Under the pieces are notes generated by a model that was not told the origin of the DNA, did not search any database, and saw nothing but the letters and a program-made list of their open reading frames with translations. A stretch of 64,000 nucleotides of DNA from Saccoglossus kowalevskii (taxonomy: Eukaryota > Hemichordata > Enteropneusta > Harrimaniidae), in assembly GCF_000003605.2 (NCBI RefSeq), contig NW_003154741.1:71744-135743 (forward strand), in the 5' to 3' direction. Positions 1 through 64,000 of this stretch are shown here, piece after piece; positions within the stretch are counted from its first letter, which is position 1; the number at the start of each line of letters is the position of its first letter. A program made the translations under genes and the position numbers.

Positions 1-50
1 GTCACCCAACCCTGAAAACAAATTCTTAATACCACGCTGAAGCGTTTGGT

Positions 51-920
51 AAACAGATAGAAACCATCCAGTATATCTCTATTCAATAATGTTATTATGT
101 TTAATGTACCTGGCGTCTTATCTCACATCACTCTCATCAAATATTCTAGTGTATCTCTGTATATATAGCAATGCCAATGACGGCCAATATTAGCAAACTG
201 GTGTGCATTAGATGTGTCTACATAAATGTTCGTATCATTAATTGTACCGAAGCGAGTCAATAAATTATTAAATGCATCCTGGTAGTATTTTATTATACCG
301 TTTGGATGCAGATGGATATATGCATTTGATAAGCAGTCGGGATACAACACATAAACCATCACATCCATGTATTTACATCGACTATGACCATTATCTACTG
401 CTGTTTAGTCGTCTGTCAATTATATATATGCTGGATCAATTGAAATTCAAGACAATTGAAAAAATAAAACACCGGGAACTGATAGACAGTTTGTCAAAAG
501 GTTGAAAACCTCCATAGAATCAGCTAACTCGGCATTTTGGCAAGCTGTTGAAGGAGTTAGTGAAAACCTGACCTGCCCCTTGATTGGAATCTAATCATTA
601 GGACATAATTGTTTCTAATGCAACTAATATACAACGTAATCGTTGTTCTGATTGACCCTATAACGGCGTGTTAATTAATTTGCCATCACTAACACATTGG
701 AGCAATTCTATTGCCATCTCGTGCCATCGCGTTTTATTTGTTAATACATTTATCACTTAGTGATCTGTACATCTGAAAGCTGTGTTTGTAATGATTATGA
801 AATAGAAAGACAACACAGATATCCATGTACTAGTTTATTTCATATTTTGTTTTGTAAGTTTGCGTTAAACCATTTTGAAGGCATTCAAAGTGCCTTATAC
901 AATCAACTTTGTAGACATTC
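51..920 (+). repeat. Left copy of a diverged direct repeat flanking the gene
   Basis: Block 51 to about 650 aligns by eye to 61991 to about 62550. Examples are AAACAGATAGAAACCATCCA against AAACAGATAGAAACAATCCA, and the shared TTTGGATGCAGATGGATATA. A second block, 777-920, aligns to 63474-63620 (AGCTGTGTTTGTAATGATTA). Similarity is roughly 80% in the best stretches. No coding sense is apparent. The first 50 bases of the window also match 10021-10066, so the family is composite. Confidence 0.75.
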
Positions 921-1140
921 CAGCGTTTCGAACTTGGAGCTTGATTATTGGTCGAACACATTTACGTCAAAGAAATGCTTCGCCAAAAAAGGGTGTGATT
1001 AACAAAACTGTTTCACTGTGCACTGAGCTATGCGGGAGTAATCAATAGGTAAGATTACCGCGATATACAGACGCTTAAACAACTCACGTATTTAGAAGCC
1101 AATCAGGCAGAACAGATGTGATCGGCGACTAAACATGATC

Positions 1141-2769
1141 ATTATTTCAAACCGCATTTTAGGGTATTTGAGTATTTATATAGATAAATGTAAATATTGC
1201 AGAATAAGCTCGAATTGGTCGGTCAGCGTAATATACCTCGTGAATGTTCATTGTCAACATTCGTAATATAAATAAGAATAAATATCCTTTCTGGAAGTTG
1301 TCAGTTCTACGTGCCTCCCCTGTCCACAGTTCTCGTAAAGTGTCACTTACTCTGTCGCAAATTGTAGCGACTTATCTGTGGCCCAACAGGATTATTTTCT
1401 AATTGAGCGAGTAAATAGATTTTTTTTTTCCAAAATAAGGTATCATCCGAGTCCAAAAGATAACATAGATTTGTAACAGTCAAACAATATTTATTTTGTT
1501 AGGTACCTTTCGACTAATATAAATAATGTTATTTGTCATACAATACAAACTATAATTTTAAATTGTTTTTACGTCCCAAATCGATAATATTCATAACCAT
1601 ATTATTATAATACCAATGATAATTATGTTATATGTCTATGAAGTTAAACTTAACAGAATAGAGCTAGACGAGTCTACTGTTAATGGTATGCAAAAAAACA
1701 GATCAGCGTTAAAAAGATTCAAATAATTAGGGAAAACATGAATACAATAAACAAATAAACATATTTGCAAACGAGTATGATATAAGAGTTTTTAAATACT
1801 AAAATGAAAATTTAACATAAAAATGCAGCAAAAAAAAGCTGTTGCTTGAATCCTTTTTTAAATATTCTGAATATGATTCTAAATACTGGGGTAGAGGTAA
1901 CTCTTTGTGGGTCACTATTTTCCTCCACTTCACACTATTGTGCACTTCACAAATATTGAGTAAGTCAACCCCACCAAACTTCACTCACTAGGATAGAGGT
2001 TTTCCTGCAAGAAAGCGGACATCATTGGTTGACTTTCTCTTACTATTGTTCATTTATCCCTTTCAGTGTAATCATTCATGCGTTCTGAAATCTTTTCTAC
2101 CCACTGATTGTATATCGCACTCTATGTCTGTTTTCTCACATACCAACATATTTGATATTTGCAGTAACATATTTGATTGATTGCTTTCAAATTATTTTAT
2201 CCGATATCTGGTAATCTTCTTTTACATGTTGTGGTCGCGATACTTCTTCAAACTGAGTAACTAGGCTATTCCATTGATACTCTGTCTGGATATGCGATAA
2301 ATATAATAAAGACAGTATATGTATTTAATGCAGTTTTTTTCTCGCCTTGCTCGCTAGGGAATGAAACATTTTACACCTAATTATGATACAAAAAATATCG
2401 AAATTTTAGATATTTCGTTAAAGAATGTAGCCAATATTATATTCAATTCCGAAGGATAATATATGTATATATGTTACAAACATTTTTATTTCAATCAAAA
2501 TGTGACGGGAAGTTCATGAAAACAATAAATAAGGGTTAATATTTATAATCTTTAATTAATTAGGCTTATTACAAATTTGCCGTTGTCATATCTTTCCATG
2601 TTTCGTAATAGGATTGTGGGTTGAATAGCGAGGTCCTTTTTTTAAGGAGATCGACGAAATCCCTACGACTGAAACGTATGCACTAGAATAAGCCACGATA
2701 CATGGGTGCTGATACTTTTAATGGTAGACATGTTGCCCACCCACCGAAATTGTTATTTCAAAACCTGTA
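1141..2769. other. No gene recognised
   Basis: AT-rich sequence with short chance frames only. No splice-linked coding exon, RNA gene or clear repeat was seen. Confidence 0.6.
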
Positions 2770-2975
2770 AACCATTTGGTGGTAACGTGAACCACGCGTC
2801 GAAATTAGTGTTATCTTGAAGGTTAGGTGGTTATGTAAACGATACATCATAAATTGTAGAAACCTCGGTGGTTATACGAACTTTACATCATACAAATTTA
2901 GACCATTGGGTAGATATATTAACTATACGTTATATATTGTAGATCAGTGGTTAGTTATGTGAGCGATACTTCGTT
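2770..2975 (+). repeat. Degenerate tandem repeat, about 40-46 bp period
   Basis: Five diverged copies of a unit with core GGTGGTTATGTAAAC start near 2779, 2825, 2866, 2907 and 2945. Most end in an AAATTGTAG-like tail. The array lies just before the promoter-like stretch at 3.04 kb. Confidence 0.65.
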
Positions 2976-3042
2976 CACATCACCACCGGCAGGGATTAAT
3001 TCCCGAATTCCAAATTAGCGCCAGACGCTGTGTGATTCTATT

Positions 3043-3096
3043 TGCGCATGCGTAACCTACCTAGGATCGGCCGGGGGTAGGACAAAATATAAAAAG
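3043..3096 (+). promoter_or_regulatory. Promoter-like stretch: NRF1-type palindrome and TATA box
   Basis: TGCGCATGCG (3043-3052) is an NRF1-type palindrome, and TATAAAAAG (3088-3096) is a good TATA box about 36 bp downstream. G+C is above background from about 2.98 to 3.2 kb. A transcript could run right toward the RNF213-like gene as untranslated leader, but no linked coding exon is seen. Inference only. Confidence 0.3.
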
Positions 3097-3199
3097 TCAA
3101 ATGAGCACCGGTAGACATGCAACCCGGAAGAAGTCAACGGCATATTGTAAACAGTTGTTGGCGGAGTGAGTGTGGGTGGGTACAAAACATAGCAGCTAG

Positions 3200-6100
3200 A
3201 TGAACTATTTAAGGCAGTTGAAAAACCTGGATTTTCAGTTGAAAAAGATGATTTTTCAGGGAAAATGAACTGAAATAGAGATGGTACGTGTGTGCTTCAC
3301 AGCGTAAATATGACCGTGACATAGTTTATCAACTCCCGAAATACCCGCAAAAATATGAAAATATTACGCCCAAAGATATTTTGCATGCTCGTTAGGCAGA
3401 ACAGTATGTCAATTTTCAGAGGCTGTACGAGTTAGTTTAAAGATGATGGCAGTTTTATTTCAGGGGAATGTTTACGTTGCAAGTTGGAAACATTGATGTA
3501 ATTCGGAGCACTGCGACTCTGCGCGTTTGGAACGTACAAAATCCGTCCTACCTTACGGTGTGTTGATCCCACGCGATATGCACAAGCGCGTAAATGCTAT
3601 CAATTCGGAAACCGCCAATTGATTTCAAGCCCATCCTCTGTCCTGTCCTACTACCTTCTATGTTTTGTATAAACCATACACTATTCTACTAACCAATTAC
3701 AGAAAGAACAGTCAATGATGGGAACATTTTCCATATTGCTTAAATTATAGTTACACATTTCCGCATTGAAGCATCAATCAACAAATATCGTCATACTTGG
3801 ATTTACTCGTCAGTTGTTTCTGTTTCCAGATGTTGGGCCTCATTACTTTATATCTGGAATTATGTATGTTAAAATTGCCACATCTTCCAAGCAATCAGTT
3901 TGCCGTGATATGCCCCTCTCAGACACGTTGCCAATACCTCCACAACTGCCACGTATATCAATGATCCTGTTTTCGCACCAGTATTACCAATCACAATCAT
4001 GGATGCCATTCCTCCGCAACTCAAAAAAAATGTATGGCTGCAGACACCGCAATCTCTATTACAAAAAAATCTAAGAATTATCGCCACGCCTTATAACGTG
4101 TGTCAAACGACATAACATGTTATCAGATAATAACTGATCATCGGTGCTTTCTGGGCCACTTCGCATACCAAAAAATGTATTTTTATTGACCAAACAGGGC
4201 TATACGAATGTGCATCTTTTGATGAAAAGATGTAATCGACGTAACATGACACATCGTCGTGATCGACGTTTATCAGGATTTTAACTGCTGCTGGAACATA
4301 TCATCTCTCACCTTAAAACTTACAAAGCTATGAAAGTAAAGTGGTTTGTGCCTGAGTATGTACTTAGCACAGCGACAAATATATTGTTTTCGTGAAGTGA
4401 GATGAACCTTTGAATGAAAGAAACAATGCTTTGTTTTATTTTGCACTGTTGTGTTGCAGCTACTTTTCTTTTTATTATTATTTCCATGTTTTCCAATAGT
4501 TATGTGTGTTTGTGTTGTAGATTATTCACGTCTAGTACTCGTTTGGTCGACCAACTTACTTGGAAGCTCAACAATATTCATGGCTACTTGCTTATTAAAT
4601 AATCGTATGTATTATAATTGCACGCGAACGACATTGGTTCTACCGCCCATTAAAATAGCGAAAATAAAATTTTATGTTCTATATTATCAAATATACTTAT
4701 TTACTTGGAAATGGCAACTTGCACTGAGTGAAATGATTCCACGATTTGGCCACGTCAGGACAATGCACGTCAGCCGTTCAAAACAGTTCACTCACCTTTA
4801 CTACAGTTAACAGGTGCAATGACATGGTGAGTATATAATTAGAACGAAGTGCCACATCTTTTGAGAACGACAATCGTGTGTACGTTCCATGCAGCCAATC
4901 AGGAACATGAACAAACAAACAAACGAAAGAGTTTTTGTATGAACACTGATGGCAGTATTAAACAAGAACAGCACCATTTCATTTGAAACAAAAAGTAGTG
5001 ACGATTTGTTGATTAGTGTATTTAACTATATGTTAAACAATCAATTTGAGGATATCTGCGTCGGTGTTTTTCAAACCTTGTCAATGTCACTGGTGCTAAA
5101 CAATTATTGTCTGTCAGTCACTGGGAAATAATGTAGTATGTGGCTCGGCTCAAGATAAGAATATGCGATTTTACATGTGTCTCGATCGGCACTCTTTGAT
5201 AAAGTCCTCTGAAATACAATGCAATGTAAACAATCTATCATTCTAATATCTGGTTTTCAACTATGCGACATGTCAAACGACAATTTATCAACTCTGTTGG
5301 TCCTCGATAAGTTTCGACCTTCGATAAGTCGTTTTATTTGCTTTAATCCACACATTCGCAACTTAGTGGCGGTCATAATATTTAGATTACGTGGCAACGG
5401 CCAAGCTATAATGTAATATAAAATAAATTGCCATTAGTATCCCTGGTATAATGTGACGTGGGAATTGTCTCTCAGACAATACCAAGATTAGGAGTGTACC
5501 TATGTTGCCGTTGTTGCCTACATACACCGTCCTAAACTAACGGTGCACCTACGATGATCATTGACTACAAAATAGGCTAGCCCAACTCCGGGGTCACTGT
5601 AAATACAGCGTAACCACTATTATGGACATTTCTCCGTCATTATAATTGTTATAATTGTTTTAGCGTTTTTTTTTGTGATATTGTAGATATTTTGTCTATA
5701 GTTAATGTGGTTATTATGGAAATCATACACGGATATTTGAAAAATGGATTCGTTTTTTTTTCATCTATGCATTAAGGCATATACCAACATCGCATTGTAC
5801 AAATTTAGCAAACACTTGTGCATCTATTTCGGAGTTTGAGCATTTATCCTTTGTGCAGGAGCATTAACTCAAGAGTGGAAATGGAAGCCATACGTAGCAT
5901 GCATAGCATAACTATAATGGAAAAGGTCATGGTTATGGTTTCTAAGAAAAACAAGCATTACAGCATTGATTGCAAGTACATTAGTTTAAGTAGTTTAGGT
6001 ATTACAATGTATGATCTGGTTGTTGTCGACTTTAATTTCTATTTAGTAAAGCTGTTTTTAATACCAAATGAACTTTCACAACGTTGATTGTTGTATTATG

Positions 6101-7590
6101 CATTGTTACTATGAATTAGTTATGGAGAAAACGGTCAAATATAATCAATACATTGATAACATAATTTATATGATAATTGAAAAAATAACAATATATATAA
6201 AAGCGCTGGAGTTTGTCGGATTTAGTGCAGGGCACAAAACACAAAATTAAGGAATCGCGCATTTCACAAGACCACTTTCGATACGCACTATTTTTTACTT
6301 TATTGATATATCTCTAGATTTTCTCATTTATGTATCTCGAATTGGTTTTTTGTTTCAAATATCCTTAGTGGATGTTTTTCATAGGAATTCTACATCCGTG
6401 TATATGCTTCATGAAACTAGGTCAGCGTCATGTTCCTATTAATGCTCATACCACTAATTGAAACTCCATAGACGACAATGTTAAAATATGATGAGATTGC
6501 TATATGAAAATAATAAATAAAGTTGAAAACATAGCTCTAAAATGGGAAATCAACATGCCTGTAATCAACCACATGAAAAAAAAAACACATGTTGGCCAGC
6601 TCAGACTCTTGCAAAACTCAGGTAAACAAGACACATCTGCTGTATTTGGACTGCACCTAGAGAAATCACTGGAAAAACACCAAGATTAGAACATCCAAAT
6701 ACACACATAATAATCCCACAGGTACACAGCCGCTAAGTAGTAAACAAAAGACCACATGATAGTCTCACCTCTGACCCAGGTGATCGCGCCCTCAAACAGG
6801 GAGCATCTGAGAAAAAAAATATTAAAAAAATTTCATTGGTTCTTGGCATTTAAATTGAGGCTACGAGCAGCCATTGGTTAATTAGTGGCATGAGACCATT
6901 ATTGCCTATGCACTTTGAAAAGAGAGAACAAAGTCCATGCATAGTACATAAGGGAACATCTTTCTCTGCCTAATATGTTATGCTTTACAGTTCAGAACAA
7001 CGGTAAGGGATATCAAACAATAATTTAACAACAGGTGAATAGACTATTATTCTCACTACATCAGGCACACTCGCATACATGATGTCTCCCTTATATTGTT
7101 CATAGGTGATATACAAACTATGTGAATTGGTGTATGCGAACAAATAACTGCACTGCACACTACTGCGAACACACTGCAAAAATATGTATTACTCATAATT
7201 GTCCATATTTATCTCTATGAAAAAATGATGTCAGACAAACATGTTTGCCGTTTGGTTAACATGACCAATTTTTTTCTGTCTTCAAATTGTCGACACACAT
7301 TCGGTGAAAAACCTCTACCTTAAAATAATTCCTATATGTAATTTCGAAAGCTGCTAAACACACAAAATGCAGTCGCAATCAGTGCAAACATCCTATTTTT
7401 GGGTCTTAATTAAGTAACTAAGTGCTCATTGCTAGTGTGACGAGCTGTTTGGGACCCCCTTTTTATTGTATTTATTAGTATTTATACATTACCAAAATGC
7501 AAGGAATGAGCGTACCACGACGGGACAGAATATTTCCCTGCACACTCATATAGAACAGAGTAGTCAACCCCTGTTCTATTTTCGATCCGT
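3200..7590. other. No gene recognised
   Basis: AT-rich flank. The longest frames (for example around 4451-4810) have hydrophobic, low-complexity translations with no family resemblance and no matching splice signals. Confidence 0.6.
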
Positions 7591-7596
7591 CTGCAA

Positions 7597-7686
7597 CGCC
7601 ATGCGGCCAGAGGTGATTGACCCGAGACACGTGGCCAGGGAAATCCCCTACTTGGGCCTCTTCCTGCTCGACGGCGTGAAACTCAG
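7597..7686 (+). other. GC-rich exon-like island
   Basis: A 90 nt stretch far richer in G+C than its surroundings reads, from ATG at 7601, MRPEVIDPRHVAREIPYLG and on to FLLDGVKLR. Nearly every third codon position is G or C, unlike the AT-ending codons of the RNF213-like exons. It ends at CTCAG|GTTAAT, a plausible donor (7687). I do not recognise the peptide. It may be a lone first exon, a fragment of a processed copy, or transferred DNA. Its phase (2) does not fit the first RNF213 exon (needs 1). Confidence 0.35.
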
Positions 7687-9356
7687 GTTAATGTTACACT
7701 ATGGCCGTTCAGAAACTGCTTTATTTTCGCTTTTATTATTTGCATCTGTAATCCAGCGTTTCAGTATTTGTACAGTATGTTTTAAAGAATTGATTTGACA
7801 AGATTGTAGTTCCGTTTCTATCATTTAGAAGTCATGATGCCATCGCCGCTACATGCTACACGCTGTACTGTGTTATCAATGAAGCTGTTGAACGATAACT
7901 TTCATAGACATTGAACTTTATTTGCTTCGAGATACTCGCTTTTTATGTTGTTTTGATCATATTTTCAGTACCAGTTATATTTGATTGAATGTCACTTATT
8001 ACTCAACTCGGGATATAAATTTTGCTATAGTGCAGGTTACTATGTAATGAACGTGATTGTGTGAAATCGTTGGCCGACGCTATCAGTGGTTGTTATGACG
8101 ACGCACATTTAACTCTTACAACCAGTGTACTATCGATGCTTATTTTTTCTTTCATTTTTATTTCATGTGAACCTATAGTGTATTACTCTTCCTGCGAAGG
8201 CGTAAAACTCAGTCAATATAAGTTATACGTAAGCACAATCTGGATCTAGAATCTATTATTTTTGCTGACACTCCCCATTTATGTCGGAAATCCGTGTCAC
8301 ACTAGAAAATGCTACCCTCAATGTTCTTGATATATAATTGGTATAATACCGATCCCTATAATACAAGAATCTTAGTAGTCTTGTCATAAAGCATCACAAC
8401 ACAGGAAATTATTACTGACGTCACTCTGAACTTTGACTTACCTCGTGAGACCGAAGTTCCTACATCACACAGATCTTGCCTTACGCAAAACAACTTTTCA
8501 CAGGCCAGCAAATAATTTCTATTTTACTGCATGGTTCCGAACCAAAATTCGTTTTGACAGGCACAGATATATAACCACAGCCCACCCTACCCTTGCTCTG
8601 TTTCTCTAACATGTCAAAGCTTATTCTGAACATGCTTTAGTAGGAAGTATACAATAACAAAAAAAGGTTAATCTCAACTAAATAACTTTCCCTGGTTACA
8701 AATAACAAATGTGTTTTTTAATTAAAAAAAAACCATCAAACCTTACCTTTAATGTACAATTTTCCATTCTACTGCTACTATAATCACTCTATAATAAAAT
8801 TAAATATATATGTAGATTATAGTATGACTTGCAAAGTGCCTTTAACTCCATTACGATGGTGTAGAAAAGGAAAGCGAATTGTTATTGATATTATATGAAA
8901 ACAAAATCGAATCACAAAACACTGTCATTCCTAAAGGTAGTACATTTAGATTTAATTTTCAACTGGTGCCGTATGACGTCTAGGATTATTTGATCTGAAA
9001 ACTACTTATGCCTATTGTATAATAGTCAACTGTCCATCGATGGATTGCACAAAACCACCATTGTACAACAGGTTTGTAATATTAAAATATACAATAATAA
9101 TAGATTATGTTTAAATGAACACAGTGTTTTACTAGCTGCCCACAAGACTCAAAATAACTCCTACCAAAGCCATAGGCTCCAAAACAATATTTGATATGAC
9201 ATGATAACAAGTCCATGATTGACGAAGTTGAATAATAATACAAAAATAAATTGTTCAAAATACAAAGCGTTGTACCTCATGTTATCGAGTATCTCCTCAA
9301 TCACAGCTGTAGCATCTCTCCCTATATATCATTGTGAACAGAAACGTTGACACACA

Positions 9357-9480
9357 TTAGTTCATTACAGATAGTCCAGCTTTATTCACACAAGCAGTCG
9401 TTCGAGGTAACCACTCGCTGTACCGTTCTCTCCAGCGTCCTCTAACCAAGGTTACAAACTGTCTATAATACAAGTAACCT
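9357..9480 (-). repeat. Possible LTR fragment
   Basis: On the minus strand the sequence reads GGACGCTGGAGAGAACGG, then TTGTGTGAATAAAGCTGGAC. An AATAAA followed closely by a T/G-containing stretch in a GC-richer island resembles the R/U5 part of an LTR. No paired LTR or coding domain is nearby. Confidence 0.25.
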
Positions 9481-10020
9481 GTAGAATGCTGTGTGGGTAA
9501 TATGTTTATATTGATTTTTTGTTGCATTTGCAGCAAATAGTTACCAAACAATGAGAAATCTATAAGATTGGATATATCTCTCAGCTTGCTACATACATAG
9601 TTCAAGACTGCCTAACCGGTGCTTACAACAAGTTTTACCTAGTAGACGGTTTGTGGTTACAGCTTCATTTTCCGAGTAATCGCAAGAAATTGACATTACA
9701 ATAGAAAATAAAAGACTGGCACTTCTATGCAATTAATAGCAAGTGACATTCCTTGGATTGAAACATAGATTTTTCCAGTGGGAGTGAAACTATCCGACTC
9801 TGCCATTAATAAATAGGGGTGTTTTCAGCAAAAAACGAATAACCCTGGAATGTACACAACATACTGAATTTGGGAACAAATCGTGCATTATTTACAGCAG
9901 CAGAATACCACAGAAATATCAGACGAAACATGAAAACACTATATATTGTATTTCAGCCTGAACCCTCTATATTGCAATTCAAGGAATTAACCCCATATGT
10001 GCATCCATTTTCCACCTTGG

Positions 10021-10066
10021 TATCACCCACCCCTGAAACAAACTCTTAATACCACGTTTGGTAAAA
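10021..10066 (+). repeat. Short repeat shared with the left window edge
   Basis: ATCACCCACCCCTGAAACAA and CTTAATACCACG match bases 2-36 of the window with few changes. Homology stops after TTTGGTAAA. It is probably the end of a dispersed element. Confidence 0.5.
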
Positions 10067-13000
10067 AGTCAAGTCACTAAGGCGTGGCAGAGTAAACATG
10101 CGATCAGCCAATCGCTGCAGTCGTTGACACGATCACGTGATTACCAGTGATGTGCCTCACGGTTAAAGCCTTGCAAAGTTGCCACTACTAAATACAATAA
10201 GTAAAGAATCTATTTATCAAATTTCTGTTATATATGTTTATAATCTCCACCCTAAACATGTTGATTCTAAACAATAGTCTAACAGCGTGTGATTGGAATG
10301 TGCGAACGTGAAGTCGCTAACATAACACGGCCCTCCGGATCAATTCATGCAAAGAATGGGTCTGCCCATCTGGATTTATCAGTAAGCTATTTAAGGAACT
10401 GACTAATTGTGTAATTTGGGCTCTATTTTGCATTATGTCGCTCAATACATAAAAAATAGTTTGTATTTTTTGTTCGCTCATATCATACCATGATCGAATA
10501 ATAAAGCCTTCATTGACGTAACCTGGAGTTTAATAGTACATTCAAACTGTCCTTTAGTAGTTGCAGTGGGTTTATTATTATATAATCTTGTATTATTTTG
10601 ACATTTGATGAATTCCTAAATAGGACGGCTGCCGTTCAGCGGGATTTTAACTATCCGTAAGTATACACCGATCATATTGCACACAATATTCATTATATTT
10701 TGTGATTGATTTTGATGAAGGGTTATACCCATCATGTCTAAACAGATGCAAAAAATCATCTCCTCCAAACGATTTTGTTTTCTGTGTCTACCTGCATTAT
10801 GTCAAAATACGAAAAAATCATTTAAGAAATGCGGTATGATTTGCCTCATTGTTATATGTGAATTAGTAAATATGGATTGCAGTTAATGTCAGTCGAGCAT
10901 ATAACAATTCGTCTCGGTTTAACTTAACCAATGATATAATTCAAATTGCGGAAATGATCTCTATTCCATTATAGAATTTTCCAAGACCTCCCACAACAGG
11001 ATAAATACAAGTTTGGTTTACTTTGGTTGATATCGTTTTTCCACATACAGCAATATTATTTTTAGCATATACACTCGAAACTACTATCTAAAAATTATCA
11101 ATGTGATTTTTCAACAAGGCTAGCTAGCCAACATGACTACTTTGCGTTGTTTACCCTCCATTCATGGAGATATTAAATAGGAAAGGAAAATGGGAGTATA
11201 TATCATTACCGAAGATAATAATATGACAGGCAATCAACAACAAAAACCACAATGTTTGCTATTTCACCTAGATTATGATATTTATAGCCCCTAGCTATGC
11301 TGTAAAGCGGCCGGTAAATTTCACCAAAACACTCCTACAAAGCCGACAATATTTTCAAGTACTTCCTTCTGGGGTGGATTTACAGGTACTTCACATACCA
11401 GCACATGCAACGACTTAAATTGGCAGCAAAGGTAAATTATATGCCAGACTTTATTTTGTGTAGGCCACAAATATGATTAAGCTGATCAATAAATTCAACT
11501 ACTGTGTTACAACCACTATTAATTTCGTATCATCTGGCGGTCATTTTGCGGCTTTGCTGGAAATAAGGTCAGTCACGAGGTTTATTTCAGAACAGGTCAA
11601 GTGTTTTATATTGTTTGGCTACTCGCGAAACAGTCACTTGAATTTATTAGAGTCGTTAATTTATGAGAATACGTCCATAAATCGATAGTATGACGCCATT
11701 CTGTACTCAGTGGTACCAGGTTAACTATTTAGTAGGTGGGCGGGATTATGAGTTTTATTGTACTATTAGCTATGTCAGCGTAAGGACACAGTTGCCTTAT
11801 AACTATTATTCATTATCAGTGTTTGAAAGAATTTTCCACAATGACGTTATTTTATCAGTAATTTAATTATAATTACACTATATAAGTAAGGCAGCAGCAG
11901 TAACGACTGAAACACGTTGATCATACCAAAGACATATGATCCATGATTGGGTTGCATTATAAGCGTTCCGACATCACATAAAACGTTGCTATTTTTGGGC
12001 ACTACAGATTAACAGATTTTCCCGTTTCAGCAATGATGAATACGACCTCACTCAGAGAACAATTATAAGATAGTTTTAGGATAATGTTGAAATATTCTCA
12101 TCATACTACTTCTTATTTAACAGTTGACAGGTTCCAAAAATGACCTTGACACCATTTGACTTAGATCAGGCTTGCACTTATCACTGAAGAGCATCCAGAC
12201 GTCTGAATTTTGATAAAGTAGTTGCCATTATGGAGTAAATGGTCATGGGACGTATATGATATTCAATTTCATGTGTAGGTGGGTTTGGTGAACTGTGGTA
12301 TATTTGAATTAATTAAAACGTATTTATAAAATGCGTTCGATGTGTTAATTAATTGTGTGTTTCAGAAAAAAATAGACGCATTCTGCAGTGGTGTATATTG
12401 TCATTACGTAAGTGTCTTTACTACATTACTGGCCTCATCTGTAAAGTACATTCACCCCCACACGATAATGGTATATTCCCAGTATAAAGTCATTAGTTTA
12501 ATAGACCCTACGAGTCGTTCATTTGCGCCAGACAATCGATTGAGGCTGAGGCTGTTGATGACGGATGCAAGACATTTTACCATTCCAATCTATAAGTATG
12601 ATATTCAACCGATTGGACAAGTAAAGTGAAACCAAAGGATTCAGGTAAGATTATGTATTTTATAACCACTACCACCAACAAGTTTCTGGCTCACAACTAC
12701 TTAAGGCCGCGATTTTACTGCCAGAAACTCCGAGGGAAGTAGTTCTCTATCATTTACAGTATTGCTTAAGTAATTTTCTGTTACAATAACTGAACTGAAT
12801 GTAGTAGCTACAACTTGTGATATATTTAAGGACATTTCTAGAAATACTTGACACATTTCCTTACTCCTGCTGTTTAATGTTTTATTGTAAGGCATGTATT
12901 GTATGAACATTACTGCTCAAGTGTGTCCGTATTGTTGTCGCTCCATAAATTGAGTGATCAAAAGAGACCGGATTTGAGTCCCAGGTCTTGAATAAATCAC

Positions 13001-13967
13001 TTTTAAAATTGAGGAGGTAGTTAGACTTCAACTTTCAGATCAAATGTAGATCGGTTGTCAGTGGTGAACGGCGTCAATCTGATTGTCAAATCGACAATAC
13101 TAAATAAACATCATGTAGTTCTACCATGTACTAGTTTCAGTTGAGGTAATTACGGCATAATACAGCAGTGTGACGCTATGATCGTGGTTTATTCAGTAAC
13201 CTACTAAAGCCTATTGTATGTGAATCATTTAGTATGCGTTTAATATTGTAAAACAATAAACTGCAAAAACTTCTCTTTACACCCACTCTCGTGACAGCTC
13301 GCATAAGTAATCACCGGCGGACTCTTATATATTTATTGGGTACAATTTACTGCAAATCGCTCAGCACATGTAGCAACAATGTTTTAGAAATTATGATTCC
13401 ATTAAGAATCCTCCTTCATTTGTCTGAGCTAGATATTTGAATTCATGATTTTGCGATTTTGCTAATGTTTTTTTTAATACATAAGCTTATATGTACGTTT
13501 ACGTTTGAGCACATTTATTACGGTCAAGATGACATGACAAAGGCTTATGGCAAGAAGAATGAGAGGAAATGTAAAATTAAAGATTTTAGACGTATTTGCA
13601 TATCATAATTCTGGCACTATCTCAAAGATAAACAACATTAGTTTGGATTGGTAATGAAATTTGTTTTGACATAGAACAGGATTTACTGCTTTTGAGTTGC
13701 GATATTTTTTTTCTGAACCAATAACCAGATAAAGACACTACCATTCATGGTAAAAGTACACTGTAACTATTGGAATTTTGTATGGTTATTTTGCTAAACG
13801 TACGGTTAGCACCACACATTCAAGTCTGATGGTGACTAAAATAAAATTAGACATTTTTTCATGCTGATGATGATCATTTGAATGGGGATTATTCTGAGTT
13901 GATGGAATTATTCTACAATTTCGAACATGATGAGGCGAGTCAATTGCCGTGATCGTACGTGACCATC

Positions 13968-14040
13968 TAGTTGCTATATGTTGTCTCAGTGGTAAGGCAG
14001 CGCGTTGGCATGCCATGTCGATTGCCGTGGTCAAGCGATG
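13968..14040 (+). repeat. Degenerate tRNA-like sequence (possible SINE head)
   Basis: TCTCAGTGGTAAGGCAGCGC resembles a tRNA D arm (A box), followed by GGCATGCCATG as a loop region. The expected B box is poor (TGGTCAAGCGA), so this is at most a tRNA-derived relic and not a working tRNA gene. Confidence 0.25.
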
Positions 14041-14225
14041 TACAAACAATGAATTACAAAAAATGTGCATACATCTACCATGCGTCTTTCAATTCGAAGT
14101 CGATCGTCTTATTTTTTTATCGAATTCAATTCGCGGGAATACTAACTGTGCCTATTAAATGCGCCTGCAGCTGTATGAGAAAAGTAAATAGTGCTATTCA
14201 AAATAAATGAGAATAGAACACTACT

Positions 14226-14246
14226 TTATATATATATATATATATT
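14226..14246. repeat. Short TA microsatellite
   Basis: A (TA)n run of about 21 nt in the upstream flank. A similar short run is at about 19446-19463 in the intron before exon 19572-19781. Confidence 0.9.
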
Positions 14247-14995
14247 TAGCTGCAGAACAAACGTCTGTAACCGAATGTGGAACTCATAACACGTCCCTTT
14301 ATATTCTCTGTGATTGTCTGTCGTCACTCGGCGGTAGGTCAAAACAATCTTCTACAAATGTATTAGTCTTAATATAAATAAACACATTGGCGTGCAGCGT
14401 TAGGGACGTCTTCAATTGAATGTGGGTGTTGAACTTAATATAAATATATGTATACCACCGAATGTATGTCGAAAACATTGATAATGATAAGGTCCAATTT
14501 GCAAATGCAAATACATCGCATTGGTTATACCAACCCTCAATGTAAAAATCATCAATTTGTAATGCCAACACGAAACAGGGCTGCTATTGCATACATATTA
14601 GGTTAACGCTCATTACATTTATTCAAAATGTTCGACTGTCAAACATTCTTTATTCGAACTATTCCAACTTTTGAAATCCCCTTATTTGGGGCGTAATATA
14701 AGTCAGCAACGTTGAACAGTTTGTGCCAAGACAGTACATGTAACTTTGTGAATACCTAATCTTGTGATGTTCGTAATATAATCTTTGTTTCAATTGATCT
14801 GAAACAATCACTTGATCTTATATTAATACACAGAACACTGAGTGTGTGAGCAGCAGGATGGATACGCTCGAAGAGAGGTTCCGACTCTGTATAGGACAAC
14901 TTTCGAGATGTCTTCAGGATGAAACTGCGAAGATAATTGACCAAATACATGCTGGTACATGCAAGTGATAATAGCGTGCCGTCTTAATACTACTA

Positions 14996-15142
14996 TATAA
15001 TATGATGTTATTACGAGGATACCTGAAAGTATGCACGAAGACAGTATAGCGGAGTATATACAGTTGCGCAGCGGATGTCGATGCGACCGCATACTTTCTT
15101 AGAGTATACTTTGCAGTAACCTCGTAATAACCTCATATTATA
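14996..15142. mobile_element. Foldback / MITE-like element about 280 bp upstream of the first recognised exon
   Basis: Arms 14996-15022 and 15116-15142 are inverted repeats matching at 25 of 27 positions (TATAATATGAKGTTATTACG outer part). The 93 nt loop contains AAAGTATGCACGAAG and GCGCAGCGGATGTCGATGCG. A related copy of the left arm and centre is at about 63728-63830. Size, long terminal inverted repeats and AT-rich ends fit a small non-autonomous DNA transposon. No coding capacity; open frames across it are by chance. Confidence 0.7.
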
Positions 15143-15385
15143 ATATATGTAGATATGTTATGTAGGTGTCACAGCTGACTGACGACCATATGCTAAAATA
15201 GAATGAGAAAAAATTTGAATAAAATACAATGAAAACATACATCTAAATTACTTTATTGCATTTTAGTTCCAGACAATAACGATGATAAATGCACTCGCGA
15301 ATCATGGGAAATAACTAATTTACATTAGCTTCAGTTCGCTTCAAAAATAATATTTTTGTATATCTTCGCATATTCAGGTTTATAA

Positions 15386-18300
15386 ATGATAATGTTATGT
15401 GGGAGTTTATTTTGTCATCTAGATATTGGTATAAGTGGTCTTTTAAAATCACATGAGGGTATCACGTCGACTGACTTATTACACTTCCTGGACGAAAAAT
15501 GTCTGTTCCATCACGAGAATCTCCACCTCATGGACCATGTTTTAGAAAAACTAAACAAAGAAATAGCATTGGAAATATTGCACACGTTTAAGGAAAATCA
15601 GAGAAAGTGTTCCATCATTCAATATTGGTCTTATGAGACTTGTAAGTACACAGTATACTCTATGAATTGGGATTTTACAAAACCACACTGTATATGTGTT
15701 TTATCAATAGATTTACTCTTTCGTGTCTTTCCTTTAATATTAAATAGTGTTTTAATGCTGTTATTAACAGTATTATTAATTTTCTTTTCTTTTCACGTTT
15801 TCATAGGCTATGGATTATTGTATACTCAATATGTTGCTTATGCTTTCTCATGTCATTCATGATAATGTTGAATATATTATGTTTAATTTCATGTTATATA
15901 AATAAATATATATCCTTGCCAAAGTCCAAACGCTGGAAAATAATGATTTGTTTTAGTATCGCGTGTACTCGAAATATGACCTTACATGAATGTTTAACAT
16001 CAATTGAAATCCATTAATTGACTTTTATAGCAATATTGTGCGCCCAATTTGTTTTAGTGAAGGAATACGAATCATTCATGGTACATTTTCCAAATGGGAA
16101 TCTGGATCCACCAATGCGCGATACATTGGAGAAGCTTCGACGTTACGTTGGTGAGAAGACTTCCGCTCCTATAAGACATATATTAGTGACTGGGATTAAA
16201 ATAAACCAGGGACTAGTTGTGAAGTTGAATATACCTGCACGATTCTTAGATAAGGAAAATCTACCGTTTTCGGATCCCAATGAATACTACGAGAAATGGA
16301 AATTAGAATGTTTTTACTTTAACACCGGTAGGTAGTTTAATTAATGCATATCACATGTCTTTATAAATAACAAAGCAATAAACCCATATGTTTACTGCTA
16401 TGTATGTATATATCTTTGATAGACATTCAGACGAACATTCACAAGATTCTGTCTAGCTTCTATTCTATCAAGATTGGGATATTAGAAACCAAGATAGTAC
16501 TGAAAACAATTTTGTTATTGTGTTATTTAGGATTTTATATTATATTTTCTGTCTGGAAACAAACTCGTCAATCACAGTGAAACAGATTGTATGTACATAT
16601 TGTATGTACACCAACATATTGTATGTACACCAACATGGTGTAATATTTTCACAAGAAACAAACTAAACCTTTGACCCCCTCATCAATTGTCGAGTTTGAA
16701 TATCAGTGATTAAAATAATGTTTTAACCAGTCTACAGATAATATAATAAAGTAACCACAGTTTCCTTTGCAAAGGTTTATGTTGTATACCAAATCGGTAC
16801 TTTGAAATGAAATTAAACTTGATTTAGGTATAGATGAAAGTGAGCGCTCAGAGCTCCAAAATTATGTTTTCGCGATTTAAAATTGAGACAGTTTTGGCTC
16901 CGCACTGTTAGCTCTTCAACAGAACATAATGAAAAGCTATTTGCAATATCAAAACATTAAGGTATACATGATTGTTTTGTTTTAAAAAAGGCAAGATTTA
17001 GGTGTTGGGTTCTTTGGTGGGTGAGATAATTTCAAAATACTAATGTTTGTTGGATTTGAAATGATCACATTGTATAGGTGTGTTTCCCAGGAGAGTGGGT
17101 TTAGGCCATTTTATATATTTTCGAACAATGTTGACAGAAAAGTTAAATATTTCTCTTTCTTAAATCGCATTATATTTTATACATCAAATATGACATGACA
17201 TCCATGTTACTATTTACATCGCACTTCATGTCAGTTAACAAAACGTAAATGATGCCAGGTATCCTATCAAATAGAACTTTAATAAATTATTTGATCCTTC
17301 TGAGCCGTTCAAGCGAAAACCATCTATGTGCATTTTTTTGTTTGAATAACAAAATTTGCTCACATATTTCTGTTCGTTCTGCTGTGCATCAAAGATTAAT
17401 TGGTTGTTCGATTTAGACAAATATTTCTTTGAAATCAAGAACACAACTTCTAATGAATATGTTCAAATAATTATATACATACAATCAATAGATTGTTAGT
17501 GTCATCTATTCTGACATGGATAATGAGGTGACATTTAGAAAAGGACTCATAAACGGTCGGTAGTTTTATTTATAAGGCGTATAGCATAATGTGTGATGGT
17601 ATGGCAACAAAATGTATTATTTGCACTGTGACCTAAAACAAACTCCGGTAATTTCGGTATAAATAATACATTGATTTTATTTTTGGGAGTTGAAGAGAGA
17701 CAATTCATGAATGATATATCCCCATGTACCAAAAACATAGTAAATTTAGAGTTCACAACTATGAGTCTGTGGGTCATTATATCATTTCCGATTGGTAGTT
17801 TCGGCTAGAATTGCTGTTACAAAAGGCGAAATCTTGTATGCATACTATCCAAAAATAATAATTTAATATAAATACTCAATTGTTGAACAAATAAATCAGA
17901 TAGGAGTATCTGTTTTTCAGACGCAGAGAAAAAAGTGTCTACTGTGAATTTTAATGTTCTGATATTGAAGAGTAATTTTCAAGAGCCAATAAAAGCTCTG
18001 TTGTCACTGAAGTATGCTGGAATGGGAGACCAGGGAGGGACGCCATCCAAGACTTGTGACATGCAATTCGAAAGGTAAATGTCCCAGACAGTTGGAATCA
18101 CATACATTGCACCCACAATAAAATCGGTGTGCAAAAATTCGAGTGATAATTCTTAGTTGGATATGACAGCACGATATTGTCCGGCTGAATTATTTGTGTG
18201 ACAGGTTTGGAATAAACATTGTACACATTGATTGTTAATGAAAATAACAGTTGTTTTTTTATCATCTAATTATTTTAATAAAATAGAAGCAGAATTGATG

Positions 18301-21300
18301 GGTATTATAAGCTAAATGGTACGATGAAGATAGAACAGTGTTATCTTAAAAGAGGATGTCAGTATTACTATGTATTGAAAAATGATGAAACTAACGTTCG
18401 GGAATACATTCACACCACTACTTCTTATCATACAGTTGACAGGTCATTGAAATTCGAAGATCCTAGCGGTAACTTTCTATCAAGTTATTTTGTTTTGTTT
18501 TGTTTTGTTTTGGCCAAACAATTATCAGCGGAATTAGGAATTACACGAGGTTCAGAAAAGAACAATTTAGTATGTTGTGCTAATAACAAGTGACAATTCA
18601 ATCTTTTATTGACTATTATCATAACTTAATAATCTGTTCTGGCGGATACTTTACATAAATTTGCAATCTCATAAGGTATTTGATATAAATATTAACTTGG
18701 TACTCCTGTTTCTATGATATGGTAATAAATATTTGTATATATTATATCACTAACTATTTAGATGAAATATGGGTCTACAATGACGTAATTCACCCCGCTA
18801 CACCAGGACGGTCACGTCAAGATGAACGTAACAAACACACGGACACACGACGTGAGGACTGTGAGCGGGCCATGTTAGCTATGCTTCCAAACTGGTCTGG
18901 GTTTGTTTTGGCCGGAGAAGAATATTCGGTTGACGAGGCTTTACTAACTTTTAGAAGAGTAGTACAAGGAATTACCGAAACGAAATTGATAAAAAATGGC
19001 AAAATAAGCATCAAACCGGTTAAGGATATTCGTAAAGCAGCTGTAAGAATTCTAAATTAATTTTAATATTGCACCTATATAAAAATGTGTATATCGTCAC
19101 ATTGTCAATTATTTTTTAAGAACTAATATTATATTCGTTTTTCTGTAGAAAATAATACAATTCTTTGAAGATAAACTGAACCATTTTGATGAAAACAAAG
19201 AACTCACACACGCGAAGCATGATATCATTTCTTCGTTGGCTATTACTGTAATATGCAATGAATACAATATTTTCGATATCAAGAAGGGTTGGAGGCGTAC
19301 ATTAGCTCGGAAATTGTTTCACAGTTGTGAAATTCGTAATGATATTGACCAACATTTTGGCAGTAATAGGTAGGTTGTTTTTATTCTTGTCACCAGTCAC
19401 GTGTCGTTTTGATATTCCTGTTTTTGGATATTTTGCTCATGGATAATATATATATATATATATTAAACATCTTGAAACACAAATAATTGATGTCATATGT
19501 AATTAATGTTATACCTTGAATAACGCAGATGACATATGAAAGTATTAAAAGAGTATATGGTTTATTGACAGGGATTACGCCCAAGCAGCCATCATTAAAC
19601 TCTGTAATGATATGATAAAGGAAAAGGAAACAGAATGGGTGTTTTCATTGCCATTGCTGCACTGTGTAACATATAGTTCAAAGTCTACGTCTACTCTGCC
19701 AAGTATAAGTCAACTATCAGATCTACATTGGTGGGGATTATCTGGACTAGATGTTAAAATGTATATTGAGAAAAACTACAAGTATGTCACCACAATCGTT
19801 TTGTTAATACATCAAAATACAAATAACCATTATAGGTGATAAGCTGATAGGGCGATAGATGTTCAATGTATTTTATCAGTAATTATCAATTGCCAATTAC
19901 GATTCTTTTGAGTCGCTTTCGGCGTGATTTTATGTTAATCATGTGCCTGTAATTAGTATTAACTAGAAATTATCGAAAGCAATTGATCAACATAAGGGAT
20001 AACTCCCTTGTTCATATACCTAACTATATTGGCATACTGTTGTCACAAGACTGAAGTATATAATCACAGAGGTGATTGCTGTCCGAATTGTATTTATTCA
20101 GTTGCCGTGGGCGCTCTCCTTTTCGCATGATTACACAAGAGGGCGTAGTGATCTCAAGGTAACAAATACATCCCACAATGTAACTTTACGAGTTAGGACA
20201 GTTAGTTAAGTTAGGGAGAGTCGGAGTTAGCGTACGGGAGAGTACAGGGTAGAGAGTGCAGGGCAGCCGGTCAACGAGAGAGTTGGGTCGAAGACCGAGT
20301 GAACAACAGATCGATTCAGTACGGCGCTCTGCGTTGACGTCCAATTAGGCCTATTATGTATTTCGAACAAAATTTAATTTTTTTATTGTGTTATCATCTG
20401 AATGTTTACACTTGTCTTCTCTGATTTTTAATTGGTACGATGATATTTCTACTTTTTCAGTGATACTGTAATGACGCATTTTGATGAAATTGCACCAGCT
20501 TTTGCAATTGACGAGACTCTACCCAGAAGTATTGCTTATCTAGAGAATTTGCGTGGCACACACTTCTTCGAGCTTGTAAACGATGACAGATTTCCAGCAC
20601 ACCTTGTCTACGTGAAGATCTGTGATGACATCAAACAAGACATGCATAATAACCCTGAATTGACGTCTGTGTACAAGGTACATGCATATACTGTACTCAT
20701 TTGTATCATTAAATAGGTCATTTAGATTGCAATGAGTAATCAGTAAATTTTAACACTTTATTTGTTGTAGTTCGATGACCGAATTAAAAAAATCCTTGAG
20801 ATTTTGAAGCGCAGAAATATGGACCGTTTATTTAGCGCTAATCTAATGTAAGTTTACCCACTGTGAGTATAATTAAACTCAGTTGCAATGCAATTCAATA
20901 TGGAGTTTAATTAAATAAAAGTTCAATATCCTGTGACTTAACATGGAAATGTTTGTGGAGCAATGGTACAATTATATGAATATTATTTATATTAAAATAA
21001 ATAGTAATTATATTAATTTTAATTTAGATTGTACAATACCTTCCTACTTTTACTAAACCTGAGCTATACAAAATTGACTTAAATTCGATTAAATATTAAT
21101 ATACATTATGACAATGGTGAAAGTCGTCAGTTGGTAGGTATGTTGTCACTTGGTTGATTTAAAGTTAAATGAAAGTCCTTACAACGTCGATACTAGACAC
21201 GCGCATTCTCAAGCGTACTTGCACACACGGGCACACACACACGCTATTTACATTCACCATTTGTTGGGCTCTATTTCCCGATATTAACGGTGCAACAAAA

Positions 21301-23641
21301 ACTTGTCTTTGTATTTCTATGCTAGTGAACATAAGGATGATATACAAATGGCGCACAAAATGTCGATTCAACTGATAAATAATGTGGTTGATACAAGGTC
21401 ACTTTCAAAGACGGACATCCTCTCTCTCGTTGACGCGGCGTCGACTAATTTTGATTTGATTGTCTGCCTACGAAAGTATCAACATGAGTGTTTTCAACCA
21501 GAACTTGAAGATATTGGAAAATGTGTGGATATGATTGGAAATTATTTTAATTCTACTCAGTCTAAATCAACAACAAATACTTCAGCTCGATGGCAATCAG
21601 TGATAAATGTAAGTAGTGATGTGAATACATGATCTCATGTTCGCTGCGAGACTCGCGTATTGCATGAAAGGCATGAAAGACCGAACGTCTGCCGCAAAAT
21701 TTGTACGATTAGATTTTGAACTGAAGAGGTGGATCTTTCAAATGCGAATATTGCGTTTATTTGCTGTTACTTCATCAAAATTAACTATCATCAGAATTGT
21801 ATAGCAATATATTAAGCGTGGCAATACCCCCAAAATACTTTCGCTTTTGTTGAATCCCGCGATAAGCTATTTCACACATTGAACAAGGTCTATCATATTG
21901 AAAAGTAATAAACATGCAATAATGGTTTACTTATAACTGTACGTTTTAGAGGGAGTTATTTGTTAATCACAATGATGTGTGTCTCTGATGTCACATCGGA
22001 ATATTATATCGCTTTATTTTATTTATTCCGGATTGGTGATTAACTATATTTTAAACTATAATAGTTGGTTGCATTTCATATAAACTATTTTTGGATGTTC
22101 CGTGGTGTCAATATCGTGTTACTAACCCTCATACTCAATAACATTGCATCTACAGAAGTTGTGTTGGCCCTGTCACAGGCATCCTCGCGATTGTGTTGTG
22201 TTTGGGTAAAATATTTTCATATTAGTTTGAATGCATCTTCACATTAAATAATATAATTCGATTACAGGATTGGAATAGACTAGTCGAAATTAATTTTGAG
22301 GCGAAGGAGATACAAGATAGAGTAATAGAAGCTTTTGACAAAATGATACAAAATGTAAGTTGTAACACATGTGCATTATATGCGCATCTGTTTACAGTCA
22401 TAATATTTAAATTTGATGAACTAGATACATATGTTGGCAATAAATCCAAATTATAATTTCTCAACAGCTACCTGCGAGTGATATGTTCGATTTGTTCTTC
22501 TCTTGCGATCAACCTAAACGTGGACCACTGCAATCGAAAATAGCTTCCAGGGCAATAGAAATATATAACGATAATAAAGATGTACGTATTGTAATTTATT
22601 GTAGATTTTCTCCGTGCTAACTTGGCAGTTATTTGTGCGACGATGCATCTCTCAGAGATGCAAGTGCACATTGTGAAGCTAGGCGCCATCTAGTAATTGC
22701 GTAAATTTGTTCAACAATTACTGTTTTATTTTAATAACTATTGAGACATGTTATTCTTTCTTTAGATTGTTTTACAAAAGGTTCCATCACCAGAAAAATC
22801 GCCAATGACACATAGTCAGTTCTTCTCCTGTGCCCTCACTTTAGATGTACCAGTTGTTGGTAGCATTCCAGACAATAAATTAGTGGAACATCTTTTGACA
22901 AGTACAGTACTGTTGCATTACACACAGCATGGTGATGGTAAGCACATTATATATTTATATTCATATATTTGTGTCATACTGCCAATGAAGTGTAGCGCTA
23001 ACGCAGTTACTGATTTGTTCCTGACTATTCGGAATATTTTGATGAGCGGAACAAAATGATAGGATCACTAAACGGCGTTTCTTCAAAATTAAATAGCATT
23101 ACTATCTCATATTTGTGTTTGTCCGTTTGTTGTTGTAAAATTGAAATAATATTCTGTACGATTTCTCGTATTATATACAAATAAAATGTGTTACTATTTA
23201 TTTGTAACTGTGTCGCCATAAGTCATCATTTTGTATTTTTGAAGTTTGACATAAGGGTTCTCCATTTTACCATGTTCGGAATATCCCGTATTTCTAAGAT
23301 GGTGGTGGTATTAGAAAACAAAGGTCGTGGCGAGCAAATCCCAATGACTTTCATGTGTGAACTTTCTATATCAAGCATTCTGTTCGCAAAGATGTATAGC
23401 AATAAAGTTATTAAGAAAATGCTACAGAGTTTGCACTCAGACATTAGGCAGTCTTACTTTGCGTCGGGTGACACTGCTACTGTGATGTTGTCTGCGGTAT
23501 CCTTGTATAAATCTCATAATCATATACAGCGATGAACTATATTGTTTATTCGTTGCAGTTGCCGGAAATATATTGGAAGCTAGCTAATTTAACGTATCTT
23601 AACAGTTACACGACAACACGAGGATTTTTTAGACTACAATG

Positions 23642-23705
<64 letters not shown>

Positions 23706-26700
23706 CGTGAATTATAAGTAATCTTTTTTTTCAGAAATACACACATTATATGAGCGAACACAGAAGATATTGAACGATGTACAAACAGTAATCAAGAACC
23801 ATCATCAAGAATGCTTAGATGGTCAAATTAAAATACATATTCTCCGACCTATAACACAACACAAAAATGAGTGGTCCCAGTTAGCTTGTTGGAGTATGTC
23901 TGACGAGCAATTGCTGATTGACCCTGATTGCTATCTAAGCATTCGACAGCAAGAACTAAATGCAGTTGATAATTTTCGTAAAAGTCTTGATGTATTCGAC
24001 AAATTCACACGGCGTATAATCTTTACAGGTAATACAAATCTATAACTTCATACCAATAAAATTCTTCACCTGAACGATCTTTTGACAACGAAGCACATAA
24101 TTTATTTGTCAATTGATATGTCATTGTCATTTCTAATCATTTTGCAGGTAATACAAGTTGTCTAAGCAATATTCGAAATGCATTAGCCGGGGATTGTTTT
24201 GAGGATAGCAGTATTAAAGAAATAGTTGGTGTCCAGACAGTTATTGCCGACTCATCTGAACCAGCCGACCCACTTTTATCTTCAGTGTCTTCTCCATCGT
24301 TCAATCCAAGTCACATCTACGCCAATGATATCACTCCGCAAGTCGTAGAAATAGTTGAAACAACTGGAAGCACTGCAGGGTTCCCATATGTATTTAAAAG
24401 AATATGGGAGATAGTTAGCAATGATTATCCAAGCAATATTTTACTTGACGAATTTGCTGATCTATATTTAGGTGATATTAAAAATGCCCTCGAAAAGTTA
24501 AAAAATCAATTGAAGTCGAGTGAAATAGTGTTAGGTGATGTGTGGAACTACTTCCAAAATGACGAAAACGAAATCTTGATACAGTTGTCTGCACTGCTCG
24601 GAAATGAAGTATGTGACAGACAACTAAAAAGCATCCAAGACAAGATAATCTACTGTTTTAAGATCCCAAATATCAGAACTGCAGCGAAGGTGGTCAAGAG
24701 ATATCAACACGAGCTATCATTGAAAGGCGACTTCCATGGAGTAGAAGAATTATGTAGTGAGGTAAAGAAATTATATCTGCTTTCGCCTGAATAGATTCAA
24801 AATAACTTCCAATCATATTATACAAAACGCATGATAATTTGTTCAGTGAAGATAAATGCAGACATAGCGTGAATTAATCTAACAAATGTTGACAATGATA
24901 TACATAAATAAATAATTGACTGAAGTATGCGAAAATAAATTAATTGTACATCTACAACTTGCAGCCACATAAATCCTTATAATGCATTTTAACTATTTTA
25001 GACACAATATTTGGAACAAATAGAATTATCATTTCTAATTGGAGACGTTACTATATCTATCGACAAGCTTATGAACGTTAACATGGAGAACTGTGAGTGT
25101 CTGCAGGAATTGTTGTCAAATGGGGAAGTATTATATTGGTCTAAACGAGTTACGCAAGGTAAGTAATTGTGAAATAACTGTATTTCTGAAATACTATTTT
25201 GTGGAAATAGTGTATTTAAAGTGGCTGTCATTATAGTTGCATTTTGCTAGTTTTACATGCATTATTTTCTTCTTTTTTTATATTTAATCTATGATACCAG
25301 TCATAAAAATTTGTCTATCAAAAAACTCTGAATCACTTATTTTAATTCACCCTCAACATTACTGACACAATTTTACTACATTTTATTTGTTTCTAACAAT
25401 AGGATCAATCGCCCAAATTCGTCAATTTATCAACCTTATTTACCAGTGGGTTGATAAACACGATATTCCAAAAGTTATAACCTACCAATCTGCTGTAGAA
25501 GGATGTCAGCCGTTGATGAACATTCGAGCCGACGCTGGTATCAATCAATTGTTACAGTTATTTGAAGAATTATGCAAGTCTATGAAAGAAGACAATACTT
25601 TGTTGAAAAACCTGGTATGTTTTGAACATGTCATTTCAATTCGTGCCTAAACTGATGACGCATATTTACTATAATCTAGTGATCCCAAAAAAATTACAAT
25701 TACAACATTACAATAGACATTTATCATGTAGGACGTTTATTATGACATATATTAAATTTAAATAAGAATTCAAACAACAAATGGTTTATTCCACTGTATT
25801 TTATTATATTTGCAGAAAAACAGTAATGTAAATAGAAAATGGTTACAGGATCTTTGGGAAACACACGTCAAGCCAAGTGAGCAATGTAAACGTGTAATAA
25901 AGTCCGTCAATGAAAGAGGGGTGTACTACATTAAACAACTAGAAACACCCTCAAATCAAATATCTGATTATATTGAACTGAATATTCCAGATGACGTAGA
26001 TGAAACGAATGAATCTAAATCCAATACAAATATGAAATACCTTGCTGGCAAGGGAGTGCAGTTAACGTTGCGTGAGGTGATGGATTATCGAAATCGAGTA
26101 GCTCTTATGATGGTGGATCAAGACAATGACAACACAGAGTTTGAGCGGTTTATTCAAGTTAGTATTGAGCATATGTTCAGTTCAATTAAATTATATATTC
26201 AATTTACTAGTGATTTCTTAATATCCGGCTAATAATATTTCTATTGCACTGTATTAGGTACACTTATTATTTAGATGTAAGATCATCTTGTGTTTTTTAT
26301 GTTTAAATTGACATGTTGACCTGAACATTGATTTAAAAATGTTGTAACATTAATCTTGTCTCACGGCAGGTGCTTGATGAGTTGACAGCATTGGTTAGCA
26401 ACATTATCATTCTCCAAAATGATGGTAGTGACATGTTTCAAACATTCGAAGCCATGATAATGAATCAAAATGGTGTGAACAAGTTTGTCATAAAAATGGC
26501 TGACCAAGAATTCAGAGGTACTGGGCCGACAGATGCAGTATTGGCGGAGATGAACGAGTTCCTTAGATCCTGTATTAAAGAGTGGCAGATGAGATTAAAA
26601 TGCGCACGTGATTCGTTTTACAACTTAAACCACTTCACATCAAAGCAACTGTGTTTTCTCCGAAAAGAGTTGAACAACGCACTAGAGCCTAAAGTCACCG

Positions 26701-29700
26701 ATTTTAGATATGCTCCTTCGGAACACATCAACTCAGAAAATGTCACTGAAAGCAGAATTCCTCGAGAAAACTTTAACAAGTCAACAGATGCCCCTGCTCT
26801 GTTGAGCATGCTAACACATATCAATGACACATTAGACGATGAAATGCTATGGATAATCGTAAATGATTGTATGAATCTTGTAAAAAAGAGGCCAGAGTTG
26901 CTGAGCCAAGGTGGCATGTATCAAACGCAGGATGTCCGACAACTTACTATAGAAGAAGAAAAAGAACGACGCAAGTTTTTCCAATTTATTGAAACAATGA
27001 TGGAGTTGGACGAAGTGGATGAGCGAATTGCAAAAGCAGCATTCCAAGCGACCGGAGGCGACATAGAAAGTGGAGAACAATGGTGCCTGTCTGACGATAA
27101 AATACAGCTTCAGGAGATGTTCACCGAGTTTTGTAAATCCAAATTTGCTGATATTGACGATTTGAAGACAGGGTCACCTTTAGAGGATGCAACTAGTGAC
27201 ATATCAACAGAATCGGCAAATAAAAATAATTATATGAGGTGAATATTTTTCTCATATATCACTTGTTTGTAATGGCCTATTTCCTTCTTAAGTATCTAAT
27301 TTGTTATCATATATCATTGTAGTCTATTGGTGAAAAGTCTTTCAGCATTCTGGAATGAGAACATTAATACAGAACATGGAAAAGTTAGCCTTGAATTCCT
27401 AGGAATGGTATTAGCCGAATTAAGCTCTAATGGTAAGATGTCGTACTTGATATATCATTTACTGTTCATTTATTGTGATTATTGATCAACAAATCACCTT
27501 CTAGCACATTTTTCACTATTTTTGGAAGACTTTCAGAATTGATGTGTTAAATAAGAAATTATTATTCTGTATTATGTATTGTTGTTTTACATACAGAAAA
27601 CTATGTTTGAGCAACCTTCTCATATGTGATGTTTGAATAACTGGCTTTTACAGGTGTTTTTATGTTGTTCCCATTCACAGATGTCGCACTCAAGGGGTAT
27701 GAAATTTTCCAAAGCATTGTTCCTGGTATACCAAACTCGTGCACTGTCACTGAAGGTAAGTACTTTCTGTTTTACTACTTGGAGAAATATGGTAATTTAT
27801 GATTTTAGTTTTCCATCGGTGGTTTAATTATGTATCATATTTTATATTTTACGAATTTTTGTCTAACGTATTTATAATATTTGTTATTGAATGGTGATTG
27901 TGTCTTTGGTTTACTGTTATTTTAGGGGACGTGCTAAATACACTATTATCGTTATACACCACAAATGGAAAAGTATATTTCCCTAATCAAGACCAAGTCC
28001 TTTTATGTAGTGGGAAAACAACAAAAGAAGAGGTAGGATGAATTGATTATATGTACTTGTTTATTTATCATTTATGGAAAAATAGCATATTCACGTAGTC
28101 GTAATGTGTTTTTATATCTGGCAGTTTACACTTTTCTTAAGACGGTGTATCAGAAGTCAAGTAAAGAACAGACTGTATTCTCTTGTATTTGCCGACCGTC
28201 TACCATTCAATATTGCAGGTGACGCAATTAGTGAATTGCGTAGTCTCTGCACGGAATTCAAAGGTATTGTCACGTATGACTCGTTGAAAAGCAAGCTATT
28301 AATTCACTGCGTCTGGTTATATGTTATTATTCTTTGCAATAACCATAATTAATATTGTCTTTGGTAACACATTGTTTCAATATTGTATTTCATATCAGAT
28401 TACAAACTGGTTATAATATCAGCTGAAGAGTATGGATCAAGTGCTATGTCTATCGCATTTCATAAGTATCGCATCGAGCCTCCAACTATTGAATTGAATG
28501 TTCTCAGAGAAAACGTTAATGAATTCCTACACAGCATAGATTCAGAATCAGTCGGTCAGTTGATTAACCCTGACAGGTAATCATTTATTTGTTAACTCCT
28601 TCTTTAAATCGCGTACACGAGGTGTAACTGCAGGTGATAATGGATAATTATCTTGTCTTATTTCAGTCATTGTTTGCGCATTGTGACATCTTCTCGCCCA
28701 GGTCTTGGTAAAACACTTGCAATTCACCGACTTCTAGAGAACTACTGTTTGAAGAGAAACTATAAATCATCCGATGTATATTTGAAAATACCAATAAATA
28801 CAACATCCATTGATTTAAACAAAATTGCAAGTTCTTTGGTGGAACATGTTAAGCATCGCAGTTACCAGGCAACGTCTGTGATTTATCATTTTGACATTTC
28901 TGCAACTGTAAGTCTTCTATTTTTACTAGATAAATATTCCATTGTAATAATATATATGTAATTATATAAGACATACACTAAGACATATGAAAAAATAATT
29001 GTTGCTCACTGATCCACACAGGTTCGCGAGTTGCTGCGGCAATATTCCTCATCAGTTATGTTAATAACATGGATACATATTACATATTTAATAACGGCAG
29101 CAGAGAACAACGACTTTTTATATTAAGATGCCAACGACTGGTTCTTGTCAACAATTCATTTTGTACGTGCAAAACGTTAAAAAGTGTGGTCTTTACATTA
29201 TACTATGTGAATATGCCTTACTTAAGCTAACATTTTACAGGTGGAGACTGGCATTGAAGAATTTATTTTTATGATATCTATATTACGGGAGATACAATGT
29301 CAAAACGTACATGTATGGAGGCGCAGAGTGTCCGATCTGTGTTTGATAGAAATCACTCAAAGAAACATACAGGTAATGAACAAATAAATATATGAATGGC
29401 AGATGACGTACCAGAAAATAATTCTAAATTGTTAATGCAGTTGGCGTAAACACGTATTTACACAGTTGTCAATATTCGTTAATAGGACTCGACAGTACAG
29501 GTAAATTTGTTCAGCTCCATATTACCCAGAACATTTTGCATATCACCACAAGATAATGTTCACGGACGTGTAATAAAAGGTAAACAATAACTAATTATTA
29601 CCTCGCTTGTTACAAGTTAAGTAAAAACATATCATCTTGCAATGAAATAAAACTACGATTAAGACTATTTCCGACGTTGTAAACATGTTTTGTTGTTCTT

Positions 29701-32700
29701 GAAGAAAATACAGACGCTTTCAAAAATTATATGAGTAGAACAAATTTGAAATATATATTCAGAATTTGACAAAATCAGCTGTTTTTCAATTTTTTACCCA
29801 CAAAAATTTTCAAAATTTTGGGAACGGAAATTCCTAATCCTGTTTAAATAACAACTGAATAATAGACCCTTTCCCACGAATTGCTTTGAATACAACCTGT
29901 CAGTTGTTTGAGTGTGTGTTATTCAATTTATTTAGATAAACGAGCAATGTGAATAACATGTTCAAAGCAATGCTCCCTAAGGATTATTATGCATATTAAA
30001 TGCATAGAGGTATGCGTTAAGATTGGAACAAGTTAGAAGTCTCCAAACCAAAACCATGACACTGAAGTTATTTGAAGTACGATGAAACTGCATCTAGACA
30101 ATTCTAAATTGGTTTATATTTTTGGCACTGAATCTTTAGTTCTCTGACAATGAAATTGGGTTGAAATTCCACAAGAAAATGGCGAAAGCAGGGTCCGTAA
30201 ACCCTCAACAAATACCAGCGCTGTTGGTTTCTCGAGTTCACAGCTCGTACACCAAAACATTGCCAGTCGGTCATTAGGCTAATAATTCAGTGTCAATAAC
30301 TCACAAGATCTCGACATCCATACTTCAATAATTGCCTTCTCCAAAGAACAGTAGTGTCAATCAAAATTACTCACAAACAGAATTTCCAAGTTACTTACCA
30401 ACAACAGTGTATTGCGATAAAAGGTGTTTTTATTATTTACAGGTGGTCCTAACATTGGTTTTGATGACATTACATTCAGGAGTGAACCCATTCAAAGAGT
30501 GTACCATCATCTTAAACTATTCAATACACAGAAGGAGAAGCTCGATACTTATGAATTCAAATTCTCAAAAAGTAGACTTGGCGATAAAAATGACTGCATG
30601 AAAGTACTTATCAAGTAAGTGAACATATTTAGCATAAATCATATATACAGCGTCGTGGAACTAGTTATTGCATATCATCTTGTCACGTGTTTTTGTTTGT
30701 TTTTTTCGAATGAACATAATAATGTGTAACCATTAAGTTGATGAGATACACATGTTATATGTATGATATAATAGTATATAGATACATTTAGTTATTTCTT
30801 TGTATATAAAGGTATTGTGGAGTCGAAAATCCAAGTTGGACACATATTCACATTTTTGTCAAGTTTCTGAACCACACTCTCTCTAATTGGCAAACAAGTC
30901 CATTTTGTGGCCTGGCAGCATCATCCGATCTTCCTGGTTTGCGACTGTTTGTTGTTACTTTCATGGCGATACAAGCAAAGGTGAATAATTTCATTCTTTT
31001 TAATAATATAAGACCCAAATCAATGTTAATGTTTGCTCATATGTATAGTGATACATTAACTACTATAATGTACAACATACTATAGATCCCTATTTTGGGT
31101 AATAGCCACATAGTTTCTTTAGTTTTTCATATCTCCAATGCAAAATACCATACTGCAATTTAGTATCTCCTACCTAGACCATGTACAATATAACTAAATA
31201 ATGTAGATCACGGGATATACATCTGGACACATGAATGTGCAGTTATTCAATGGCAAAAAACAAACCCGACGCAAGCGAATTGGCGGCAAAAGAAATTAGT
31301 TTTATTTTGTTGAATCCAAAATTAAATTTCTGGCATACAGCAAAATACAGTACTAAAAGGCCAAAAATGAAAGCCGCCAAAAGCGAATGTTCAAAGTGTC
31401 AGATCGACTTGGCCAGCGAATGCATGATGCCGTGCTGAGGCGATGACCCAATGAGGATTCCATGTAGAGCAGGTAAGCTTGTGAACGCCAGTCGCCTTGG
31501 GCTTTAATTGCTTCAGGGTCTGCTCCTGACTGAAATTCGAAGGAGGCACCTCCACGACAAAAGCTGTGTCCGGAGTAGCTGTTTGGGTCCAGCCCTGTGG
31601 AGCTGAGCAATGATCACAGAAGTCGAAAGAAAGACTGGTAGGTGAAAGGATGCAGTCTGCCGGTAGATGACAGTGCAAGAAACAGGGGAGCTTCTGAGGG
31701 TGCTGGCAACATGTCCATCATCTGCTTGTAGGCTGATACTGGGCAGAGGGCTGAGCCAAGGATAGCCAGGATGGGAGTGTGCAGTACCCATTCTGAAGGG
31801 GCACCAGGTTGGACTTATGCAGGAATGAAAAAAATGCGTTGAGGAAAGCGGACCACTGTGTAACGTGCAGCGGGTGTGTAAAGTCCAAGAGACCATGAAT
31901 TCGAAGAAGGATATCGTTCTTGTTGTGACCGGAACTGGCTTGATGTGAAAGAAACTGCAGAAAAGGAAGAATGCAAGCCATTGAGTTGTAATGTTGCACA
32001 ATGAACCGGAAGCAAATGCTGAGTGGAGTGAGCGGGATGCCTGGTGGTCCAGAGCCGCGAGCGGAGCTTGACTTCCTGCAGAAGCAAAAAAGTAAATGCT
32101 ACAAGTTACCAAGGATAAATGAGCTAGAACGTTTCCTGAGGTACAATGACTTCTGAGATGCCAAAGTTTGACTGTAACCCTTCCACACGAGACTCATAAA
32201 TGGCAGATAAATGTGAACGGCTTGGCGCGTCCGCGACATTGCTCCGACCAGGGATGTGTACAGCCCAGAGATTGAATTTGAAACGTGCTTGGAAGTATGC
32301 GATCTCCAGCAAACAGCTGAGTTCTAAATCTGAATGGGTACGATGAGAGTTGATCAATGTGACCAAGGTTATTTGCAAGCGAAGCCCGCGTCAAGTATGG
32401 GACCAGAGCTTGAGTGAAATCACGACTGCAAGCAATTCGAATGCATTGATAGACAAGCCCATGTTGATGATGTGTTGTGGGAAAGGTGAGCCGAGCCGAA
32501 TAGCCGAGAAGGTGGTAGTCTCCCGGATTCACGCGATGTTGTCGGTATGCCCTGCTGAGGTCCCGTTTGTAAAGGAGGCAACCGGAACCAAGTGTATGGA
32601 TGCGATCTAACATGGAGTCAACTGTAGGATATCTCATTATGTAATCATCCCTGATGTAACTGTCCCCTTGGATGCCATTGTTGACCAAGTAGCATTCTGG

Positions 32701-35700
32701 AAAACTTAGCCATTGTCATTAATGGTGAGGTAATGAGAGGGAAAGACAATGGCGGAGTGTCGATCGGTCCAACGGATGCGCCGAGAGATAGCACTGATTC
32801 AAAAAAACTTTCCACGTGCTCAGCGAAATGTAAAGCCGAGGTGTGATTCGTTGGCTGCATAGTAGGGAGAAAGTCACGTGAGTAGTTGATGGGCCAACCA
32901 AATTCTAAGAAGTCGGAAATGTCGTCGTCGCAATCGCATAGAAAATGGCGCCAAGACTGAATGTTCAGACCGGAAGAGACCAGGATTCGACAACCTTGAA
33001 AGTTATAAAGGCCTGGAGCGGAGATTCTTCGATGTAAATCAATGTAATGCTGTGCAATACTGCCATCAGTTTTAAAAATAATGTGATCTGGCGGCACAGA
33101 GATCGGACTGGGCAACAATGATGAATGATCAGCTGATGATGGAGAAGTTGTTGTTGTTGTAGTTGATGATGTTGTCGATGACGAGTATGTAGCCCTCGAC
33201 CCGCTTGTGTTGTGATGAAGTGTGGGGTCGAAGTTGATGTCGCTGCTGTCCGCCTGCGATGTTGGCGCTTTGACCATGCTTGATGTCAGTGTGGTTGTTG
33301 ACTGACCAGTGAGAGCGAGGGATTCAAAGTTGTTATTATCAATGAAGGCTGTGGTGCTGAGCTTGGGTAATGCTGTGTCCGTAAGTGACAACGGTGATGT
33401 AGCTACTGGTGATCGAACAGGGAGGTCACAAGTCGTTGATGTGGTGTCTGAGGGCTGCACGTGGAGTCACGAGGATATTGGTTTATCGCGGTGCAGAGGT
33501 GACATGGACGTGCCTGACTTCTGTTTGCAGTCCTTTTCACTGTGATTATTAAAACGGTTGCGGGTAACATAGCAATGATTGCAAATGTGTTTAAATTTGC
33601 ATGGATCAAATGAGCAAGACCCTTTCTCATTGAAAGCTGTACACACTAATACAGGCGAACCGTCTGGGTTGGAGGTATTTCTGTTGCCGTTGCTTGTCGT
33701 CAGTTTCTGGGTGACTGATTTCAACTTGTCAGCTGAGAAATAAAAAAACAGTTCTTTCACGTCTGTACCATGCACGTCTGTTATCATCGATTAAACGAGC
33801 CCCTGCCGCGTGATAGCTCTGGTAGTTTAATAAACAAATCGTACAGGAGACGTAATCGGTCCTTTTGTTCTGCTTTGGGCATGGATGGGTCCTGCAGTAA
33901 GAGCGTGTAGCCCTGTAGAAATTGTTCGAGTGATAAGTCGTCGTATTTCAGTTCATGTGAAGAAAAGAATGATGGAACAAACTGTTCTGGAGATTTCAAA
34001 CCGGGCAACTGTCTTCCGGCATGACACTCAGGGGAATTAACAAGACTGTCACAAATAATGTACTCACTGGCTGTTCCCTGCAATGGCGTCGAAGTATGGT
34101 GACAATTCGTGATCAACCTTCGATCGGAGATTCATCATTTTGCGCAGTTCCACTAGTGAAATATCAGAGATCTGGTGATCAGAAGGCGATGTGCCCTGTG
34201 GATGATAGGCCTGTGGTTGGTGCGTTCAAGGAACAACTTTTGAATTTCAGTTCTAGCTGAAAGATTTCCGCCTGTAATTTTTGCTTCGTGATTCTAGCCA
34301 ACAAGGATTGTTTCCGGCACTGCAAAATAGCTAACTCGGCTTGGTCGTCTTCATCCCCGTCTGAAAACTCGAAATATCCGTGTGGTTCCGGGTGTAAAAC
34401 TGTGGGCGAGTGACGTTGGAGCTTTGAGGTGGAAGTAGACGACTTAGGAACGGCAGTTGAGCTGTTTGGTGAACGGCAATTCTCTTCCTCGGGCGGTGGG
34501 CCGGTGCAGAATTTGTCGTGCTTGCCCCAAGTGTGAGCTTCCACATCGAGCTAGCAGCCAGAGCATGCTGAGCGACGCTTACTTCTTGGCATAGCGAGAA
34601 AGTAAAATGAAAATAACCCGAACAGAAATGACTGGGCACGAACAGCGTGCGTCGTAAACAGTGCATGAAAGAGAACAAGCAAATGGGCTACAATAAACAT
34701 GCGCAGTGGAGAAATAAAACAAACGAACGAAGCTTATGCATATGAAAAGTATGCAAATAAATAATTAACAATTTTGAACTGCTTATAAAATACAACAATG
34801 ATTGAAAATATATTTTAGCGTATTTTCCTTGTATCAATAGAATTATGCAAGTCGTGGAATGCAAATATCCGATGAAAGTTTTCAAGGAAGACGAGAACAA
34901 GGCGAAGATCTACAATGTTTTCAGTTGAAACAAAAATGGGAGAGCAGGTTAGTATATTTCGCGAATGTCCAATGGTTTATAAGTCAAATGCATACCACCA
35001 ATAAAAAACTGTTTTATATTACTGTCTATGGAAAGTTTAACTGTAGTATTATACACGATTATTTGTTTAATTTAATGCTTTACTAAGTGGTACTATTTGA
35101 TAATCTAACCACCAGTCCAACTGTCGTACCGAATCCCATTCTCTATATCAGCTGTTTTTTATCACAAGCTGTTGGATTACCATGTGCCCAAATTCTTTTT
35201 CTACTGGGATTTATTTCGAGGGGTATTTCCTTTGAACAGCTATAGTCATGTGTGCTGATAAATGCTTTGAGCAAGGGGGCTACAATTATGGTACTGCTAT
35301 TATAAATATGTAAATCTAAAAATCCTGTTCAAGCCGTAACTGCTAATTCATAACCCATGTGACTAAGCAACCATTTGTACACCTTGTTTTGCGAGATTTT
35401 GTTATATTCATGCATATCACCTACAATAATTACGAGTACACTACTAGTGATAATAATATGTAATAATAACATAAAATGAAATAAATTCTAAGGAAACCAC
35501 TTTGTCTATCTTTGTCGACGCAAATTTGTGTAAGTATAAGGATGACTGTGCAATAGTGCACAAATATATAAAATAGAGCTGCAGAAAGTGATTATCAATG
35601 GTCCAATGGGCTATTAAACTCATTTTATGTCACTAACAAACTGAATGTCAAGTCGAAGTATTATATATTGGTCAACAATTCGGTCATATTTGTTTACGCT

Positions 35701-38700
35701 TGTTGTCATGAGTCAAAACATATTTTACTGAGTAAAGTGAAAATCGCTTTTTATTTGCTAGGAACACGCTGTTTTTACTGCTGATTGTTGATTCCATCCA
35801 TTTAGTATTCCTTGGAGTTGCAAAATATTGAATTCCTATTAACAAATATGTCTATATTCATTCTAGTGCTCATCCATACATATATTTTAATCAGGACGGT
35901 GCTTCCATTACACTACATGGGATGGTTATCTATCTCGATGGTTATCTTCGAAACTCAACAGATAATAAACTCATACCTGGTTTACAGATGGACTTTTACT
36001 TACGTCATGGTCTTAAGCTTAATGGTGTTGATGTGTTGCTAGACTTTGACCGTCTTTCAAGGTATGAGTACATTTTCACCAGAATTATACTTCAGTCAAA
36101 CTTCTTTTACAACAAACGAAGAACAAATGGTCCTGTTTGAAATGCTACAATGTTCTGTTTGAAATACACATTATTTATAACGATAATATTGGGAATTAAA
36201 TCCAAGTTATCTTGACAAAATTTCCATCAAAACAAACTGGGTTGTGTATACATTTCGAACAGACACTTGGCAGATTTAGTAATGTGTAGCAATCATCTGG
36301 ATTTGAGCACGATAACAAAATTACACAGTCTGCTATCGGCCTGTCCAGTCAATTACCTTAAACAATGTCTGTATGACTAAAGCCCATTGCCAGTGAGCTA
36401 CATTTATGCACAGTATAGCCAGTGTGTCTAGGTGGTTCGATTAGAGTACTGTAAAACATGTCGTTTTCGCGAGCATGTCTTTATCGCGAAGTTAGCGAGA
36501 GAACTGATTCGTTAATTCAAGATGTCGCTAATGACTTTATTATCAATTCAAAATGGCCGCCAAACAAAGAAATCAACAATGACAAGAGAGATTCGCTAAA
36601 TCAACATTTCGCTATTACGTCATTTTATCACACTTCGCTAAAATTGTTGCCGCTTTTTCAACATGTTTTACAGTAATTTAAACTTGATTGTAGAGAAACA
36701 TTTACTTTTGGTTTTATCATCACTAAACCACATTCCTCATACATTTAATGATGTGCCGTAATACTAGACAGCAATTCAACGTTATTCACGCACCTGAGTT
36801 GAGTCATGGTGACCTGTGCCAAACGTGTCATGCCTAGCTATTACTATAACAATTGCAATGTAAAAATGTAAAATAAAGCAAGCCTGATCTAAGCTGTAAG
36901 CAATTCAGTTTTTTGCCTGTGGATTTATCAAAACGGGTACTTGAATCAAGCAATAGTTTTTGGAAATTGTTAATTGTTGCAATGTATCAGACTGAAGCAC
37001 GTATGTGGCGAGGCTACGCCCGTTAGTCAGTAATGCAGAAAAAACATGCAGATAATGCAGAAAAAATACATTGCTTTGCATATAATGAGTTTGTTTGTAG
37101 ATTAAAATGTAATATACCAACAGACGTAAGAAAATCGAACACATCCACACTGTGATGGGCATAAAGTTAAAGTCTGATCCTGATTCAACGTATGAACTAA
37201 CTGCTGACAATGTATCAAAACTGCTGGATATTTTCATGAATTTCAGGTAAACTTACAACAGAGTTTTGATAATTTGGTGACAAAATTTTAGTTGGCTTGA
37301 TTATATCGCTTTCGACGAGAGTAATAATTTTCAGATGATCAGAAGTGTATTTGATTCATATGTGTATTTATGCATGCATATCTATATACGTGTGTACCAC
37401 CAATATTCCAAAAAACATTCATTAGATTTTTTAATAATCTGTCAAATCTGTGCAAATTATTAATATGTACTAATGCTATATACTGCTATCTGACACACAA
37501 ACAATGAATGTATTTTTGAAATATAGAATTAACACTTTATTTTTCAGCTGCCAAATAAAATGTAATTTTTTGACAAAAACATTGGGAAAATTGGTTTGTG
37601 TTTACTATATATGTGTAAGAGCTACTCATGGATAGATGTTACTCTATAGGGAATGTCGATTTAGCCATGCACTTTCAAATGTCATGCATCTACAAATAAA
37701 ATTGTATAATATACAATCTACCAATTATCTATGTTTATTTTATCTGAACAGATGTGACATACCTGTAGTCATAATGGGAGACACTGGTACTGGGAAAACA
37801 AGAATGGTCAAATTCCTCTGTTATATGATGGCTGGAAGAAGTGATCAGTCAAACTTTCATATGGTGAAGGTACATAATAATAATAAAATTGCACACATAT
37901 CACATTTTGCCAATAATCATAACCACCACTGATTGGTACAGAAATTCAAGCATGACTGGTGAATGATTATTTAATTATATAATATCAATGTATAGGCGAA
38001 GAGTCATATTTGAAACACAGTATTGTAGATGTTTTTTTAGATCATTTGCTTCAGCAGAACGAATACGATCGATAACACTTCCTTTAATTCAACATACAAC
38101 TAAACCATATTAGCTATTAACATTATCATCGAAAATGAACTTGCCAGATTGAAACACTTGTTATATACACAATATAAATTAAATTTACGAATGGAAAGAT
38201 GAATGACTTTAAACAATATTTGCTATTTACCGCTCAATCAAATATGGCGACAAATGGGATGGTGATGTTCAACAAACATGTCAAGCAGTCTTAAACGTAT
38301 CATTATTAATGCTTTTATAGGGGTACTGACACCCTTCTGACAAAATCAATTATGTGTTTTAAAACAAAACCAAATAGCTGGTCATTGTTTAGGGAGGTAT
38401 TCAACATGACGGAAAAATGATGTAAACTATAAAAAAAAGTTTCGTGAAACCATTTTCAACAATTTGATAGATCTGATCAAATCCAACATCTTGAGGAATG
38501 TGTTCGCATGATTGTACATTTCTCGTCGTGTATTGACTCAGATATTCATGTTATGATAAATGCACGCAACTTGGGCGCTGTCATTGTGTCGTTTTACTTT
38601 TCCAACTCATACAATTAATGTCTGTCATCTGAAAAATTCAGCAAATTCTGCAAGCCATTGATCAACCACCAGCCGAACGGTTGATGCCTGCCTATCAAGC

Positions 38701-41700
38701 ATGTACATGTCCTATCAATATTTACAGGTTCATGGAGGCACAACAGCTGTTGACATTGAAGAACGAGTCTGGAAAGCTGCACAATCAGCAAAACACAATA
38801 AAAAGGAAATGAATGTATTATTTTTCGACGAAACAAATTCATGTGAAGCAGTTGGCTTGGTGGGAGAAATCTTATTAGACAGAACTGTGAGAGGAAAACC
38901 TATTGATACACCAAATTTGAAATTTGTTGCTGCATGTAATCCTTATAGAAAACATGGGGATGCTGCAATAAAACAATTAGAATCTGCAGGGTTGGGTTTC
39001 ACAGTAGACTCGGCCAATGTTCAAGAAAAGTTGGGTAAGTGACGAGATAAATCTATTCAATTTTATTTTGCATTAAGGTGCATATCTCAGAAGTGTGTAG
39101 CTAGTTTATCTGACCAGGACATGCAATTTAACTTTTAAAGTTTTTGTTCGCGTTAAGGTGACGTGCCACTTCGACATCTTGTATATCGTGTCCATCCATT
39201 GCCTGGAAGAATGATGCCATTTATCTGGGACTTTGGACAACTGAATCCAGAGACAGAAAAAAAGTACATTAGAAGCTTGGTTAATAATAATGTAAGTACA
39301 TTGGTATGGCAATAAAAATGTTTATAATTCCTGAAAAAAAATACAAATTAGGTCATTATATCTTTGTAACTGTTTCTTTTGATTTTGAAGGAATACATTC
39401 GACATTTGACTGAAGACACAAAGAAGTTGATTTCCGACGTTCTTGCAATGTCACAAGAGTACATGAAACAGCAAGAGGTATGTTATCATGTATGTGTATA
39501 TCGATTATTTTTTTGGTTGGAGTGGCATTATCTATGTATGAACATGAGCAATGAGTACATATATACACATCTATCGAGTGTGCACGATTACTACTTTCAG
39601 TTCTATATGTAGTTGCCCCATAAAGATGATGTTGAATGTATGAAGTGCAATGGTATCTTTGAATCTATTGTGATTGTAGTTTAGGTGTTTAACTTTCTGT
39701 GCTGTGTGCTGATACCATGCATTTTAAACTGACAATGACAAGAGATGATACCATTTTATTTGGTCACGTTCATTCGAATATCTTTACCAGGGTTGTGCAA
39801 ATATGTTTATATATCAATGTAATGTGATCTTTATAGGACGAATGTAAATTCGCAAGTTTACGAGACATTGGGCGAGTGGTAGAAGTGTTTATCTGGTTCC
39901 ACCGAAAGTATGTTCTTGTTAAAAACGAAATGGATATCAAAGAGGCACAGTATGTTCCAAAGCAATCAACGGAACCAGAATCTCGGGACCACGAGGATGT
40001 TGATCTCAAGTCCGACAATGGTAATTCACTCTACGCTAACTGTGGTTCCACAGATGAAAAAACAGCGATAAGTGAATATGTTAGGGAGACAGAGAGTACT
40101 GACGAAATCATGTCGACAGTAAGTCATTTTTCTTCATTAGCATATTCAGTAATATGTACAGTTCAATTTTACTTGCATATTTTCAAAAAAATAACAATTA
40201 TTATATATTCTGTGACTGGTTATGTGATGCATGCACCTTTAATATAATATTCTGATAATAGCTTACCATGCATGATGTTTATAAGGGGTATTTTTATTTG
40301 TTATAAGTTATTGCAACTAATAATATATTTAAAGTTGCAATAAACGACAATGGTATAAATTGTAAAACATTATTTTTGGGGGGTTACCCCAATTGGTAAT
40401 TCATAGAATAATTATTGGAGTAATTTACATGATTTGTTTGTCTTATATCATGCAGGAAGAAATCAAGCAAACACGCAGGTGTTTGATATTTGCCATAGGA
40501 GTGTGCTACCATGCATCCTTAAAAAACAGAAAAAGATACAGGAACTATATATCTCGGAGTTTTAAAGGACGATTCAAGCTTCCACATGGACCAGACAGTA
40601 TACATAACGACATAATGTGGTATGTTAGCGAATATATTGACATAAAATGTGGTGTGTGTAGAACAAATAGTTGCATTGATGAATGATATTTCTGCCTTGG
40701 ATGAGCATTCGATTACTGCCAAATTTTCGCCATAGCTGGCGCTCTGCACATCCTTTGGTGAGACACGGTAAGCTATGTACTACAGGTAAACATATGGGAA
40801 AGGACTAGATTAGCAGTCACCTGACGGCTGTTTTCCAATCCTATTCTCACTTATGTTCTTGCATTGTATTTAGGTTTTGATTCTATTGTATTATTGTATT
40901 GGTTATAATAAGGAGAATACACTTATGTATTATTATTATTATTATAAAGGTCATTTTGAGCTAACTTTGTTGAATCATATAGTAAGGTCAGTGGTTAATG
41001 CATATACCTGCAACTATTAAAATCAACTAATAATATAGTACAAGTTTCACATATGCACCAATTATAATATATTCTCTAATCAAATGAAGAATATTGAGTT
41101 TGTATTGTGTTTCGGTCAAGATTGCAGGCTGCGGGGTGTGAACTTCAAGGAATTACTGAAAATATAATTAAAAAAATTAATTGGGCTAATTGCCACCACG
41201 CTGAAAATGCTTACCGGTACAATGTGGAGTACATGAAGTGCGCCATCAACGTAAAGAATTTAACACTACATTTGCACACAGGACGTAACTACTACGCTGT
41301 TTATAGTTCTCTCAAAGAGGCTAAAAATATGTCTGAATTTATAACTTATAAACTACTAGAGGCTTATTTCTGAAGCCCGTAACCAGCAGCCTGAAGCCCG
41401 CAATTCGCACTTTGCAACCCGCAGCCCACAAACCGCATATTAATTATTTTGATCTATAATAAAAAAAATACAGATAAATATTTATGAAAAGAACATCTGT
41501 TCACAGGTGTCAACAATTGTTTATGGATGACGCGATGGTGACTGACCACATTGCAAAAAATAAAAACCTAACAGAGAACGTATTTATGATCGCAATATGC
41601 CTAGAACTAAGAATACCTTTATTCATCATTGGCAAACCTGGGAGTTCAAAATCATTAGCAAGAACTATTATTGACAATACGATGCAGTCTCCATCATCAG

Positions 41701-44700
41701 ATTCTAAGATTTTCCAATATTTGAAGAAGGTATGTGTTTTAGTGTGTTTTATTGGCATCTCACATTCAGTGTATTTTTCGAATAGATAGATCAATATATA
41801 CATAGAAAAAATATTTAATTATGATTGAGTGGTGAAACTATGTATGTTCAACTAAAATTGTATTATAAATATCCTTTGTTTTGTAGATTCAGATGTTTGT
41901 CTGCCAGTGTAGCCAGCATTCAAGGCCAGAAGATATCATTGAAACGTTTGACCATGCATCTACTTATCAAAAGGACCAGAACCTTGATGAACATATTGGT
42001 GTTGTTTTACTTGATGAAGTTGGTCTGGCAGAGGACTCGCCCAAAATGCCATTGAAGGTGATATGACGTTTTGTATAATTTAGTCATATTGTTATTGACG
42101 CTACTTGTTTGATTTATCTATTACGGTATATATGTACAACATTTGATGTTTATTTGATTTTAACTACCATGAAATTTGGGCTAGTTGCCCCGAACACAAA
42201 TATTTATTTAGACCTAATGTATTACACATGTATATTTCACGTGCGAGAATAACAAGTTCGGAATATAAGTTAAATATGGCATATACTATGGCATTATGCG
42301 ATGTTTATATATTTCTTGATAAGACACTCCATCCACTTCTTGAGACTGGGTCCATTTGTGACGAGGAAACAATAGAAAACCCTTACAAGAAAGTAGGATT
42401 CATCGGATTATCAAACTGGCCTCTTGACCCAGCCAAAATGAACAGAGGAATAACTGTAGTTACAGACGTTCCAGACACAAATGAGTTGGTGAAAAGTGCT
42501 AGGTATGGTAATAAAGATTACATCAGAACGAGCAGTATTAATTGTGTCTATGTAGGTACATTGGTTAGATGTCTGTTGAAATGCTTATTCTTCTACAATA
42601 AATTAAACTGGAAGGCAATCCGGGAGGACATATCTTCACAAAAAGTGTAAAATACTCGTACTTGGTGAAGAATACTTCCAAAAGTTACTGCTTCTATGAA
42701 CTCTATTTTACAGATGAAAACACCATTGATAGATAAACATACTGATGGAAGTGTAATTGGGAATCAAATTTAATCTTAATTATTAATGGTGATAAAGGGA
42801 ATAATGCCACCTTTCTTTTATAGATCTATTTGTGGCTCGTTAGAACATGTTGACGGCTTGCTTGAACCAATGTCGAAAGCATATTCAAAAACATTTGCTG
42901 ACTGTTCAAAACGAAGAGAATATTTTGGCTTGCGAGACTTTTACAGGTAAGCAGATACGTGTTCAAGTATTTAAGATCGCATGTAATATATATGGAATAT
43001 TATGTAGTTATTATTAGTTATATTAACTATATTTGTTATTACTTATAACAGCCTTATTAAAATGGTTCACACTTTCTGCCAGCAACAAAAAGAAGTGCCA
43101 TCTTGGAATGTATTGAAACATTTTGTTTTGCGCAATTTCGATGGTCATGACCAGATTAATCCGGAAGAAATATTCAAAGAGTATTGCGAGAAATACTGTT
43201 CTAAAAATAGATCGGTAAGCGAGTCTATTTGCCTGTTATATTTCTCAGATGAAATTATTCCAAAATTAGCTACATAATCATTGATTTACTACATAACAGT
43301 TTGTAATCATCTTATATTTTTTATTAGTATGTAGATACACTTGACTGTACAGTGATGGGACTAGTAAGATCAAATCTTGATAGTTATGGCTCAACAGGGT
43401 GAGTGCTAGTAAATAATTCATTGATTCTTTGATTGATGTATTGATTGATTGGTCGGTGCAGATGGGTGTGTGGCTTGGTGGCTGCTTAGGTCGGTTGCTC
43501 GGGTTGGTAGTAGTTGTGTGAGGATTGACGGGAGTTAGTGTGTTAATAGATTGGTTGAATCATGTGGTTGTTTGGTTGATTGATTGATCAGTTAGTATGT
43601 TCCTCTGTTTGTCAGTCAGTCGGTCCATTCATTAGTTGTTTCTTCTATCATATCTGAAAATCTTGCAGAGAAAACAGGTACCTTCTCTTGATGACAAAAA
43701 ACAATGCAGCCTACAAAATAATACGATGCAATAAAATAAATGGTACACCACTATTGAATGAGAGGAAAATATTGGTAATCTATGGCAGTAAGTTTAAAGC
43801 AGATCAAGAATATTCACAGGTAAGACACTATTTGACTGCAGTATAGAGTGAACATGAATATTCCAAAGGGAAATAGACACGCGTTCATTTGTTCTCATAA
43901 ATTATATTTTCATATAACACAGTATTGTAATATACACGGGATAGAACTGTGGTCTTCAATACGGCTATCTCAATTATTCGGGAGGCCCTAGCTGCTGTCG
44001 AGAATAGTTATACAAAAATATTGTGATAGTATACATTTAATAAATCGTTGTTATAGATGGCTCATGTGACGACTATGCTCACAACTAATATATAGCTGTT
44101 TTCTTGTATTATTGTCAGGTTTGTAAAAACGTCATGAGACTGAAGTACGCTATGGAAAATGGGGAAACAGTGGTGCTAATCAAGGCAGAAAATGTATATG
44201 AAAGTTTATATGATGTAATGAATCAGGTAAACTAGAATACATTTTAAATTAAAACGACGATGACTTGCTTGTTAATATAAAAATTATATTATGAGATTCC
44301 TAGAAAATACGTTTAACCAAATAATTTGGAATTATTAATTCTACCCAAACCTTGATAACTGGGGTCACGTAACAAGTCCGTAATAAGTCAAAGTGAACTG
44401 AGAACGAAAAGAGCATTAATCGTTTCAAGCTAAATTTTATGTCATGGTACATATGCCCATACTACTGCGACAATGTCCGACCACTGAGAATACCAGAAAC
44501 GTGTAAAGATTTTTGAAAACATTTTATAGTTTGTAAAGCAAAACAAAAATTCCCACATGTATTGTGTTTGTCACCGGGAGCCAATGCAATTTAATTAAAA
44601 TTGGTGAAACATGATAATTTTTTTCGTCCGAAATACCAGCCTTCGGTGCACTCACTCTGCACTCTTTTTAGTTTAGATATCTTCTCATTGGTGATCCCAT

Positions 44701-47700
44701 ACAATGAACTGTCACAATAATGCAATCTAGATTCCACAAGAGCATGTACAATAATCATTAATAATAATTTTAGACAACAACACAATTTCAAATGACATAG
44801 CTTCAAAACTGCAATGGAATATTATTTATTTTGTAAAATCCCCTATGTTGATTTTCAAGCGAGGTATTGGGGTAAGTTGTGACATCAAAGTCACTGTTGT
44901 GAACAATTTAGAAAATGATTTTCAGCCAATATGAGTTCAACGATTCTGAATTCCAAGACTACTAGAACATAATGACAATGGTCACCCGAGTATTTTGTTT
45001 TAATCTAAGATGGCTGGCAAATTATGTGACTAATCAGAAGGCCGAAAGCAGATTGATGTAGCTCAGAAATACACCCATTCATTCTCTTTCCCAAAATATC
45101 TGCCACCACTCACTAACATTTAGTAGCAGAACTGCATTTCTAAAACAAATACTCACAATGCACCACAACTGGATTTATTATTAAACGAGCTGCAATGTTA
45201 TATGCGCATAGTAAATGCCCTTTGGCAACGAGTTTGACAAATTCAGTTGAATGAGCTACACCGGGTTGCATGAGAAATCGAAATACAATCTCGATTTCAT
45301 TTTGCTGTGTTCCAAGTAAGTATGTTAAATAGACCACGCCTGGGTTTACTTAAACCTATATATCACGCGACCAATCCTAATTTTTAAATCAAATTGCACA
45401 AATTCATATTATTGTCATGTCACCTTATATAAATTATAGAAAATCGCTCAGCAGTTCTATCAGGCAAACGTTTGAAAATAGAGAAATCAGGGCGATGTCA
45501 GTTTGATCAATTTACTCTGGCGGCGGAGGTTAAATAAGGCAATTCTTTTTTTCTCAAAAAGTCGAATTTTACAGGGAAGATATCGTGTTATGTTGTTGTA
45601 GTTTAACTAACAAATAATTAATTTGTTGACGTCTACTCATTGTTGCACAAAATAATCTTCAGTCAGGTAAATACAATACACATTTTAACATCAGCGTTTG
45701 ATAGTGATTTCTCTTGTTTATGTTATCCTATGGTTTATAATACTTGATTTTCAGTACTATTTGAAATCTGGCGAATATTGTTATGTGCGTTTGGGATTAG
45801 GAACTCATCGATTCAGCTGCAATATCAGCAAAGAATTCAGGTAAGAACACGTTGTATGTATATACTTTTGAATTTATATTTGTGTCAGATATATTTCGAT
45901 TTTTCTGTTTGAGTATTGTTAGTTAATATTCTAATTGCAGTGGTTGGTTTGGACTTTTGTGAAATGTTAAATCTCCAATATACAATCACACAGTTTATTT
46001 TGTTCTGTGTGATCGGATGGTACTCACCTTAACAATATACTGACATGTGTCTAATCATTCCACAGATTGATTGTAGTTGCAGAGAAAGATACTGCTTTGA
46101 AGAAATATCCAATACCATTAATGAACCGGCTAGAGAAACACTATCTAGCTATGGAAAGCGTTTTGTCAAAGAAGCAAAATATACAGGTGGAACACCACAA
46201 GCAGTGGCTCAACAACTACGTCGAAAGTGGCCAACCGGTATCTCGTATTACAAGGTGCTAAATTCATTACAGATACATGCATTTAAAGTTTCACACTATA
46301 ATTAAAATTTGTATCAGAGCGCCGGATCATGTTTGGTAACTGTTTGCAAGGGATGTTATATTTAATATTATACTAGTATAAACAGATGTTATCAGATGTA
46401 AGTAACTGTTAAAACATGCATGACATATATATAATATAGTACTTTATCAAGAGATAAGATATTTCGATCATACTTTTAACAGTGCATATTTTCTATTGGA
46501 ACATTGTGTTGGGCGGGATGCTAACTGGTGTCACAGATGAATTATATATTGTCTTACTAATGCAACTTCCTCTTAGATTGCATTCAAAACCGCCTTCCTT
46601 TGCCGTATCCAATGTAGTAGTTGGTCATAATGAAGACACTATTGCTACATTAGTATATGATGTAGACGAAAATAACCAAGTCAATGATGGAAACACCGAT
46701 GTAGATGCTCATGTTAATTCGCAAATCAATCAGGTATATAAATAATTCTGTTATAACAGTCTTTACGTAAGTAGGTCTTCACCATATTTCTGTTTTACCT
46801 AAAGAGTAATACTATTACAGAGTCTTCAATGTTGTCGTTATGAATAATATCTGTAAATCGTGAGAAAACAAATGCATGAACAAAACAAATGCATGAACAA
46901 AGGCGATCAATATGATCACTGTACTACTTGCGTGCATACTATAAACAATGTTTATAAATACTTATTATTATACAACATTTACTGCATTTACCCGTGATTT
47001 AGTAAGATAACATACCGAAAAGCCAGCAAAACGTAGACGTGCATGTGAAATCGTTTCGATCACCGATAAGATTCTATTTCAGTCAAAGTCTACATTGTTG
47101 TTGCGTTTCATTTAACAGATGAGTGTATTATTTTTTTCTATATTTTTCCCGTCTAATATGTAGTTTATAAGTGTATGTGTTTATGCGTGTTTGTGTACCT
47201 GATTAGCTATTTTTATCGAAAAGCCTCCATATTAGTTAGTCCACATAGCATATTAGGCAATTTTTGGCATTTTAATTTAGTATGTAGATGTTCTAGGGTA
47301 ATGCACAAACCTGACGTTTTATTGAAACCCATGCATAATAATGACCTATTTGGCAGATTAATTAGCCAATTTATAGCTTTTCCAACAATAACCTACTAAT
47401 CTAATTACTTCGTCGTAGAAATTCATGTATATTATTTAACCACCTTGTATAAATGGGTTCATATGAACTTATTAATATGCAACTAGTGTTACAATGAAGG
47501 TATTTGACATGAGATAAAACTAACTTATCAAATGACCATATATGGTCATGCAACCTAATTTATATGCATACTTGTAAGTATTAGGCACTTCTGTAAATAA
47601 TGACATGCAACCAATACTACGATAAAGCCTGTGACTAACATAAAGATGTGACTAACATACCACATGTTGACGTTATGTGAAATTAATTCATATACATAAA

Positions 47701-50700
47701 TGTAATGTCTCAAAAAAGGCAAGTCTGTGGTCAGAATAAGACATACTTCAATGATTTTGCATGCAATAAATACAATATTTGCTTTCTGTAAATTAGAGTG
47801 TGCGTAGTAAATACACCATCCTCAATACCCGTTTCAAGTATTTTTGTTTTTAATGTAGGTAAAGACAACAATTATTCACTGCACTACGCCAGACTCGGTA
47901 ATTCGTTACGTTACAGCAGCAACAAGTGATGATTATAAGTGGGCAATTGATGAGTATTTCAAGGACAGGCGTCACGCATCACTGTCACATTGTATTAATG
48001 CAACGCTTACAGGTGTTTCCTTTCCACAAGGTCTCCTGTTTTTGGTAGGATACTTTCTTATTAGTAGTAACCAACATGATTTTCATAATTTATCGACAGT
48101 AATTTCTTCGATAGAAGCAAAATTCCCATGCAGCTGACACAACTATTATTTTCAGTAGTGTTCCTCGGTGTGGAATTCCATAATGAAATTGGTTGAACTT
48201 ATGCCTCAGACATTTGTAATGTCATACGTTTTTCTTAAAGGTGACTACACACGGAAGATTATTATCTGACAGTTCTTCCGTTAAAACAGAATGCAAGCAG
48301 ACAATAAGTGAAATATATATTGTTACTCTTCAACAATTTACATCCGAACAACATTTCAGAAATTTATTAAGGTAAAGACAAAATTCTACGTTCCGTTTTT
48401 TCCATTTGGATTTAAATACCCAGAAAAGAAACAAATATAATGCAAAAAATATTAAATTGTTTGTTTTATTAATAGAGATTTCTATGGACGTACCTGTGAT
48501 ACAGACACACTCTTGATTATACAGTCAGTTGCGGGTCAAAAATTCAACGATATGATATCATTCGCAATGTATCTCATTGAAGACGAATGCAACAAGATTA
48601 AATCAAGCACAAACCATCACCTGGCTTTCGTTGTACAACTGCCTAGAACATCCGACAACCAATTTCAGGGATTTTGGATCTCGCCATGGTATTCGATTCA
48701 TATTGATGACGTAAACACTCCATCTGTGATATATAATATTCAGTCAGTCTGGAGGAGGCCAATGAGTGACGTAATTCAAGACAGTCAGCTGCATAATACG
48801 ACGGCTATATTACGCATGTCAATTCATAATTCAACTGCACGACTCGAAGACCATTGGAAAGATGATACAACTGGAGGACAGCAATATGCTACAAGAAGAA
48901 TAAAGATTCTTATGGAACTACTATCTGGATCAGTGTCACCAGGTGAGACTAAATTATTTGAGGTTTGGAAGTGAATGAATGAATATCGTCTTAATGGTGT
49001 ACTTTTTCACCACCACCATTATTTCAACACTCACTAGTCTGGTATTATGAATCAAGAATTTGGAACTATCCTGGGTATTTTATTTTAAATAGACTGTTTA
49101 TTGTCTAATAATAAATAATTATTTCTCGTGAGCGGCAAAAGATTATAATTGAAACTTGGCGGTAATTATATTGTTGAAATATCAATATTAGTACATATTA
49201 TACCTTAGTGTTCTTTAGACTAATAATCGGATTTTAATTGTTTGAAATTATATTTGTTAGTTTTACACACGACAACTTCAACAAATCTAATGAATTCTCT
49301 AGGACATCCGGGTTTCCAAAATCTGCCATGTTATGCAGTCCAAAATAATTAAGACACAAACTCAAATCAGTAAACTCATGTTACGAGGATTACAATGTGT
49401 ATGTGGGATTTCAGGTTTATCAATTACTATATCTACCATCCACAGGTCAAAGAACATATGTGACAGCCATCAAAATGAAAATATACCCATTGCTGCAAAC
49501 ACGAGATAGTGGACTATATGACAATGGAAAACGATGGTGTGAACATATTGCAAACGACCAAGAGCGTTTGAGAGATTCGGGGTCGTTCAGATGTGCTCTT
49601 GAGAATAGATTGATTGAAGTAGTGGCACCTTTACAGGCTGAGTTGTTATCAATACTAGACAAGAATGGAGGACTCGATTTTATTAGAGAATATCCTCCCG
49701 AAAGCTGGATACATAAATTTGCAATGGATATATTTGAAGATAATCGTATTATTATTTTCAACTACAACGACTTCTTGACTGACGAAGGACGATTTCGAGA
49801 TAGGGTCTTATTAATGCATGATTCTTCCCCAAATACCATGATGTGGAAGCTTCCGTTTTCGTGGTTAATATTTAAACAATTAGAAACTTCTTTATCCGCC
49901 GTTGAAACCTTGACAGGTAAAGTTCTATGTTATTTTGACATTCTTAATAAATTCAGATGCTTCAAAAATTGATCAATGTTACCATATTATTATGTTATTA
50001 TATTATTTCTTAATGGTCATTACAGAAGACGCTTTTGAAATGTGTCACCAGCTTTGGAGAACTGTAGATATCTCCCCGTTAGGAAGTATTATTCAGCAAG
50101 CTTTTCATAATGGATGTGAGCAAGAATTGTTTAGATTTTATCTTAATGATTTTGCACACCTTGTGTACAAAGGAAGATCCCCAGTTGAGGTTGAGGTAAG
50201 AATAATGTATCGATATATTTTTCATTCCAACGTAATATTACACATTTGTATTTTCGTCTAAATGCAATTAGAATTTATGTTTATTTATAGATGGCCTGTC
50301 AATGTATTTCCTCCGCTATTAAAGAGATGAGAAATGATCATACCGAGATGAACGTCACGTTGGCGCATATACACATTGCCTACCACCGTATCAAAGAACG
50401 ACTGCATTGCATGGCTCAGTTGATAAAACTATTTCCAGAAATGCTTCCCACAATATCAAAACGTAATATGGAGGATGAAATGGTAGAATACTTTTTTTTT
50501 AATTAATTTATTGTCACTGTCATGTTACTATTGTAATATCCAGTACTTATGATTACACCAGTGCATCATGGTATATGTAATTGTAATTCCCATCGCGTAC
50601 TGTGTTGGAAAACGTTATTCGAGGTGTTAGTCTCATATACTAATACTAGCCTACGCACATCATTATCTGTCTTTAAAGTACATTTTGCCAATTTAAATTA

Positions 50701-53700
50701 CAACTGTGATTGACAGTATTGACTTGCACAATTGTTTAAAATATGCCTTCTCAACATTTCTATAATTGGTGAGAATTGTGCTTAAATCTTACCCAACTAC
50801 CCATCGAAATTATGTTTTATCAATATTAATGATTGCACACAACAAGAAATGTAGTACTTGTTTTCAGATTAACAAAAAACGATTTCGTGGACAACTCCGA
50901 TCAGATATATTACGATGGAGTGCAATCTGCGTACTCAAATCAGATTGCCATTTTATTTTAATGTTATACACCAAAAGCCGCAGTTAAACTAAATTTGATT
51001 ACAGAGTTTTGATTTTTTCTCTGTAGATTGCCGATATTTTTGCATTTCAATATGCAGTAAATACTTTGAAACCAACTCCTATAAAGCAATTGAAGGAGGA
51101 CGCCAATTTAAGCAATTGGTTATGTACACTGGTACCTGAGGTTGCTAAGATCAATGACCAGTTACGTGTATTACAACATCTTTTTGGTACACAGAGTACG
51201 AGACTATATAACCAGTGCAGGTAATTTAAACTTGTATGTACTTGTATATTTTCGTTATATAATATACTCATATATTAAACTACCGTTTAATGCAGTCCTG
51301 GTAACCTGTGTTTGGTCCTACATGTTTATTTATCAGAATTTGCCATGAAACAATGTATCCAGTATTTATATTTATATTTATTGTTAACATTCAATTAAAA
51401 CTCAATCTAATACAGTTCTAAATTCTTACCAGACAAGCCTGGATAAACATTGTAATGGTTCGAATGTTTTTGGACAACATTTCGGAAGATCCCAACACTC
51501 TGGAAAAAAATATTGGGTTTGTTATGAAATACTACACTGTAAGTATTTGAATCAAATGTTACATCAAGAGATCGAAGCATTTATTTAAAATACGTGATAT
51601 GTCTACAAAACAAATGTGTCATCTGCATATATATGTGGTATTACCTATGCTACTCGTATATTTATTTTAATAATAATAATAGCATAAATGCTTTCCTTGT
51701 ATATTGTTGGGGAGAAGTCTCAAATGTGCACGGTAGTTTTTTTTAGAAAGCTGTTAAATGCATCCAATCTCGGGTCATTAAATTGCTTTGTCTTTTTTGT
51801 AATTTAACTCATTAGGCTATTGAGAAGGATAAAATTACAAAAAGGAACCATTTGAAAAAAGTTGAAGGACTACTTAACACATGCAACAAGAATGCAGTCA
51901 AGAAGATTCTTAGGTGAGATACAAAACTGCGGCAAATTCTTTCAGAACTACTCGTAATTTTCGTCTGGTTCTTTCAGAATCTTCAGAAATTTCCGGTGGT
52001 CAATTAACTCAATTGTCGGTAGTCTTCCAAATTAACTGGGCATTTAACAATGTGAATACATCAGTGTGGTTTGAGGGCCTTCGGAAACCGACGTGGCTAC
52101 TCGAATACAAGATGCCTGTGTATACACAGATACCAATGGCGTAGTTTGTTAACAATTACTGTCACGTGACAGTGATTGATAGGGGTTAATCACTGAAAGG
52201 AAACGTTTATTCTCTGCACTCAAATCTGACTACGTTTTCGAAATATTCTTGACACGTATGTATGTATGTAATCATTATAGCTTATATATACAATCAGTAT
52301 TATAATATTCTTAGTTAAAAATTGTAGAGAAAAGGTTGGGTGTTCAATCTCTTATCAGTGAAATGTGTAGGTTCCTTATATCATCAGAGGTGTTGAATAG
52401 ACGCTGATTAGAGACACTATGGTCGCTTTTTTCGGTCTATTATATAGTGGGAATAGGGGTTTAACAATTGCTGTATTCCACAGAGAAAAAGCATTACCTC
52501 ATTGTGCATGTGGACCCCATGATGTCAATGATGGAGTGCGTTTGAGGTGCGGACATGTATGCTGTAGCCGATGTTACGAAACAGACAAAGATACAAAGAG
52601 ATGTCCCGTTTCAACTTGCGAAGAAGTGTATAGCACTGGCCTTGAAAAGCAGACGATGCATGAACTCAGGTTTGAAGCTTTATTGTTTTGAATTTATTAC
52701 GATGAATATATCAGTGAGAGACAACTTTTATTAATTTTTATATGAAATGCATATCAATACATTTTAAGATTGTAATTCGTTATTAAAATCGAATACGTTC
52801 ATTTCAGTGATCGTCTAAAGACGTACAGATCCTACAGACGACGTCTCACTAACTTCTTTTTGGAGTTCTTGAACATGTTTTACCTTAATCCAGAATATCC
52901 ATGTAGTTCAGATAACGACGTTCGTAGCCATTTATTCAGTTACGTATCATTGAAAGAATCGAGTGGAACTAAGTCATTCACGCCGTTTGCTGTAGCAGAT
53001 ACAGACCCTTCCCCGGTGGTTAGGTCATATATACTACAATTGCTTTTGAGATACAGGTTAGCAATTTACTGTGCTATATCAAGTAATATCAGAAGAAATC
53101 CGATTTCTAAAGAATAACAGTTAAATAAAAACCAAAATTCAAGTTATTTTTTGAAATATAAATACCTTTTATTTAACCATTATGTTATGCATTATGTAAG
53201 CGTGGAACCATACACCTTTGTTCTAGATTGACAGATATAGAGGAGCAACTGCAACATTTTATAGAAAGTCACGTGGTTTTGGCACAAGAGTCATATGGGA
53301 CCAAGTCTATAATCGAAATATTGGTGATGTACATACAGTGCGTGCAGGTAAGAAAAGTCGTTTTTGAATACATTTAACAATTTATATGACGAATTGAAAC
53401 ATGAATATATCCATGGGCAACATAATCCACTTTATACAGACAGCAATTAATCGTTGCAATTGATTAATTAAATATATACATCTAATGATGAAATTTACTT
53501 TACAATTATTAAATAATGTATTTACTAACCTCTTATTGACTATTATTGTTGCAGAATTCTTATCAACGAGATATTGATTTCGAAATCAACTTGAACAATG
53601 TAAAATCCGACCTGGAAAAAGCTATGGTTTTACTCGACGAAGATGCCATCTCTGCAGAACAAAGACCATCAGTCAAATACCTAAACAACGTTGCTCTCAT

Positions 53701-56700
53701 TAGACATGCCATGGTATTTATATCTGAGGCGATTCATTCACAAATTAATACATTGAAATTACATAGTAGTTTATCGGAAGTTATTGCCATAGCTCAACAA
53801 TTGATAGAAAAGATGGATTCAATGGGCGCATCAGTGAGCAGTTCGTTTCTCCTGAAAAATATATGTCAGCGATACGGCATGTACTACAAAAACCGTATTC
53901 AGGTATCCGATCAGTTGAAAGGGATAATTCCACGACATCTTAGAACCACGAATGTGAGTATGTATTTTGGTGCATAATAATTAGTATGCATGTGCATATC
54001 GTGTGCTTAATTATAAAAGTAATATCACGTATAGTAATGATATTCAAAGACGTCTTCAAACAAATATCAACTGTAAAAATGAAACTTACTAGCAGTTTAA
54101 TATTTTGTTTCGGTCAGGTACAAAAAAGAAACTTGAATCCATTTGTGCTTGCTGGAAGAACTTACCAATACTTAACTGGGGTATTCACAATGTTCAACCA
54201 TGACGGTGATATATCCAAAGCATTTGAACATCTGCAGGTTAGTATATTATAACTTTAAGTATTATTTCACTAATTCCATGTTATTTATAATTTCTGCAAC
54301 GAAATAGAAATTCGTCATATTATTTATTTAATAAATTACAGGCACATGAGGCCAAAAGCAATATGGAATATAGTGTACTTCTTGCATTATTTTCTCAAGA
54401 AACCGGAAAAACAAAAAACTTTCAGGTATTGTGTTTATTAGTCGTGTATCAGGTTTTAATTGATATTAAACGTTCTTATATTTCTTGAATGATGTTCACA
54501 AGTTTTTAAATTGAGGATTCAACCTCTGTTGTGATTCCCTTATTATTAACCACTAACTATTTATATGTGTATTTTTGTTTATATTGCATAGTCTCTGGTA
54601 GATATGATTACCATTTCAACTGAGTTAAAGAAAGAGGTAATCTCCATATATGTTTACACTACATGATAAGTTGTAGAATTGGTATATACTAAATTACGTC
54701 AGTAGAGGGGATTGTATAATACATTATATCACGTATTAAATCAGAATTATTTTTACATTTTTATAGACAATAGAATTCTTCAAAAAAGTGAGCGACGCGC
54801 TTTTGGTTTCCAGCAAAGACTATTATGACCGTAAAGATCTACTGTATGCAGTGATTCATCTATTATCCATCCTGTGTGTTTCGAAAAATTCGGATGTTTT
54901 GAAAACTCTGTGGTTACTCATGAATTCCCCTAGCTGTATGCAGGTAAGTAAAATTTTCTAACAATATACGAGATTGTTTTGGGCAAAATGTTCAGAGAAA
55001 TGATATTGATACAAATTAGAAACTGTATAGCCACGAATTCGATATCTATTTTTCATTCTCCCAAAGCTAATAATAATAATTACTATACATCTATTGTGAA
55101 TTCCTTTTATTAGGAAAGTTTGCTGCCAACTATGCCAGATGATGACCTGTATGATGTTCAGCAAATTATGGGAGAATTACAATGGTATAGTAAGTATTGG
55201 AAATTTGAGGCTGAATTTTACTGAATTTATATTTACAGAGTAGCCGTTATGAACATTGAACATTGAACATGTGATCTAATAGGATTGAATATTCCCGCAG
55301 TACGTTTTATAATTATAGTATTTAATTTATATTTAGGTAATAGTGTGTGATAACACAGCGAGGTCAGTGTTGTGCGAAATGATTTCTTATTCAAGCGCAT
55401 AACCCTTTCTGTATCGTGTTGTAATTGGTATTGTAGGGTTCTACACAACTCTAATATACGTGCAGTAGTAGCCTGAAAACATTGACAATGTTGTTAACGT
55501 CCAGATAGAATCAAAACGTGGAGAAACATTGAAATTTGATGTCGATTAACCAAAGAGATTGCGGTGTTACAATAACAGGCAGCTCACGGTATTATAATGA
55601 TACACATCCCACATGAATTTGATATTCAAATCTACTGGCAAATTCAGTAAATTTTCTGAGAACAACATTAATTTACATTGGCAAATTCATGATAGGAAAT
55701 GGTATTGTACACCAATTGTCTTAAATGTGCCATCATACAAGCATATCTTATGTTCAAATACAGAGTGCCGCAATGGTCACCCGTATGCAATTGGAGAATG
55801 TGGAAAGCCATGGGACACGGGGGAGTGTAATATCTGTGGCGTTGTTATAGGAGGGCAGCAGCATGTGTTATTACCCGATAACACAAAGGCAAACGTGTAT
55901 GTTCGTTTTGAACGTTATTTCATGTCATTAACAGTATTTACATTTACATGTGCTGAATTAATGCCGATCAATGTAGCACAGCCTTCCAAATAGAAAACTA
56001 TATGATGAAGACAGCGCACATGGTATAGATGATATCAGTGTAAGCAATCTTTACTATTTTGTTGGCAACCAATCAAGTATTTGTGTTTTAATTGTGTTTT
56101 ATCAGTGCTAAAAGAAAACTCAATGGTCACATACTAGGAAATGCATCAGAAAGAAAAGAAGAACAGCCAGCACCTCTAAGAGATATGCTTTCTGTCTCCG
56201 TTGCGGTAATTCGTTTTTTAACGCATAGTGCCCTTTTAATTGGAAACAGTTGTAATCCCGAGGTTAGTACTGTCCATATATAAGTATTAACATGTGCAGT
56301 CATAAGCATATAGAAAGGTAAAAATATTAACTACTCTGTCATTGGAAATCCCTTATAAAAATATCGTTCTTAATTGCAGGATGTATCGAATCTGATACAC
56401 ACTGACAATCCGATTGTTGGATGCATGGACACCTTTCTTTGGGAGCACCTTGAAAAAGACATGGACCTCTTGGCAACATCTCTCGGAAGAAGTGTAGATG
56501 ATGCCATGCTTTTTGTGCATCTTGTTATCAAGTGTGCTCTCTTGAATTCTGTTGAAAAAAATGGTAACAATTCGGAACTGTGATCAGAATATGTCAGAAA
56601 TTCAAATAAATTGCATAATATTTATATATTTATTTTGCAATAATTAAAAGTCTAGGGTAGAAAGTGTGAGACTTTCACACGTTTTCTTGTGTTTCTGGAA

Positions 56701-59700
56701 GTGTATTCCACAATACATAACAGTATGGAATTAATGTCAATATTTTTGTTTATACATGTGTTTACTTCTAGCACCTAATATAGACTATGCATTGCCAACT
56801 AAGAATGACAGACAAAAATGGGAGTCATACATTGCAAGGGAAATAATCAACCCATTACATGAGGTAGGTCTTTACGTACATTAGGTAATAGAGTGACTAT
56901 GGTGATTAATCCCGTTTTGTTTAGTTAAAATAATTTGTACTTGTTTCTACAATTGGCAGAATGTTGAAATGGAATTGAAGGAAGCACATAAGCTGATAAG
57001 TGATACATCTGAAGGTAATAAACAAGTAAATTTTAAACACCTAATTGTGAATATCCTTCCAAATATATCTATTGTATTTTAATAAACACAACAAATGCTA
57101 ACAACTTGATATTTTTACAACAGATAAGCAGTTATTAGAGCAAGAAATATATGAATTGGATCATACTCCAACTTCAGATTTAAGTCAATCTGTTTACAAG
57201 ATCCCAGAGTTATGGCGTTACATTCCAGGATTTTCTTTAGAAAATATTGGTGTGATGTTGCAAATGGCACAGACAAGAGATAGCAAAGCTGAATCAACAA
57301 ACCCTATACTATGCAAATTTATTAATGAAGTATGTATCAATCTCGATTTTTTTACGCCTAATGTAAATTTGAACGGATTTCATTGTCATAAACTTATGCT
57401 TTGTTTATGTATAGGAGTGTCGTCTACGTGCTGTCCAATATCTTCCTGACATCATTGACCTGTACAAAGAATTGAAGAGCATGTTTCATCTGCGCATTTC
57501 AACAAAAGAAGCTGATGACCAAACAATTTCTGAATTTCTTGACACATTAAACGGTAAACACTGGATTGATGTCATTGCTAGTCGTGTCATTTTCTTTTTT
57601 CTCGTTTGTCAATTTATTTATAACATAATGCCCAAAGCTGGTTGAAATTATTCATATTCAATATTTTTGTTGTTTGCAGTTAAAACTGAGATGACAAAAA
57701 ATGTAAACAGCTTTTTCAGGGCATGGACTTTATTAAAACAGTACATCTTCAGTAACACACTTGGTAATGTAAATCATTTGTTTCTTAGTAAATTATTAGC
57801 TAATGCATTGGTCATGATGACACAGTTTGTGTGCGATTGTATGAAATTATTCAGTGCATAAGTTATTCAGTGCATAAGCCTATACTGTGACACATAAATT
57901 ATGCATGGAATACATGATATCCTTATATGTCAGTATTCCCTAGTGCAAACAAATGTAAATAATGTGTCGTACTTTAATGCACTTGATTATCTTATTTCTA
58001 GGACGACCATTGCCGCGTAATTATCACACTGAAAACATATCTCTGGAAAACGCACCTCTATCTATGTTGATACCATCACGAAGGGGAAGAGGAGTATGTT
58101 TCCTATCCTTGGTTGACGCTTTGGTTACTGTACACAATAGTTTTCTTGGCTACTGTACTTCGATTAATCCCTCCTTGGTGAGGTATGTATGGATATGTTA
58201 TTGCGGTCCAGTCACAATATTACCGTATATAATTAATATTGCACTAATCGTAACACCAAATAAAAAAAATTATATTGAGTTGAAGGAAACCTAGTCTATC
58301 AATATTATTTCATGAGCTATATTTATTATTTTATATTTAGTTCAGAGAAAACTGACCTGACCAGCGTCACATCAGCACATATTGTTGCCTATGACTACAG
58401 AAAAGATTTAGAGCCATTAATAATGTCACATTGTGATTACGAAGTGGTTGCAGAGGAACAAGCAAAAATGCGATGTGACTTCGCTGCGTTGGAAAGACAA
58501 CTTGTTGTTAGATACATCCAGGGAAAATGTAAAATCATGGAAAAGGTAAATACATTATCATTCTAATCACGTGCATGTAACGTACAGTAACTATATTATT
58601 GTACATTGTAGAATACACGTTATTTATGTTGTTTTTTCAACGTATCATTATGCTAGAATCTGGAGTTCACTTACATTAACGAGGTATGCGGAAATACCAC
58701 CTTTGCTAGAGTACGCCAGTTGATTCCACAGGTATGTAATACACATGGTATTTTCATTTATTAACCTTACTGCAATATATATTTTGTATATTTGAGAAGT
58801 ACATGGTTTTGCTGTAGCCATATTCATGTCTGGGACTACATGATGCCTTTACAATCGTCTTTTTAAATCGTTATAATGGCGTAAACCAGGCTCAGTCAAA
58901 CACAAGCACCTGCATAGCTTAACCAAGGTTCTCGCAAAATCGCATCCGTTAATGAATGAATCTCGGTGGGATTAACCTATTCATTGGTTCTATGGCACAC
59001 TCTCACAGGGTATATAGGGGTTGCCCCTTTTGGGTTTTCAGCCTAAGGTATGATTTGAACTAGGGTCTACCGATAATGCGTGTTATGCAAAAAGCACTAC
59101 ACTACAGTGACTGGTAATGATGCACTGAGGCAAGTTACGGTACAACTGTATTACAATAAACGTTTGCCAAAATTGTTTTTGTGTTTACATTTTTGTGTAG
59201 TTACCCATCTCACTTGAAGTACAACGCCTTATTATACGTGAATGTCGACTCGAGCATAGGTTACCCGAAATCAGAAGCTCCTTAGCAGCCATTGATACCG
59301 CAATTGGATTTCTGAAGTCATTTGGTGGAAATAAAGATGTCCCCATTCATAAATACTTACAAGATGTTCTGTTGTTTAAAGAACAAGGAATAACTGTGGA
59401 ACAGGTATGCTACTGGACACCTAATGAAATAGATCACTGTTAATGGAAAGTGAAGTTAAACCCTGTATACGCCCGTAGAAGTTAATTGATTTACGCCAGT
59501 TCACATAACGTATTTTCACAGGTGAAAATAAGCTGTACATTAGAGCATATTCTGTCAATCTGGCAAGTACTCTCTGTAGAAAGAGTTAACCAGCAGATGA
59601 TTGCAAGTCAGGCAAGCCAGGTAAATGACCAACTACACAATGAGTGTATAATGAGTACAAATGTATACGGCAATTACATTTACTAATTATCTAGTAGTTG

Positions 59701-60789
59701 CGAATAAGTCGAAAAGACTTTTGTTCACAATTTTAAACTGAATATGTTGTTGTTCTAGTATCAATAAAGAATTTCCCAACTTGTAGTGCTCAATCCTAAT
59801 AAATTAATTGTCTTCACTATGGTGAAGTAATATACTATTCATATACACGCTTCTGTGAAAACATGATGTAAATGGGTAGAAGCAATATCAGTTAAATCGA
59901 AAACTGTTTAACTAAGTAGTCGTTCGTCGCCTCTGATAAAGTATTGTTTTTAAAAGTATATATGTCATTGATGGACGATTACAGATCACAACGATATCGA
60001 CGCTTTTAGAATTATTCTAGTCAGTCATTTACGTCACAGAAGCACCCGCAGCTGGGAGGAGTATTGTAGTTGTATTTAACTGAATGATTTTAATTTCAAC
60101 AGTATACCGATGTCTTTGACGATGTTGGTGATCAATTCAAAGAGCCACTACCCACTGGGATAAATGTGTCAAATTTTATATCGGACACAGACATTTATAT
60201 CTTGGTTTATGAACTATTCGAATTTATTAAGTTGGAAATCTCTGATGACAAACAAACTGATATTCAACCTGAAGATCCGTAAGTTCTAAAACAAACTTCA
60301 CTTTTCTACAATTAAGGATAGTAGATTACTTTGTAAATATATTCAGATTTTTAAAATTTTTTGTGAGGAAACGCGCTGTCATTATTCAAATGAGTAAGAT
60401 TGCACGTGAGTTCTTGCACACGTTGGTGTAATTCATTTGCCAGTGAGCAACATTGTGACATTGAGCACAGCAATGGTTAGCGTGTAAAGTAGACTCTATA
60501 TTGAGGTACGGTAATGTACGGATTAAATAATCAACACTGAAGAACACTATTCGATGTAGCGGCTACCGGCTACCGGATATACGTTGGGGTGGGTGTAAGC
60601 AGCATAGTAACACTTTTTTCAATGTTATTCAACAGGCTAGCAGGTCGTTTTGAAAACTTCTGTGAAGAAAAGAACATTGAAATCCCGAGCGTTGATCGTT
60701 TTCCTTATGACATTGTGATGAAGCACGTCACCGAGCTGTGGCATAAAATCAACAAACACCACACATGCCTGGAGAAAAGGAATCTGTAG
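15386..60789 (+). CDS. RNF213: RNF213-like giant AAA+ ATPase / E3 ubiquitin ligase, whole gene (about 83 exons)
   Basis: One split coding region. Nearly every predicted exon ends at a GT donor and starts after an AG acceptor, and codon phases chain from exon to exon without a stop, except one uncertain junction near 23.5 kb. The joined product of about 5,100 residues matches the RNF213 family in order: CBM20-like region, stalk, six AAA units, RING, RZ finger, C-terminal domain. Diagnostic motifs are GDTGTGKT with VLFFDETN (AAA3), GKPGSSKS with VVLLDEVGLAEDSPKMP (AAA4), and NGHPYAIGECG (RZ). RNF213 is a cytosolic E3 ligase with a dynein-like ATPase core, known in vertebrates for antimicrobial ubiquitylation including of LPS. 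The stop codon is at 60787-60789. The true start is unsure: an in-frame ATG at 15386 exists, but a good acceptor at 15421-15422 suggests upstream exons not found here. Whether it is the RNF213 orthologue or one of several paralogues cannot be told from one locus. Confidence 0.95.
15423..15641 (+). CDS. RNF213: Exon 1 (first recognised): death-effector-domain-like segment
   Basis: The exon runs from the acceptor TTTTGTCATCTAG (ends 15422) to the donor at 15642. It encodes about 73 residues with the segments TDLLHFLDEKCLFHHENL, LMDHVLEKLNKE and ALEILHTFKENQRK. This resembles helices 3-6 of a death effector domain: an amphipathic helix ending in a hydrophobic-rich LHFLDEK stretch, an 'ENL' turn, a Leu-rich helix, then a last helix with LEILHTF. 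Helices 1-2 would have to come from an upstream exon that I could not find, or the protein starts at the in-frame ATG at 15386 with a truncated fold. The exon ends in phase 1 and the next begins in the matching phase, which supports its being joined to the RNF213 body. A death fold is not part of vertebrate RNF213. The assignment is by pattern only. Confidence 0.55.
16058..16327 (+). CDS. RNF213: Exon 2: unrecognised N-terminal module
   Basis: The exon lies between the acceptor TTTGTTTTAG (ends 16057) and a strong donor G|GTAGGT at 16328. An alternative in-frame acceptor at 16029-16030 would add nine residues. It encodes about 90 residues beginning KEYESFMVHFPNG, with an alternating hydrophobic pattern (IRHILVTGIKINQGLVVKLN) that suggests beta strands, and ending in a Trp/Tyr/Phe-rich stretch (YYEKWKLECFYFNTG). 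I do not recognise the fold. It sits between the death-fold-like exon and the CBM20-like exons and shares phase with both, so it is inferred to be part of the same protein. Confidence 0.7.
16586..16636 (+). repeat. Tandem repeat, 19 bp unit, about 2.7 copies
   Basis: ATTGTATGTACACCAACAT occurs twice in full (16599-16617, 16618-16636), preceded by a partial copy at 16586-16598. It lies in the intron between exons 2 and 3. Confidence 0.8.
17921..19042 (+). CDS. RNF213: Exons 3-5: CBM20-like region of the N-terminal arm
   Basis: Exons are 17921-18074, 18287-18468 and 18762-19042 (an alternative start for the second is 18293). The first opens with VNFNVLILKSNF and the second carries DGYYKLNGTMKIEQCYLK followed by CQYYYVLKND and REYIHTT. 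The series of strands followed by a tyrosine-rich 'YYYVLKND' segment matches the carbohydrate-binding CBM20-like region near the RNF213 N terminus, in which a 'YKYV' strand precedes an 'EYIY' strand. The third exon opens EIWVYNDVIHPATPG and continues into the helical arm (CERAMLAMLPNW). In vertebrates this region helps recruit RNF213 to glycogen or lipid-droplet surfaces; that role is inferred here. A (TTTTG)n run at about 18487-18512 lies just past the second donor. Confidence 0.85.
18487..18512 (+). repeat. (TTTTG)n pentanucleotide microsatellite
   Basis: About five units directly downstream of the donor at 18469, at the start of the intron after exon 4. Confidence 0.9.
19149..24028 (+). 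CDS. RNF213: Exons 6-15: helical N-arm / stalk
   Basis: Exons are 19149-19369, 19572-19781, 20461-20677, 20771-20847, 21326-21608, 22268-22354, 22468-22581, 22766-22937, 23315 to about 23467/23496, and 23735-24028. The product is mainly helical: KIIQFFEDKLNHFDENKEL, then FSLPLLHCVTYSSK and DLHWWGLSGLD, typical of the RNF213 stalk. No catalytic motif is expected here. Phases chain cleanly up to the exon starting 23315. Its end is unsure: the donor at 23497 leaves phase 0, but the next exon at 23735 needs phase 1. A donor at 23468, or a small exon in 23559-23604, would resolve it. The intron before 23735 carries 62 nt of pure TA repeat. Confidence 0.85.
20100..20345 (+). other. GC-richer, purine-rich island in intron 7
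   Basis: The intron 19782-20460 contains a stretch (GGGCGCTCTCC, GAGTTAGGACAG, GGGAGAGTCGGAG, GGGTCGAAGACCGAG) unlike the AT-rich introns around it. Upstream, at about 20058, is TATATAATCACAG. The arrangement recalls the leader of an LTR retrotransposon, but no domain or repeat pair was seen. Confidence 0.3.
23643..23704. repeat. TA dinucleotide microsatellite, 31 units
   Basis: A pure (TA)31 tract, 62 nt, ends 30 nt before the acceptor of exon 23735-24028. It lies in the part of the gene where the exon chain is least certain. Confidence 0.98.
24148..27238 (+). CDS. RNF213: Exons 16-20: stalk and linker before the AAA ring, with a UBA-like patch
   Basis: Exons are 24148-24761, 25002-25158, 25403-25614, 25816-26157 and 26370-27238. 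The last, 869 nt, is the longest in the gene. Long helical segments dominate (LYLGDIKNALEKLKNQLKSS, IRQFINLIYQWVDKHDIPK). The motif NLNHFTSKQLCFLRKEL at about 26625-26675 is a strong RNF213 family signature, corresponding to the 'LNHFT' element before AAA1 in vertebrates. Near 27000-27090 the protein reads ERIAKAAFQATGGDIESGEQW, which resembles the second half of a UBA domain. The exon ends with a Ser/Asp-rich linker and an AG|GTGAAT donor at 27239. All five exons chain in phase. Confidence 0.92.
27323..30980 (+). CDS. RNF213: Exons 21-30: AAA1 and AAA2 units
   Basis: Exons are 27323-27432, 27654-27755, 27926-28032, 28125-28263, 28399-28576, 28667-28907, 29241-29372, 29486-29579, 30443-30614 and 30812-30980. 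AAA1 lacks a Walker A; its QVLLCSGKTTKEE and RLYSLVFADRLPF segments match the family. AAA2 begins HCLRIVTSSRPGLGKTLA, with P-loop residues G-L-G-K-T at about 28701-28715. Its first glycine is replaced by Ser, as in vertebrate RNF213. The Walker B equivalent is weak (SDLCLIEIT, exon 29241-29372). The unit ends with the signature YCGVENPSWTHIHIFVKFLN and LRLFVVTFMAIQAK. By family knowledge AAA2 holds a nucleotide but is not the main hydrolytic site. The donor at 30981 opens the intron that contains the DIRS-like element. Confidence 0.95.
31353..32090 (-). pseudogene. DIRS-like tyrosine recombinase remnant
   Basis: Upstream pieces in several frames (SHQASSGHNKNDILLRIHG and neighbours) match the N-terminal half of DIRS recombinases. 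The clearest part is 31610-31353: GLDPNSYSGHSFCRGGASF, then GDWRSQAYLLYMESS. This is the C-terminal catalytic block, H-x-x-R followed by G-D-W and the nucleophile Tyr. The Arg of H-x-x-R is replaced by Cys (TGT; family usually CGN), a change expected from CpG decay, so the recombinase is dead even where the frame is open. Stops and frameshifts separate the parts. Confidence 0.8.
32124..33460 (-). pseudogene. DIRS-like reverse transcriptase / RNase H remnant, RT core deleted
   Basis: The frame 33460-32645 starts with a Ser/Thr-rich spacer and ends with the RT lead-in (NHTSALHFAEHVESFF, PPLSFPLITSPL). A second frame (32688-32194) holds RT motifs YPTVDSMLDRI, LLYKRDLSRAYRQ and DYHLLGYS. Directly after this the sequence, in another frame, is already RNase H (INAFELLAVVISLKLW), continuing in frame 32378-32124 with LWAVHIPGRSNVADAPSRSH, the typical RNase H end. 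The RT palm with its Tyr/Phe-x-Asp-Asp box is missing between the two. The element therefore cannot encode a working RT. Confidence 0.82.
33467..34544 (-). pseudogene. DIRS-like gag (ORF1) remnant
   Basis: Three broken minus-strand frames (34544-34179, 34116-33784, 33787-33467) give a gag-like series. The first has a coiled-coil-like segment (ILQCRKQSLLARITKQKLQA) after an acidic patch (SDGDEDDQAE). The second is helical (LSLEQFLQGYTLLLQ). The third carries a Cys/His cluster (VCTAFNEKGSC, CKFKHICNHC, NHSEKDC), like the zinc-binding tail of gag proteins in DIRS and related elements. Frameshifts separate the parts. The function would be capsid-like packaging of the element RNA, now lost. Confidence 0.7.
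34841..40619 (+). CDS. RNF213: Exons 31-39: AAA3 ATPase unit (active Walker A and B)
   Basis: Exons are 34841-34947, 35867-36061, 37124-37246, 37752-37869, 38728-39034, 39158-39291, 39391-39477, 39837-40118 and 40456-40619. The first resumes in phase 0 straight after the retrotransposon (FQLKQKWESR). Next come HPYIYFNQDG, then the Walker A VVIMGDTGTGKTRMVKFLC (about 37764-37820) and Walker B NVLFFDETNSCEA (about 38812-38850), followed by FVAACNPYRKHG and the ESAGLGF motif. The segment LVYRVHPLPGRMMPFIWDFG matches the family closely. The later exons carry RCLIFAIGVCYHASL. AAA3 is one of the two catalytic ATPase modules in RNF213, and all key residues are present. Exon 39837-40118 includes an acidic, low-conservation insert (PESRDHEDVD) that looks like a flexible loop. 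Confidence 0.97.
41507..46254 (+). CDS. RNF213: Exons 40-49: AAA4 ATPase unit (active) and degenerate AAA5
   Basis: Exons are 41507-41729, 41887-42057, 42324-42502, 42824-42946, 43052-43214, 43328-43398, 43669-43819, 44119-44226, 45755-45840 and 46066-46254. AAA4 has Walker A IPLFIIGKPGSSKSLA and Walker B VVLLDEVGLAEDSPKMPLK, followed by KKVGFIGLSNWPLDPAKMNR, all nearly identical to vertebrate RNF213. YFGLRDFY and LIKMVHTF follow. AAA5 starts at NRYLLLMTKNN and lacks a P-loop. It contains ENVYESLYDVMNQ, RLGLGTHRF and LIVVAEKDTALKKYP, then PLMNRLEKHYL, a long-conserved block. The last donor, AAG|GTGCTA at 46255, is weak but gives phase 2, which the next acceptor needs. The 1.5 kb intron 44227-45754 contains a LINE fragment. 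Confidence 0.97.
43420..43630 (+). repeat. G/T-rich low-complexity tract in intron 45
   Basis: This is a strand-asymmetric run built from TTGATTGATTGG, GGTTGGT and TCGGTTG-like words, poor in A and C on the + strand. The TTGATTGATTG word recurs at about 43437 and 43576. It probably grew by slippage. Confidence 0.6.
44591..44806 (-). mobile_element. LINE (CR1/L2/Jockey-like) reverse transcriptase C-terminal fragment in intron 47
   Basis: The minus-strand peptide contains IVHALVESRLHYCDSSLYGI followed by ISKLKRVQ. This matches the post-RT segment of many non-LTR retrotransposons ('ALVTSRLDYCNSLLYGL ... LQRVQN'). Only about 70 residues remain and the downstream 'AARLV' part is lost. The fragment sits antisense in the 1.5 kb intron between exons 44119-44226 and 45755-45840. 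It is a dead 5'-truncated copy, and the exact clade cannot be told from so little. Confidence 0.65.
46577..51913 (+). CDS. RNF213: Exons 50-59: AAA6-like region and linker to the E3 module
   Basis: Exons are 46577-46733, 47859-48044, 48241-48371, 48476-48942, 49446-49916, 50026-50195, 50291-50482, 51027-51220, 51433-51538 and 51816-51913. The exon at 47859 has HCTTPDSVIRYV; the donor TTTTTG|GTAGGA at 48045 is preferred over the one at 48013, because only the first keeps the phase of VTTHGRLLSDSSS in the next exon. Exon 48476-48942 contains WYSIHIDDVN, which matches the conserved 'SVHIDDL' segment. Exon 49446-49916 has SFRCALENRLIEVVAPLQ and LPFSWLIFKQLE. Exon 50291-50482 has LAHIHIAYHRIKERL. 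Later exons are helical linker. No ATPase motif is seen, as expected for AAA6 and the hinge. Confidence 0.93.
52484..52669 (+). CDS. RNF213: Exon 60: RING finger with atypical ligand spacing
   Basis: The exon lies between the acceptor TATTCCACAG and the donor CTCAG|GTTTGA and carries a zinc-ligand series: HCAC, then 12 residues, RCGHVCCSRC, 13 residues, RCPVSTC. The middle half (C-x-H-x2-C-x2-C) is canonical. The first pair is C-x-C (or H-x2-C if His opens it), and the last pair is C-x4-C instead of C-x2-C. Vertebrate RNF213 has a standard C3HC4 RING at this place. In RNF213 the RING is not strictly needed for ligase activity, which tolerates such drift; that is family knowledge. Frame and phase fit both neighbouring exons. 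Confidence 0.9.
52808..55189 (+). CDS. RNF213: Exons 61-68: E3 shell between RING and RZ finger
   Basis: Exons are 52808-53056, 53227-53347, 53555-53953, 54118-54237, 54342-54425, 54592-54636, 54767-54943 and 55114-55189. The first has RRRLTNFFLEFLNMFY and PVVRSYILQLLLRYR, matching the 'P-V-I-R-S-x-I-L-K-L-L-L' block after the vertebrate RING. The large exon 53555-53953 is helical (VKYLNNVALIRHAMVF). Exon 54592-54636 is only 45 nt but keeps phase 0. The block ends LLPTMPDDDLYDV and ELQWY, directly leading into the RZ finger as in vertebrates. It is a scaffold region with no catalytic motif of its own. Confidence 0.93.
55764..55896 (+). CDS. RNF213: Exon 69: RZ zinc finger (ligase-critical)
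   Basis: The finger reads KCRNGHPYAIGECGKPW, then TGECNICGVVIGGQQH, giving the C-x3-H, C and C-x2-C ligand set plus the invariant IGG of RZ fingers (shared by RNF213 and ZNFX1). In vertebrate RNF213 this finger is needed for ubiquitin transfer, including to LPS; all its ligands are intact here. The preceding exon ends in Trp-Tyr, so the junction gives W-Y-K-C-R-N-G-H, matching the vertebrate order. I placed the donor at 55897 (GTATGT) rather than 55895, because only that leaves phase 2 for the next exon starting 56106. A small in-frame exon (55994-56039) was considered and left out. Confidence 0.93.
56106..60789 (+). CDS. RNF213: Exons 70-83: C-terminal domain and stop
   Basis: Exons are 56106-56262, 56380-56563, 56772-56863, 56960-57014, 57124-57329, 57415-57553, 57680-57763, 58002-58182, 58341-58545, 58657-58731, 59201-59404, 59522-59620, 60103-60278 and 60636-60789. 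The start (KRKLNGHILGNASERK) matches the 'TGHVLGNPQRR' element after the RZ finger. Further family landmarks are FLTHSALLIG, LWRYIPGFS, MLIPSRRGRGVCFLSLVDAL, LEPLIMSHCDYEV, LERQLVVRYIQGK and RLPEIRSSLAAIDTAIGFLK. The last exon ends CLEKRNL-stop (TAG, 60787-60789). In vertebrates this domain shapes the E3 module and carries several disease-associated positions. Intron 58732-59200 holds a tRNA-derived SINE. Confidence 0.95.
58865..59116 (-). mobile_element. tRNA-Val-derived SINE in intron 79
   Basis: On the minus strand, 59116 to about 59047 reads like a valine tRNA: GTAGTGTAGTG (D arm and A box), CATAACACGC (anticodon loop with AAC), then CCCTAGTTCAAATC (T arm and B box). The rest, down to about 58865, is a non-tRNA body including AACGGATGCGATTTTGCGAG. 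The tRNA head plus unrelated body is the structure of a SINE. It sits between exons 58657-58731 and 59201-59404, antisense to the gene. The 3' end and any poly(A) or LINE-like tail are not clear. Confidence 0.6.
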
Positions 60790-61990
60790 AATTATGTAAA
60801 CTGTACTGGCATTTCAATTACATAATTCTACTAGCTATTCCATTATATCGTTTATAACGTTGATTAATTATGTATTCGAACATACACATAATCCTATCGG
60901 AATGTTAATCTATGTATTTGTTATTCACGCACATATAATTATATAATCCAGATAATTAGAACGTGTATTTGACCACCAAGTAATCAGTATATTTGTTAAC
61001 AATGAAAAGACGAAAATATATTGTCGGTATTATATAAAGATATTTGCCAAAACAATGTGACAATAATGTGATTAATCATTTAATTAATGTTCAATCATTC
61101 TATTATAGTCGATTACTAAAACAAGTTAATCAAAGCAATAACAAACTTAAACTCATTGTTTTTTTAGATATGTTTGAAAGCTCCTCAATATTATATTTTT
61201 AAGATGTGTGTGTTTTTGGCTTATGTTCGTTTGAATTTTGAATAGAAAATATTATATTTTAAAAGTATTTAGTTTTTGTGTAGGTGGTGGGCAGCGTCAT
61301 TTTGATTGAGGAGACAACAAAACACGATGTATGACGAATTTTGTTTAATACATAGAAAGTTTTCAATATATGATATATTAAATAACTGACAAGTAACAAG
61401 TGACATAATATTAATTACAGGCACACATATGCAACATTAATTACATATGCAACACGAAATTAGAACATTATTATACATGCGCAATCAAATTGATATTTGG
61501 TATGATTTCACGGATTTGATATCTGGTATACCTCGTATATACTTTTTCTTTTTTTATATACAGCTTTCTGAAACGTGGGTCACTGTTCCATGAACACCTA
61601 TTACCGCCAGTTTCACAATGAATCCGGGGGGAGTAAGATTCTATCAATTTCACGCAGTTTCATCCTTATACACATATCTAGATTTGGCTTTGAAATTTGT
61701 ACTTAGGTTACAAATGCATGCTGGGAACTAAATCATAAAGATAATAATGGCTTGAAAAAATGAATGAGAGCAATATGTGTTCATGAATGCTGAAAGTACG
61801 AAACAAATATATGGGATAAACATAAAAAATCGGATATTATCGATTCGTTTCTGAAATACCCTTTCCACATTTGGTTATTCTGGAACTTATTTGATAAAAC
61901 AATATGAAGTTCAACAATCCCGATTTTCTCCCTTGCACACGGGATTTATATTCATTGGTGCTTCCCTTCAATGAGAAACTATATACAGAT
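60790..61990 (+). other. 3' flank of the RNF213-like gene; no canonical poly(A) signal
   Basis: This is AT-rich sequence after the stop codon with no open frame worth calling. I see no AATAAA before about 61.4 kb. A variant TATAAA at about 61032 followed by GT-containing sequence, and a TG-rich run at about 61204-61220 after an AT-rich stretch, are the likeliest 3' processing regions. Nothing else is recognised up to the repeat that starts at 61991. Confidence 0.35.
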
Positions 61991-63640
61991 AAACAGATAG
62001 AAACAATCCAGTATATCTCTATTCTATAATGTTATTATGTTTAATATATCTACAAGCTTATCTCACATTACTCTCATCAAATGTTCTATCTCTGGATATA
62101 TAGCAATGCCAATGGTGGTCAATATTAACAAACTGATGTACATTGGATTTGTCTACATAAATGCTTATCTATCAAATCATTAATTGTACTTAACTGAGTC
62201 AATAAATTATTAAATGCATTATAACAGTATTTTATTATATCGTTTGGATGCAGATGGATATATGCATTTGATAAGCTGTTGGGGGTACAACTCACAAAAC
62301 ACTACCTTCATGTATTTACATTGACTATGACCATTGTCCACTGCTGTTTTGGCCCCTGGCAATTAATAAGTCGAGTGACAAATAACACTGGGAACTGATA
62401 GGCAGTTTGTCAACCTCTATAACAACTGCTAACCAGGAATATTGCCAAGATGAGCGATGACCTGACCTGCTCTTACCCTGGATTGGAATTGAGTCATTAG
62501 GACTTATGTGGTTGCACATTAATATGCAACCCAATCACTGTCCTGGATGGTACTATCAACGTGACTTGGGAAAATATAAGCATTGGCTTCACCCCTTCGC
62601 CTCATCGCCATTAGATCATTATATACCGTTCTGGTTGGCAAGAACCGATCGTTCGCACTTGAAAATAAAATAACGGCGTTGTTCGCTGCTGTTGTTTGTA
62701 CGTGTGCATGTTAATAAAACCACGTATAGGGAATGTTATCGCAGTAGATATTGAGTCTGTGTTTGCTCAGCGAGCGACACTTTCACAAGCAGGTAGGCAG
62801 AAATAAATATATGACGTCATAGTGCGTCGGCGTATAAAGAGCTGTATGGTGTACGTGCAATGAACTAACCATAATTACACATTTTCCCCTTCCACACAAC
62901 TTTATTGGAAAAAAAACGGAATTTGTTTAAAGTTGCTATGCCTATACACAATTTTTCAGTCACCGTAGCAAATTGGAAATAACCAAAATGAAATTGCATT
63001 TCATATTACAATTCAATGGTGTCCACAATAATCGATAAACGCAGCCATAATTGACATCATTTGGCCCGCACGCTAGATCTATCACACGAGTGTATCTACT
63101 TTAAACCGGACATACCATGGGTGACAAGAGATAGAAAATAAATTACAGTAATTTCATAATTACAATTACAAACTGAATGCCGAAACGGTGCGCACAACAG
63201 AAGAATGTGCATAATATGTCAATTACTAGCTAACTAATTACGAATTGCCATTATTAATATTATTATGGTGATATGATGTCGGTTCCAAAGAATCTATCAA
63301 TAGCTGGTTAGAATCACTTTGTAAATATTCAGAGCAAAATAGTAATTGGCTAATCCATTCGCAGAGATTCACACCCACAAAATGACACGATAAGGTAAAT
63401 TTATTTAAATTAATAAATACTATTAATATGTTCGCCTTCATTTGACCCAATGGTAATAATCATAACACCTACAAGCTGTGTTTGTAATGATTATTAAATA
63501 GAAATGCAGTTATTACAGCACAGAGATCACCTGTGCTTGTTGTATTTTATATCTGTTTCTTCAAACTTTCGTGAACCATTTTTTAAAAGTGGGTTAAAAG
63601 TGCCCCATACAATAATTGCTTATTATACTGGTCATGATTA
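61991..63640 (+). repeat. Right copy of the direct repeat, with about 0.8 kb inserted sequence
   Basis: Same order and orientation as the left-edge copy: first block 61991 to about 62550, second block from 63474. The intervening 62.56-63.47 kb is mostly absent from the left copy and includes the CRE/TATA site. The copies bracket the whole RNF213-like gene. Confidence 0.75.
62812..62840 (+). promoter_or_regulatory. CRE palindrome and TATA box
   Basis: TGACGTCA (62812-62819) is a perfect CRE/ATF palindrome, followed 13 bp later by TATAAAGA (62833-62840). The spacing fits a core promoter on the + strand. It lies in the segment that is mostly absent from the left copy of the flanking repeat. It could belong to a gene beyond the window, or to a mobile element. 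Confidence 0.35.
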
Positions 63641-63727
63641 CATCTCGGAAAATCGTCGCATAAAGATGGTGCAATTTAAAAAAGGATTATTGCGATGTGA
63701 TAAATATATCATAATTGCAGTGTGATA

Positions 63728-63830
63728 ATATGAGGTTAATACAAGACTACCCTAAAGTATGCACGAAGATAGTACAGCGGGAGTATCGACCGATGCGCAG
63801 CGGATGTCGATGCGACGGCGTACTGTCTGC
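63728..63830. mobile_element. Second, partial copy of the MITE-like element
   Basis: This copy shares AATATGAGGTTA, AAAGTATGCACGAAGA and GCGCAGCGGATGTCGATGCG with the element at 14996-15142. The right arm is not preserved: the sequence runs into GTGATCGGCGAC, which also occurs at about 1120 in the left-edge repeat. Confidence 0.6.
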
Positions 63831-64000
63831 GTGTACTGTCTGACATCCGAACTGATGTGATCGGCGACGCCCTCCCAAAAATGCTTCTGTTTTTTATATC
63901 TTCAAAAACCGTTCTTTTACAAAGATTCAATTAATCGCAACAGATTCATCAATTCGAACCACATTGTAGAGTAATTGCATAGTTGTAAAAATACAGAAGG

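Follow-up and report, generated by a model that had tools for sequence, protein, structure and literature searches.

Gene structure and first exons

The DNA analyzed here, referred to as the window, is a stretch of 64,000 nucleotides from the hemichordate Saccoglossus kowalevskii that spans positions 71744 to 135743 of contig C4409 in the 572-Mb genome. Its forward strand carries a gene of RNF213 type, the principal features of which are collected in Table 1. By sequence comparison, the body that this gene encodes downstream of its first exons is an RNF213-type AAA/E3 ligase. The best matches of positions 55700 to 55945, in the RZ-type zinc finger exon, were also to RNF213 (E value of 3.8e-4), and this finger is the only one that we found on contig C4409. 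Other parts of the gene were less informative: none of the RING matches to the RING-like exon was to RNF213, an exon at 48456 to 48971 matched RNF213 at an E value of 0.47 only, and a search of the window gene, including exons 3 to 6, recovered no sequence match to CBM20. Elsewhere in the genome, two further RZ fingers lie on contig C343 (375181 to 375327 and 411399 to 411548) in open frames of 1,970 and 1,865 amino acids, which we take to be perhaps ZNFX1-type genes.

Table 1. Features of the RNF213-type gene, in positions of the window
Feature	Position	Strand	Remarks
Exon 1	14858..14954	+	Likely start codon, MDTLEERFRLCIGQLSRCLQDETAKIIDQIHA; counterpart of death effector domain (DED) helices 1 and 2; ends in phase 1 at donor GTACATG
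Exon 2	15423..15641	+	Remainder of the DED-like module plus tail
Exon 3	16058..16327	+	Next exon in phase; acceptor and donor conserved in the gene copy
Exons 4 to 25 (modeled)	17921..28930	+	Run as far as the exon with the first Walker A motif (SRPGLGKT); end position 28930 chosen arbitrarily
AAA-core exon, RNF213 type	38671..39039	+	All 9 listed matches are to RNF213, best E value 6.3e-21
RING-like exon	52401..52688	+	Weak RING matches, best E values 0.0061 and 0.014, below the cutoff
RZ-type zinc finger exon (E3 module)	55601..55990	+	PF20173, E value 1.3e-16, above the cutoff

We modeled a chain of 25 exons that starts at position 14858 and reaches the first Walker A exon. Built on anchors chosen from the comparison with a second copy of the gene, this chain encodes 1,957 amino acids without a stop codon; its exon borders at 17921, 18762 or 18807, 20664, 22226 or 22268, and 28322 are uncertain. 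Mapping of this chain onto the copy found the acceptor AG common to 23 of 24 exons and the donor GT common to 21 of 23, and the difference in exon length between the window and the copy was a multiple of three in 23 of the 24 mapped exons; this mapping used the exon forms starting at 18762 and 22268 and not those ranked highest by the splice scan, and it left exon 1 unmapped, though exon 1 is conserved in a separate direct comparison. The exon form beginning at 22226 breaks the reading frame in the copy, and the 22268 form was used. A preliminary description of this DNA had stated that the exon at 15423 to 15641 chains in phase to an RNF213 body. The stop-free chain, together with the AAA-core and RZ finger exons, bears this out: as far as exon chaining can tell, the module encoded by the first two exons is joined in phase to the RNF213-type body through conserved splice sites. 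Within an intron of the gene, three open frames on the reverse strand (31513 to 33466) look by eye like a reverse-transcriptase-type retroelement and had no Pfam match at an E value of 0.1.

At the start of the gene, exon 2 is bounded by an acceptor AG at 15421 to 15422 and a donor GTAAGT from 15642, both of which are conserved in the tandem copy. The exon was therefore correctly recognized in the preliminary description, and the three peptide segments quoted there are all encoded in it. It is preceded by exon 1, which carries the likely start codon and had been missed; in our exon model these are the second and first coding exons of the RNF213-type gene. The splice phase of exon 2 calls for a phase-1 exon ahead of it, and exon 1 was picked by eye with the DED layout in mind; in a simple splice scan, the junction of this exon ranked first. 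The ATG of exon 1 is likely the start codon, because the upstream spacing differs by 8 bases between the two copies, which is not a multiple of three (24 versus 16 bases, measured by eye, from the ATG back to a shared ACAG). Two acceptors had been proposed for the exon that follows exon 2. The one at 16058 joins it in phase 1, but we rejected the one at 16031, where the copy has no AG and carries an in-frame stop in the stretch that would be added.

Two minor features accompany these exons. Intron 1 contains a palindromic insert of about 150 bases (14996 to 15148), which has the look of a small mobile element with inverted repeats and is accompanied by related stretches at 63725 to 63828 of the window and at about 16082 to 16238 of contig C4409, in the tandem copy. 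Upstream of the gene, positions 12090 to 12140 encode 17 amino acids that weakly resemble part of exon 5 and may be the remnant of a partial duplication.

Conservation in a tandem gene copy

A tandem copy of the gene about 80 kb upstream retains exons 1 and 2 together with their phases and splice sites. A search of the genome with exon 3 recovered one other place (C4409:7440-7712, 80% identical in this search; the amino acid identity of exon 3 with the copy is 81%), and comparison of this copy locus with the window recovered exons 1, 2, and 3 in order and with equal phases. Exon 1 of the copy lies at C4409:6459-6555 and has an identical donor; it is 97 bases long in both genes and aligns ungapped, as does exon 2, which has 219 bases in both and 64% amino acid identity. 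When the joined 105 amino acids of the two exons were searched against the whole genome, four places were found, namely exons 1 and 2 of both copies. A profile of the exon 3 pair was also compared with collections of prokaryote and virus contigs, where it gave 452 and 107 pattern matches, respectively, none of which was confirmed; this has little bearing on the gene. The beginning of the window is similar to sequence beyond the 3' end of the RNF213-type gene (50 to 650 with 61990 to 62545, 74% over 615 columns; 769 to 903 with 63465 to 63613, 71%), which fits the upstream copy being a whole-gene tandem duplicate.

The conservation comparisons cover two copies at one locus in one genome, and within that scope the first two exons are better preserved than their surroundings, with 81% nucleotide identity versus 66 and 76% in the two flanking introns and with no gap events versus 5 and 12 in those introns. 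Intron 1 is 468 bases long in the window and 162 in the copy. The dN/dS ratio between the copies was 0.42 for exon 1, 0.60 for exon 2, and 0.38 for exon 3; it was 0.53 for exons 1 and 2 joined (one-sided Fisher P = 0.027) and 0.35 when pooled over 17 other exons of the gene. For exon 2 alone, purifying selection was not significant between the two copies (P = 0.13).

Comparison of the module with death effector domains

To place the module encoded by exons 1 and 2 among death-fold families, we used profiles from the same genome, in which at least 67 DED, at least 55 death-domain, and at least 13 CARD matches were found at an E value of 0.001. The DED profile and hidden Markov model (HMM) used 48 of the 67 places (8 loci from the first search and 40 fetched, with 19 unused; two of the 48, L004 and L041, contain a stop codon rendered as X), the death-domain profile 20 of 55, and the CARD profile 11 of 13. 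The pair of window and copy sequences matched the DED profile with a probability of 72% and a score of 27.9 over 81 columns, in an alignment that runs end to end, from residues 8 to 90 of the module and from positions 1 to 82 of the 83 in the profile. The same pair reached probabilities of only 0.34% against the CARD profile and 0.45% against the death-domain profile, with scores of approximately 11 to 12. None of 1,000 column shuffles attained the score of the pair (maximum, 24.3); the reversed pair scored 11.3, and the maximum among 61 tblastx segment pairs drawn from the two gene copies was 15.8, these being segments of at least 40 stop-free residues between window positions 16000 and 51000, some of them in noncoding frames. 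Exon 1 alone gave a DED probability of 5% and exon 2 alone 31%; the value for the two joined exceeds that of either exon, as expected of a domain split by an intron. Taken singly, the window sequence gave 77% and the copy 46%.

The strength of this match is below that of recognized family members. In leave-one-out comparisons all 48 DEDs scored between 47.5 and 94.0, a range outside of which the module falls, although these DEDs were chosen by Pfam, which raises the floor of their scores. Among single death-domain sequences compared with the DED profile, 1 of 20 reached 30.0 (86%), over 39 columns. The death-domain profile itself scored 27.9 against the DED profile (73.9%, 51 columns), so that the module scores at the level seen between death-fold sister families. 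The position of the intron relative to other DEDs was compared by eye and is not counted as evidence; many other DED matches in the genome start near profile positions 12 to 20, and the intron of the module falls near position 25.

On the basis of the profile-profile comparison, the module is probably a DED, and a DED-like ancestry is suggested; we describe it as divergent and DED-like and do not class it with the canonical DEDs.

Possible role and alternative readings

Human RNF213 coats bacteria and parasite vacuoles, and its RZ finger is needed for the coats on bacteria, according to the available text of PMC11549300. The reading that we favor, and regard as reasonably probable, is that the S. 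kowalevskii gene for an RNF213-type giant AAA/E3 ligase, present in two tandem copies, begins with a two-exon divergent DED-like module (residues 8 to 90) directly before the N-terminal arm and that this module acts in assembly or recruitment once a coat packs. Like human RNF213, the ligase would coat an intracellular target, and the packing of its molecules would bring the N-terminal modules together. The clustered modules could then offer a surface for oligomerization or recruitment, whose partner would be another such module or a different death-fold protein of the cell, and coating would in this way be coupled to downstream signaling. The most likely role that we infer for the module is accordingly a protein-protein assembly upon clustering of the ligase, through homotypic packing in the coat or through death-fold recruitment. 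Partners of the caspase-8/FADD type are one possibility for the module, and the potential partners are many, as they could include the DED, death-domain, and CARD proteins of the same genome. A more far-reaching mechanism, in which coat assembly of a pathogen-coating ligase directly nucleates a DED assembly and leads to caspase or inflammatory signaling in one step and without a separate adaptor, seems unlikely.

A module of DED-like descent might also lack partner binding and instead stabilize or pack the ligase, or block DED assemblies as a decoy, and it would then have no link to caspases. This alternative, which overlaps the reading that we favor, is a tenable one to which we give some weight. 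The charged RxDL motif is characteristic of DEDs, and at its position the window reads KEIA and the copy reads QKRA, such that the motif is absent in both, as would fit a loss of binding; its absence is not decisive, however, because just 22 of the 48 DEDs in our set carry RxDL in its strict form. Exon 2 likewise leans in this direction at its end: its final 27 codons (15560 to 15640, part of helices 5 and 6 plus the tail) have a dN between the copies of 0.26, versus 0.15 for the first 45 codons. Relaxed or diversifying evolution of these 27 codons is not significant, as the 14.5 nonsynonymous and 1.5 synonymous changes are too few to call. Against this alternative, exons 1 and 2 are still open and modestly constrained.

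In a rather doubtful alternative, the module has no ancestor among death folds; it would be a short bundle of helices at the N terminus of this RNF213 lineage, and its likeness to DEDs would reflect shared helix periodicity. Sequence searches give some support to such a bundle. A Pfam scan of the module returned no DED match up to an E value of 10 in either copy, and searches of PDB with the sequence and with the pair profile returned no DED. In comparison with the HMM of the 48 DEDs, the window module scored 11.1 bits, below 5 of 4,000 shuffles, and the copy fell below 8 of 4,000, which places the single-sequence scores within the top of the shuffles; the profile score that lies below those of all 48 true DEDs points the same way. 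A bundle of this kind does not readily account for a register kept end to end over 81 columns, for a score unreached by the column shuffles and by the segment pairs from the same genes, or for the low scores of the CARD and death-domain profiles. The resemblance to DED helices asserted in the preliminary description, which had also proposed a search against DED, CARD, and death-domain profiles, thus survives in a qualified form: profile-profile comparison places the module nearer to DEDs than to the other two families, but Pfam does not detect it, RxDL is missing, and its score lies well under those of recognized DEDs. Among the other matches, a designed pentatricopeptide protein in PDB (E value of 6.5e-5) was set aside because its score sums eight weak stretches, none of them significant alone; the pair profile gave one further match in PDB (E value of 0.28), and the copy alone matched a plant RST domain below the cutoff (E value of 0.004).

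That the two exons form a separate small gene or an alternative upstream transcript outside the RNF213-type protein is very improbable: the 1,081 residues modeled after the module had no match to solved RNF213 or other solved structures in sequence searches and the frame at 26337 to 27239 had no match to RNF213, as a separate gene would allow, but exon 2 has no stop and ends at a strong donor in phase with exon 3, this donor and the exon 3 acceptor are kept in both copies, and the 25-exon chain remains open to the Walker A exon.

The favored reading, in which a DED-like module heads the ligase, combines features known separately from other proteins. The window gene resembles vertebrate RNF213 (mysterin) in its AAA-core exon and RZ finger, which match RNF213 structures, and differs from it at the N terminus, where human RNF213 has CBM20 at residues 378 to 515 in a region described as fast evolving and under strong positive selection (PMC11549300, available text) and the window gene has the DED-like module at residues 8 to 90. 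In the available text of the mouse RNF213 structure paper, the word "death" occurs 0 times (PMC7311170). The module is like the death effector domain (PF01335) in aligning end to end with the DED profile of its own genome, and unlike it in lying below Pfam detection, in lacking RxDL, and in heading an AAA/E3 ligase.

N-terminal DEDs on innate immune sensors have precedents in invertebrates. As reported in the accessible portions of these sources, lophotrochozoan RLRs obtained an N-terminal DED through exon gain or exonization (PMC8998645), and amphioxus and sea urchin have DED-NACHT genes (PMC2575513); these are helicase or NACHT sensors, whereas the window gene encodes a ubiquitin ligase. Oyster IAPs similarly place an invertebrate death-fold domain beside a RING in one protein (PMC8917759, accessible portion), but they contain BIR, carry a death domain instead of a DED, and have no AAA core. 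The preliminary description had noted no earlier account of the present architecture, and in the open-licence literature that we searched we likewise met no RNF213-type ligase with a DED-like head and found no paper with "RNF213" together with "DED domain"; among 20 listed matches of 73, one paper, on GBP1, contains both "RNF213" and "death effector domain" (PMC12091997). Grafting of death folds onto invertebrate immune proteins is already known, and an RNF213-type ligase would be a further variant and not a new kind.

If the module is what we propose, a giant E3 ligase would join the RLR and NLR sensors as a recipient of DED grafting, and a germ-coating enzyme would have acquired a new wiring to other proteins. 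By its architecture, a ligase that in one lineage bears a death-fold-like module would hint at a downstream pathway between pathogen coating by RNF213 and a wider cellular response, and it would provide a natural construct for testing. The genome may hold another DED fusion as well: at one of the other DED loci (L033, positions 8 to 1363, reverse strand), an open frame of 451 amino acids has an N-terminal DED followed by what looks by eye like a P-loop, RNRGKSS.
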